DNA from: Sthenelais limicola
Lineage: Eukaryota > Annelida > Polychaeta > Phyllodocida > Sigalionidae
Direction: 5' to 3'
Assembly: GCA_942159475.1 (NCBI GenBank)
Contig: OW804096.1
Location: 11,333,871 to 11,397,870 of the forward strand
DNA length: 64,000 nucleotides
The notes under the pieces were generated by a model. The model saw only the letters and a program-made list of their open reading frames with translations. It searched no databases and was not told where the DNA came from. The position numbers and the translations under genes are program-made. Shown piece after piece: positions 1 to 64,000 of the stretch. How positions within the stretch are numbered: position 1 is the stretch's first letter; every line of letters begins with the position of its first letter.

Positions 1-164
1 TTTATTATTTGACTAGGAGAAATATACTTCTTCATACTTTTACAAAATCGTTGAACTTTTGTGAGTGCTTTGACGTTACCACTTTCTTTATCAATAATGC
101 CTCGTATGAATGGCGAATGGGCTAACATCTAGTTAGCAAATGTTTATGGTAAACATTAAGGACA

Positions 165-430
165 TATAAGAAGGGTTTCTATATTTTGTGTTTGATAGAT
201 CTATGTTTGAAAAGAAGTTGCAATATTTCTGGGTGGGCTATTACCAGTAAAGTAACTGAATTTACTCCAGAGGATAACCTGCAAATCACAAGGATAATAA
301 AAAATTTCAGAAAAATAATTGGCAGCTCTACACATTTAGGAAATTCTGCTAAATTCGGCTGAAAAATGATGAATACTGAGTATATTTGGTATCACATTGA
401 TTTAAAGTATCAGTTCTATTATTTATTTTT
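165..430 (-). repeat. Chimeric repeat: F2 interior joined to half an F1 MITE
   Basis: Positions about 165-298 match, in inverted orientation, the interior of the F2 family, and 299-430 match half of an F1 subfamily B copy without its GGGTCAG end. The same junction occurs in reverse complement at about 11,090-11,378, so this is a composite repeat that has been copied as a unit. The rest of 1-640 is AT-rich with no gene or recognisable element seen. Confidence 0.7.
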
Positions 431-734
431 TTTTTGGACGTGTTTATTTTCTGACGAAAAAATAGGAAAATTAGCAGAGATAACCGCCGCAAACAGTTAG
501 CGTTTTTATAGATTATCTGCTATCACTTCTGTCGGTATTTCGTAATATTTATACAATGATGAATGTAATATTACTAAAAAAAGAATTTTCACATCTTGCT
601 TAAAAAGAATTTACATAAACGTATGATGGACATATGAAAAATAGAAATAATGAATGATGAAGTGTACATTCTATATTCGCATTTTAGTTTAAGGTGAGGA
701 GTGAGAGGAAGAGCAAGCTGGGTGAGGGGCCTAA

Positions 735-3590
735 TTAATCTTTGTCGAGGTAAAATTTTTTGATCTGAATTTTGAACATAATATTGTCCTGGATATTTCG
801 CAACCTAATTGGGAGGTTGTTCCAAGTAGAGGCTACTTGGTAGTGTAGCGACCATTTATCAGAGTCTTTTTTGGGAAAGAATTGGGGAAGGATAGGCGCT
901 TCGTATTGTCTAGTTGCTCTTGCTCTGTACATATCTTCATTTGCTCTAAGCTTATTAACTGCAGTAAAAGCCATCTTGGAGAGAAGAAAATCTATACGAT
1001 TTCCTAATATCATAGTTTTCGTTTGTTTATGAATATCAATAGTGGGGGTCATTTGATGGCATCTAAGGGCAATCTTCAGGGCCTTATTCTGTAATTTTTG
1101 AATCGTTGATAATATTTTCTTATTGCATCTACTGATATATGGGGCACTGTAATCTATAATTGATAATATATTAGCCTTTACCAGTAGCAGAGCACTTCTT
1201 TTGTTAAGATTTTGACGTATAATTGAAAGTTGGTAAATCCTATAATTTAATGACTTTATTAAAATATTGCTTTGCTCCTGGAAGTTGAGTTTGTTATCTA
1301 TTGATACTCCTAGGTAGGTATAGTGTTATACACATTCAATTTTGGTATCATTTATCATTAGTGTGAGGGAGCTATTTACTTTTTTCTTCTCTCCAAATAA
1401 GACTGATTTTGTTTTACTAGCATTGATTAGAATTTTATTACAGGTTGACCATTCATAAAATTTTTTGAGGTCTGCATTCATGCTTTTTTCAATTTCTTCA
1501 ATATTTCTCCCAGTCGTGTACAAAACGGTGTCATCTGCATATAGCAAAAATTGACTAGCAAGATTTAATTTGTATATATCATTGGAAAAAATTAAATAGA
1601 TTATTGGCCCTAATATGGAACCCTGAGATACACCGCAACTTATTTTATTTTCTTGGGAGTAAATATCTCCTAGCCTTACAGTTTGTATTCTATCAGATAA
1701 GTATGTTTTGAGCCAGTTAAGTGCAGTATCGATAAAACCTATTTTTTCTAATTTTTGGATTATAATATTGTGATTAACACTATCAAACGCTTTACTGAAA
1801 TCAATAAAAGTGGCAGCTGTTAGTAATTTATTATTATTGTTACTATTAATCAAAGTTATTAATTCATATAGGGCTTCATGAGTCGATCTGTTTTTCCTAA
1901 AACCATATTGATGTGGGGTTAGAATATCATTAATATCAAGATGGTTCCATATTTGGGTTGCAATAAACTTTTCTAGTAATTTACCAGCTAAGTGGGTTAA
2001 GGCAATTGGTCTGGTATCTTCAGGATATTTAGTGTTCGATTTTTTTGGAATAGGCTTAATAATAGCCGTTTTCCATGCCCTGGGAAAAACACCTTTAGAG
2101 ATAGACATGTTCATTACATATAGGAGTTGTTCTGTGAGGCATAAAAACATTTCTTTGTACAACTTAGCAGTGATATGTTTACAACCAGAGGATTTGTTTA
2201 TGTCAATTTCATTAATCAGGGTATTAAGATATTCATTTGTCATCACGTCAAAAGTCGAGCAGTTTTCCCTAAGGGCTTCATCATGTATAATTGGTGGCAT
2301 ATGTTTGATTCGATTTTGAATTTTTTCACCTATAGAACAATAATGCTGGTTTAAATGATTAGCTGATTTCTCAGTGTTAAGCTCAGAATTATTCTGATCA
2401 TATATATTTGTTATTTCTTTTTTCTTTTTTGAAATAATCTCGTCAATAGTTCGCCATAATTTTTTACTATCTTGTGAGTTGTTATCTAGTAAGTTAATAT
2501 AATATTGGGATTTGGCTCGACGGAATAATGTATTGACAAAGTTTCTTTGGTTCTTAGCTGCTTGTATATCTAGTTGGTCTTTAGTTATATTGGCAGTTTT
2601 AAACAGGTCATCTCTGGTTTTACAGGCTATAACAATTTCATTTGTATACCATTTTGGACGACCACTATGGAAATGAATCTTTTTCCATGGTGCCACTTCG
2701 TCTGCTACATCAATCATCGTGTTGTATAAGAAATCCCAAGCTTCGTTAACATCTTGAAGTTCATAGAATGGTTCCCAGTCAATCTCATTAATTATTAGAT
2801 TTATCGTGTCTCGGTTGAAGTTTTTCATAGATCTTATTTTACTTTTGGAACCTGGAATTTTTTTTGGCCTTTTGTGTTTTAGTACTATAAATATTGCTTG
2901 ATGGTCCGAAATGTTGTAGTTTATCGTGCCTGCAGTTGCAGCTTTATTACTTTTATACATAAAATAGTCTAAAATACTATCTTTTTGAAGCCCATATCTT
3001 GTGGTAAATTTTTTGTTGATCAGTAAATTGTACTCTTGACTAAATTCCATGACCATTTTGAATTTAGGATCTTTATTATCGTTCAAATCAATATTGAAAT
3101 CTCCAACCAAGACCAGAGACCCTGGGTGCGTAAGGTTTTCATAGTATTGTACTGATTCACGGAGTTGATTAAAACAATGCTTAACATTCGATTGAGGAGG
3201 TCTATATACCAGTCCCAAACTTATAGGTTTCATAAATTCTTTTTTGATGGTTATAAACAAAAGTTCTAAGGTTTCATTACTTATAGATAGATCCCAATTT
3301 ACTTCATATTGAAAGTGATCCCTAATGTATACACATAGTCCCCCGCCATGTTTATTACTATTCCTATTTAAGTTTACAAGATTGTAGTTACGATACGATA
3401 ATAAATCAATACTGGCATCATTTCTTATCCACGTCTCTGTAAGGCATACAACATCCATATCCAAACTCAAGATATCATTTTTGACGTGTTCTATCTTAGG
3501 GATCAAGGACCTAACATTCAAGTGAACAATTTTTATACCATTTTTCTTACTCAGACTGAGCCAGTCGTTCAGTTTTTCTTCAGCAAGCAT
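735..3590 (-). CDS. LINE ORF2: AP-like endonuclease and reverse transcriptase, one internal stop
   Basis: Encodes the enzyme that nicks the target and copies element RNA at the nick. From the ATG at 3588-3590, residues about 20-240 are an exonuclease/endonuclease/phosphatase domain with TETW (E52), GDFNID (D164) and SDH (D229-H230). The RT spans about 480-730 with DFSKAFD (D597), GVSQGSILGP and YADD (684-687). A TAA at 1326-1328 stops translation after 754 codons, but the same frame is open again from 1325 down to 735 and encodes the usual C-terminal region of such ORF2s, with a WNNLP motif. No frameshift is needed, so a single point mutation appears to separate it from a product of about 951 residues. 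The copy as it stands should be inactive. Confidence 0.9.
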
Positions 3591-3966
3591 GTGGATATTA
3601 TATTGGTATATGTATCAGTCAGAAAGATGCGTTCAGTTCTTACCAATTAATACCTGGTTGTACAATTGCAGACAGTCATATTTTGTGGCGACAAAGAAGG
3701 TTAGGAAATGCATGGACTCACCAATTTATGAATGTTGACATGTCAATTCTTTAGTGAAGAAAACTTTTAGATTACTGGTTTCTATGCCTCGGGCTATTCC
3801 ATATATTCGGTTTGAGTGGGAACTCATGTCAACGTCTGATGTTTTATCGTCTCCACGTATCACTGACCTCCCCTTCCAACAGAACAACATATATACAGCA
3901 GTGTGGATTATATAATCAGTTCATGTACTTAAAAATAGAGGTATTTATAATACATGGGTTGAGTTA

Positions 3967-4018
3967 AGCGACTGGGTCGGCACCTGATGATTATCATCGT
4001 TGTGCCTAGCCAGTCGCT
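3967..4018 (-). other. Hairpin 1 in LINE inter-ORF region
   Basis: The arms AGCGACTGG and CCAGTCGCT pair at the base, an inner GGCAC/GTGCC pair follows, and the tip is a near-palindrome TGATGATTATCATCG. The nested pairing gives one long stem in either strand. Confidence 0.75.
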
Positions 4019-4154
4019 TTCGTCAAGTTTAATTCGATACATGCTTGTTTCTTATTAGGAAGACCTTGGGTACATTTCCGTGTTGTGATCCTTACCCGTC
4101 AGCAGGGTATTATGATCTGAGCGTGACAACATTTCGTCTTAGCTATTTATAGTG

Positions 4155-4395
4155 GAGACGTGTGTACGGTGCAAAAAATAGGCTCAGCGGTGGCGCCATC
4201 TGTATTTACTGTTTGGACTGAACCGTTGGGAATTTGTAAAGGAGAAATCTGCATAGAAATTGCATTGCTCTGTTTGGACCGTCCTATGGGGCTTTAACAT
4301 ACGAAAAAAACAAATAATGATAAATCTGTTGTACCATTTGCTATTAAACTTTTATGCTAGACGAGATTGGTTTTTTGCACCGTACCACTGGGAAT
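4155..4395. repeat. Short inverted-repeat element (MITE-like)
   Basis: The sequence GTACGGTGCAAAAAA near 4164 recurs in reverse complement at about 4372-4386. The left half includes GGTGGCGCCATCTG at 4189-4202. A left-end relative of the same unit occurs at about 50,855-50,930. Target duplications are not clear. Confidence 0.5.
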
Positions 4396-4515
4396 TAACA
4401 TAGGAAAGTTGAACATGATACTTTTTCTTTCAAATTAAGCCTAAGTAAGTAAGGAAAGATACATACATCAGCCATTAGTTGTAGATTAAATAACATTAAC
4501 TCAGTTTAACCCTAT

Positions 4516-4564
4516 CCGCTGGCCCAGCCAGTGATGAATTATCGTCGTCGAGCCAAGCCAGCGG
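4516..4564 (-). other. Hairpin 2 in LINE inter-ORF region
   Basis: Basal arms CCGCTGGC and GCCAGCGG enclose a tip GATGAATTATCGTC, with the same layout as hairpin 1 but a different basal stem. Confidence 0.75.
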
Positions 4565-4707
4565 AGGGGTTTCTTCAATCTGTAATGAAATGTGGAAATT
4601 ATTTCAGAGACATCAAGATCTATAGTAGTACAGTAACCATCCATATGAGACAAGAGAATTATATTATAGTAGAAATTAAGTAATAACTTAATCTGAAACC
4701 GTGGTTT

Positions 4708-4744
4708 TGACCAGTGATGATATATCATCGTCGAGTCATGGCCA
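4708..4744 (-). other. Hairpin 3 in LINE inter-ORF region
   Basis: The tip GTGATGATATATCATCG is almost palindromic and flanked by TGACCA/GAGTCA, which pair only in part. It shares the GATGAT/ATCATC core with hairpins 1 and 2. Confidence 0.55.
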
Positions 4745-4806
4745 GGAAAGAATCTATAATTATTCAAGGAATTCATATGGTAGTAAGATGTCATATTGAG
4801 TCAATT

Positions 4807-5424
4807 TTAGTTATCTATTCTGGGTGTTTCCTGATATAGTTTAATTTGCTTCGCCCAGTTCCGGAGAACTAGGTCGTCAAAATGTATTCCATCGGGCAAT
4901 CTTGTGTACGTATGGCGCGGTTTATGTTTCTCATATTTATGAACTTTAGTAATTAGGTGAGGATGGTTGATATTTCTGGAGAAGTTGAGCATATGTAAAT
5001 CCTGGTTTATTGTAAGAATGGCGTCAGAAATCATATTCTGGTGAGGGGAGAAATCCTGGAGTCTGTTAGCTTTGTTAAGGTGGATCCCTATCAGTCCACC
5101 AAGGGCTATGTTGCAAATCTGTTGTTCTGCATGTAAAATATCGAGGGCTTGCTCATATTTGGACTTCATCAAGCGAACCAATTCTCCTTCATGGTAGGAA
5201 GCTAGTGTGATTGCTTTGGTGTTATAATTCTTAATACAAAAATCACATATCCCTCCTGCTAGGATGGCATTGCTAGGGTGATGGGTATTGATTAGCTATT
5301 TTAATTCCCAGGCCAGTCTTTCGAGACTTGCTCCACTGAATGAATATACTGCGATGGTATTAGTATTTAAGAAAGGCTGCAATTTCCTTCCCCGGGAGTC
5401 GGTCACGACGATGGTAGAACTCAT
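4807..5424 (-). pseudogene. LINE-encoded SGNH hydrolase (esterase-like) ORF with one stop
   Basis: The frame opens with an ATG at 5422-5424, 35 nt after the ORF1 stop, and is 206 codons long. Block I is TDSRG with the nucleophile Ser near residue 10, block II is SGASL near residue 30, block III is AGGICD, and block V is LPDGIHF, supplying the Asp and His of the triad. This is the SGNH/GDSL hydrolase pattern; SGNH (esterase) domains are known in ORF1 proteins of CR1 and L2 LINEs. Here the domain is a frame of its own. A TAG at 5296-5298, codon 43, interrupts it; the remaining 163 codons are open. The short distance from ORF1 suggests coupled translation, which is inference. Confidence 0.8.
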
Positions 5425-5458
5425 TGTGGCTGTATAAATGAATAAATAAAGCCTTTTA

Positions 5459-7411
5459 TCAACTTGCTAGGAGACCAGTGGAGGAAAGTTTACACATTTG
5501 TGTTACAGATACTCGGTTTTCGATGGATATGTCTTTAAAAGGATCAGATTGGCTTGTGTCAGATAATGTATGCTTATTTACCTGTGATTTAGCTGCGATC
5601 TTCTTGGTTTGGGCTCTACCCCGGCTAGAGGAAGAGTTTTGTGCTTTTCCTTTCTGATCTGCTGGATTAATCCTATTTTCTGATTGTTCTCCTTTGCTCA
5701 CTGACATAGATCTAGGCCTTAGGTAGTTGGGTGCGAGTTTTTCAGCGTATGACGAGTCTTGCATTGTTACAGAGCCGGTGGTGGTTCTAGTTTGGCTTAT
5801 AGGTGATCCAGGGGACGGGGGGGGCATTTCAGAGCGTACATTTCCAGCTGGTCCAAGTACTAAGTCCACATGTTTAGTTGGGGGTGATCGTGGTAAGGGT
5901 TGGCTCAAAGCATAGGTTGGAAAATCAATTTCACTCATATCTTGTTGATGATCGACTGACCAATTAGCATGTGTTAATTTCTGCCCTCCAGTAGCTGTAT
6001 CTAATTTGTCCTTTTCTGTTCTTGTATTTCTTTTTCTGGTTGTTTTCGGTGAATTACTAGTAGCTGGCTTCGGTTTCTCACCATCTTGCCCCTTGAATTC
6101 TAGTTTGAGGCGATCCTCATTGGAGGTATAGAGATTCAGGGAGCCTCTAATGTCTTCAAGGATTTGGCCCATTATGTTTATTCCCTGGTACTTTTTGTCA
6201 TCGATATGGTCAGAATAAAGACTACAGCCAATAGCCCAGAATCGATCGTTTGTTGCTTCATATAATGGGGTTGTACCTGTTTGTGAAAGATAGTCTCCTA
6301 GATCTTCATTTTGCGTGAATTTTTCTTCCGCTACTGCCCGCATGACAGCGATTTTAACTTTGTTCCATTTGGGCGATGATTCAATTTCAGATCCGATTTT
6401 TTTCACTTTTCTAGGGTCCTTTTCCAAGTATATTCTCGTCGCTATTTCTCGGTCTCCTAGCAGGTTTGCTCGTGCGTAGTGATAACATTGCTCAGCAGAG
6501 TTGAATGTGAGATCTTCTATTTGTATGGGTGAAGGATAGAAATTACTAAGAGGTGAGTATTGTGATTGAAAAAATATGCCTTTCTCTGACCACTTCGTTT
6601 TAGCATTGCTCAACTTGTATCCTTCTTCTAACATTTCTAGTTGATCGTGGCGGTACCAGATCCCATCGATTTGTATTTTATCCCTGATGATTTTCCCAAC
6701 CTTTTTTCCACCTTTATCTCTAACATGGTGTTGTATGGTACGCAATTTTGCCTTCCTCTCTTGTATCTCCTCTGGAAGGTCGGGGTTGATAAACACCCTA
6801 GGAAAAGCCCTGCTATCCTTGAGTTTTGCTCGCCTCTCGTATATATAGTTACGAACTGCTTCGTTGCTCAGCTTAACAAGGATTTGTCTGGTCCCAAGTT
6901 GCATCTTTCCCAATCTTCTGGTATGTAGGATATTTTCTTCATTGAAATTGGGATTAACTTCGCGTATTACTTGAAGGGTAATATGATCAATATTTTCTTT
7001 GCGGTCGTAGGGCACTCCGGCAATAATCAAATTCCCTCTGCGTTGGTCTGTTTCGATAGATAGCATTTTTTCATGGCCTTGTTCAGTGTTTTCGGTAAGT
7101 TTTTCCACTTGTGAACGTAGAAAGTTGACTTCCTTCTTGAGATCATTTTCACTAGAGCATAATTCCTCCATTTTGCCGAGCACTTGTTCATAATTCTTGT
7201 GTGCACAATCTAAAGACTTTTTCAGAGATTCTACACTATTGTCGTCTTTATCAATCGCATATTCTGTAATAGGAGAGAGGTCAAAAGTCGAAATTGGCTC
7301 TACAGGCTTTTTCAATGTTTCCCTTTTCGGTCCTTGATTGGGGATTAACGGGTGTAAGAAAGCTGTGGTTGTTTGTTGGCCGGTCAAAAATGCTGGTGGA
7401 TTACCTTCCAT
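5459..7411 (-). CDS. LINE ORF1: coiled coil, RNA-binding domain and NADAR (YbiA) domain
   Basis: An intact 650-residue frame. Residues about 56-120 are heptad-rich and likely a coiled coil. Residues about 124-262 resemble the RRM plus C-terminal part of L1 ORF1p (Transposase_22), with GNLIIAGVPY, a LGKM stretch and a FINPDLPEE segment; such proteins coat LINE RNA. Residues about 276-423 match NADAR/YbiA/DUF1768: SPLSNFYPSP, SAEQCYHYARA (Glu307), a KIG stretch, a W near 349, KFTQN, TGTTPLYEA, DRFWAIG and GINIMGQIL. NADAR enzymes cleave N-glycosidic bonds; bacterial members act on riboflavin-pathway intermediates or remove ADP-ribose from guanine. The last 220 residues are basic, Pro/Ser-rich and probably disordered. 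Residues typical of active NADAR proteins are kept. The fusion is in one frame, so it is not a chance overlap. Confidence 0.85.
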   Translation of the reverse strand: MEGNPPAFLTGQQTTTAFLHPLIPNQGPKRETLKKPVEPISTFDLSPITEYAIDKDDNSVESLKKSLDCAHKNYEQVLGKMEELCSSENDLKKEVNFLRSQVEKLTENTEQGHEKMLSIETDQRRGNLIIAGVPYDRKENIDHITLQVIREVNPNFNEENILHTRRLGKMQLGTRQILVKLSNEAVRNYIYERRAKLKDSRAFPRVFINPDLPEEIQERKAKLRTIQHHVRDKGGKKVGKIIRDKIQIDGIWYRHDQLEMLEEGYKLSNAKTKWSEKGIFFQSQYSPLSNFYPSPIQIEDLTFNSAEQCYHYARANLLGDREIATRIYLEKDPRKVKKIGSEIESSPKWNKVKIAVMRAVAEEKFTQNEDLGDYLSQTGTTPLYEATNDRFWAIGCSLYSDHIDDKKYQGINIMGQILEDIRGSLNLYTSNEDRLKLEFKGQDGEKPKPATSNSPKTTRKRNTRTEKDKLDTATGGQKLTHANWSVDHQQDMSEIDFPTYALSQPLPRSPPTKHVDLVLGPAGNVRSEMPPPSPGSPISQTRTTTGSVTMQDSSYAEKLAPNYLRPRSMSVSKGEQSENRINPADQKGKAQNSSSSRGRAQTKKIAAKSQVNKHTLSDTSQSDPFKDISIENRVSVTQMCKLSSTGLLAS

Positions 7412-8035
7412 GTTCGGCGATATTGGAAGAATTCAGTATAAAATGTCTCAAAAGTGATCAAATAATGTATTGAAATTGTTCAGTTTAGGGCTCACCCAGT
7501 TCCTCTCCTCTCGCTCTACTCATTGGTATCTTTTTCGTATAAGAATGTGCGGTATGTCCGTCGATATATTGGGTTAGAGCGACGATCTGCGCTGCTCACC
7601 AAAACACGTCCGTCACCTTCAAAGCGCTCTCTCTCTGGGGGATCTGGGGGATATTATGTTGAACTCTATTTTGAAACTCATTTCTGTCTTAAATGTGGGT
7701 TATTTCAGAGGATTGGTGAAGGTGAATTGTATATTTTCTGAAAATCTGACCCTCATGATGTTTCAAAGCACATAACACTCCGAATATGAGAACATTCCAA
7801 CAAAGAGATCTTGTGAATAAATCACTTTGGAAAATGTCACGTTTGCGACTATCAACTCATTTCCCTGGAACACATCACATATTCCAAGGCTTAAATCTGT
7901 ATTTCCACCGCTCTAAGCACTATAGCGTTCAGATTGCAGATTCACTATTGCAAATAATAATTGCAGTCGAGTGAAATGGCAAATAAGTTGTGGCTGCATG
8001 CTTGCGTTTACGATATTGTTTATGAAAGCTTATTT
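7412..8035. other. LINE 5' flank and half an F1 MITE
   Basis: About 7412-7500 is the likely LINE 5' leader. Positions 7650-7752 are half of an inverted F1 subfamily B copy ending in CTGACCC. No gene seen in the remainder. Confidence 0.55.
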
Positions 8036-8263
8036 GGGTCAGATCTTCAGAAAATGGACAATTCGTCCCCACCAATCTTCTCAAATAACCCAAATTTCAC
8101 ACTAAAATAAGGTTCAAAATACAGTTCAACCTAACCAAACAGATTCCTAGCGTCAGTGCAATGCCGAATATACTCGAATTTTCCTAGTATTGACCAAATT
8201 GCAGCCTATTTAAGTATAGTTTACTAAATGTGTACAGCTGCCAATTTTCTGAAAATCTGACCC
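8036..8263 (+). mobile_element. F1 MITE, subfamily A
   Basis: Starts GGGTCAGATCTTCAGAAAAT and ends in CTGAAAATCTGACCC, with the A-type interior (TTCACACTAAAATAAGG, AGTATTGACC). Flanking 4-mers have diverged. Confidence 0.85.
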
Positions 8264-8378
8264 TATATTAGAGCATTTGGTGAGTGACTCGTGAAATACA
8301 GGTAGCCTGGTGGACTACGTGACACTCCAACAATGGATAATCTAGGGGAGCTCCATCATGCATGTTGGATTATTATAC

Positions 8379-8610
8379 GGGTCAGATTTTCAGAAAATGT
8401 ACAATAGGCAGATCAACATATTTTGTAAACTCTGCTAAATTGGACTGAAAAATCATCAACAAACCATCATGGGTATATTTGGTATTGCCTTGATTCAAAC
8501 AGTCTGTTTGGTTATGTTGAACAGTATTTTGAACCTGAATTTTGTCTTTAATTTGGGTTATTTGAGAGGATTGGTAAAGGTGAATTGTATTTTTTCTGAA
8601 AATCTGACCC
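8379..8610 (-). mobile_element. F1 MITE, subfamily C
   Basis: Both TIRs are present. The interior is C type: a TTCAAACAGTCTG stretch in inverted orientation. Confidence 0.85.
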
Positions 8611-8845
8611 AAATAACGCTAGCAATGCTCTGTCTCGTATCCATTAGGTAGAAGTAGGGAGCTAGTTTTGAGGGAGAGGTATGTCATTCATTCATTGCTT
8701 TATTCGAAGTGGACACCACTATACGTATACAAAGGCGTTGTACTGGTGACGTACTGGCTACTAGGGCTTTTCAGTTTAGTCCATGGTTAACCTGATTGTT
8801 ATTGTTCTCCTCGTTTACTTTTTTGAGTGAGGCCAAGAAAAAACA
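8611..8845. other. Spacer, no gene seen
   Basis: Unique-looking sequence between F1 and F4 elements; no open frame, RNA gene or repeat recognised. Confidence 0.4.
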
Positions 8846-9171
8846 TAGGTGTGTTTCCGATTTACCCCCCCCCCCCCCCCCCCCCACACCTAGAAAAACC
8901 TTCCCTACCTAATTTTTTTTTACCATACCTGATTTTTGTTTTACCATACCTTATACTTTTTTGGATATTTTTACAAAAAAGAGCTAATAAAAGCAGAAAA
9001 AACAGGTTTCCTAACCCAGATCTGTCAAAAAGCACATTTCTCATGTTGAAAAGTACTGTTGTTATAAAATAGACATTTTTTCAGTTCCTGGGAGGTGGTT
9101 TTACTAAAAGGGAAAAAAAGTTACCATTCCCCCAACCTAGTTTTCAGCCAGATAATCGGAAACACACCTAT
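8846..9171. mobile_element. F4 MITE with poly-C tract
   Basis: TIRs AGGTGTGTTTCCGAT (8847) and ATCGGAAACACACCT (to 9170) bound a unit of about 325 bp. A run of about 22 C follows the left TIR. A truncated second copy lies at 58,874-58,985. Confidence 0.75.
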
Positions 9172-9240
9172 TATTTTTTGGGGCCTGATTTGCGGATAAA
9201 GGAAGATTTTTGGAATCAATCATTGGCAAAAAACTATGAG

Positions 9241-9478
9241 GGGCAGATTTTCAGAAAATGTACAATTTCCACGTACAGTTGCACATTTAGTAAAGTGTGC
9301 TAAATTAAGCTGTAACTTGGCCAATGCTAGGTAAATTCGAGTATGTTTAGCATTGCATTGATTCTAGCAATCATTTTGGTTAGGTTGAACTGTATTTTGA
9401 ACTTTATATTTGTCTGTAATTTGGGTTATTTGAGAAGATTGGCGAAGTTGAATTGTACATTTTCTGAAATTCTGACCC
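9241..9478 (-). mobile_element. F1 MITE, subfamily A
   Basis: Starts GGGCAGATTTTCAG and ends TTCTGACCC; A-type interior in inverted orientation. Confidence 0.8.
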
Positions 9479-10203
9479 GTGACGTAGTGTGGCATCGGGC
9501 TTCAAACTAGAAAGAGGGTGGAGTGGTTTTGTCATACTCCCCAATTACCATTATAAAAGATTACGTAACATCAGAGAAAGTATACATAATATTAATCATG
9601 ATATTAATATTATCATATCTAAGAATATGTTAACATTACTCATATCCCTTTTAAAGTGCCTGGTCCTGGGTAAGACCTTAAAGTGCCTTTCTGTCTCTTT
9701 TCTCTGTCTCTCTCTCTCTACTTCTTTATCTCTATTTCCTGGGTATGATCATAAACTGCCTCCCTCTCAGCTCTCCTGCCCTTGATAGAACCATATTAAA
9801 TGTGTTGATAAGGGCGTAAAGCAACTAATCTCACTCACTCACTCACTCACTCACCTTATAACGTGTTCTGCCTTACCAACCGTTGGCTAAATTATACATG
9901 CCTACATATGGTTAGTGATCCATGTAGGTAGGACCTCGCCATTCCATCACAAGGCTTAGCGCAGAGCTTAGCGCAGCCAGTGGAGACTATACGTTACCAA
10001 CATACTTCAATTCAAATACTGTATTACCATGGCTGTATATCTACTACATATAATCCATTTAATTAATACTAATACATAGATATGTACATGCAATACAATT
10101 TAATGGCAATGTTTCAATATCAACAATTTCAAGGGAGCGACAACCCTGGTGAAATTACATGGGCAATATAAAGAGTATCCAGACATCGATATAAATGATA
10201 AAT
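9479..10203. other. Low-complexity stretch with partial F3 element
   Basis: Contains a short palindrome (about 9587-9615), a CT-rich tract (9690-9730), a CACT microsatellite (9830-9852), and a degenerate right part of an F3 element at about 9906-9992 (AAGGCTTAGCGCAGAGCTT, GCCAGTGGAGAC). No gene recognised. Confidence 0.55.
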
Positions 10204-10436
10204 GGGTCAGATTTTCAGAAAATGTACAATTGGCCCACACCAATTCTCTCAAAGAACCCAAATTTAGGACAAAAATCAGGTTAAAAATACTGTTCAACAT
10301 AACCAAATAGACTGTTTGAATCAAGGCAATACCAAATACACAAATATACCTAGTTTTTATGATTTTTCAGTCCAATTTAGCAGAATTTACAAAATATGTT
10401 GATCTGCCAATTGTACATTTTCTGAAAATGTCACCC
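10204..10436 (+). mobile_element. F1 MITE, subfamily C
   Basis: Complete copy flanked by AAAT on both sides, a 4-bp target duplication. The right TIR has mutated to GTCACCC. Confidence 0.85.
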
Positions 10437-11009
10437 AAATATATAATGAAAGGCAAATCTACTGTAAATAGACTGAGAGAGAGAGATCTGCATAACATGG
10501 CCTATGTTGGCCTGTACCTCGCCAGGAGTATTATGCTTTCTTTCAATGCTACTATATCAATAGCCATCACTCTATGTACTTATATAATAGAAGTCCAAGC
10601 CTGGGTCATATTAGAGTATTCCTCATGATAAAAACAATGATCCTATAGCTACACAATATCCAAAAATAAGGGAAGACGATCTAATATAAAACATACAAAT
10701 GTTTAAGTGTTAGAAATCCATTTAAAACAATAATGAAATGTAATTGTGCTCCCTGCCAACAGGGACCTTGCACATGGAAATCATTACTTTTCTACAAAAT
10801 AGACAAAATATATATTTTTACCCTAGTGACAACGACCCAATATATAATGTACATGTGTCTAGAATTTAGACATTCATTTGCGACAACTGGGAAAACTTGA
10901 CCCTTATAGGATTAATGACTGACATTGAGGACAAGGACACTCAATTTATGTTATAATTTATAACGTAGCAATTGCAAAATGATTTGTTATAACTACAATT
11001 TACTTTATT
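10437..11009. other. Intergenic, no feature seen
   Basis: AT-rich sequence without a convincing frame, RNA gene or repeat. Confidence 0.4.
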
Positions 11010-11240
11010 GGGTCAGATTTTCAGAAAATGTACAATCCACCTTCACCAATCCTCCCAAATAACCCACATTTAAGACAAAAATGACTTTCAAAATGCTGTT
11101 AAACATAACAGAATTGATACTTTAAATAAATGCGATACCAAATATACTCAGATAAACCCCAAATTTATATTATTTTTTAGCAGAACTTAGCAGAAATTAC
11201 TATATATGTGGAGCTGCCAATTGTACATTTTCTGAAAATC
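11010..11240 (+). mobile_element. F1 MITE, subfamily B, right end lost
   Basis: Normal left TIR and B-type interior (TAACAGAATTGATACTTTAA). It stops at CTGAAAATC and runs directly into an F2 interior piece, the same junction as at 165-430. Confidence 0.8.
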
Positions 11241-11670
11241 TTTGTTATCCTTGTGATTTGTAGGTCATCCTCTGGAGTAAATTTAGTTACTTTACTGGTA
11301 ATAGCCCACCCAGAAATATTGCAACTTCTTTTCAAACATAGATATATCAAACACAAAATATAGAAACCCTTCTTATATGTGATCCGTTTTAGGAAAATAT
11401 GTCATAAGTCGGAAAATATGGATTTTGAGATATTACCATATTTGAAAAGAGGAGATCAAGCTGATTCTAATGATAGTAAACACTGGGACACCTAATATGT
11501 ATTTCTATATTTTAAGTTTGATATTTTTATTTTTGAAAAAAAAAGTTTGCAATGTTTCTGTGTGGATAATTACCAGTAAAGTAACTAATATACTCCATAC
11601 GAAGGCCTTCAAAACACAAGGATATATTTAATACAATGTTCCGAAATTTGTTACATGGATTTTGCCATTC
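11241..11670. mobile_element. F2 fragments
   Basis: Positions 11,241-11,378 are an F2 interior segment. At 11,379 a second F2 piece begins with TGTGATCCGTTTTAGGAAAA and decays near 11,670. An F1 right end (about 11,730-11,783, ending CTGACCC) follows just before the first exon. Confidence 0.65.
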
Positions 11671-11828
11671 ATACGGGGTGATTATTTATTATGTTTTGGA
11701 AGCATACAGCACCAAGGAATACTATAGTATCTTTAATTCGGGTTATGAGGGAGTAATATTGTACATTTTCTGAAAATCTGACCCTATTATGAATTTACAG
11801 GTGACTAAGGGGAACAGAAAGCAGCAGA

Positions 11829-11972
11829 ATGGGTCGCACGTGTCCGTGGCCGGAGCACTATGAGGCGACTGCAAGGGAGATGATTAAAGAGGATTCCAAG
11901 GACAAACTTTGTGGTCAATTCTGGGAAAGTAAATGTCCATCCTGGTGTTATCATAGGCAGACCTTGTTTTCA
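11829..11972 (+). CDS. Channel-subunit-like gene, coding exon 1
   Basis: ATG at 11829, 48 codons, cytoplasmic N-terminus with several Cys and Trp. It ends TTTTCA before donor GTAAGT at 11973, phase 0. A probable acceptor TTTACAG at 11,800 starts the exon 28 nt before the ATG. Confidence 0.7.
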
Positions 11973-14900
11973 GTAAGTTCTATAAAATATGATTCATTCT
12001 CTGTCAGACGCCTGCTGTTATGAAATGTGATGTGTTTTAGAAAAATGAGTCATAAGTCGCAAAATTGATATTTTTCATAGTGTTTTTTCAGGGGATCCCT
12101 TTATTGAAATGTTCTGATATTTGGAGAGTTTAGCACTTATAGTCATATAAATCTATGTAACAAGTTTCGGGACATTGTATCAAAAATATCTTTGCATTTT
12201 GAAGGCATTTGTATGGAGTATATTTAGTTACTTTATTGATAATTACCAATCCAGAAACATTGCAAACTATTTTTTTCCAAAAATAAAAATATCAAATTTA
12301 AAATATAGAAATACTTATTAGATGTTCTACTGTTTACTATCATTAGAATCAGCTTGATCTCCTCTTTTCAAATATGGTGATATCTCGAAATCCATATTTT
12401 TCGACTTATCACTTATTTTCCTAAAACGGATCACAAATGTTAAATGCTGAAATTGTTCAAGTAATTAATATAAGAGTTGTACATTACATGTAATCTACAA
12501 CTCTGCATGTAATGTACAACTCTGTTAATATGTACATACTCTTTCTTCACTGAGTTTAAATCATAATAATTGTCTTTGATATCTTGTATTTTTTCCAAAT
12601 AACAAAAATTGGGCTACCCAATTTCTGTACTGTTTCTCCTCTCACTGTTACCTGATGATGGCAGACAGAACACATTTGGGTCAGATTTTCAGAAAATGTA
12701 CAATTCAACTTCGCCAATCTTCTCAAATAACCCAAATTTCAGACGAAAATAAAGTTCAAAATGCAGCTCAACCTAGCCAAACAGATTTCTAGGATCAATG
12801 CAATGCCGAATATTCTCGAATTTACCTAGTATTGTCCAAATTGCAGCCTGATTTAGCAGAATTTACTAAATGTGTACAGCTGCCAATTGTACATTTTCTG
12901 AAAATCTGACCCATTTGTTGAACCAAAACCTTTATTTTCAGGCTTTCTTCTGGTATCCATTAATATTGATAGCTGGACTGGTTCTACTGATTGTTTGCGC
13001 TGTCCAACTCAGCGTTGGCACAACAGCAAACTCCTATATAGCTACCAACTGTACCACAACTACTATGGAATACCGTGCTGGTAGGAAATGATATAATATC
13101 TTTCTAAGTAAACCTTTTGGCATACTTTATTTAATTAACATTAGGTGTTAAGTTTGTGTTACAAACCATTTCCATTATATGGGTCAGATCTTCAGAAAGT
13201 GTACAATTCACCTTCACCAATCTTCTCAAATAACCCAAATTTCAGACGAAAATAAAGTTCAAAATACAGTTCAACATAACCAAACGGAGTGCTAGAATCA
13301 ATGCAATACCAAATATACTCGAATTTACCTAGTATTGACCAAATTCCAGCCTAATTTAGCAAAATGTAGTAAGTATGTACAGCTGCCAATTGTACATTTT
13401 CTGAAAATCTGACCCATATATTGTATCTCTGCTGTTACATTATCCCTGTATCTCAAGTCTGATATTCACTATCATGTCAAAGCTCACATCAAACCTCATG
13501 TGAAAAACCACGAAATTGCTTTTGCATTCAAAGTAAAGCTAATTTCATTGATGATTATTTTTATCTAGGTTAAAAAAAAGATATATATATAAAAATATGA
13601 CAATTTTCACTTGCAGCTGGCCCAGTGGAAGTGGGATTTAGTAACTCACAAAAACTTCTCCACTTACCCCGTTGTGTCCCAGAGTCATAATCTGTATGAT
13701 GTAATGTTACAGGCTTTTCCTCTTTTTTGCGCATATTACGCATAGCCAAAATACATTACTAAAAAAACCTTTTCCTATTTCCAATCAGATATTCCTATTC
13801 CTGGAACAAATAGTTTCATGGCACCTACTATTTCTTCCTTATTGAGATATTTTCTCCCATCACAAGGAGTCTTGTAACTATTACCACTCCCCTATTACCT
13901 ATGACCTGTGTCATCTGCTGTTATGACACATCACAGTTGCTTCTTTTCAAATATTACAGTTAGGATTCCTTTTTCGCTTCTTTCCTAATCATCATGGATA
14001 GACTTGTGCACCTTGATTATTTTCATAATCTAAAAAATATCAATATATACAAAGAAATGCTTTTGCCACACACAACCACTAATTCTTTGGCATTACCTAC
14101 AAAACAATTGTTAAACTAATTATTCTTTGATACAAATGAAAACTAATGTATCATATAATAACCAACTTCACTTTGGTCGGATTTCGGATACCACTTAGTA
14201 GTATATGAAAATGAGCAAGTGACTCAGGGACCAAATAAAGGAACATATGAGATATCTTTATCAAAAAGAACATCCAAAATCCAAGAAAGTTTCTGTCTTA
14301 ATGATAAAATATCCATTAGTTCCATTGAAAATGTTTTGAAATATCTTGGAAAAAGAAATAGATATTTAAAAAAAAATATATGGATGTTTCCTATTACATA
14401 TAGATATCCTGACCTATTTGGGACAATACAAACCCTCCTTGGGGGAGTTGCCCATACCTTCAGCATTGTATCTCCCGCTTAGTGGGAGCGGGTGATAACA
14501 TGAAAATTACCGCGCCCCCGACTGATACAACAACATTGTTTTGATTTTGCGGAACTCATATTATCGCCCACTCGATCGTTTTACCGATTTTCTCTGGAAA
14601 TGATAAAGCTAGGAACTTAAAATTAAAAGTTTCATTCATTAAAACGATGTATGGGGTGAAATAAATATGGAACCAACCCTAGCTAGCTTCCATCTATATA
14701 GACACTAGGGGCATGGCAGAGGTGGTGGCGGTTGCAGGTTTATATGAATAAGCAAGATATCCTCCAGGGTGGATATATCTATGCAGATCATTCAACATTA
14801 TTTCATCATTGACAATTTATTCCAACAGTGTAAATCAAATTACCAGGTGTCCATATATATGTCCAATGTTGAATGTCCATATCGCTAATAGGACAACATT

Positions 14901-17641
14901 GGGTGAATATCCAATATGTTGCTTCTGAGATCAGGTGTTATCTTGTATAAGAGGTAGAAAAAAACTATTTCCGACACAGTGCTTTCGGCACATACACTTC
15001 CAGTTCCGTAGCTAAAAAGTACGAAACATGGTGCAAAGTTGCTGGTTACTTTTGTTGGAGTTAATAAATTTCTACAGAGTTTGGAATTTACATCCTCTGA
15101 TTATGCTAGACAGGCTAAGGGAACTTTGGTTAATGTGCGATTAAGACATTGATCACCATGAATGCATTAACAAAAGGCGGCAACTGGTGCATATGCCGGC
15201 GGAAGTGCGTATATCATCGACACACGTCATGGTCGCACTATTTCTACCTCCTTTCACTCCCTAGTGAGAGTTCACACCCAATCTCGGAAGCGCCGTATTG
15301 TCTGTTGGGTTCATCAGCAACTGGGCCAGTCCTCCATCTCCACAATGGATATTGGGTCTTACATTACGTAACATTGATTCACCTCTGTCTTTCTCTCTAC
15401 TTTCCATAATCATTACTTAACAAGTTTACAATTTTCATTTTCCCAGGTGTAGGGTTGGAGTGTGATTGCAAAAAAGGGAAAAATTCCCCAGCCTGCACAA
15501 GATACTACTTCTGTCTCAATGTAATGGCAGACTACAATGTGGGAATCGAGAACTACACCAGTCCTGTCTTCTATGAGCATGGCTATGTTTCAGCTGATGT
15601 AAGTTGTTTGTATTGAATGCATGGGTTGGAATTGCCTTAAATTAGGAATAAAAGCCACCCACAAAAATAGGCAAGGCTAAATCTGTACATGTTAAACAAC
15701 TTTAATGATCACTCAACACAACGTAAATTAAGGCTACAAGTTATTTTCTTGTCCATGTCCATATAATATATTGGTACCAAACTATGTTTGTTTGTTTGTT
15801 TAAATCAAACAACATAATGGCAGTCAGAACAAGCTGTCATGAGTATTAATCTTGCACAAATAAACAAGGAACAGAGGCAAAAGTACCTAACAATGCAATA
15901 ATATTTAACTTAGAGTACAGCAATGTTCTAGATGACAAGAATTATGATTGCTAATATTTAGAGATTAATTAATGTTGTTAGAATTCTACCATATTTGTTC
16001 ATAGACCCAGGGAGAAATGTAACGTTCTTTGAACGTTTGTGTAACGTTTGGATGTGACTGTTTGCAAACGGTACCCAAACAGTGAACGCACAGTGCATGA
16101 ACATTAAGTGAGGACAATCATCGTTTGTATGCAGACGCTGAACAAACGTTTGCAAACGATCAGGAGGTGTGCAAACGAGCAATAAACGTTATACAAACAG
16201 TTCTTTTTAAACGTTGTTATACCTCATTGTGTGATATATATGTACCCCTTATAAGGACAGGAGTTGCACATAGAAATATGAAGGTATTTCATGAAGCCTA
16301 TCTGCTTTAAATTAGCAAGGCAAACAAGAGGGTGGATTAAGGCCGGGCGAATCGTTGCATATACTCACTGACTGGCTGGGGATAAACATAGTCTTGTATT
16401 ATTGGTCGCTGCATTGTAAGTCCTTAACGGATTTTCATAATATTACTCTTCCATGATGCTGACATGTTTCCGGTTCTTTTGAGGTATAACACAAGTTTCT
16501 GAGCTTAGCCATTCTTCTTCTGTGAGCTTTAGAAAATGCGGCAACGTTGCGGCGACGCTACCCTCGTCAACTGGGCATTTTGAATACTGCCGCCATTTTA
16601 CATGCAGCTGCATGCGTCCTTCAATTTCAAATGGTACGATGAAGAAATCTATTCCATATACAAATTAAACATACACTGCAGTTGATCCTAGTTATACACA
16701 GGTTATTCATACACTACCCTGCACAGTCGGATGGATAAGATATCAATGCAATATGAAGATCTTACCTCTAATATAAATGTGTCTAGCTGAGAATGCATGG
16801 TAATCCAACGGCTATGTCACATGTATATCATGGAGATTCAGACTCAGGTTTCATTGAAAAATATACAGAACGCTAAACAACTGTTCAATGAACGTTTATT
16901 TATTGTTTGTGGACGTTCACTTTTCTCCTCACCCATGCAAACGGTAGACAAACGGGGCAAACGTTACATGAACATTCGCAAACGCACAGAACGCCAAACA
17001 ACTGTTCAACAAACGTTTATCCGCTGTGCGTGAACGTTCGCTTCTCCCTGGGGAGGCATTAAATTCAACTATCTTAGATATCCTTAATTACAACAGGATT
17101 AACTCTAACAATACTATATCCTATTACCTAGGTCCGTTTGTGCTTCTACAGTCCTGGAAAATGTGAGGGAGAGGAAGACCCCAATGAGCTTCTGAAAAAG
17201 ATAGTGGCCGAAATACCAGTAAATACCACGTTCACCTGCTACTATCACCCAGAGAAGCCCAAGACTGTAGTATACCAGATTCAGGAAACAGGAGCAGGGC
17301 CATGGATCATGCTGGGTTTTGGTATTCCTTCTCTCCTTTTTGGTTTCTTCTTGACCTGCTTGTCAACCATTCTCTGCAGCTCAAAGCATCTGTGCAAGAG
17401 CAACCCTACACCAGAAGTAATAGAGGAATATAACAGGAAACAAGCAGCCTTAACCAAAGCAGCTGGTCAGTTCAAAGGCTTTGTAGGGGGTCCTTCCCGT
17501 GTTGCTCCAGTACCTCCAGTGGTGAAGCAACCAGCAGGAGCGAACAACTGGGAGAAGACCAATTATGGCATGGATTCTGGTAATCCTCCTCCACCACCTA
17601 CTTATGCTGCTGCAACTGAGAAGAAATATGACTGGGAGTAG
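11829..17641 (+). CDS. Two-TM Cys-rich protein, KCNMB/TipE-like channel auxiliary subunit (4 coding exons)
   Basis: Coding exons 11829-11972, 12942-13080, 15447-15598 and 17132-17641 join in frame (phases 0, 1, 0) to give 314 residues. TM1 is about residues 50-71 and TM2 about 202-226. The loop between them is Cys-rich with three N-glycosylation sequons (NCT, NYT, NTT), so it should be extracellular. The loop has a Y-x-C-L-x-V segment, a CFYSPGKC segment and a CYYHPEKP segment, a spacing like that of BK-channel beta subunits (KCNMB) and insect TipE proteins. The cytoplasmic tail of nearly 90 residues is longer than usual for KCNMB and ends in a proline run with a PPTY (PPxY) motif that could bind WW domains. 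An acceptor at 11,800 implies an upstream 5' UTR exon. The family call is inference from layout; the exon structure is well supported. Confidence 0.65.
12026..12436 (+). mobile_element. F2 MITE
   Basis: Starts TGTGATGTGTTTTAG and ends in CCTAAAACGGATCACA; lies in intron 1 of the channel-subunit-like gene. Confidence 0.8.
12475..12521. repeat. Short hairpin
   Basis: Arms AGTTGTACATTACATG and its exact complement separated by 15 nt. Confidence 0.7.
12678..12912 (+). mobile_element. F1 MITE, subfamily A
   Basis: Complete, flanked by ATTT on both sides. It ends only 29 bp before the acceptor of exon 2. Confidence 0.9.
12942..13080 (+). CDS. Channel-subunit-like gene, coding exon 2
   Basis: Acceptor TTTTCAG (to 12941), donor GTAGGA at 13081, phase 1 at the 3' end. 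Encodes TM1 and the first glycosylated part of the loop. Confidence 0.75.
13181..13415 (+). mobile_element. F1 MITE, subfamily A
   Basis: Complete, flanked by ATAT on both sides; in intron 2. Confidence 0.9.
13416..15446 (+). other. Remainder of intron 2, no gene seen
   Basis: About 2 kb without convincing exon, RNA gene or recognised repeat. It contains short poly-A/TA tracts and ends in a pyrimidine-rich acceptor. Confidence 0.45.
15447..15598 (+). CDS. Channel-subunit-like gene, coding exon 3
   Basis: Acceptor TTTTCCCAG, donor GTAAGT at 15599. Encodes 51 residues of the loop with six Cys and one NYT sequon. Confidence 0.75.
16006..17052. mobile_element. Non-autonomous DNA element dense in CGTTTG/AACGTT motifs
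   Basis: Inverted ends CCCAGGGAGAA (16006) and TTCTCCCTGGG (to 17052) bound about 1.05 kb inside intron 3. About 200 bp at each end carry many copies of CAAACG, CGTTTG and AACGTTC in both orientations; the middle (about 16,220-16,860) lacks them. The layout suggests clustered subterminal binding sites. No transposase is present. Target duplications are not clear. Confidence 0.65.
17132..17641 (+). CDS. Channel-subunit-like gene, coding exon 4 and stop
   Basis: Acceptor TTACCTAG ends at 17131; the frame is open for 169 codons to TAG at 17639-17641. It holds the rest of the loop, TM2 and the Pro-rich cytoplasmic tail with PPTY. Confidence 0.8.
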   Translation, partial: VRLCFYSPGKCEGEEDPNELLKKIVAEIPVNTTFTCYYHPEKPKTVVYQIQETGAGPWIMLGFGIPSLLFGFFLTCLSTILCSSKHLCKSNPTPEVIEEYNRKQAALTKAAGQFKGFVGGPSRVAPVPPVVKQPAGANNWEKTNYGMDSGNPPPPPTYAAATEKKYDWE

Positions 17642-17769
17642 TAGTTCATTGTTGTTGTAGTTTTTGTTTTGCATCTGCATTATACAGATGCTCATTATAG
17701 GGTCAGATTTTCAGAAAATGTACAATTTACCGTCACCAATCCTCTCAAATAACCCAAATTTCAGATGAA

Positions 17770-17775
17770 AATAAA
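17770..17775 (+). promoter_or_regulatory. Possible poly(A) signal donated by MITE
   Basis: AATAAA is the first such hexamer noted downstream of the stop at 17,641 and belongs to the F1 subfamily A consensus. Use as a polyadenylation signal is inference. Confidence 0.4.
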
Positions 17776-17793
17776 GTTCAAAATATAGTTTAA

Positions 17794-17993
17794 AGGGTGG
17801 TCTCCACTGGCTGTGGTAAGCTCTGCGGTAAGCCTTGCGATGGTGCTGTGTTTTGGAGGAGTGGCGAGGTCCTGCCTACATCGTTCACTGACCATGTAGG
17901 CAAGGACATCATCATTCCTCTCCACCTACAGAACCAGCACAAACCGTCGCAAGGCTTACCGCAGAGCTTACCACAGCCAGTGGAGACCACCCT
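17794..17993. mobile_element. F3 palindromic MITE
   Basis: About 50-bp inverted arms starting AGGGTGGTCTCCACTGGC enclose a 100-bp centre. It is flanked by TAA (17,791-17,793 and 17,994-17,996) and interrupts an F1 copy, so it is younger than that copy. A 3-bp TAA duplication fits PIF/Harbinger-like elements. Confidence 0.85.
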
Positions 17994-18623
17994 TAACCTA
18001 ACCAAACAGATTGCTAGAATCAATGCAATGCCCAATATACTCGAATTTACCTAGTATTGACCAAATTGAAGCCTAATTTAGCAGAATTTACTAAATGCAT
18101 ACAGCTGCCAATTGTACATTTTCTGAATATCTGGCAAGGCAAGTGGCAAGGGCATGCATAAGCAATGACACACACAATTTTTGAGTTTTGAGTTTTCTCA
18201 TACCAACTTTTCGTTGTAAAATTTTACATATTCTCCATTATGCTGTCTAATCTATAGTCCCCTCCCCCTCATAGGAATTCCACGTTTGAATTTAATGTGT
18301 TATTATTTTATATTCTTACATCTGAGTTAGGAAACATTTTACACAATAATCTTCTCGTGGCAGTGAGTCACTCAAGTATACACTTGAGTGAAGAGTTCTA
18401 CTTCAATCTATATTTCTAGTTATATTGATTAAATGATGTATTATCAACCTAATCGTTCCATCTATATATAGAATGGGCAATAGGAATAATATGTTAATGC
18501 CCTGACGAAATAAAATGATCAGTTAATGTCTGGCATTGTAGGGCTGCTGGTGGTTGTCTGTGATTAATCAAAAAGTGTTTGCTGATTCACATTGGTGGCA
18601 TCATGTATACAATATTTATCTCT

Positions 18624-18727
18624 ATTTAGAATTATGTCCCCGGCTGTACTTCTGGTTGATCCCTGTGACTACTCAGTAAACTGTGATATTTCTTATATTT
18701 TTGTATAATTGTTCTTACCTCATATAT
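18624..18727 (+). repeat. Direct repeat, left copy, abutting an F1 MITE
   Basis: About 103 bp from ATTTAGAATTATGTCCCC to CATATA, repeated at 18,964-19,066 with a few substitutions. The F1 MITE lies exactly between the two copies. Confidence 0.85.
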
Positions 18728-18963
18728 GGGTCAGATTTTCAGAAAATGTACAATTCGCCTTCACCAATCCTCTCAAATAACCCATTTTTTAAGACAAAAG
18801 TGAGGTTCAAAATGCAGTTTAACATAACAGAACTGATACTTGAAATCAATGTGATACCGAATATACTCAGATATACCCGGTATTCATCATTTTTCAGCCT
18901 AATTTAGGAGAATTTCATAAATGTGTAGATCTGCGAATTGTACATTTTCTGAAAATCTGACCC
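18728..18963 (+). mobile_element. F1 MITE, subfamily B
   Basis: Complete copy with B-type interior, bracketed by the 103-bp direct repeat instead of a simple 4-bp duplication. Confidence 0.85.
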
Positions 18964-19066
18964 ATTTAGAATTATGTCCCCAGCTGTACTTCTGGTCGAT
19001 CCCTGTGATTACTCAGTAAACTGTGATATTTCTTACATTTTTGTGTAATTGTTCTTACTTCATATA
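18964..19066 (+). repeat. Direct repeat, right copy
   Basis: Second copy of the 103-bp unit described at 18,624. The following 250 bp show no gene. Confidence 0.85.
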
Positions 19067-19322
19067 GTTTGGGGTCTATTTGCAATATAACGAGATCTGC
19101 TATGAGATTCCAATAGAGGATTTGCATTTCCGCCATATTGAATCTCGATTCGCATGGAATTTTGGGAGTAATATCTCCGTGTACAAGGAATAAAAATACA
19201 TGTTGTGTTCAGCATGAGAGAGAGAGTGAGAGTTATAAATAGACTGTATAATTGTTTTGTTTGTGTGGGGAGGGAGCGCGCAAATGCCTATAGCTACAAG
19301 CCATGCATTCAAAATTCTATAT

Positions 19323-19561
19323 GGGTCAGATTTTCAGACAATTCACCTTCACCATTCTTCTCAAATAACCAATATTTCAGACGAAAATAAAATTCAAAAT
19401 TCCGTTCAACCTAACCAAACAGATTGCTAGAATCAATGCAATGTCGAATATACTCGTATATTGTCGAATATACTCGTATATTGACCAAATTGCAGCCTAA
19501 TTTAGCAGAATTAACTAAATGTGTACAGCTGCCAATTGTACATTTTCCGAAAATCTGACCC
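19323..19561 (+). mobile_element. F1 MITE, subfamily A
   Basis: Flanked by ATAT on both sides. It lacks part of the left TIR and holds a 17-bp tandem duplication near 19,443-19,480. Confidence 0.85.
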
Positions 19562-19865
19562 ATATGAGTGCGGCGACCGGGGCTAGACTGCTTCATGAAT
19601 GGATTTCAAGGTTGCCTTGTATACACACAGAAGCTTTGTGAGGTGCGCATTATAGTTGCATAATAGCAAAAAACGCTCTACAAATGTAGCCGCATCATGC
19701 ATCGACGTCTATATTTCGCGCCTGTTATGTATACAGCTACCAGGGGTTAAACAATAAGCAGACGTCCATTCATAGATGTAAGGGATATATATATGTACTT
19801 CTCCCAGACGATGCCCATATTCTAGCTTATTCTGAAATTCACATATATAGTGATCTCATGTAAAT

Positions 19866-20102
19866 GGGTCAGATTTTCAGAAAATATACAATTCAATTTC
19901 ACCAATCTTCTCAAATAACCCAAATTTCAGACGAAAATAAAGTTCAAAATACAGTTTAACCTAACCAAAGAGTTTGCTAGAATCAATGCAATGCCGAATA
20001 TTCTCTAATTTATACCGAGTATTGACCAAATTGCAGCCTAATTTAGCAAAATTAACTAAATGTGTACAGCTGCCAATTGTACATTATCTGAAAATCTATC
20101 CC
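19866..20102 (+). mobile_element. F1 MITE, subfamily A
   Basis: Complete, flanked by AAAT on both sides; right TIR mutated to CTATCCC. Confidence 0.85.
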
Positions 20103-20235
20103 AAATAGACCTGATGGAAAAAACAGACTTTGGACACTCGATTGGCACTGCATGAAAGTAGACAGAGGGTATGCAAATTGTCATTTCTAAATTGATTTCT
20201 ACCTTCCATGCTATTAAATATTCTATAACCTTAAT

Positions 20236-20638
20236 TGTGATGTGTTTCAGGAAAATGAGTCATAAGTCGCAAAATTGATATTTTTCACAAGATCACATTA
20301 TTGGAATCTTCTGATTCTTTGAGAGTTCATCACTTATACATATATCAATCGATGTATCAAATTACAGGAAAATCTATGTAGTATACCCTTTAGATTTAAA
20401 GGTCCTCATATGGACTAAATTTAGATACTTTACTGTTTATTAACCCCAAGAAAAATTGGAAACTTTTTTTTTCACAAACGAAAATATCAAACCTAAAATC
20501 TAGAAATACTTAGGAGATTATTAGACTGTTTACTATCATTGGAATCAGCTTGATCCTATCTTTTCAAATATAATGGTATCTCAAAATCTATTTTTTGCGA
20601 CTTACCCGGTATGACTCATTTTCCTGAAACACATCACA
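20236..20638 (+). mobile_element. F2 MITE
   Basis: Ends TGTGATGTGTTTCAGGAAAA and its complement CCTGAAACACATCACA. The following 560 bp (to about 21,200) hold no gene that I can see. Confidence 0.85.
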
Positions 20639-21200
20639 AATGATATAATGAGGCTCAAAAGCCAGGGTACCGTTGCGTAAGAAATCCTTACTTAAGATTT
20701 TCCTTCCTTATCTACTTTTCAAGAAACATTATTCTTATGAAGGTCTTTAATGAAACATTGGTCAGTGACAACATAACAACATAACAACATAACTCGTCAT
20801 TCTATTATTACTCTGTTTATTCCGAACTGTATTGGGAGATACAATGGAATCGTTCATACACATTCATGGATTTAGTACATAAAGAAGTATCACAGTAGTA
20901 AAGGAGAAGTAAATAAAATTATTATACACGCATTCAATACTGAGGCCCCGACAGCCGCACATTACTTGTAACGTGGTATTGGACTAGTACATTACCGGCG
21001 CGTTGTCATGGCGACGCAAGTTTGGTGGCGCAAGATTGCCGACGCAAGTTTGCCGTGTGCGAGGGCTTTCTTTCTCCAACATTTCAACTGTTTCTATAGT
21101 TATATTCCTCTTGTACGAACACCAGATATGGCAAATTATGTTAATGTATCTTTAATTAAGCATGTTTTGCATGCAAAAACTAGGCATGTATAATAATCAA

Positions 21201-21295
21201 CTTATAGGACGAGTTGCCGCACGGAGCGTAAATAAAGGACGAGACCGCAGGTCGAGTCCTTTATTTACGCTCCGTGCGGCAACTCGTCCTATAAG
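21201..21295. repeat. Perfect 40-bp inverted repeat (hairpin/foldback)
   Basis: Arms 21,201-21,240 and 21,256-21,295 are exact complements, starting CTTATAGGACGAGTTGCCGC, with a 15-nt loop that is itself partly self-complementary. A perfect palindrome of this length suggests recent origin, either a foldback MITE or a hairpin-derived insertion. Confidence 0.9.
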
Positions 21296-21390
21296 TGCTA
21301 AGTAGTAGCCTGTAGTATATAGCTCCATCTTGTGGATGATATTTAACTACCTTTACAAAGAGACGTGAGTAGTATAGGAAATAATACAGT

Positions 21391-21503
21391 AAAGGGCCTA
21401 GTCCACTACGCCGATTCTCATGCGATTCTGACAGAATTTAGTGCAAAAGAGTCATCTGCGGTGCAAAATAGCATGACAATCGGCTTGGTGGGCTAGGCCC
21501 TTT
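21391..21503. mobile_element. Short foldback MITE
   Basis: Arms AAGGGCCTAGTCCACTACGC and a near-complement GGTGGGCTAGGCCCTT enclose about 75 bp, flanked by TA on both sides. Confidence 0.7.
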
Positions 21504-21645
21504 ATTCTATCAAACTGACATCACAATCATCACTGTGGCGATACCAATCAAGAAAACCGATTTACCTCATATTTGGCGAATGTGTGTGTTTCAGTATGTA
21601 CCTCTGATATGTATGAAAATATTCGAGATCATAATCAATATTAGA

Positions 21646-21741
21646 TCATAAGGAAATCAATATTGTCATCATGACAGTGGTTGGGGGATAAAACAAGTTT
21701 CCAAACCTGATAGTGATGAGGTAAAGCCAAGGTGATGATGA
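21646..21741 (-). CDS. GR-like gene, coding exon 4 and stop
   Basis: Acceptor CGCTTTACAG ends at 21,742 on the minus strand. The 31 codons give the hydrophobic PWLYLITIRFGN segment and a short tail. Phase and hydrophobicity fit; sequence support is modest. Confidence 0.5.
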   Translation of the reverse strand, partial: SSSPWLYLITIRFGNLFYPPTTVMMTILISL

Positions 21742-24700
21742 CTGTAAAGCGACTAAATAATTTCTGTACCACACACACACACACACTTTACAGACATCTT
21801 CCCTAAATATATTGGTCACACTCTTTACTTCCACACAGCCTGCAGTTATATTAAAGTTATTACAGTATTCTTTGATGTTGCATGCCTCCAAATAGGTGTT
21901 AAAACCAAGAAAACGTTTGTGAACTGAAACCTCTGAATCCCACTTTACCTCATCATGTATATGTAGATGTAGGCACAGTGATCATGAAACAAGCATTTCA
22001 TATTTACTGTACGGTTAGATTACTAGCTAGTGACAACATTGCCCAGCAGGTGGTGCAGTTACAGGTGGCGGTGGGTGACGATGAAGGCCTGAAGGACACC
22101 AGCAGGAAGAAGTACGTGATAAGCACCCCGATGAACTGGAAGAGAAGTGAGTGAATAATTGAGTGACTAATGTTGATAAGCACCCGATGAACTGGAAGAG
22201 AAGTGAGTGAATAATTGAGTGACTAATGTTGATAAGCACCCGATGAACTGGAAGAGAAGTGAGTGAATAATTGAGTGACTAATGTTGATAAGCACCCCGA
22301 TGAACTGGAAGAGAAGTGAGTGAATAATTGAGTGACTAATATATTTGTTCCTCAGGTACATCTCAGTGCAGGACATTGATTTCGCCACATATACTGGTTA
22401 AAGCCCGTATCCACTGAGCTGAGTATTTCAAAGGGTGTTTGTCAGTGGGACAAGAGCCGTGCTAGTGGAGATGCAAGGAAGATGCCGGTGTCAGATCGAA
22501 AAATGACCCCCATAGAAAGGTGACCCATGGGTCGATTTGGGGCAATCGCCGACACACGAAGACACACCAACTGTAATGCCACCATGTATGAATATAAATT
22601 AATCATGGAAGAAGGGAGCCATTTTATCGATAATATACCAAAGATATGATAACACATGTGTGCACATGGGGTATTGGTAATGAGGTATTACTAATAAAAA
22701 AAAGTGGTGTGGACATTTGATATTATGAATCAAATGTAAAAAAAAAACGGGTTACATAATACCTAAAGGTTACTTTGAACCCTTTATTCATGTATATCTG
22801 GTGTGTAATCCTGCGTAAAAATGCCGATATACCCCTGCATAAATGACTGGGTCACTTTTTGATGGGGTGGGTCACTTTTTGATTGCCGAAAATCGACCAC
22901 TGGGGTCGAATTTTGACGTCTAAAATTGACCCTTTGGTCACTTTTGGACGGGGCCATTTTTCGATATGACACCGGCCATGAACTGAACGCCGCCCATCAA
23001 GATCATAGGTCCTTATTTACTAAGGTAGTTAATGCATTGGTGGTGTGTTCCAGGAAAATAAGTCACAAGTCACTAAAATTATATTTTTCAAAGTGTTTTT
23101 TTTACAAGATCTCTTTATTGGAATGTTCTGAATTTTAGAGGGTTCAGCACTTATAGGCATATAAATCCATGTAAGAAATTTCGGGACATTGTATTAAATA
23201 TATCCTTGCGTTTTGAAGGCCTATATTTTGGAGTATATCAGATCCAGAAAGATTGCAAACTTTTGTTTTTTTCAAAAATGAAAATATCAAACTTAAAATA
23301 TAGAAATACTTATTAGGTGTCCTAGTGTTTACTCTCATTGGAATCACTTTGATCTCTTTTAAAATATGGTGATATCTCAAAATCCATATTTTGCGACTTA
23401 TGACTCATTTTCCTAAAACGGATCACATTTAAGTGACTGCATGGTACATAATGCAATTAATTTCTCAAATATAATCGAAGAACCCAACTGCTGGGATGAA
23501 GCTGGAAATATTTGTGTCCATGCGACCCAGCTAGTCTTAATATAATGTTTTTTTAATAAATTTTATTTAACAAAAAAATTCACAGTTTGTGATAGGTCTC
23601 ATTCTGCCAAGTACAAAAAATTGGTTAATAATTTAATATGTACAATTGCGAGTTTTAAACGGTTTAAGTTAAAGATCATTAATTAAATTTACACAAATTA
23701 TCTACGTTACATTAATAAGTATGACGATCTGCGTCCTAATCACAATAATATGTGTGAGGCAGAGAAACTTTTGAGAAATAACATTTTTTTTTTTTCATTT
23801 TTTCGCCCAGCTAAAAATAATATAATTAACGATGTGGACGTAATGCTGCTAGTGTTAATATAATGTGACTTATGATGAGTTGAATAAGGTTCACCGACTG
23901 GTAAATTACATACCGTATATATAGGCCTTTATAAATATACTCAAGTCTCCTCTGTGGTCCCAGATTTGACCACGCAGTTGCCCAGAGATTGTTGCATTCG
24001 ACCCACCCTATATTTCAAAAACTATTGGAGCAATTTCACCTATTTCATCCATATATACTCCAAGAACTTTTATCATCATTCTATCAAAGTGTCAATGAAT
24101 TATGGGTCAGCCTTTCAGGAAATGTACAATACGCCTTCACCAATCCTCTCAAATAACCCACATTTAAGACAAAAATGAGCTTCAAAATGCAGTTCAACAT
24201 AACAGAACTCATACTTTAAATCAATGCGATGCCAAATATACTCAGATATATCCAGTACTTTTCATTTTTCAGCCTAATTTAGCAGTATTTACTAAATGTG
24301 TCGAGCTGCCAATTGTACATTTTCTTAACATCTGACCCTTATGCAACTTTTGGTTTAAATGGGTTAAGAAACAGTGATTTCAGTATTTAACTATACCGTG
24401 AGAATGGCTTTCTTGTCAGCAATAAACATCTTCGCCACCGAGAGTCCAATCCATTGCTTGTTTAGCTTGTCAGAGAAGAGTAACAGCTGCAATAAAAATG
24501 GGTCAGAAAAAAATCCAATTTCAAGAACGGTAGTAAATATCCCAATTTTAAAATGACCAATTGTATCGTGAAGGAGAAACAATGACAATCTTATGGAATT
24601 TGTTTATTTTTGCAGAAATGAAAAGTTGGGACTTGAAGGTGCATGTGTTGGGAGAGAGTGAAGCGAAAGTTTTTTTAAATGATGATTTTTAATATGTTTA

Positions 24701-27682
24701 GTAATGAAGAAAATTGAAATATAAAACTTTATGATTCTAAATGAAATCTAAAACGTTAAAAGAAAACCAAATTCGAACGCAATTAATGATACCTGTTCAA
24801 TACGAATACTCTCATCGCACCCTTTTATTACACCTCTCATACACCATGAGGGTGTAATATTAAGTGGGTCAGATTTTCAGGAAATCCACAATCTACAGTT
24901 CTACACATCTCTCAAATTTTGCTAAATTAAAGTGAAAATTGATAAATACTAGGTATATCTGAGTATATGGTTCAAATTTTTAGAAAATGTACATTTCACC
25001 TTCACCATTCCTCTCAAATAACCCATATTTAAGACAAAAATTAGCTTCAAAATGCAGTTTAACATAACAGAACTGATACTTTAAATCAATGTGATACCAA
25101 ATATACTCAGATATACCCGTTATTCTTCATTTTTCAGCATAATTTAGCATAATTTCGTAAATGTGTAGAGTTGCCAATTGTACATTTTCTGAAAATCTGA
25201 CCCATATGTAACTGAATTTTGAACCTGATCTTCGTCTGAAATTTGGGTTATTTGAGATGATTTGTGAAGACAAATCGTACATTTTCTGAAAATCTGACCC
25301 AAGTACATATTATATTACATACCTGTCGGGTGAGATAAGTATATTACATACCTGCAGGGTGAGATAAGTATAATACATTCCTGTAGGGTGAGATAAGTAT
25401 ATTACATACCTGTAGGGTGAGATAAGTATATTAGATACCTGTAGGGTAAGATGGTCAGTAACGTGTCGTAACTTGGCATCCTGGATCACATCAAAGGCTC
25501 CATGTGCCTGCATAAAGAAGAGTAGTACTCAAAGTTACGTCTGGCTCCCGACTCCCATAACTTTTACATTGGGTTCAGACATTTTTTCTTTTTTTTTTTT
25601 TTTTATTTAGAAATTTTATACAGCGAATCTTCGGTAAAATAACAGTTGAACATAAACGGGCATGCATAGTGTACAAATAATGTTATGAACAATGAATGTC
25701 ATGTACGCATGAGGATAATGGGCTCACAGGGGATAATTCAAATTAGAAAAAACATGGTTTTCCGCCCACTGCTATGTCTAGCTAGACTACACTTAATGTA
25801 ACAAAACTACTCGAGAACCAGATAGTTTAGACACACATAAATCAAGTAAGGTAAGAAAGGTACAATCAAAAGATAGGAATAAAGGTATGGTATGGACATA
25901 AACAATTAAAGCTGCATTATTAGCTAAAATCCAATTTCAAGATTACCAGATTTACTCATATTTTGACTTATAAGACTGGATTCATAAATATTATATAAGA
26001 ACGTCATTAGCTTCTCTATAATACTGATTATATTATAAGACTAACAATCATCAACAACGTTATTATATCATTATGTTTATGTACACACTTTTTTTAAACA
26101 ATTTTACAAGGCAGATTTTCACAAATGTGATATGTCTCATCTCCAATTATCATTGCTACAGGACTTCATAAAAAGTCTGCATTAATATTTTGTAGAACCA
26201 AAGAAATTCTTTCCTTCGGTTGCATCTCTGATTATCGCTCACCGGGCTCTGTTTTCTCTCGGTCGATTTGACTTAAAAGTTCTTGAATAACCATATGGGT
26301 CAGATTTTCAGAAAATGTACAATTTGCAGATCAACATATTTTGTAACTTCTGCTAAATTGGACTGAAAAATGATCAACACTAGGTATATGAGTATATTTG
26401 GTATTGCCTTGATTCAAACAGTCTGTTTGGTTATGTTGAACAGTATTTCGAACCTGATTTTTGTCTTAAATTTGGGTTACTTGAGAGGATTGGTGAAGAT
26501 GAATTGTACATTTTCTGAAAATCTGACCCATATATCAGCAGCATAATCTTAATGAATCCAGTCCTAAGAAATCCTAACATGAAAAGAATTAGGTATACGA
26601 GAGGCTATGAGGAGAATAATATTAATAAGATATATAATATATAGGCACTCTACCTTTTCATGAAGCCAGGCTGCAGATATAACGGGCAGGAAGAGCATGG
26701 ACAGGCCCCCTACCATCCAGAACGCGCTACTTGCATAGAAGACCCAACCCTGCACTTGCAGTGGATTATATAACAAGACATATAACATTGAACAAATTAT
26801 ACACATCTTAGACACTACAATAACTGCAATTAGACAGCCAAGGATATTGTCTGCTTTTTCCACACATTTACACAGGCTTTGGTGCATCTCCTTAACTTGT
26901 GTGAGTTCCTCAGGGAATTGCTCAGGTCTCTGTTCAGAGCAAGTCCTGAATTTCTCGTTGAATGCATTGAAATGGGTGCCTAGTATATGGCTCACCATTA
27001 TAACGTTAGTCACAGCTAATGTACCTATTCCAGAGGTATAGACCGTGGAAACAAATGACAGAATTTTCATCGGTAACGCCCAAGGATTTTGTGGTCCAAA
27101 TGGCATTGTGTAAATGTCAAAATACGGTGTTTCAAGCCCTAGATATATAATGAAGCCATTCTGAACAACAATGTTTCCCCATGCAATCAGAATACAAAGA
27201 ATGTAAAACCTTTTGGAATCAACATGTTTGGGGGCGTATTGGTGTCTCTTCATAACTTGATAAGACGCAAATAATTCCTTCCAGAGCCCAGATTTAAAAT
27301 GTATTATGATAACGACTAGTGAGCAGTAAAGGAGATAGATTAGGACCATTCCATGAGTTATTAACGTGTCCATGGAACTGATCGTTGTCACAACAGTGAG
27401 CAATCGTAGGAGAAAGCTTGTTGTTAGTACAATAGAAAATAACGAGTGCAATTTCTGTAATCTTGCCGATGCTGATCTTGTTTCAAGATTTGAGTCCAGA
27501 TAATACATCCCAAATAGCCGCATACTCCTGAAAAGCCATCGAAACGTCAGTTGCAAATCTTCTGAGGTGGTTTCATCCTCTTTTACTTCTTTATCAACTG
27601 ATGGGGGCAGTTCTTTCCAACATCTTGGGGTGAAATCTGCAGTGGGTGGGATGTACGATGCAGCCAACTCTACCGGTGTCAT
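21646..27682 (-). CDS. Gustatory-receptor-like (7tm_7/GRL) seven-TM protein, 4 exons
   Basis: Exons 27682-26654, 25507-25439, 24486-24397 and 21741-21646 join in phase 0 throughout and give 427 residues. The first 70 residues are hydrophilic and end in LFRSMRLFGMYY, as in the cytoplasmic N-terminus of insect gustatory receptors. TM1-TM6 are in exon 1 (about 78-100, 110-130, 159-184, 205-235, 282-310, 317-340). The segment QWIGLSVAKMFIADKKAIL in exon 3 and LYLITIRF in exon 4 match the position of the GR C-terminal signature around TM7, although the usual TYxxxxxQF is not conserved. Phase-0 introns near the C-terminus are typical of the GR family. GR-like (GRL) proteins are known in molluscs, annelids, echinoderms and others. 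Introns hold F1 and F2 MITEs. Ligand unknown. Exon 4 is the least certain part. Confidence 0.75.
21984..22154 (+). CDS. Possible small exon or 56-residue ORF, function unknown
   Basis: An open plus-strand frame from ATG 21,984. The stretch from about 22,032 reads like conserved coding sequence (acidic/basic pattern, SRKKYVISTPMNWKR). After AGAGAA at 22,146 there is a strong donor GTGAGTG. An acceptor TTTGTTCCTCAG or ACATCTCAG at about 22,355-22,368 could join it to a short terminal exon ending in TAA near 22,400. It lies on the opposite strand inside the last intron of the GR-like gene. I do not recognise the product; it could also be chance. Confidence 0.35.
   Translation: MKQAFHIYCTVRLLASDNIAQQVVQLQVAVGDDEGLKDTSRKKYVISTPMNWKRSE
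22118..22341 (+). repeat. Minisatellite, 56/57-bp unit x4, duplicating an exon end and its splice donor
   Basis: Units start at 22,118, 22,175, 22,231 and 22,287 and differ mainly by CACCCG versus CACCCCG. Each carries ATGAACTGGAAGAGAA followed by GTGAGTG, so the donor of the possible exon is present four times. Confidence 0.9.
22400..23038. other. Intronic, no feature seen
   Basis: Within GR-like intron 3. It contains short direct repeats of GGGTCACTTTTTGAT (about 22,850-22,882) but no convincing gene. Confidence 0.4.
23039..23428 (+). mobile_element. F2 MITE, degenerate
   Basis: Ends GGTGTGTTCCAGGAAAATAA and CCTAAAACGGATCACA with the F2 interior. The following 675 bp (to 24,103) contain T-rich tracts and no gene. 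Confidence 0.75.
24104..24338 (+). mobile_element. F1 MITE, subfamily B
   Basis: Complete, flanked by TTAT on both sides; left TIR mutated to GGGTCAGCCTTTCAGG. In GR-like intron 3, 59 bp from exon 3. Confidence 0.85.
24397..24486 (-). CDS. GR-like gene, coding exon 3
   Basis: Acceptor TTTTATTGCAG and donor GTATAG bound 30 codons in phase 0, with the conserved-looking NKQWIGLSVAKMFIADKKA. Confidence 0.7.
24866..25299 (-). mobile_element. F1 MITE split by another F1 MITE
   Basis: Outer copy halves 24,866-24,968 and 25,204-25,299, flanked outside by AAGT on both sides. The inner copy interrupts it with its own ATAT duplication. Confidence 0.9.
24969..25203 (+). mobile_element. F1 MITE, subfamily B, nested in another F1 copy
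   Basis: Left TIR decayed to GGTTCAAATTTTTAG, right TIR normal. Flanked by ATAT on both sides within the outer copy. Confidence 0.85.
25310..25441 (-). repeat. Minisatellite, 29-bp unit, repeating the splice donor of GR-like exon 2
   Basis: On the minus strand each unit reads CTCACCCTACAG followed by GTATGTAATATACTTAT. About five units start exactly at the exon 2 donor, so CAG/GTAT donor-like and pyrimidine-CAG acceptor-like sites recur every 29 bp. Confidence 0.85.
25439..25507 (-). CDS. GR-like gene, coding exon 2
   Basis: Acceptor TCTTTATGCAG, donor GTATCT, 23 codons in phase 0. Encodes the cytoplasmic stretch between TM6 and TM7. Confidence 0.7.
25508..26296. other. GR-like intron 1, no gene seen
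   Basis: AT-rich with a T tract at 25,588-25,605; no exon or repeat recognised apart from the F1 copy that follows. Confidence 0.4.
26297..26529 (-). mobile_element. F1 MITE, subfamily C
   Basis: Complete, flanked by ATAT on both sides; in GR-like intron 1. Confidence 0.9.
26654..27682 (-). CDS. GR-like gene, coding exon 1
   Basis: 343 codons from ATG 27,680-27,682 to the donor CATGAAAAG/GTAGAG; the open frame beyond 26,654 is intron read-through. Contains six predicted membrane segments. Confidence 0.8.
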
Positions 27683-27935
27683 TTTTACTGTAGATCAAAC
27701 CCGAATGTTCTGGTATGCTGAATATATAATTATGATGGCCTTGAGGTCGCCAAAGTACCTTATCCAATCCCAGGTTCTGTGTGGATAAAATCTATGACTA
27801 TGTATTATAAATTAAGGGACCTAGTTGTAGTATAGTCACTAGAAAACAGGAGTCTAGCTTTGTCCAATGTCTAGACGGTGGAAGGACAACTCTGACGAGA
27901 AAGTAGCTGACTCATTCATTGGTCCAAACATACAT

Positions 27936-28170
27936 GGGTCAGATTTTCTGAAAATGTACAATTTACCTTCACCAATCCTCTCAAATAACCCACATTTATG
28001 ACAGAAATGAGCTTCAAAATACAGTTTAACATAACAGAACTGATACTTTAAATCGATCCGATACCAAATATACTCAGATATACCCAAAATGTATCATTTT
28101 TTAGCAGAATCTAGCAGAAATTACTAAATATGTAGAGCTGCCAATTGTACATTTTCTGAAAATCTGACCC
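27936..28170 (+). mobile_element. F1 MITE, subfamily B
   Basis: Complete, flanked by ACAT on both sides, about 250 bp upstream of the GR-like start codon, so inside its likely promoter region. Confidence 0.9.
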
Positions 28171-28197
28171 ACATATCAAAGGGTAGCAAGCACATAT

Positions 28198-28432
28198 GGG
28201 TCAGATTTTCAGAAAATGTACAATTCACCTTCACCAATTCTCTCAAATAACCCAAATTTAAGACAACAATCAGGTTCAAAATACTGTGCAACATAATCAA
28301 AAAAACTGTTTGAATCAAGGCAATACTAAATATACCCATATATACCTAGTGTTGAAGATTTGTCAGTCCAATTTAGCAGAATTTACAAAATAAGTTGTTC
28401 TGCCAATTGTACATTTTCTGAAAATCTGACCC
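28198..28432 (+). mobile_element. F1 MITE, subfamily C
   Basis: Complete and only 27 bp from the previous copy. Flanks ATAT and TCATAT fit a 4-bp duplication with a small change. Confidence 0.85.
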
Positions 28433-28514
28433 TCATATGAACGACACATGCAGCTCACGGGTTGCTCGCTCATTGGATATCCGCCCACGCTAACGTTTTT
28501 CTTATTCATCAATA

Positions 28515-28920
28515 TGTGATGTGTTTCAGGAAAATGAGTCATAAGTCGAAAATTCATATTTTTAAAACTCATTTATTCACAAGATCTCCTTTTTGGAATG
28601 TTTTCATTTTTGGAGTATCCAGTCAGATAGGTCTTATGAATACATGGGCTAAGTTTTAGGATAGTGTATTAAATATATTCATGCATTTCTAAAATCATCC
28701 TATGGAGTATATTTACCTACTTAACTAGTAATTGACTAAATAAAAAATATTGAAAACTTTTTTTCAGATATAAATATATCAAACTTAAAATATAGAAATA
28801 CTTACTTAATGCCCTTAAAGTTTATCATAATTGGAATCGGCTTGATCTCTTTTCTAATATAATGGTATCTCAAAACCCATATTTTGCGACTTATGACTCA
28901 TTTTCCTGAAGCACATCACA
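28515..28920 (+). mobile_element. F2 MITE
   Basis: Complete, TA on both sides. The next 750 bp (28,921-29,671) show no gene. Confidence 0.85.
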
Positions 28921-29671
28921 TATGTACACCCATTGTATGCATATACAACAAGTGCTGGTTATTCAGTGGCGGCCATATTAGATTTCGACCTTGAAAATGA
29001 CCTTGGAACAAAAGATAACCTTGAGAAATGAATTCCTCATACTTAAAAACATCAACAAAGTGGTATTATAGTTGAAGATCCACCAAATGGAAGCCAAGAT
29101 ATGCCATATATTTACTGTTTGTTGGTGGCCATCTTGAACTTTGCAGCTACTGGCCACCAGGGGTGTCTACCAACTTGTAGCTGGTGCTTTTTGAAAATTT
29201 CAGGCCTGATCTAACATCATGCCAAATTTCAAAAAGGTTTCACAACATACAAAAATGCTTTTTTCACAAAAATCTGATCGTTGCCATGGCAACCAAATTT
29301 AAAGTAATAAAGATTTTTTGTTGAAACATACATTTTTGGAATCTCCATATGTACTTGTTTACTATGGGACCCAACCTGTACAGTATATATTTTATATATT
29401 ATTTTTTTATATTTTGTATCACCTATTGACAGCTCATGGAATAAATCCCCTATAGTGAGACCCCAAACTGCGATCACAATTTAATAGTGATTTCCTGTCT
29501 ATTGAGACAAAATGCTCCTGTATTACACACAATGATTCACACGTGAACCTAATGCCCTAATGAATACAATAATAAGCAGCATAGGGCCATGGAATCAACA
29601 TTGAATAGATATCATGACCATTTGATTATGACCAAGAGGCCACAATCTATATATTTTTCCAACATCACATA

Positions 29672-30068
29672 TGTGATGTGTTTTAGGAAAATGAGTCATA
29701 GGTCGCAAAATTGATATTTTTCAAAGTGTTTTTTTCACAAGATCACATTAATGGAATGATCTGATATTGAGAGAGTTTATCACTTAGACTTATGTCAATT
29801 GGTGTATTAAATTTCAGGACAATCTATATAATATATCTATTAGTTTTAAAGGTCCTCATATGGACTACATTTAGTTACTTAACTGTTTACCGACCTCCAG
29901 AAATATTGGAAACTTTTTTTTTCAAAAACGAAAAATCTAGAAATACTTATTAGATTAATAAACTATTTACTATCATTGGAATCAGCTTGATCTCATCTTT
30001 TCAAATATAATGATATCTAAAAATCTATTTTTTGCGACTTATGACTCATTTTCCTGTAACACATCACA
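29672..30068 (+). mobile_element. F2 MITE
   Basis: Complete, TA on both sides. From 30,069 to 30,412 I see no feature. Confidence 0.85.
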
Positions 30069-30412
30069 TATTGTGAAGGTTTTTTATATATAATATACTC
30101 TAAATTTCACTGTTACACAAGTTATAATGGGAGGAAATATATTACTATTTCTCCTCTTAAGATCCCTGATCTGCCTGATGAGCCCATCAAAGGGGCAAAA
30201 CCATGTAGTGTCAAACACCATCAGTGATGGTGGAGGGGACCCCCCAAAACACATGATGCCTAGTGATGTCACTAGGACTCTGAAGTCAATAATGAACAAG
30301 ACAATTTTTATTATTGCACCACCAATTATTTATGTTTGGGAAAAAGGGTCCTAAATCCATTATTTATTTATAAAAAATAATTTGGGTGTAATTTCCAAGT
30401 GTGCTCTGACAT

Positions 30413-30546
30413 TGTTATGTAACATTACGTAACATTGTGTAACCTCATTATCTATCAATTATCACCTATTAATTATATTATCTCATTACTTCGCTCTTCT
30501 CACGAAGACCACACGTTCGTTTGTATTCTTCCATCATACCTTAACA
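30413..30546 (+). repeat. 5' LTR of env-bearing Gypsy provirus, internally deleted
   Basis: Starts TGTTATGTAACATTAC and ends CTTAACA, matching the 3' LTR at 51,417-51,701, but about 150 bp of the middle is missing. CTGGCGGACAACCCGC follows directly and is a likely primer-binding site (TGG at 30,548). No 4-6 bp target duplication is visible (GACAT before, ACACC after the 3' LTR). Confidence 0.9.
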
Positions 30547-30679
30547 CTGGCGGACAACCCGCTCGATCTTGGACTTATAAAATCTCACATGAAGAAGCGA
30601 GTTCTTTCCTGAATATGGAGAGATTATTTGAACATTTTATCAGAATATAAGCTATGCAAGATGCTGCGAATCGCCTGAG

Positions 30680-33186
30680 TTGGCATTGTTCGACAGACTA
30701 AAAAGATCGGTAGAACGTTTGGCAGCCATTCCTCAAGCGATTGTGATGAGAAGACAATTGAGAGAAAATCGTGGAAAAATCCTGAATAAACAGCCTAAAC
30801 AACTGGTATTCGAAGAAGGCCTCAGGATATGGAAGATGAGCAAGAAATCCAGTTTAAAGCAGGACCACAAGCAATTCCGCTACCCACTCCTCCAGCACGT
30901 GAACAGATAGATGTTCCGGAACAAGTTCAACAGGAAAGGGTAGTGAACAACCAATGGATTGACGATATTATGAACAGAAATGTGCAGGAACTAGCTGGAA
31001 ATAATATTGGTCAGGAACAGCTGGTAGAAAACAATCCAGTTAACGAGGAACGAGTAGGCGACCAAGCGCTCGAGGAGCATTTAGCGCCCAACCCCAACGA
31101 CGCGGTGAATGATCCAGCGATAAATCACCAAGGTCAAGCTGTCGACGATGAGCAGCAGCCACAGGTTGGTTTAAATGTTGAGAACAATATCATAGAAAAT
31201 GTTGTAAATGAAGGTGAAATTCTGGAGGAAAACATACAGAATCAACAGGAGAGAGTGTTGACACCCCAAACTGTCGCAGCACAACCTCCTCAAGTTAATC
31301 AGGGACCTTATTATCCATTTGAGACCCCAGGATTAAATGATAAATTTGTGACACCTCTTCAGACTCCAGCAAAACCAGTGTTTAATCAGTTAATTCCACC
31401 ACAAACACAAAGGCCTATTCTCAAGAACTTTCCCCAGGCTCCAGTTTTTAATGTGAATGGACCCAGACCTCCTGTGTTTGCTAATACCACCCCTCAGCAC
31501 GTACATCAACAGCCGCCTCAGTTGCCTAGGCAGCCACCTCAGTCTCCTAGACGAGACCCCTATCAACACCAGTGGGATATAAATAACCAACAGGACCAGA
31601 TAGGAGAAATGCAGCCAAATCAGTACGGTTTGCCTCCCCAAGGCCCCCAATATTTTCCTCAAAATGGTGAAAATGTTGGAGGAAATGACCAGTATTTTGT
31701 TCCTTTACAAAATGCTATTCCGCAGCAACAGGCTCAGAATATTGTTTATCACCAGCCACAGAACAATGTTCAACAACAGCCATGACAGAATATTGTTAAT
31801 CACCGACCGCAAAATGATATTCAGCAACAGCCACAGAACATTATTCAGCAACAGCCTCGACAGAATAATGTTCCTGTTCAACAACAAGTTGGTTACCAGG
31901 CTCCCCAGCAACCAAATGTTAACCAGCAAAGTCCTCGTGGACAACAGAATCAGGGGAGAGGTAGACAGACCCCTCCTCGTCAGCAACAGCGACCAAGGCA
32001 ACAGCAACACAATTACCAACCTAGGCCGCAACAACAGAGGCAACAGTACAGGTACCTCCTGTGCAACAACAACAGCAACAGCAAGGGTTTGTACAACTAC
32101 CAAATGTGCAACAAGGGATAAATCGACCCCCACCCCAGCCTATAACCAACCCTTGTATGATTTGGTAGGCGAAATCAAGCAGATGAGGCTTGATCAAACA
32201 GCCTTTTTGGATGTGTCCCTATGACGACAGGCAGAAGCGACAGGATCAACCACTTCTGCTGCCTTATCTAAGCAATATCGCAGGGCCCCTGTGATATTTG
32301 AGAAACCAACAGCAAAAAGGCCTGTTCAAGAATTTTTTGAGGAATTCGAGAATTTCACTACCCCGATTAAAGATGATAACCAGCTGATGGTGACCACGTT
32401 GGTTCAATATTTATAGGGTAGGGCGAAAACTTTTTACAGCCAAATTGTGGGTCTATATGGAGATACCATATCTTATAATAGAATCAAATCGGATTTCATC
32501 ACAAAATTCAGCGAATTATCACTTTCTGAGGTGCTAAAAGATTATTCGCATAGAAAACAAGGGCAACATGAGTCAGTAGAAGACTACGATAATGACATGT
32601 TGCTGCTGTTATCCAAGGCAAATTTGCCTACCCATGTTCAGATAAGATTCTATGTGACCAATTTGCATTCAGAATTGGCTGGAAGGGTTGCAGCAGAATT
32701 CCCATCTTCCCTTGACCAAGCTTCAAAGCTAGCAGCTAAGCATGAGTGTATGATGGCGACAGAAATACACCAATGGAAGAGGCTATCAATATGATGTACT
32801 CTAGGAAAGACAAGCACTCTTCCAAGCACAAAGATGACAAGCATAAGAGCGATAGTTATCGTAAATGGAGATCTGATAAATATCACGAATCTCGAAGCAA
32901 AAATGAGCATGATAGGTCTCACAGCAGACATAGATCGAAGAGCTATAACGATAGCAGTAGAGAACGATCTAGTAGTCGACATAAGAGCTATGAGAGAAGT
33001 TCCAGCAAGGAAAAAGGTGATAACAGCAAATATCAACGTTCCAATAGCAAGGATAAATGTGTTGGCTTCGAGAAGAAAGATAAGTACAGAGAAAAATCGA
33101 AATTGCCGAGTTCCAATCAAAGGAATCTGACGCCTTATAGGCACAAGTCATCTTCTCGTGAGAGAGAGGGTGGAAAAAACGAATAG
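30680..33186 (+). pseudogene. gag: gag of the provirus, broken
   Basis: Encodes the structural protein. An N-terminal segment (30,680-30,835, no ATG) is one frame away from the main frame starting at ATG 30,829. That frame is Gln/Pro/Asn-rich and stops with TGA at 31,783-31,785, continues open to about 32,118, then shifts. About 32,230-32,790 resembles the Retrotrans_gag (capsid) domain, with a stop at 32,414-32,416 and a frame change. The region 32,746-33,186 encodes a Lys/Arg/Ser-rich tail with many SR dipeptides rather than a clear CCHC zinc knuckle. At least two stops and three frame changes were seen. A Gln-rich stretch of this size before the capsid domain is unusual. Confidence 0.75.
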
Positions 33187-33344
33187 GCTGTGTCTTGGTG
33201 GGCGACCGACACAGCTACGACGATATAGTTAACGAAATAGGAACGACCATGGGCTATTCTAGTGAACAAGTGTGTGATATACCTGAAATTGAAGCTTCAA
33301 TTCCTAAAATGAACAGTGCATCCGGATTCAGGATAGGCAGATAG

Positions 33345-34115
33345 GTGGGATGCAAAAAGAACATTATATCTTCTACCGATTCTGAGAGAAAAGCTGATTG
33401 TCAAGCAACACTGAAGCTGAGGAAACCAAAGGACAAAGGTAAGAAAGTTTTGGTTACTGCTCCAATTGAAAAGGGTTGCATAGACATCGAGGTAAAAGAT
33501 TTAAATATGCCAGTTCTCGTCGATACAGGTGCCACTGTTTCTTGTGTAAGTTCTGCCTTCTTTAGGAAAATGAGAAGCAAGGTTCCAAACGATAAGATTT
33601 TGTGTTGCAATATCAAAATATTTATAGCCGATGGAGGTGCACATCATTGTTATAAGAAAATTGAAATTGAGTTTAGAATAGGTGACCAACAATTCAGACA
33701 CAGGTTTATCGTATTGCCAGCTTTGCATAGAAGTATGATCTTAGGTGTTGATTTCTTGAGAAAATTCCGAGCAAAGATTAAGTTTAACTCGGGTGAAAAA
33801 CAGCAGATGTTCCCTATCAGAGCCACACATACGTTCATGATAGCCCCTGGAACAGAATACACCACTGTGGCTGAAATTACTTCACATACGGATATGTTAA
33901 AATCTATCGGTGTCACTGAAAATCTGCAAAGGCAGAGACCTGTATCGTTTTTGGTCAAGCATGCATTGGTAAAACCTTTCTGTGAAAATAAGATACCAAT
34001 AACGATTTTTAATGCTTCAAAAGCCTCCTCTACTATCAAAGAGGCACGGTATTGGGTATGTATACTCTGGCTTCTGAAGAAGATTTTCTTTCCCCTAAGG
34101 AAATTGAACAAGTGA
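33345..34115 (+). pseudogene. Retroviral aspartic protease of the provirus
   Basis: The motif LVDTGATVS (D60-T61-G62, near 33,522) is the active site of a retropepsin; ILGVDFLRKF about 75 residues later is the matching second conserved block. The frame then runs out of register with RT, overlapping it at 34,052-34,115. Confidence 0.85.
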
Positions 34116-35254
34116 ATAGTTTAAAAGTTGGTTCAGCCAAAACAAGCGATAAAATTGTTGATTTCCAGATCGGTGAGGAGTTGACTACTGACCAGAAGTC
34201 TCAATTGTTAAATCTGTTGCATGAAAATGAGAGTGCTTTTGTCGGTAAGGATAAAAAGCTTGGTTTAACAACAGAATATGAACATAAAATCGAATTGAAA
34301 CCTGATTTTAAACCTTCTATGAGACAACCACATCGCATGAATCCTGTTATGTCCAAGGTCATGGAGGGTATTTTAAAGGAACAGGTCGAGCAAAATTTAA
34401 TAGAGAAATGTGTCGACCCAGTTGAATTTAGTTCCCCATGTTTTCTTGTTCAAAAACCAACTACAGCTGATGGAAAGAGGGTGTGGCGTCTTGTGATCGA
34501 TTATAGGCAAATAAATCGATCCATCAAGGATGAAATTAGGGCTTTCCCACGTGCTGATGACACTATAGAAGCAGTCGGACAGACCCAGGGACGATTTTTT
34601 TCTCGCTTAGACGCATTCACTGGTTTTCATCAAGTCGGTTTAAAGGATGAAAATAGATATATCACAGCTTTTAACTCTCCATTGGGTGTCTACAGGTATA
34701 AGGTTATGCCTATGGGATTAAAGACTTCTCCCAAAGTGTTTCACTCTTTAATTGAACATGTTTTACAGGCAGTCCCAAATGCTTTTTATTATGTCGACGA
34801 TGTGGTTATAGCATCTCCAACTTGGGATATGCATGTAAGGGACATTAAGAATGTGTTTGGTGCCTTTGCCAAGGCAAATATTAAATTCAAGAAGGAGAAA
34901 TGCTCATTTGGTTTGACGAGAGTCCCATTCCTGGGCTTCATAGTAGACAAGGATGGAATTCACCCAGATCCAGCTAAACTAGACGCTTTATGATCCTTTC
35001 CCCGACCAAAATCGGTGAAGCAGGAACGGTCTTTTGCTGGGCTTGCTAATTACTACAGGGTGTTTATACCAAATTTCAGTCAAATTATGAAACCTTTATA
35101 TGTACTTACAAAGGCAAAAGTAAAGTTTGTCTGGTCAACCGAAGCTGAAAATGCATTTAATAAAATCAGGAATGCTATTCTAGAGGATGCTGTTTTGGTA
35201 TATCCAGACTATTTAAAAGAATTCATCCTGGCTTCGGATGTTACCAAAGTTTAG
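34052..35254 (+). pseudogene. pol: Reverse transcriptase of the provirus
   Basis: Contains the LVIDYRQIN block, FSRLDAFTGFHQV, FNSPLGVYRYKVMPMGLK and the catalytic YVDD (near 34,790). A TGA at 34,991-34,993 interrupts the frame, which then continues through the connection region (SFAGLANYYR) to a TAG at 35,252-35,254. These motifs are characteristic of Ty3/Gypsy RT. Confidence 0.9.
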
Positions 35255-36326
35255 GGGCCTGCATCAGTCAGGCTGATATTAATGGTAATTTACAACCCAT
35301 AGCCTTTGCAGGAAGAGGGTTAACCCCTGCTGAGCAAAAGTACAGTGCTACTGAAAAAGAATTGGCTGGATTACGTTTTGCTCTGAGCAAATTCAGACAC
35401 TATGTCATGTCTAAGCATTTTACCATTTTAACTGACCATGCAGCTCTTACTGCCATAAATACAAAAAAGGATTTGACAGGTAGAATGTTCAGATGGCTCG
35501 GTTTTTTTGGCCATTTCGATTTTTCAGTGAAATATATCAAGGGAAAATTGAACGTAATTCCAGATGTTTTATCTAGAAGGGAATACAATCCTAATATTCC
35601 CACTGTCCCTCATGTTGAGATGAGGAAATCCGTTTCATTCAATCCCATTCACGCAACAAAATTATTCAAACAGGATGAGAAATGTGAGAATAATCCAATC
35701 ATGTTGTATAAAACCAGAACCATCCTCAAGAAGGATGTGACTGTACACGAATTAGATAATAGTGTATCACAGGAGCAAGCCTCCTCTCTCTCAGATATAC
35801 AGTTACCAGATTCTGTACCAATAACAGACAGTAGCATGGATATCTTGATAGCCCCAGTACAAACAAGGGCTCAGACACGTGCTGGTGATACTGTACGTGA
35901 TGACAGAGATAAACAGGATGGAGTTCCTCCCCCAAATAATGGTAATCAAGCTGTTAAGCCCCCTAGGAAGAGCAGATGTGATAATATCCCTAAAGCTAGA
36001 AAGACTAAGGCAAGGCCTGTAATCCCGCCAGGGAAAAATAACACGAAAACCAGGATAGGGGAAGAGGGTCCTGTATGTAAAGAAAACATTGATAGTCAGC
36101 TTAGAGTCCCATTCGATAAAGCTAAGTTGAAACATGACCAGGAAAACGATTTGTTTTGCACTCTTGATGACTGATTATCTCAAAGGTAAACAATTGCCCA
36201 AGAATCACGAGTTGACTTGATTAATCCTGACAACTCATGATATGTTTTTCATTCAAGATGAGATTTTATGTAGGCTCCCTAAAAGGACCAAAATCACACA
36301 ATTAGTCCGGTTCCTTGTGTAATTCT
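35255..36326 (+). pseudogene. pol: RNase H and start of integrase of the provirus
   Basis: After a frame shift near 35,250, the frame to 36,174 holds TEKELAGL, FTILTDHAAL and a KGKLNVIPDVLSR end, as in Gypsy RNase H. A Pro/Lys-rich linker follows. Beyond 36,174, another frame encodes the integrase N-terminal pre-domain, with stops, up to the insertion point at 36,326. Confidence 0.8.
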
Positions 36327-37080
36327 GTAGGGTATTGATGGAGAAAGTGAAAACTATACATTTTCGGAAACGTCAGGACCCATAGATTATGAAAACCAAT
36401 GTTGCCCAAAACGTGTCGGCCATCTTGGCCGCCATATTGGACAATCTAAGATGGCCGCCATTCCAAACCTATTTATGCACATAACTATCTTATTACTGGT
36501 CATAGAAACTTGATTTTGGTGTCTACACCAAGGTTTTCAAGGTCAAGGAATACAATGAAGATATCTATTTGAGTCTGTCATGTGTCGGCCATCTTGAAAT
36601 CCAAGATGGCCACCATTCCAAACATTCTTTTGCTCATAATTTTTTATAATAGAAACTTGATTTTGGTGTCTACACATAGGTTTTCAGGGGCAAGGAATAC
36701 AATGAAGATGGTTAATTGGGTCTGGCATGTGTCGGCCATCTTGAAATCCAAGATGGCGGCCATTTGGAAAATGACTGTTATTGTAAGAAATCTCAAATCC
36801 AGTCCAACTTCTTACTCTTTTACAATAGAAACTTGATTTTGGTGTCTACACATAAGTTTTCAGGGGCAAGGAATACAATGAAGATGGCTGATTGGGTCTG
36901 GCATGTGTCGGCCATGTTGAAATCCAAGATGGCCACCATTGAAAACATGCTTTTGCTCATAAGGTCCTTATTAGATGTCATAGAGACTTGGTTTTGGTCT
37001 CTACACCTAGGTTTTCAAGGTCAAGGAATGCAATGAAGCTGTCTGATTGGGTCTGCTATGTGTCAGCCATACTGAAATCT
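36327..37080 (+). repeat. Left terminal inverted repeat with tandem subunits
   Basis: Units near 36,418, 36,583, 36,730 and 36,908 each contain GGCCATCTTG...CAAGATGG dyads followed by GAAACTTGATTTTGGTGTCT. Confidence 0.85.
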
Positions 37081-37292
37081 AATATCTAGAAATTCCCAAA
37101 TTGGATTTCATGATGGCAACTTCTTTTACCCTTTCGCATTATTATTATGTCACAGATAATTGATACTTGGCTAAGCCTTGTTATATGGGCAGTTTAGGTT
37201 GTATTGGGGCTTTTAGGTTAAATTGTGAAATAATCTTAAACAACCCCTTAATGCAATGAAAGGTTTTCTATTTGTCTGAGTTGATATAATAT

Positions 37293-38877
37293 GTGGTTTT
37301 ATTCATAGTTACCTCTGGCAGGGCCAGAGTCACATATGGGGTCCCTCAGGGAACGATGCTGGGGCCTCTCCTATTCCTGCTGTACATAAATGACCTCCAC
37401 AGAGTCATCAAACAGTCACAAGTACAACTCTTTGCAGATGACACAGTGATGTTCCACTCGCATCCACAGGGAGAAGCTTTATACAAAGAACTCCAAGAGG
37501 ACCTGGATGCAGTGGGAAAATGGTACACACTGAATAAAATCTCAGTAAATGTACAAAAAAGTAAAGCCATGAGCATAGCCCTGCGTAAAACAAATACAAA
37601 CAGAAACACCAACGCATTAAGCCTTAACAACCCTGACTTGGAACATGTCACACAATACAAATACCTTGGCCTAGAAATTGATGACGGTCTAACATTCAAC
37701 CCACACCTAACCTCAAAAATAAAGCAGGGAATATAGAGGCTCAGAGCCACTGCCAAAATCAATCAGGCCCTCACTAGTAAAAACACAATCCTTATCTATA
37801 AAACCATGGTACGCCCGGTGTTTGACTTCTGTGACATGTTCTATGCCCCGGCTCAGAAAAAACACCTAGACAGGCTGCAATCAATACAAAACTCATTCCT
37901 AAGATTAGCATACAACAAGAAAAAAACAGATAGCGTCAAGGAAATCCACTCACAGATAGAGATGGAATATCTCAATGAGAGGAGAGACTCACACCTTCTC
38001 CACCTAGCATATGAGATGAGTCGTGACAAAAGATACCTTGACAACAGAAAAATCAATCTGCGAAGTCTGGCAAAGAGTAAAGTCCTAAAAATACTAATGA
38101 CAAAAACTAAAAGGATCAGAAAATCATTCATAGTACAGGCCCCAACCCTTTTCAACAAAATTCCACCGGCTGGGAGAAACTGCCCAACCCTGGTTGAATT
38201 CAAAACCTATCTCGAAGAAAACTTCTTCTCCCACACGGGATGATGGAGAGACCCCAGCCCCAATCCCTCTTGGGTAGACCAGAGAGTGTTATAGAAACTA
38301 GTCAAAATATATGTACAAATGTAAAAATGAAATGTAAAGGGTTGGATGTAAAGAGAGGACAGTGTTCGGCAGAATGCTACTCCACATGCATCTAAGCCCT
38401 CTAGTCCCCAAGACAATTTAAAGGATGTATAAACAGCAGTCAATGCAGTGTTCGTAAGAATGCCAAGACCTAGCTGGATCTGAAAATGGGATAGACTACC
38501 TATACAAACTCATGACCCATTTTTTCTCAAACTTCATTACTCATCACAATAAGTTAAAGTAAAAGAAAAAGGATGATGTCCGAAAAGAATGACACAAAAA
38601 CCGTATGTAACAGGTCACACCCTGATAAAACTATAGCTAGTGCATCCCATTGCAGTAGTGTAGGTAACTAGTCACTTAATACCTCTATATCTGTAAACTG
38701 TAATTTATGACTCTAGTCTAAACTATAATTTAAAAACTCTAGTCTAAAAGGGACCCTCTGGAAGAGCTGTGGCTGCCACAGAAGAGGGCTGATCCCATTT
38801 CCGGTGTAATTATTTTATACATGTATACCTTCTCATGTACTGTTTTCCGGAAATAAACAATATACATACATACATTT
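37293..38877 (+). mobile_element. 5'-truncated LINE fragment with RT C-terminal half
   Basis: Starts inside the RT at GVPQGTMLGPLLFLLYINDL, followed by LFADDTVMF, and runs to a TGA at about 38,243. One in-frame TAG lies at 37,734-37,736; otherwise the frame is open. The remainder is a 3' UTR ending in AATAAAC and an ATAC microsatellite tail (38,860-38,876). This is a different lineage from the LINE at 0.65-7.5 kb. Confidence 0.85.
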
Positions 38878-39290
38878 ATATTGGGAAATTTATTTACCTA
38901 AGCACAATATGGATGCTCTTTTCTCAGACTACAGATTTCCTTACATAACATGCATTACCTGTAATAGGCCAGCGGCCAAGGGCCAAAAGCCTATCCCTAC
39001 CCTCTAAATGGCCTGTTTCCATGGAAACTAGTGATTTTTTTGTATTTTAGCAAGAAATAGGTTTTTGTGTCCCATATCTACACTTTTGTCAGCATTGTGA
39101 CCAAATTTGGGAATAGTGATGGTGTATCTAACTGTTATCATTTCTTTTTGAAGCAATAACTTGATCATGGTCACGGTCACCAAATATGACCTTGAAATAT
39201 AAAAATAGCAAAATTCTGGGATGTGACATCCTATTTTCTCTTATGAAAATATGGCAATAGAGGAAAACGGTAACCTAATGCATACAATAA
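38878..39290. other. Interior of the large element, no gene seen
   Basis: No convincing frame or repeat identified here. Confidence 0.4.
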
Positions 39291-39487
39291 TACCGTAGTG
39301 GCCCGTTTATAAGCCGGGACCTGTTTATAAGCCTACCTCAAATACAGACTGGGGGTGTAGGGGTCATGAAAAAATAAAATCCACTGAAATTTAATTATCG
39401 ATTAAAAGCCTATCTCAATTGCAAGCCGGGGCAAGAGGGGGGTCTAAACAAATACAAGCCCGGACTTATGAACGGGCCACTACGATA
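39291..39487. mobile_element. MITE with CCGTAGTGGCCCGTT ends
   Basis: Inverted ends CCGTAGTGGCCCGTTTATAA and its near-complement, flanked by TA; about 195 bp. Confidence 0.8.
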
Positions 39488-39764
39488 ACTGACATTAGGG
39501 AAAGAAAAATAACCGATTTCTGGTATCATTGGAATGTCTGTTGTCATGATAACTAAGCCTTACTTTTCATTCTACACTAAATTTTGTGTAAATCTAAATT
39601 ACAAACTGCTGTCTATATCTTGAACAATTTATTTCAAGATGTATCAAGGTAAGTGGGAATATCACTGTTGTGACACGCCCTGCAAAGGTCTTATATACCC
39701 CCTAAATAAGACCTGTTTTTGCAGAGCAGGTCACTTATATTGTTAAGCCTGGTATGTTGGTTGT

Positions 39765-39965
39765 GGGATGATGGTAGGTACACTCTGTCCAGCCTCTGTA
39801 GAACCAAGACTTCAATGAGTACTGGTATAGGCTAGCATTGGGGTTTTGGTGCTTCATAGGCTGGACAGGGTGTAGGTACTAAAACCCCTTTATGTTAGAA
39901 TTTGTTTATTTCATCACTAGCTTTCGGGCTAAGTTGCCCTTCTTCCATTTATTTCAAGGTTAAAG
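39765..39965. repeat. Small foldback plus hammerhead-like stem
   Basis: ACACTCTGTCCAGCC and GGCTGGACAGGGTGT form an inverted pair (39,779-39,871). On the minus strand, 39,905-39,955 includes GAAGAAGGGC, a 6-nt loop, GCCCGAAAGC, a motif often seen near 3' ends of invertebrate retroelements. Confidence 0.45.
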
Positions 39966-40084
39966 GGAATGGTCCCTGAGAGTACAGGGCAATATACAGG
40001 CAAAACGAGGATCACACATCACATCAATGGTATTGGAAAGGGGCCATTAAACAATATGGAGGTTATCATATGGGGACAATTAAA

Positions 40085-42262
40085 CAACAGCAGCATAGAG
40101 GGTAAAGTGGTGGTTATAGGGCATCATAAGAGGGTATAATAGTGGTTATGCCATAACATAGAGGGTATAACGATGACAGGGCGACCTGTCTTTCTGAGAG
40201 GCTGCCAGTTTGTCATTTACTTAGTGGACACTTGGTCTAATAATAATAGTCATGCAGTAACATAGAGGGATTAATGGGGTCATGGAGTAAAATAGAGGGT
40301 ATAATGGGGTCATGCAGCAACATGAAGGGTATAATGAGGGGTCATGGAGCAACATAGAGGATATAATGGGCATCACATAGCAGCATAGAGGGTATAATGG
40401 GGGTCATGATGTTTCATAGAGCGTATAATGGGGGTCATGGAACAGCAGAGATGGTATTGATGGAGGTCATGTGGCAGCATAGAGGGTATAATGGGTGTCA
40501 TGGAGTAATATGGAGGCCAAAATTTGTGTCATGGAGCAGCACAGAGGGTATCATGGGGGTCATGGAGCACTATAGATTCATCAGAGACTAACCTCTTATT
40601 CTGTAACTTTTTTATAGAATAAAAGTTCAATATATGATGGGGGTTATACAGAAGCATAGATGGTATAATGATGGTTATGGAGCAGCAAAGAGGGTGTAAT
40701 GATGGTCATGGAGCAACATAGCAGGTATGATGGGGGTCATGGAGCAATAAAGAGGGTATAATGGGGATCATGGAATAACATAGAGGGTATAATGATGGGG
40801 ACCATAGAACCCTATAGATAATATATGATGGTCATGGGATAGCAAGGAGGGTATAATTATGGCCATGGATCACTATAGAGGGTATGATTGGGGTCATGGA
40901 GTAATATAGGGGGTATAATGGGGGTCATGGAGAAGCATACAGGGTATAGTGTGGTCATGGAACAGCATAGAGGGGATATTGATGGTCATGGAGCAGCATA
41001 GATGGTATAACAAAAGTCATGGATCTCTATACAGGGTGTAATGGGGTCATGGAGCAGCATAGCGGGTATAATGATGGTCATGGAGTAACAGATACTGTAA
41101 ACGTATTTATTTTTGCGCGGATAATTTTTTGCGCACTAAGTACTTTGACACCTTTTCGCACGGATTTAAATTCGCACAACAAGGAAGCCTCATGCCATGT
41201 TTATAATTATAGGTTTGTGCAGGATTTAAATTCTCACACATAGGGGTGTGCGAATGCGCGAACATTAATATGTTTACAGTATACAGAGTGTATTAATGGG
41301 TGTCATGCAGTAACATGGAGGGTATAATGGGGGTCATGGGGCAGCATAGAGGAAAGAATAGGTGCCATTGAGTAACATTGGGTGTATAACATTGGGTCAT
41401 GGAGAAGCATAGAGGATGAAATGGGGGTCATGGAGCAGCAAGGTGGGTATAATGTGGGTCATGGAGCACTATAGAGGGTTTGATGGGGCCATGGAGCACT
41501 ATAGATGGTATAATTATGATCATGGAGCAGCATAGCTGGTATAATCATGATCAGGGAGCAACATAGAGTGTATTATAGTGGCCATTGAACAGCACAGATG
41601 GTATATTGATGGTCATGGAGAAGCACAGAGGGTATAATAGAGATCATGGAGCTCTATACAGGGTAAAATTGGGTCATGGAGCAGCATAGAGGGTATAATG
41701 ATGGTCATGGAGTAACATATATATACAGAGGGTATAACGGGGGTCATGGAGCAGCATAGAGGGTATAATGATGGTCATGGAGCAACATAAAGGGTATAAT
41801 GATGGGTCTGGAGCAATATAGAGGGTATAATGATGTTCATGGAGTAACATATATATATACAGAGGGTATAATGGGGGTCATGGAGCAGCATAGAGGGTAT
41901 AATGATGGTCTTGGAGTAACATACAGAGGGTATAATGGGGGTCATGGAGTAACATGGAGGGTATAATGATGGGTCTGGAGCAATATAGAGGGTATAATGA
42001 TGGTCATGGAGCCCTTTTATTTGTCTGAGGGTATACATAAGGATCAACAAAGGGGTCATAGAGCAGCATAGAAGGTATAATGATGGCCATGGAGCAACAT
42101 ACAGGGTATAACAGGGTTATGGAGCAACATACAGGGTATAATGGAGGGTCATGGAGCAGCATCGAGGGGATAATGCGGTCATGGAGTAACATACAGCATA
42201 TAATAGGGTCATGGGGCAACATACAGGATATAATAGGGTCATGGATCAGCATGTGGAAGATG
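40085..42262 (+). repeat. Minisatellite, about 30-bp unit (GGGTATAATG...CATGGAGCA)
   Basis: More than 50 imperfect copies of a unit built from GAGGGTATAATGATGGTCAT and GGAGCAACATA. Unit length and sequence vary; several higher-order repeats occur near 41,690-42,020. It is interrupted at 40,590-40,640 by unrelated sequence and at 41,092-41,282 by a MITE. Confidence 0.9.
41092..41282. mobile_element. MITE inside the minisatellite
   Basis: Ends ATACTGTAAACGTATTTATT and AATATGTTTACAGTAT with TGCGCG subterminal motifs and TA at the edges. Confidence 0.8.
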
Positions 42263-43594
42263 ATTAAATCACTGGGAAAGACTAGCGACACCAGGAGAGA
42301 CTGGATTCAAATTGTGCAGCTTTTGCCGGTGGGCTCTGCGGGCATGAAACACGGTCCGGTACACCCATGGGGCTGCACAGGAGGTTAAGTTGTGGAATGC
42401 AGTCCAGGAACGGATGTGAGACAGAATAGGAGACAAGCCCGGACACACACCAAAGTGCTTACAGCCTATACCACAACTTCGAAAGAATGGCATTGCCTTG
42501 GATAACATCTGGAATGGCCTTGACTGTAGGTGGAAGGGGGTCCACATATGGCGCTGCCCCTGGAAACCTACAGTTGCTAAGTGGAGCCTGATCAGCTCTG
42601 CTGGGGCACCTCTTGAAGAACACCAGGTACAGTCTAAGCCCCGAAACCTGGCAAGAGGAAGACTGCTGAAGAAGCGGTTAAAAGGCAATGAGAAGCATGC
42701 GCAGCATGTATTGCAATCTCTGAATCTCACAGTTTCATTTCAAATGTTCCTATTATTTCAGTTATTGTCGCACATTCACAAAAATTGAAATGTAGGTTCT
42801 TCTAGAATTAATCTTGTGGGATCAGTCATTTTTATCTGATAAAGACTGTATTTACTCCATGTTTTCATGGTAACAGGATGTGATATAGTTGTGGTCTATA
42901 GCATAGCAATTCCTACACTTTGTTGCAACAATATAATGTGAAAAAGATGCCAATCTTGTTCTCATGCTTGGTCTTATGTTTTGAGGCATACCCTCATGTT
43001 ATATTTAATAAAATATAGACCTTCCTCAGGTATATATGACAACCATTGTATTGTGATGTTGCTAGGGGAAGCCATCTTAAAAAAGTCTTGGCACTAAGCT
43101 TTGCATTCAAATAATACCATGGTAAAACCATGAATAGGGTGTTCAAAAACAGAAAACCCAGGCTGGATTTGAGATCTTAAGGTCTTACAATAACAGTCAT
43201 TTTGAAAACGGCCACGATCTTGGATTTCAAGATGGCCGACACATGCCAGACCCAATTAGCTATCTTCATTGCATTTCTTGCCGTCACATGACTAAGTTTT
43301 GGCCACCCAAGGGGTGCCACTAGGTAACAATTAATTCCTGTAGGTGTCAACCCAGTCTCTCTATTTCAGAGAAAGGATGTATGCTCAAAACGGCACACAA
43401 ACACCTTTTTACAGTGATCTGATATATCTAGTCATTTCCGTTGCCACAGATCGCCATCTCAATACCTCTAGATTGATGTTTTAAAGTAACACAGTCATCA
43501 TAGCATGAATAAAGGAGTAATGGACGTTTTTCCCTCCTCTGCCATGTGTTGGCCCTGCTCATATGACTGGCAAAGTTCAGTAACCACTCCACTC
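42263..43594. other. Interior of the large element, no gene recognised
   Basis: GC-richer at 42,280-42,720 with open frames on both strands, but no recognisable product. From 43,190 the subterminal repeats begin. Confidence 0.4.
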
Positions 43595-43675
43595 AAGGGC
43601 CATAGCCCAGTGGATAGAGCACTGGCATTTAGAGTGAAGGTTTGGGAGTTCGAGCCTCGGTAGGGTCTCACAGCC
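43595..43675 (+). repeat. tRNA-derived SINE head (A and B boxes)
   Basis: TAGCCCAGTGG is a good pol III A box and GAGTTCGAGCC a good B box about 40 nt later. Acceptor and anticodon stems no longer pair well, so this is a decayed SINE or tRNA pseudogene rather than a working tRNA gene. Confidence 0.6.
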
Positions 43676-43859
43676 TTGTTTTTTTATCTCAGGATCGCGT
43701 AGATGCTGTTATTCTATACGAGAAGGACGGAGGGTGGGTTGGCATGGTTGGTGGCAATGGGAAAGGCAGGAGAAACAACATATACATATAGAGTTTACAG
43801 ATAAATACCCATCGATCATCAGGGCTATCGATATGACTAAAGGAGAAAAGAGGCCTCCC

Positions 43860-44787
43860 TGCCCGCGCTAGCAATGGCCACTCTTCCTGGACCCTGAAAA
43901 CATATGTGTAGACACCAAAAGCAAGTCTCTATGAGATCTAATAGGGAACTTATAAGCAAAAGCATGTTTTCAAGGGTGGCCATCTTGGATTTCAAGATGG
44001 CCAACACATGCCAGACCCAATCAGCCATCTTCATTGTATTCCTTGACCCTGAAAACCTATGTATGGACACCAAAATCAAGTTTCTATGATAACAAATTAC
44101 GAAGTTATGAGCAAAAGAATGTTTGGAATGGTGGCCATCTTGGATTTCAAGATGGCCGACACATGCCAGACCCAATCAGCCACCTTCATTGTATTCCTTG
44201 CCCCTGAAAACTTATGTGTAGACACCAAAATCAAGTCATGGCATTAAGCAACCATTACTCACTCCAAAATCAAGTTTCTATTATAAAAAGTAAGAAGTTA
44301 GACTGGATTTAAGATTTCTTACAATAACAGTCATTTCCCAAATGGCCGCCATCTTGGATTTCAAGATGGCCGACACATGCCAGACCCAATTAACCATCTT
44401 CTTTGTATTCCTTGCCCCTGAAAACCTATGTGTAGACACCAAAATCAAGTTTCTATTATAAAAAATTAAGAAGTTATGAGCAAAAGAATGTTTGGAATGG
44501 TGGCCATCTTGGATTTCAAGATGGCCGACACATGCCAGGCTCAAATAGATATCTTCATTGTATTCCTTGACCTTGAAAACCTTGGTGTAGACACCAAAAT
44601 CAAGTTTCTATGACCAGTAATAAGATAGTTATGGGCATAAATAGGTTTGGAATGGCGGCCATCTTGGATTGTCCAATATGGCGGCCAAGATGGCCGACAC
44701 GTTTTGGGCAACATTGGTTTTCATAATCTATGGGTCCTGACGTTTCCGAAAATGTATAGCTTTCACTTTCTCCATCAATACCCTACA
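43860..44787 (-). repeat. Right terminal inverted repeat with tandem subunits
   Basis: Units contain TCAAGATGGCCGACACATGC near 43,996, 44,145, 44,362, 44,516 and 44,690. The outermost 300 bp match the left end almost base for base in reverse complement. Confidence 0.85.
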
Positions 44788-45968
44788 GGGGCAACTTCAT
44801 GTACATAAGAACCCTGACTAAATTGGCTAATTGTTTCCAAATAGTAATTCCTGAGGTATTACAGAAGCCTTTGATTCGATTCGTGCATGCTAAATCATTA
44901 GCTGCACATGTAGGATATGCAAAGACCCTTTCTCTGCTTCAAGCTAGGTTTTATTGGACATCGATGGCCAAGGATACTAAGATGCACGTAACCTCTTGTC
45001 ACGAATGTTTGATGTCTAAAAGTGTTAAACATCCAACCAGATTGCCCTTGAAGATCAGAGAAATGGCGCCCGCACCCTTTAGCATGCCAATGATAGACGC
45101 GATGGGTCCTTTGCCTAGAACGCAAAGGAACAATTGCTATATACAAGTGGTGACGGACCAATACTCAAAGTTTTGTTTTATCTGGCCGACTCCTGCGATT
45201 ACAGCAGAAAGAGTCGCTGCAGAATTCCACAAGTATGTAATCGCTTATGTGGGTGTTCCTAAGATTCTTAGAAGCGATAATGGGGCATGAATAGGAGAAA
45301 CATTCAGAGATGAATGCAAGGCTTGGGGAATTAAGCAGGTACACGGTTCGCCGTATTTAAGTCGATCACAGGGACAAGTGGAACGCCAAAATCAATCGAT
45401 TATTGGTTGTCTAAGGACAATGGTCTCTAGAAGTCAAAAAGATTGGGATTTATTTTTACCCAATATCCAATTTGCATTAAACGCTTCAGATCAGTACACA
45501 ACTGGCATATCTCCATATCTCCTGGCCTTTGGAAAAAATCCAATAATTCCTGCAGAAGCCCCACTGCAAAATGATATCTCCCATACCCACCCGATCATCG
45601 ACCAAATGTTACAAATAATGAAGACAAAAGCTGAAGCAGATGCTATTGCAGAAAAAAGCAGAAACGACAGGGAGAAAAAGATGAAAGACTGACACGATGA
45701 AAAGAGTAGACCTCATATGTTGGATATTGGTTCAATTGTTTATGCTACGGTCCACAGATTGTTGGTACCAAATACAGCAAAGAAATTGCAAAATCAATAC
45801 GTTGGCCCATTCATCGTGTGCGGATTCCCCTCTCCTTATACAGTAAAAATAAGAAATCTTGAAACAGGAGCAGAGGTAAAAAGGCCTGTTCATGTTCAAT
45901 TCATAAAGAAGTCAAGTGCTGCAGATAACAAGTTAGTTGATCTGTTGAAACGTAATATTCAGACATAA
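44788..45968 (+). pseudogene. pol: Integrase of the provirus, after the insertion
   Basis: Resumes with the HHCC-type zinc domain (HVGYAKTLSLLQARFYW, HECLMSK), then the DDE core: a first Asp in PMIDAMGPLP, LRSDNGA, and a Glu in GQVERQNQS. A C-terminal beta-barrel-like region has YVGPF. One frame holds throughout, with stops at 45,288-45,290 and 45,690-45,692. Confidence 0.85.
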
Positions 45969-46754
45969 TTCCAGATTAAGTGACACATCCGCATGTAATT
46001 TAGATGGCTTGTGAAATTCTGTAAACGGAATTAGCAGGGTTTGATTCAAGTAAGATAGATGGTTCTATTATGTAAGTCCAGTAGGATGAAACGATCTATT
46101 GTATTATGCAAGAAGAGAGGGATATGGGTGGTGCAATGGTTCCTGGTAGACGCCCCTTTTTCTATATATGGTTAGGATTGATATTCTTCTATGGAGTCAG
46201 TCCTCAGCCTCAAGCTGCGATTGGTCAAGATTATTCAGTGCTTGAGTTGGTCATCTTTGCTATGTCCAACTGATTCAGGCCCTTCCATCCAGTGGCTGTG
46301 TACCATTGGGGACACCCAGACTGATTGTTTTATTTTTCACGTTTCGTGAGCTGCCTTTATTACAATCTCAACGATAGTTCATCATGTTTCTTTCAATAAT
46401 CTGGTAGGTGTCATTCGTATCTTGATTTATTTCACTTGTTATTTCAATGTTTATACGAACTGCCCTGAACGCCTGGAATTTACACATGGATATCACGGAT
46501 TATTTCTTTATATGTTGATACGTTTATATGTATGCATGACTTCGATATTTGGTGGTGATACTTAACGTAAATACTAACGTCACCCACTAGAATATTTATG
46601 TAGAAGATAACCCTATCCACGTATAGGATATGAGTTATCTGATTATTTCACTTATATTAGTCGTATATATTTTTTTTTTATTATTATTTTGAGAAAGTCT
46701 AAAACGGACTTCTGTTTTTCTTTTTTGACTTTCTCTTTTTCTCGTATTATTTAG
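45969..46754 (+). other. Provirus pol-env spacer
   Basis: No long frame. A pyrimidine-rich tract at 46,715-46,750 ends in TTTAG, a good splice acceptor directly before env. Confidence 0.6.
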
Positions 46755-48850
46755 GGTAGCCTGTCTACTCTCTTGGACGAATGCAGAATATCTGATCAAA
46801 CAGAATTATGGTGTGGCATTTGGAAAAATGCACAAGCCAGTTCTGATCGATGTGGAGGAAATATATGTACATGTATCGGTGCCGACAGTAATTTTGCCCC
46901 CTAACAATACGATTTGCCCCCTAACAATACGATTTCCATTTCGGAAAATCAGTACAATTTAACCTCAGAAATGAGAACAATTCGGACCAAAATTGAAGTT
47001 TTGTTAACTCGTGTCTTTGACACGGCCCTAACATTATTTAACAAGATAGAAAGCATGGCTAGTTCACATGGTGGTAGGTCTAGATGAAAGGCATTATTGC
47101 AACCAGTAGGCGATTTGGTTTCTGTTGGCCTGGGTCTGGCTACTGATCCTCACTTATCACAAGTTGAAAATAAACTGGATGCTATGATTAAAGGGTTGTC
47201 ATTTGGCGACATATCAAATGTTAACAGGGATAAGATAATTTTGAGTCTGACTAAGCAATTAAAATTATTATTTAGGCACGCCACTAAACACAACAGAGAA
47301 GTGGGAGTTTTGTTTATAAATTCGTCAAAAGAAATAACCAATCTGACAGAGCAGATAGATAACTTCGTGCAGAATCTGACTGCAGAGTCAACTAACACCA
47401 TGGCATTACATGCCATGTTACATGAAACCACTCTGAATCTGCTGGTGTTAATAGAGTATATATCGATACGGCTAGATTGTTGATCAGAGGATTAGACAGA
47501 TTAAATCAGGGTGATTTACCCGATATTTTCTTGCCTATGGGCGGTTTGAGAGCCTTGTTAAGACCATTGTCTAAAGAAATTGGATCAAAATTCCCTTCAG
47601 CCACGATTTTGGACGATTCGTTGGACCCCTCCTACACTAAGGTGGTGGAATATCATTTCTTGAACAATTCTCTCTTGATAACAGTGCCTATTATTCTTAA
47701 ATATAACGACGACTTGTGTATGGCTTACAGACCTGTGCGATTCGGTGTTCCGATCCACACTAGTTCAAATGACTCAACGGGGTATACCTTGCTAGACAAT
47801 GAGATACCTTATCTATTGGGTAAATGCTCGCGACAAGGGATATATTTTGAGTTGAAATCACATGCTTATGAGCAATGTACTCAACCGAGTCGCTCGGTGG
47901 TGTGTTTTACTCCCCCAGTGAGAATTTTAGCAAATCGCAACACCTGTTATTCGGCGATCTTCAGAGATTTAGCCTCAGAAATAGGAAGATTATGTACTTT
48001 CAATACCTTGTTAACCCACAAAACACCATTTTTTCAACTGGCGATTAATAAAATCCAACATTTGGTAGTAGGCAGAGAAACCAGATCGGCTCTCTCTTGC
48101 CTTCAGCGACCCAGAACGAAAGTTGCGATGAGTTTGTTGGCTATTGTCAAAATTCCTTGTGATTGTTCCTTAATCTCTGGATCAGTGGTAATATCTGCCC
48201 CTAGAGATAGGTGTATTACTTGGAACGACACAAATATTTTTGTAGAATCAGGGTTTAACTTAGCTATCGCTGTTATATTTAAAATTCCATTCAAGAATGT
48301 AACTGGTGAAACGAAACATGGCTCCAGAATACACATTAACCTACCCTCTCCTCAAGACATGCATGCAGCCTTGTCACATTTACCATCTTCCTTGATAACA
48401 TCAGGAATTAAAGTAGAGAGGCTAGCGAATGAGTTACTGGTGGCGGACAAAATTGCTAATAATAGATGGGAGACTCTGAAGAAATCTATAAATACAATGT
48501 CTACCCATCCAGCCACCATAAACGTGGCCTTAATCATTGGCATATTGGTGACTATTTTCTCTGTTTATTTGTTCTATAGGATCCCCAAATTGGCTATCAT
48601 ATGCACATTTGTGAGGCCCATTCAGGCGTTTAAACTGAATCTCTCAGCACCAGTATTTGAAGATATAAATCTGGGCTTCGACATACCCACCCCACAGCCG
48701 ATCACAGAAGATTTGAGACCTTACTTTCCACCAAACCCTATCCATGCTATTTTAAAAATTTGTGCAGCAATCATTGCTTTCAAAATTGTATTATTCCTCT
48801 GGAGGCATCGTCGATGCATATGTAATTACTTCCCTCGATGCCTAGTATGA
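46755..48850 (+). pseudogene. env: Envelope (F-like/Gypsy env) of the provirus, frameshifted
   Basis: Encodes the membrane fusion glycoprotein homologue. From the acceptor at 46,754 a short N-terminal piece (YGVAFGKMHKP) resembles the start of Gypsy/errantivirus and baculovirus F-type envelopes. It is broken near 46,950; the frame 47,097-47,483 has heptad-like helices; a shift near 47,440-47,480 leads to a 457-codon frame (47,477-48,850). GLDRLNQGDLPDIFLP fits the conserved F-protein/Gypsy env block, and a hydrophobic segment near residue 350 (VALIIGILVTIFSVYLF) is the likely membrane anchor. A 20-bp tandem duplication lies at 46,894-46,933. Not functional. Confidence 0.7.
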
Positions 48851-48895
48851 AGGCGTTGCACTAGAAACCAGAAAGACGAATCTGCCTCTTGGATT

Positions 48896-49270
48896 ATGCT
48901 CAGACTGCACTCTGACGAACATTTGGTCACGATCAAATTAATGCAAATTCCCTTTAAAATAAGTGCAATTGTGGGATCCTCCCCTGCCCCGCCTCTAAGG
49001 TTAGGCAAACTACATGTCGGATGGTGTTGTTGGTGCTCACTTGATATTGATCTGCGATGGAGAGCAGCTCTATCGTTAAAAGTACACAGAACAACAAAGC
49101 AGATCTTGCTCCCAAGCAAGGTCAAAGTCGATCGACGATACCATCACGACCTGGCCGAGATTATGGACCCAGCGTCAGACGCGATGTATGTTCTAGTGAT
49201 ATCCTCCAGCACTGGTTCCTACCAGATACCCTGGATAAACGATCCAAATGGGTCTAGTGTTACTATGTAA
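48896..49270 (+). CDS. Accessory ORF downstream of env, unknown function
   Basis: A 124-codon frame overlapping no other gene. The stretch KVKVDRRYHHDL followed by a hydrophobic YVLVISS recurs in the fragment at 58,985-59,200, which suggests selection on a real product in this element family. No domain recognised. Start codon uncertain. Confidence 0.4.
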   Translation: MLRLHSDEHLVTIKLMQIPFKISAIVGSSPAPPLRLGKLHVGWCCWCSLDIDLRWRAALSLKVHRTTKQILLPSKVKVDRRYHHDLAEIMDPASDAMYVLVISSSTGSYQIPWINDPNGSSVTM

Positions 49271-51416
49271 GTTTGTATAATCACTTTATTTTGGAATACA
49301 ATTGCTGTTCCCATTTGTTTTGTTTGTTTAAAAGATTTTTCATGTTTGTATTATACCATTTTGTTGTTTTTCTTGCTAAATTCGGCTTGAAAAGAATTTC
49401 TCACCTTGATATTTCCTTTTTCTCAAGAATAATATCTGGTTTTACTCGTTCGAAAGTATTTTTAAGCACTTTTTCAATTGACTTTGGCACCCTGGCATTG
49501 ATATTGATATATAAAATGTATTTATGACACCCAATATTCTATGCAACCTGTCATTGGACTGTAATTGATGCATTCTTACAGGAGTACGGCTGCCTATTTG
49601 TCAGCAAGAGACAATGGTACTGAAGAAGAACTCTTGGTGGTACCCCATAGATCAAACGTGGAACGGATCTAAGATGAAAATGAACATTTTATTAAATTTG
49701 ATAATTTTATTAGGCACTTGGCTCGCCCCCATTGCCTGAGGTTTGAGTATTATACCTTTCCTCTGATATCTTTTTCATATGAACTTTTTCCTGAGTTGGA
49801 CTAATATGTGATAATACGTATCAATTTCATGCAGCAGGCAAGCATCATTGTCTGGTATTTTTATATTGTTTGTTCTTACGAATGTAATTGTATTGTTATG
49901 TCTTTGAATTTTTACCCCATTTGAGGTGAATTCATTCCACTTTTAAGCAACAGACAAGCATCATTGTCTGAAATATACCTTTCTCGCTCTGATTAGTTAT
50001 TTACTGAAATGTGTAGCCTATATTTAGAACCATATACTATAGTAGACACTTCTCTGTGTTGATACAAATTATGTTGGTTGGTTTATTACTTCATCGGATG
50101 TAAATATATACAACGAACCCCAAAAGCTGTGGGTCATGATCGTGTTGTGACAAGAATCGTCGCCAGTCGACTGATGTTTTGTCTACGGATGATTGCTAAC
50201 GATTATACACATGTAATGACTGTACTGACAGAGGTATTTTGTAATTCTATACGCCTATAACGAGGCATCCCAGACAAAGTGTGCTCAGTTAATGCCCTAG
50301 GCTATGTTTACTCACGTTAGTTGGACGTAGGTTTCCTTTAAAAACGATTATTGTTGATCTAGGAAAATGAATGTATTTGATAATTTTTTTCTATAGTTTT
50401 TAGGAAAAAAAAAAAAAAAAAAAGAGGCTATGATATGTTAAAAATCTAGTGATACTTGAACTGTTTTACATCAGATCCTCGGGATCATTATGTGGACGCA
50501 TGTATTTGTTTACGTAGGAGGCACGTAGCCTCAGTGGTCTAGAAGTATAGTGGACCTATATCCTATCCCTAGCTATTATTATGTACCCCAGTACAGGGGA
50601 TAGCTCAGCTGACGTTGATAATCTAATCTGGCTAGTAGCCTACTAGGGACCTTACTCGTGTAGTATAGATGGTGAGGGATTATCAACTGATTACTGTTGA
50701 TTTATATCGCAATTACTCGTTAGGATATGTATTTTTTTTTTATTTTTATGTTTATGAAAACAAAAGTAAGGAGTGTTAAGCTGTGGCAGATTTTGCTGCC
50801 CGGGGACGATCCTAATGGTTAATGCGCAATTTATCCGCTATTTATACTTGGCGAGGTGTACGGTCCAAAACCGATTTGACGGTGGCGCCATCTGCAATTT
50901 AACCTTGAGATTTTATTTTTACTAAGCGTTTATATACATTCAGTTTGTCATGACGGAATTGTTGTTGTACTTAACATTATGCCTTTTCGTTTAACCTGAA
51001 CTAATGGCATTTACCATTGATTTTTAGCATAATATATATGTTCTTCTTATATGTTTTTGTGAATTGGACTTCTGCTTGAGTATTGTATTCTACATGATAT
51101 TACCCAACAGAAGTAAGAAACACTTGTGTTTATATAATCATTTAAAGATGTCGGTACAGACAGGATAATTCTTTGCTAGAAGAATATTTGTACCTTGATT
51201 AATGTATGTTACATGTTCATAACGACGTTGATTTTAAGGAATTGTTGAACATGTTTTCAAAATATTAATTTGAGTATTCTTTTTTTTTTGTATTTTTTCT
51301 TTTTTAAGAATACCTATATGTGCACATGGTAACCGCGCATATGACTTGGCTTGGATTTTTTTAGGGTACACCCTCATTTGATACTTCATATCTGATTGAG
51401 GGCGGGGGGGGGGCAG
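49271..51416 (+). other. Provirus 3' non-coding region and polypurine tract
   Basis: About 2.1 kb without a convincing frame, with an A tract at 50,405-50,423. It includes a relative of the 4155-4395 element (50,855-50,930, with GGTGGCGCCATCTG). It ends in GAGGGCGGGGGG...CAG, the polypurine tract, next to the LTR. Confidence 0.65.
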
Positions 51417-51701
51417 TGTTATGTAACATTACATAACATTGTGTAACCTCATTATCTATCAATTATCACCTATTAATTATATTATCTCATTACTAAAATC
51501 GCTAATTATACTTAGCTACCCAGTACTGTGCAAGTCTACTTATTAATGCTAAGCCATAGGTATTACGTAAGGACTCCGCCCCCTACTCTTTACCCACATA
51601 CTGAAGGAACATGTGTACAGATTCTAGTTCATTAAATCAGTTGCTTCGCTCTTCTCACGAAGACCACACATTCGTTTGTATTCTTCCATCATACCTTAAC
51701 A
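51417..51701 (+). repeat. 3' LTR of the provirus
   Basis: 285 bp, TG...CA. Its outer parts match the 5' LTR; the extra middle of about 150 bp contains ACTCCGCCCCC and probably belongs to the full-length LTR, so the 5' copy is the deleted one. Confidence 0.9.
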
Positions 51702-53099
51702 ACACCACACCTGGTAACGAGTGCACCAGTCTATGACGTCATAGGCCGTAGCGAGGTGAAAGAGACCGTCGCCAAGTGAGAGTTCCTTCTCTCATTACAT
51801 GGTAGCAGTACCGAAGGGAGCAGAGGTGTCTAGCTTTGTCACATATATTTTATATATTATATTCCCTGCAATGATAATAACAATAATAACAATGCTAAAT
51901 ACTCTGAATGTTGGCAATAATGGCCTGAGCCAGGTGCTTTTTCCCATAGAGACCAATGCTATTTTGTGAAAAATGTCAAAAAAAGTCAAAATCTCAACAA
52001 GTACACAGTCCCTAGGTGGGGGCTTTTCAGGAAATGATTCCCAAAGTGTCCCGCATCATATTATCCAAAAATCAGCTTTACATTATTTTATTCCGGGTTC
52101 CATGCTAAAATGCCTGTGCTAAAAGGTGTATATATGGCCAATTCCACCAATTTGACAACATTTGGCCCCCTAGACCCCCCCTGGGTACCCAAAAATAATT
52201 TTTACATTAATTTTACATTTAATCAGTTGATTTGTTATTTTTTATCAACCTTATATATATGTGCATTGAACTACCAAGTATGGAACCATTCTGATTATTA
52301 GTAATTTTTGTACAGGGGGGTCGAAAAATAGATCCCAAATATGAAAAAAATGCCAAAAATAGCATGTCGAATAATGGTTCATATTTCTACATAAATTAGA
52401 ATTTAGATAGAAATAAATAAAATAAATATGCACATAATGTGTACTTGATAGGTCTCGACATAAGGGTGATAACACTTTTTAGTTTGCGAAAATATTCTAA
52501 CTAGAAGAAAAGTTAGAGCCAAATAACCATTCAGTAATGGTAATCATAATGGCAGCGGTAAGGGTGACAGGTCATTGATCCTCTGCCCATATATAATGTA
52601 CACACATTACATATATAATGTACACACATTATATAACTCATTGTAGTGATCTCGGGTTCTACACTTAGCTAGAATAAAGACGAACTAGATATTTAACCTG
52701 TTGCATCCATTTATTCCACATATCTTACTCTCTTGACCAACCTCGACCACTGGTAGTGGTAGAATACATAAATCCCAGGGTGTACAATAAAAGCAGGTGT
52801 TACAAGAAGACAGGTAAGATTGTTAAAAGATCCTTCAGACATAACATGCTGGATTTAGCACCGATAATTGACTAGATACAAATGCAGGTTTATGGTAAAA
52901 CAATATGTAAGATCAAGACATGGATTACGAGTTACAAGGACTAAAATCATATGGAAGGTAGGAAATGTGAAACACCAAGATTCGTTACGTAATAGGTGCT
53001 GCTTTGGCAACCCGAGCCCGAACTGTCAAACAGCGTGATTCCGAGAACCCGCTTCCGAAGACAGCTCGGACTCCGAGATTACATAGAATAACAAGGAAA
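51702..53099. other. Spacer, no gene seen
   Basis: AT-rich. A 24-bp tandem duplication around 52,590-52,630 and an ATATGGCCAATTCCACCAAT segment at about 52,133 that recurs inverted at about 56,838. No complete LTR could be recognised for the Gypsy remnant that follows. Confidence 0.45.
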
Positions 53100-54789
53100 C
53101 CAGAATATGAAATATATAAAACCACCACAATGACATGACAATGCTGACGCTTTATCACGCCTACCCACCCGAAGATGTGGTCGGTCGGATTGCTCGGATT
53201 GTGGCATCCATGATGCTGTAATTGCCACCACTGCTGTAGCCTTGGGGACAAAAGACCAGGTGCTAAGTGATGCGCAAAAAGCCGATCCGCTCATAAAGAG
53301 ATTGCTGGACATGGTTGATGGGAGTAGGCCAATTCCTAGTCGGGAAGACCTGGCCGGGGAGTCAGATGAATTCCGAACTTATGTCCAGCATTTGGGTAAC
53401 ATGGAAGTAAGGGAAGGAGTGCTATGCCTGGGGTGGACAAGGCTAGCCACTGGAAGAAAGTACTGGAGGAAACTCATTCCTGAACCACTTAGGAAGGAGA
53501 TCTTTCAGGGCATGCATGGACCTAAGATCGCTGGTCATTTCGGGACATTTAAGACTTCATGGTCAGCCAAGATGAAGTATTATTGGCCTGGGATGCGCTA
53601 CGATGTACAGAGGTGGATCCGAGCTTGCCCTGAGTGTAGTATGAGAAAGTCCAGAGGGGGGAGAGGCATCTCTCTCCTGAAGAAAGAAAAGCATGGGGAT
53701 AGGTGGAATCGCATATCACTGGATATCCTAGGGCCTCTACGAACTACGCCTAGGGGAAACAGTTACATTATGGTGGTAACTGACCACTTTTCTAAGTGGG
53801 CAGAAGCCTACCCCATGATAGACCACACAGCGGAAAGTTGTGCAGACATCCTTTTTAGGGAATAGATTTTGAGATTCGGGTGCCCTGTAGCCTTACAGAC
53901 AGATGGAGCTCCCGAGTTTCGATCACAACTCTTGAAGAGTTTGTTAGACATGTTGGGGGTAGAGAAATTGATAACTCTCCCCTATAGACCTATGTCCAAT
54001 GGCCAGAGCGAGAGACTAAATAGAGTCCTTGTAGAGCAATTGTCTTGTTTAACAGACGGAAAGGATGAGAACTGGGATCTGCTGGTACCTTGTATAGCCC
54101 ATGCATATCGAGGGACTGTGCATGCCAGCACCCTTTGCACCCCGAACTCCGTGGTTTTTGGGACAGAACTGGTGGAGCCCATGGATATTGTCTATGGTGT
54201 GACACCAGGAGAACTGGATTTCCGATGTAAAGTCGCCTTTGTGGAAAGCCTAAAACAGCGAATGAGGAAGGGGCATCAGTGCATGCGAGATAATCTCGGA
54301 ATTTCTGCAGTTCACCAGAAAAGGGATTATAACAAACGTTCTAGACCCCCGAGATTCCAGGTGGGGGAGGTGGTATACCGATTCTGTCCCCCAAAGGCCA
54401 GTAAAAAGATCGGTCCCAAATGGGATGGGCGTTATGTGATAAAGAGATTCATAGGAGGTACCACCTGTGAATTAGAAACAGCTGAAGGTCTTATGCGATA
54501 CCATATAGACTACCTGAAACCCGCTTTTGATGAGAATGGGCCGATACAAGCAGCTAATCTGCATCGGTCTCATGAATTTCAGAAGTTGGAGGCAGCTGGT
54601 AGGGACGTATTGAGACTAGAAGCTGGGAAAGTGATAGCTGGGAAGGAATGTAAAGTTTCTGCCCCGGGAGAGAAATTAACTATTGGAGTCAAGCCAAGAG
54701 GCAGGCCCCGGAAAATAAGAGCTCCCGATGAACAGAAAAAGTCGGGAAGTCGACGGCGCCACTGTCGTGGTGGCGGGTTAGAGCACTAA
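53100..54789 (+). pseudogene. pol: Gypsy RNase H end and integrase, remnant with one stop
   Basis: Begins in the RNase H tail (HDNADALSRLP with a stop just before it), then an integrase with zinc-domain HFGTFKT...CPECSMRK, an Asp in SLDILGPLR, QTDGAPEF and a Glu in NGQSERLN. The C-terminal region has VGEVVYRFCPP and RYHIDYLKPA. A TAG at 53,866-53,868 splits the frame; the second part ends with TAA at 54,787-54,789. No gag, RT or clear LTRs. Sequence differs from the provirus integrase, so it is another lineage. Confidence 0.85.
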
Positions 54790-55921
54790 CGTTGGTCAGT
54801 ATGCTGGGTCGGTGCAGCTGGCTGACTACTGTCCTTATATACAAGAATTCTCCTGGAAGAAAGGCGAGGAATTCATATGTGGTTCTCGCTGTAGCCTTGA
54901 TTCCAATAATGCAGATGCTGAAATTAATTATATGCTAGAGAAGTACGGGAATAAGTCAGCCTGCTTCGAACAACATCTAGCGGCCTGCCGAATCCATTCC
55001 GGCAATGGGAACCATATATCGGGTTACGCGGGGGAAGGTGTAGCCGATGCAGACTTCATTCTCTATGTATCAGCCTTCTCTACTGACCGATGTTCCATCG
55101 GCACCACAGTGGCTTATGCTGCCTACTGTCAACTAGAAGCTGCCTTTGACAGGCCTGTTGCTGGATATGTCAATCTTTGTCCAGATTCAATATCTCTGAG
55201 GCCGCATGATATTCATCAGATGGTTTCTACAATCAAACATGAGATTCTCCATGCATTGGGATTTTCCGCTGGTCTTTATGCATTTTACCGAGACGCTATT
55301 AATGGCCACCCGCTCACACCTAGAACTAAAGCAACTAGGGAACCGCCCTACAACAAGACAATCGGCCTCTACCAATGGTCAGACAAAATTGCGAGGACTG
55401 TAGTACGTGATGATTGGATGGTACGCAAAGGCGTCGTGAGAAAAGAGGCTACGATGATTGTCACCCCAAATGTTGTGAGGGAAGTGAGAGCTCACTTCAA
55501 CTGTTCAACTCTGGAAGGAGCTGAGCTTGAGGACCAGGGAGTTCATGGCACCAAACTGACTCACTGGGAAAAGCGTGTCTTTGAGAATGAAGTAATGACG
55601 GGTACCTACACACAGAATCCTACCACATCCCGCATCACACTTGCACTTATGGAGGATACAGGATGGTACAAGGTAGATTATTCTAAAGCCGAGACACTTA
55701 TTTGGGGTCGAAACCTTGGCTGCGATTTTGTCACCAAAAGTTGCCTGCATTGGATGGACCTCAGAGGGAAAAGGAATGAGCACATCCATCCATTTTGTAA
55801 CCGCGTGAAGAGGGAGAGTCTACAGACTGAATGCACTGATGAGCGAGATGCCGTGGCCCTCTGTAACCTCGTGCAGTACACTGGTGAACTGCCAGATGCC
55901 TACCAGCATTTCCATATTTAG
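54782..55921 (+). CDS. Leishmanolysin-like (M8) metallopeptidase, single exon, circularly permuted
   Basis: The open frame runs from 54,782 (no ATG at its start) to TAG at 55,919-55,921. Counting from 54,812, HEILHALGF at 143-151 is the HExxH zinc site, H251 in LTHWE the third ligand and MTG at 262 the Met-turn, so the catalytic residues are intact. The regions DFILYVSA and AYAAYCQLEA match animal LMLN/invadolysin closely. However residues 1-56 (GSVQLADYCPYIQEFSW...EKYGNKSACF) correspond to the segment that normally follows the catalytic domain, and the frame ends at LPDAYQHFH, just where that segment should start. No introns interrupt it. Lacks signal peptide and most of the N-terminal propeptide. 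Likely a retrocopy or rearranged fragment; whether it is expressed is unknown. Confidence 0.8.
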   Translation, partial: STNVGQYAGSVQLADYCPYIQEFSWKKGEEFICGSRCSLDSNNADAEINYMLEKYGNKSACFEQHLAACRIHSGNGNHISGYAGEGVADADFILYVSAFSTDRCSIGTTVAYAAYCQLEAAFDRPVAGYVNLCPDSISLRPHDIHQMVSTIKHEILHALGFSAGLYAFYRDAINGHPLTPRTKATREPPYNKTIGLYQWSDKIARTVVRDDWMVRKGVVRKEATMIVTPNVVREVRAHFNCSTLEGAELEDQGVHGTKLTHWEKRVFENEVMTGTYTQNPTTSRITLALMEDTGWYKVDYSKAETLIWGRNLGCDFVTKSCLHWMDLRGKRNEHIHPFCNRVKRESLQTECTDERDAVALCNLVQYTGELPDAYQHFHI

Positions 55922-56842
55922 AATATATATAACATTCATTACCCTCGTTTACCTTTTGAAGTTGACTTGAATACTTCTATTGATTGTTCCTGTTCTGTTT
56001 AAGTATTTATTTTCAAGGATAAAGGTTCTAATATTATATATATGTGTTAGGGATACAATTTGTGACATTTTGTGATGGCAGACGTGACGTAGACGACGTG
56101 ACAAAGACGACAAATGCGTGACGAAGACGACAAAAGCAAATTGCAGTAAGAATCATGTAAAAACTACTCGGAAATTATTAATTTCGGTCTACATAGATTG
56201 CTATTAAGCAAAGTTAATAATAAATGTCAAATTTAAAGATTGTTATTAAATTTATACCTTATAAGGCTCTAAAAAACCTATAAAAGGTGTGACGTAGACG
56301 ACAGGTGCTATGGTACCCACTACCTTTTGCTGCCATGCTATTTCTCTGCTATGATTCAAGAAAAACTCAAATCAATACATTTGATGTTATAAACATATAT
56401 AATCCCCTGCATTTCATCATTATTCATCAAAGTTTATTTTTTTTTATTTTTTTTTAAAATGTACTCCACCTTAGGCACACAGCATGACGAAGACGACAGG
56501 GGGGTACCCATACAAAAAAATTCTGGTTTTTGATGGCTTTTGGCAAAAAAACAACTTTTTTGCAATTATTTTTACACAGATCATTTTTATGTAACCTACT
56601 ATACAACATGAAGTTCCAAAGTTCAATTTTGAAGATTATTTAGAAATTTAGCAATTCCATGGCAGTTTAAAACAACGATTTTTGCCGATTTTGAAATAAT
56701 GAAAAAATTGGGCTAAAAATGTGGTTCCACAGGTTGGTAGAACCATCCAATCAAAAAAAATATCAAATTAATGGTAATTAATTTGTTTTAAGCCCATTTT
56801 ATCACTTTTGTCACGGTTGTCAAATTGGTGGAATTGGCCATA
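55922..56842. other. Spacer with GACGAAGACGACA repeats
   Basis: Interspersed GACGTAGACGAC/GACGAAGACGACA motifs at 56,085-56,135, 56,290 and 56,485. T- and A-rich otherwise; no gene. Confidence 0.45.
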
Positions 56843-57252
56843 TGTGATGTGTTTCATTAAAATGAGTCATGAGTCGCAAAAAATAGATTTTGAGATACCA
56901 TTATATTTGAAAAGAGGAGATCAAACCGATTGCAATGATAGTAAACAGTCTAATAATTTAATAAGTATTTCTAGATTTTAAGTTTGATATTTTCGTTTTT
57001 GAAAAAAAAATGTTTCCAATATTTCTGGGGGTCAATAAACAGTAAAGTAACTAAATGTAGTCCATATGAAGACCTTTAAAACGAAAGGATATATACATAG
57101 ATTGTCCTGAAATTTGATACATTGATTGATATAGGTACAAGTGATAAACCCTCCAAAATTCAGAACATTTCAATAATGTGATTTTGTGAAAAGAACACTT
57201 TGAAAAATATCAATTTTGCGACTTATGACTCATTTTCCTAAAACACATCACA
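56843..57252 (+). mobile_element. F2 MITE
   Basis: Complete, TA on both sides. 57,253-57,660 holds no recognisable feature. Confidence 0.85.
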
Positions 57253-57664
57253 TATAGTTGAATGTTTCATCCACCATGAAAAGAAAAAAGAAAGAGAAAG
57301 CCCTTCTTTGAAATTTGTTTTTGGATTTTGATAAATGGTATTAATTGTAGGCCTAATTGGTTTTACTTAATTAATGAGATATTTTAATTTATCAAGAATC
57401 ACCTGAATATATCACCTGAATATATGCAGTGTGTGCAGTTTCCATTAAATAAACATAATGAAATTATTAAATAATTATATGAAAACCTCCACTTTCAGGG
57501 TACTCTATACTTCATCTTCGTGGCTAAGTGGCACATATATTTGATTTAATCAGTCTTTGATATAAAAACATATTTAAATTTATTTAAAGCTTAATTTCTA
57601 AGGCACGCATTACTGAATTTTTAAGACTAAGTGGCACTAAACATATGAAGTCAGGATATTCTGA

Positions 57665-58080
57665 CTATAGTCTGTCCGAAAAGTAGTTGACACGTGATTC
57701 CTTAGTCCCTTTAAGGGGAGGGAAAAGTGGGAGAATTTTGACTTCAAACTAATTGTCCCAGAATCACCGTTTGCGACCAACCATTGCCGTTTGCGACCAA
57801 CCATGGCCGTTTGCGACCAACCATGGCCAAATGTCCAGCTGTACTGTATTGTGCTGTCTCTGTTCCATGTGCTGCAGCTGTTGTTTTGGTTAAAAGGAAG
57901 GAAGAGCTGGTTATACTGGCCTTGTTTCTCAATGGTTGATTGCAATAAGCAACTCACTGGGCAAAGAGTGGACAGGTCCTTGTCATAAATAGAAATCAGA
58001 AATCTCCCACTTTTCCCTCCCCTTAAAGGGACTAAGGAATCACGTGTCAACTACTTTTCGGACAGACTATAGTCAAGATT
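57665..58080. mobile_element. Foldback element with about 75-bp inverted ends
   Basis: Arms starting GACTATAGTCTGTCCGAAAA and their complement are nearly identical through GGGGAGGGAAAAGTGGGAGA. The centre has three tandem 20-bp units CCGTTTGCGACCAACCATGG (57,768-57,828). TA at the edges fits a Tc1/mariner-like non-autonomous element. Confidence 0.8.
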
Positions 58081-58315
58081 ATTAAGACAATAACTTGTCA
58101 GAATATCCTGACTGCGAATGAACCAAAACTAATGGTCACTTGTTTGTTTAGTCTAATGTATTGATATAACAAATATTATGACTCAACATAGCTTTACAAA
58201 CCCATTAATGCATCAATCATATTGACCTAAACTATACTGCGATGAATATATTAATCTACCCATTTGACATGCCTATTAATTTACCTGTAAAAAGTCAATT
58301 CTGCCATATATATAT

Positions 58316-58549
58316 GGGTCAGATTTTCAGAAAATGTACAATTGGCAGATCAAGGTATTTTGTAAATTCTGCTAAATTGGATTGAAAAATCATCAACACT
58401 AGGTATAAATGAGTGTATTTGTATTGCGTTGATTCAAACAGTCTATTTGGTTATGTTGAACAGTATTTTGAACTGTATTTTTGTCTTAAATTTGGGTTAT
58501 TTGAGAGAATTGGTGAAGGTGAATTGTACATTTTCTGAAAATCTGACCC
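58316..58549 (-). mobile_element. F1 MITE, subfamily C
   Basis: Complete, flanked by ATAT on both sides. Confidence 0.9.
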
Positions 58550-58873
58550 ATATATATGAATGACGTACAACCTAAGATCAATACATGAAGAAGCCTTGTC
58601 ATTGTGAATGTTTGGTCACCTACCTGCATATTGGTTATGTTAAGTTTGTTGATCTAGTATAATATTGCCCTTTGCGTATGCCTACATATCCGACCCATAG
58701 CCATATATTCACTGCACAAATTTATTGGGTAAATGTGGGTGACGTCGCCAGTCAGGGTATGATTCGCCTTCATCAATCTTGTCATATCTAACGCAAGTGT
58801 GAGACAAAAATGAGGTTAAAAAAACAGTTCAGTCCCCCTTCCCCCCCCCCCCCCCCCCCAAAAAAAAAAAAAA
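58550..58873. other. Spacer with poly-C/poly-A tract
   Basis: No gene seen; ends in about 17 C followed by about 15 A next to the truncated F4 copy. Confidence 0.4.
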
Positions 58874-58985
58874 ATAGGTGTGTTTCCGATTTAAACCCCA
58901 CCCACCCACCCACCCACTCAGGGGCTACCTAGAAAAATCTTCCCCTAACTACAAAATTGTTTGACCAAAAAAAGCTAATAAAAGC
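58874..58985. mobile_element. F4 MITE, truncated
   Basis: Left end AGGTGTGTTTCCGATTTA with the same interior order as 8846-9171 (CTAGAAAAA, CTTCCC, AGCTAATAAAAGCAG), then cut off. Confidence 0.75.
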
Positions 58986-59210
58986 AGGACAGGACCCCAT
59001 ACGGACATTGCCGCCTGTTGTTGATGTACACTGTATCTGGAATAAAGGTGGCGAATGCCTTGTTCTCTTACAAGTGAAGAGTGAACAGATTGGTGAAGGA
59101 AATACTCCTGCAGGCCAAGGTTAGGCTTGATCGTCGATACCACCATGAACTGGTGGCGACAATCTATGTGTTGGTGGTCATATCGAGGAAAGGCGATGTG
59201 GGCAATATGT
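58986..59210 (+). pseudogene. Degraded second copy of the provirus accessory ORF
   Basis: Translation contains AKVRLDRRYHHEL and YVLVVIS, matching the ORF at 48,896-49,270 in order and spacing apart from a short deletion and an upstream stop. It is not next to other provirus sequence. Confidence 0.55.
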
Positions 59211-59445
59211 GGGTCAGAATTTCAGAAAATGCACAATTGGCAACTGTACATATTTAGTAATTTCTGCTAAATGCTGCTTAAAAATGATAAATTTTGGTTT
59301 TGTCTGAGTATATTTCGTATTGCATTGATGTAAAGTATCAGTTCTGTTATGTTAAACTGCATTTTGAAATTTATTTCTGTCTTAAATGTGGGTTATTTGA
59401 GAGGATTGGGGAAGGAGAATTGTACATTTTCTGAAAATCTGACCC
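59211..59445 (-). mobile_element. F1 MITE, subfamily B
   Basis: Complete, flanked by ATGT on both sides. It sits at the edge of the degraded accessory ORF. Confidence 0.9.
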
Positions 59446-61221
59446 ATGTACCAAGTGCCTTGGTTTAGACAACCACATGGCTCCTGCATTATGATGCAAG
59501 TGTGCAATTTGCATAGCAATAGAGGAGTCCAGAAATGAGCCCGCTAGTATTTTTTTTATATTTTTTAATGTTTTTCATTTTGCTGTTGTATTTTTAATGT
59601 TGCTCACTTTGGACCCTACTCCCCCCCACTCCTCCCGCACCCCCCCCCCCTCCTACCTGCATGTCAATTGGGCAATTAGAGCCTGAGTTTATTGTCCGAG
59701 CACCCTCTAAGCCTGTCAGGAAGCAAATCCAAGGCCAAAGGCAGAGGGTGCTTCCGGCAGGCTTAGAGAGCCAGCGAGGACAATGGCTTTAGTCCCCTTT
59801 GGTTGGGCTGTTACAATCAACTTCTCACTAATCACTTCTCCTAAACCCTAAACATTGTCATAAGCATTTACTTACAGTTTACTTATGTATCATTCATCTC
59901 TAACCTTAAGCACTCTCTCTATTCAAGACCGGTAGTGAAAGACTGGTAGTGACGTACTGGGTTTGTATTTTACTAAAACAGTGAGGACAGTAGCTTCCGG
60001 AAGGGAACAATACCTGTCCCACCTTGGGTAAAAACCTCTTTACATACTATACACACAGCCCAGGTTACTGAATTACCTTACTTCAGTGCCTAAATAACCA
60101 CAGAATACTTCATAAACCTCTACTCATCCTCTATACAACCCTTCATGTGCACTTTCCCTAGCGCCTATGTCCGTTCCGTTTCACGTGCACGCTCCTACAA
60201 CAACACTTTTACTATACACCTGCCCTATATATGCTGTGCCGAAATGGCTGGGCTTCTATTACCCTCTTCCAACTCTTTATTTGGGTGATGCAGATAATTT
60301 ATGGGGTAAAACAATACTGCAATCATTTCTGCCGATTCAGATTTTTTATTGATTTCTTATTGGTCCCTAGACACACTAAAATGGCCGGAACACACCCATA
60401 GAACATGGCATTCGTAAACCGGAAGTCTTGGTGCCATAGAGGGCCAGTTGGCTACGTCCTCTTCCGCCATAGAATGGCCAGTGGTGTGTACTGGACCACT
60501 CTATGCCTTTATAATGGGCCCCGCCAGACAAATCAACGGGGACTAATTGTTGTTAATGTCTAATTCCGTGCTCCCCATGGCCGGGGTGAGCATGGGGTAG
60601 GCAGGGGTGTGGTGCTGTGGGGTGTGTGAAGCGATGTCAGTGAGTGAAGGGTGCAGTGTGTGGAGGTAAACATGGTGTGCATTTACGGACAGGGAGAGAG
60701 GGAGAGAGTGCATGAATGTTTTCAAATAAGGTTTTTGTCTACCACAACTGCTTTTCTTCCTCAAACCAAAAGGGCAGGAAACTAATTCAAGTTATCATTC
60801 AGCCTAACTACAGTTCGCAAATTACATGGGAAAACATGGAAAACACGGCCATAAATTTGGCTCATTCTTAGATGGGAGTCGACACTGATGGGTTGGGCGA
60901 CATAAGGAATTTGGAGATGGCCTGTCCACCCTCACAAAGGGCGGGTTGGTCGCTTTTCATTCAGAGAGTTTCTTTCATTATTCAATTTGATTAGTTTTTT
61001 TTAGGGACAGAATAAGTTCCCTTTCAGATCGTTGTAATTTTTTTTTGATTTTCCGTCTTTTACTTTGCTATAAAGTATAGGGTCATTAGTAGATTACTAA
61101 TCAATCGTTAATTAGGTAATTAGGATAGACCTATATTGATTAGATATGATTATAGAATGGAAATATATCAAATATAGAGTCACCTTTTAAGTTAATCTGT
61201 ACGATAGCATAGAATTATATT
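59446..61221. other. Spacer, one small foldback, no gene
   Basis: A foldback of about 100 bp at 59,690-59,791 (ATTGTCC...AGCCTG and CAGGC...GGACAAT). Poly-C tracts near 59,620-59,650. No convincing coding sequence. Confidence 0.45.
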
Positions 61222-62140
61222 TTGCAATGTGTTTCTGTGTCAGGTGATGTTTCCGTATCAGTGCATAAAGAAATATTGATCACCCTCCAGGATATGCGCG
61301 GGACAGGTTCCAACATGTCCTGGGGAGTAAATCCTTTTGTTAATATACATGTGACCCTAGGTCACTTGATTCACATGCATTACAAACCCAGTGACCAGGA
61401 CATGGGAGGGTCACATGTCAGGAGGTGTCATATTGAAACGATTCCAGTATGTGAAGATATGAACATTTCCATTGAGCTGCGGGTAGCTCCAGATCCGGAC
61501 ACCTCCGGATCCGGGCACCTCCGGGTAGTACCTCCGAATGCCACTAGGAGTCTACATTGCAACCCATGACGATATTTGCAGTTTATATAACTGGATTAAT
61601 TAATCATTAATTAACCATTCATATTATTCCATCCAGACTTTAACCATGATGGTTATTACATATTTCTCTATTTATGTTCAAGTTTGTACTTATTTCATTA
61701 TTATATTTATTTAGTTATTCCTGTTTTGTATTGCAAACATAATGTTACCTTATATCAGAAATCATTGATATACCTTATGTACCTGTTCATAAATTGGGGT
61801 GAGGAGCAAGGTCTTCACCCCAGCATACAAGGAGGAATAAAGGGAACATATGACAGAAGTATTTCACTCTTGATGTTATACCTCGGAGCTGCGTTTTGGA
61901 ACATAGAATATTTCAACCCTTGGTCCTTTGGAACTTTAATAATTATCCAGTAGCTTTAGTTCATTTCCTCCCATCTCCTGCTATCGATATTCATAAAATA
62001 TTTATTCTTGAAGAATTAACCTATACGATCACGAAATATCATTATTTAATATCGATTTATATTAAGCCTGGAGATGAAACACAGATGTACAACGATGGCC
62101 ACTGGACACTGGAAAGAACATAGGCAAGATTCACAACAAT
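61222..62140. other. Spacer with weak open frames, nothing recognised
   Basis: A 115-codon frame at 61,222-61,569 has no recognisable motif and probably arises by chance; the rest is AT-rich. Confidence 0.35.
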
Positions 62141-62406
62141 ATGACATATGCTGACATCACTCCATCACAACTGAGCATGCGCATTGCTATTTATTCTGTT
62201 GTTTTGCTACGCACTTGGTCTTAACTGAGAGGATATAATAAAGTAGTCGTACTGGCCTAAACCAGACACACAACCACTTCTGCATTCAAATTTATAACAT
62301 GTAGTTGGGTTTCATCTTATTTCTACCCTCCACCTATGGAGACTTATATTCTATTGGTATAACTGGACTGCACTGAGGATCCAGCCAACTTAGCACCCTG
62401 GCAGTA
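62140..62406 (+). repeat. Possible LTR end and primer-binding site of a second retroelement
   Basis: AATAAA at 62,237 lies upstream of a pyrimidine-rich stretch, then TGGTATCAGGCAGCC at about 62,408, similar to the initiator-Met primer site TGGTATCAGAGC. Only one end is in the window, so no LTR pair can confirm it. Confidence 0.35.
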
Positions 62407-62677
62407 TGGTATCAGGCAGCCCAAATTGTATCAAGTGTCCTTTGGAATGGCTCCAGCTCAATCATCAGTTATTATTTTGAAAGGTTTTTTTGTTGACAGA
62501 CTGAATAAAAAACGTTTTTAAAAACAAAAAAAATCATCAGTAATTAATTAAATTAATTAATTAAGGAACCGGACCAAGGAACTCACATAAATGGTGACAA
62601 GGATGGGATTATTTAACAAATAGAATAGATACAGCTCCTATGAAGTTAATTGAAAAGGAAACTTTTCAGCCCACGGA

Positions 62678-64000
62678 ATGGCAAAGAAAAGAGGCAGACG
62701 TTGGGATCTAGATGAGCTCATGAGAGAACTAGAGAACACCTCCAAGACCACAGGCAGCAACAGTAAGTGTGAAAATATCCTTCAAACAATTGACAAACTT
62801 TTGACAAAGATGGAGAAGAGACTGAACAATATTGAACTTCATTTTGGCCTAATTACAAGAAGAGAAATACCTGTTCCATCTGTTATTGAACCTTTTAAAT
62901 TTGCTAGTCCAGTAAAAGAAGAACTGAGCCCAGATGAATATGCAAGGCGCATGAGAACTGTGAGAGCAGAATTGAGAGTAGAAGATAGATTGCCATCATC
63001 AGATGAGGAAAACCTAGCATAAGGAAATGTCTACTGTATAACAAAGGAAATCAAAATTGATGATAGAGACTGTATACTTGATTAATACAATACACAATTC
63101 ACCATGGATCCTTTTACTACAAAAGAGAATCCAGGAGCAGGTTAGAAGGATTGGGGAATGTGATGGTAGAAACAAGGAGGATGTCAAAAGATTCATTAAA
63201 GAGATTGATGCCTTGAAAACATGGACAGGGATACAAGACCACCATTTGATTCCTATCTTAGGATATACATGTAAAGGGAATTTAAGGGATTCCATTCAGG
63301 CATTCATAGCAGCCCAACTGATATGAGAGATCCCCAACATCTGGATCAGTTGGCCCCGATAACATGGGTGAGAGTAAAGCAAAAAAATTGGAGCAAATTT
63401 CATGGAGGAGAATGAATATCTTTGCCGGAGGCTAGAGATATCTTATATCAAGCAGAGGCAGTATGAATCACTGAGAGAATTCGCCCAAAGGTTTAGGGAT
63501 ATTAGTGAATCAAGCCTACAGGCCAGGACAGGTAAACAAGATTGGAAGGGAACAGTTGATATATCATTTCATAAATGGGCTTATGAATAGTAATATCTGC
63601 TTTATGACTCAGAGCACTAGGTCTGAGACCAATGCCCACAAGATGAGCTCAATAGCGTCCCAGAACTTCACCAGACCTAGTTATCCATCTCAGACTACCA
63701 TGGACTGTCATGAGACTCCCATGGAGACCGCAGCAATAGCCCCACGCCCCGCCCATGTGGGATGGGCAGGGCCAAAGAGAAGCAGTATAAGCTTTGGGAG
63801 GATTTTGATTATTTGAAGCGACAATTCAAAGGGATCAACAAGAAGATGCAGTGGTTCATGAAGGATGTAAAAGATACAATGGGAGGATCCAAGGATCCAA
63901 GGAAACTGAATAGGTTTGGGAAGAAACAGGTCTGCTTCAATAGAAAGACATTTCGCACGCGAATGTCAAAGCAGGCAGGGATAGTAGGAGGACCTGTGTC
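62678..64000 (+). pseudogene. gag: gag of a second LTR retroelement, leaves the window
   Basis: A coiled-coil N-terminal frame (62,678-63,022) is followed by capsid-like segments in shifting frames: 63,057-63,326 (DVKRFIKEIDALKTW), 63,402-63,590 and about 63,505-63,660. Near 63,925 a KQVCFNRK segment may be a degraded zinc knuckle. Several stops and shifts. Protease and RT would lie to the right of the window. Element type (Gypsy-like) is inferred from the gag pattern only. Confidence 0.55.

Follow-up and report, generated by a model that had tools for sequence, protein, structure and literature searches.

How did an intron-free copy of a leishmanolysin-like (LMLN) gene come to carry its exons in circularly permuted order? 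Permuted exons in an intron-free copy can be read as the sign of a back-spliced circular RNA, and the initial annotation of the present locus offered that explanation: a back-spliced LMLN circle, reverse transcribed and opened elsewhere than at its junction. The locus lies in a window of 64 kb (C3:11333871-11397870), the whole stretch of DNA analysed here, from a genome of 1.13 Gb that the gene and its neighbours suggest to be an animal's. We describe a comparison of the copy with its parent gene, with related gypsy elements, and with other copies of the repeat in which it resides. Positions are those of the window unless prefixed with C4 or C6.

Results

An open frame with permuted LMLN exons

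The features of the locus are as follows.

52131..52642, no strand: host repeat, left half; 8/8 copies align across the site
52642..53129, minus strand: complete Ty3/gypsy LTR of 488 bp (TG...CA), inverted relative to pol, identified by its match to the C4 LTR
53130..53133, no strand: ATGA between LTR and pol; the first two nucleotides match the bases just outside the C4 LTR
53134..54741, plus strand: gypsy pol fragment with integrase, 97.5% identical to C4:27614798-27616401
54743..54794, plus strand: second gypsy piece of 52 bp, 98% identical to C4:27617199-27617250
54789..54966, plus strand: LMLN segment 1 (nt 35 onward of exon J, then the start of exon K), from the parent alignment
54966..54972, plus strand: permutation joint K to A with the near-repeat TYGAACA, mid-exon on both sides, no splice dinucleotides
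54967..55915, plus strand: LMLN segment 2 (tail of exon A, B to I complete, nt 1-9 of J; includes HEILH), from the parent alignment
55914..56843, no strand: host repeat, right half, aligned with its copies across the site; supplies residue I and the stop TAG

The open frame lies where the initial annotation had placed it (54782..55921), preceded by an in-frame TAG at 54779-54781 and closed by a TAG at 55919-55921. A Pfam search matched it to Peptidase_M8 (PF01457) at 3.3e-57, with residues 73-367 covering positions 158-398 of the profile. The zinc motif HEILH, of the HEXXH type, is read in frame, in line with the zinc site noted initially.

A six-frame search of the whole 1.13-Gb genome at E up to 0.001 returned 11 LMLN matches: the window and ten exon-sized matches, all at C6:43044841-43051951. 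The C6 locus, the sole other one among the matches listed, is the intron-bearing parental gene that the initial annotation had presumed, with its exons in normal order. Taken in C6 order, the ten matches correspond to frame residues 54-116, 110-150, 148-184, 181-232, 222-260, 255-285, 266-325 and 320-368, and then to 1-40 and 35-84; the last of these reaches only 49% because just the first part of that exon is present in the copy. Since the only other listed locus has the normal order, this correspondence establishes that the permutation is real, in agreement with the order first proposed.

The exons in the modelled part of the parent were named A (C6 43044270-43044387) to K (C6 43051806-43051936). 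The copy runs from nt 35 of J to the end of that exon, through part of K (∼51-58 nt) into the end of A, and on through B to I to nt 1-9 of J. By exact match, 16-17 nt from the end of exon A are present, and B to I are complete. The frame had been described as ending exactly where its first segment should begin, but nt 10-34 of exon J, 25 nt in all, are present neither at the end nor at the start of the copy, and the final residue (Ile) and the stop TAG derive from the target repeat rather than from LMLN. All ten introns between the included parts have been removed exactly, at GT-AG borders, and the alignment to the parent contains no intron sequence, so the copy is as free of introns as had been claimed. 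The ten exon pieces share 97-100% nucleotide identity with the parent and the short A piece matches at 18/18 nt, which excludes chance resemblance.

Outside the joint, copy and parent differ by six substitutions, all of them transitions (five silent and one Arg to Cys); the copy also carries 3 extra nt, inserted in frame. The LMLN copy is young. Its open frame is explained without selection, since the frame of the parent was kept and a jump preserves the frame one time in three. The pattern of five silent changes, one replacement and one in-frame insertion would also be produced by constraint on the parent or by polymorphism, so that no selection on the copy is claimed from it. The earliest in-frame ATG lies at 54932, 150 nt inside the frame, inspection by eye gives no sign of a signal peptide at the frame's start, and the inverted LTR upstream is directed away from it. 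For these reasons the copy probably has no function and, judged from its sequence, is probably a pseudogene. No known RNA family was matched in a scan of the 64-kb window.

The permutation joint lies inside two exons

The joint between K and A is TTCGAACAACAT (context in the window CTGCTTCGAACAACAT, in exon K CTGCTTTGAACACATG, in exon A GTTCTCGAACAACATC). It had been placed near 54,980 and, on a circular origin, was to coincide with two exon borders. By exact match it lies at 54965-54966, extending up to 54972 if one mismatch is accepted. It falls within both exons, some 101 nt from the start of A and some 51-58 nt from that of K. The two sides overlap by 1 nt exactly, or by 7 nt with one T/C mismatch, where the copy has C and exon K has T, at C6:43051858. 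In a control of 200,000 random joints within the same exons, the chance of a 7-nt overlap with one mismatch was 0.0074. Neither GT after the K side nor AG before the A side occurs in any of the nine registers that allow up to one mismatch.

The initial annotation had also stated what would speak against a circular origin, namely a joint off the exon borders in tandemly duplicated DNA with intron remnants. The joint does miss the exon borders, whereas genome searches gave no tandem duplicate of LMLN among the matches listed and no intron remnants were found in the copy.

Gypsy sequence in the insert

The LTR is 98.8% and 99.2% identical to the two LTRs of an element copy on C4. The ATGA that follows it mirrors TCAT at 52638-52641 on its other side, and the two form an inverted 4-mer around the LTR. 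The pattern at the LTR/pol junction occurs once in the genome at ≤2 mismatches. The pol fragment contains an in-frame stop at 53863-53865 and an Integrase_H2C2 domain (69.7 bits, cut-off 25.5); its rve match (21.6 bits) is under the cut-off of 32.6.

The second gypsy piece originates ∼800 bp downstream of the pol piece in the C4 element, and the joint between the two pieces in the insert has no clear overlap. Ten of 20 gypsy loci were compared. Six of these ten copies contain both pieces, spaced about 780-800 bp apart in all six, so the deletion joint is absent from those copies; the other four have no match to the 52-bp piece within the compared stretch. Gypsy sequence adjoins LMLN directly, the former extending to 54794 and the latter starting at 54789. 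The six shared nucleotides, ACGTTG, are the last of the second gypsy piece and belong equally to LMLN exon J. Among random joints such an overlap has a chance of 0.0015, the gypsy side of the control being taken from a different part of the C4 copy, 7 kb long, that lacks the 52-bp piece. The pol piece, the second piece and LMLN have a common sense orientation.

Other gypsy-like pieces, encoding protease, reverse transcriptase and integrase, lie at 33345-48850 of the window, and a 457-aa frame at 47477-48850 without a Pfam match is envelope-like by eye.

The target site

The insert of ∼3.27 kb (about 52640-55913), with the LMLN copy at one end, interrupts a high-copy repeat whose outer ends carry an inverted match of 28 bp (52132-52159 and 56816-56843). 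Eight of the 35 repeat matches listed were compared, and in all eight the site is empty, the halves meeting at AACTCATT/ATATTTAG. The insert occupies a single target point, with no target-site duplication and no target base lost; together with the empty site, this is most simply explained by a single arrival of the ∼3.27 kb. At its right end (CATTTCCAT) LMLN shares AT with the target, and at the left end the target ATT is common to the LTR end and the two bases outside the LTR. By their sequence both target joints look like end-joining rather than integrase activity.

Two ordinary routes were considered and rejected. A LINE-type insertion or processed pseudogene does not agree with a copy that lacks both a poly(A) and a target-site duplication and whose right end is exon J joined to the target. 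Ordinary two-LTR integration does not agree with a single inverted LTR and, again, the lack of a duplication.

Other features of the window

A frame of apparent LINE type with endonuclease and reverse transcriptase (1326-3590, minus strand) adjoins a 650-aa frame with a NADAR domain (5459-7411, minus strand; 2.2e-31), and the latter is possibly the first ORF of a LINE that took up NADAR. A 372-aa single frame (26564-27682, minus strand) has a weak match to the chemosensory receptor family 7tm_7 (6.1e-06, 26.2 bits, cut-off 26.6). The degenerate 31-bp unit AGAGGGTATAATGGGGGTCATGGAGCAACAT forms a long array at 40094-42252, and GC skew reaches 0.45 at 40001-42000. Repeats bounded by ATGGGTCAGATTTTCAGAAAATGTAC, or a variant of it, and its complement lie at 27934-28438 (in tandem) and, by eye, at 58310-58560 and 59210-59450.

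Discussion

Proposed template switching on a spliced host mRNA

In the reverse transcription of LTR elements, the first strand moves from the 5' end of the RNA to its 3' end at a repeat and ends at its primer. Such a first-strand transfer permutes any template. We propose, with a probability of roughly 0.55, that the copy arose when a gypsy reverse transcriptase switched templates on spliced LMLN mRNA and the product was end-joined into the genome. The mRNA would have entered a Ty3/gypsy particle, where first-strand synthesis would have started in exon J and run to exon A on the 5' side. There the growing strand would have jumped to K on the 3' side, with TYGAACA serving as a makeshift R repeat, and synthesis would have continued from K back toward J, ending 25 nt before its own start. 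At ACGTTG the enzyme would then have switched onto gypsy RNA and copied gypsy sequence. The resulting chimera, together with a loose LTR, would have been joined to a chromosome break without target-site duplication; the lone inverted LTR may be a separate piece of cDNA joined at that break.

The proposal is favoured by the ten exact exon junctions, by a joint without splice dinucleotides, by the low chances obtained for the overlaps at the permutation joint and at the gypsy/LMLN junction, and by gypsy pieces that abut LMLN in an insert occupying one target point. The points of entry into and exit from LMLN lie 25 nt apart, with a rough chance of 0.044 if the two were independent, a figure that is weak and post hoc. 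Such near-closure is to be expected if a single molecule was copied all the way around, back to where the enzyme had begun, and the gap may represent the footprint of the primer. Against this, no convincing tRNA primer site was recognised in the gap when it was compared by eye with a PBS-like stretch of the C4 element. RNA folding was rejected as a cause of the gap, because the surrounding 64 nt have an unremarkable fold (154/200 shuffles at least as good, z 0.70). The T/C mismatch at the joint offers a hint of direction: a first strand passing from A to K would have met it as a tolerated G-U pair between the cDNA and the K RNA, while the opposite move, from K to A, has an overlap of only 1 nt. 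The exact overlap, only 1 nt, counts against template switching, since reaching 7 nt takes either that mismatch or a base change that is allelic or arose afterwards; so does the lack of a clear overlap where the two gypsy pieces meet. The weakest part of the model is the LTR, which is single, inverted and intact at both ends, unlike what plain template switching would leave; an inverted LTR is of the kind known as a sense-antisense fusion.

A route through DNA, which we hold to be rather unlikely, would begin with a linear LMLN cDNA from mid-A to mid-K, circularised by microhomology end-joining, opened in J, where 25 bp were lost, and joined with pieces of gypsy cDNA into a double-strand break. 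Overlaps of 2-3 nt at the target ends, filler nucleotides, intact LTR ends and the lack of a target-site duplication would all suit such repair, and the circle accounts for the 25-nt closure. More separate steps are required, however, and the 6-nt overlap and common sense orientation of gypsy and LMLN fit a switching reverse transcriptase better. Alternatively, two independent LMLN templates or fragments could have been copied in tandem by the gypsy enzyme, A to J9 and then J35 to K, with near-closure by chance. Switching between element RNA and a separate cellular mRNA is described in passages of PMC5408686 on LTR-mediated retrocopies, but entry and exit within 25 nt would have a chance of about 0.04 on a simple model, and we consider this origin improbable.

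Reverse transcription of a back-spliced circle, the initial proposal, would explain why the copy is spliced, permuted and adjacent to gypsy sequence, and LTR sequences occur beside circRNA-derived retrocopies of the mouse according to part of a review (PMC5408686). It is nonetheless very improbable here: the reading fails its own test, since the joint lies at no exon border, and with GT-AG lacking in 9/9 registers canonical back-splicing is ruled out. What survives of the proposed RNA-mediated origin is the spliced, permuted copy, and what lacks support is the back-spliced circle as its source. A circle closed in some other way, for example by RNA ligation, is conceivable and would account for the 25-nt closure. 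Tandem duplication, here of the retrocopy, with later trimming of the outer parts is another classical source of a permuted order. Such a history, or an assembly error, is hardly credible when a second copy is absent among the matches listed and the insert fills an empty site with no target base lost; the unique LTR/pol junction and the six substitutions from the parent are likewise unlike a simple misjoin. Duplication of the gene at the DNA level was rejected, with ten introns gone and no further copy among the matches listed.

The locus offers a young permuted copy together with its parent, a target site matched exactly in its empty form, and a permutation joint that is no splice joint; the gypsy sequence beside it probably supplied the reverse transcriptase. 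As a tentative generalisation, the reverse transcriptase of LTR retrotransposons may be able to run the whole first-strand programme on a host mRNA, yielding permuted retrocopies without any circular RNA. If so, such retrocopies should be recognisable by a joint that lies within exons at microhomology and by a gap about the size of a primer. Should they recur, permuted retrocopies would need a check of the joint before being labelled circRNA-derived, and would record the template-switching rules of LTR elements in vivo.

Comparison with known systems

Among the titles listed from the open literature searched, none described a permuted retrocopy formed by template switching, and no paper was found there that linked a leishmanolysin-like gene to a retrocopy or to circular permutation. 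The first-strand jump of retroviruses is described in part of PMC1950507. As in that transfer, the growing strand proposed here would leave the 5' end of the RNA at a repeat, resume at the 3' end and thereby permute its template, whereas the template here is a host mRNA, the repeat is an imperfect 7 nt, and a primer is inferred.

Sections of PMC5408686 and PMC9674220 report that in animals the template is switched between LTR elements and cellular mRNA where short stretches of the two resemble each other; both cite the LTR-mediated chimeric retrocopies of Tan et al. 2016, and the latter paper adds Pxyfem of Plutella. As far as these accounts go, such retrocopies likewise fuse spliced host mRNA to an LTR retrotransposon with short homology at the switch. 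They are expected to lie between two direct LTRs with a target-site duplication, whereas LMLN is permuted and stands at the end of an insert with one inverted LTR and no duplication. The circRNA-derived pseudogenes of Dong et al. 2016, as summarised in parts of PMC5345220 and PMC5408686, resemble the present copy in that spliced RNA was copied in permuted exon order with LTR sequence nearby. Their joint is the circularisation site, as in circRFWD2 (exon 6 to exon 2), while the LMLN joint lies mid-exon at microhomology. Reverse transcriptases in vitro generate backward-jump exon shuffles and sense-antisense fusions, mostly at short repeats, according to portions of the work of Houseley and Tollervey (PMC2923612). 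Exon shuffling at short repeats without splice sites, here by a proposed backward jump, and sense-antisense fusion are common to those artefacts and to the insert with LMLN; the artefacts, in that account, are laboratory cDNA, whereas the permuted copy described here stands in a chromosome assembly.
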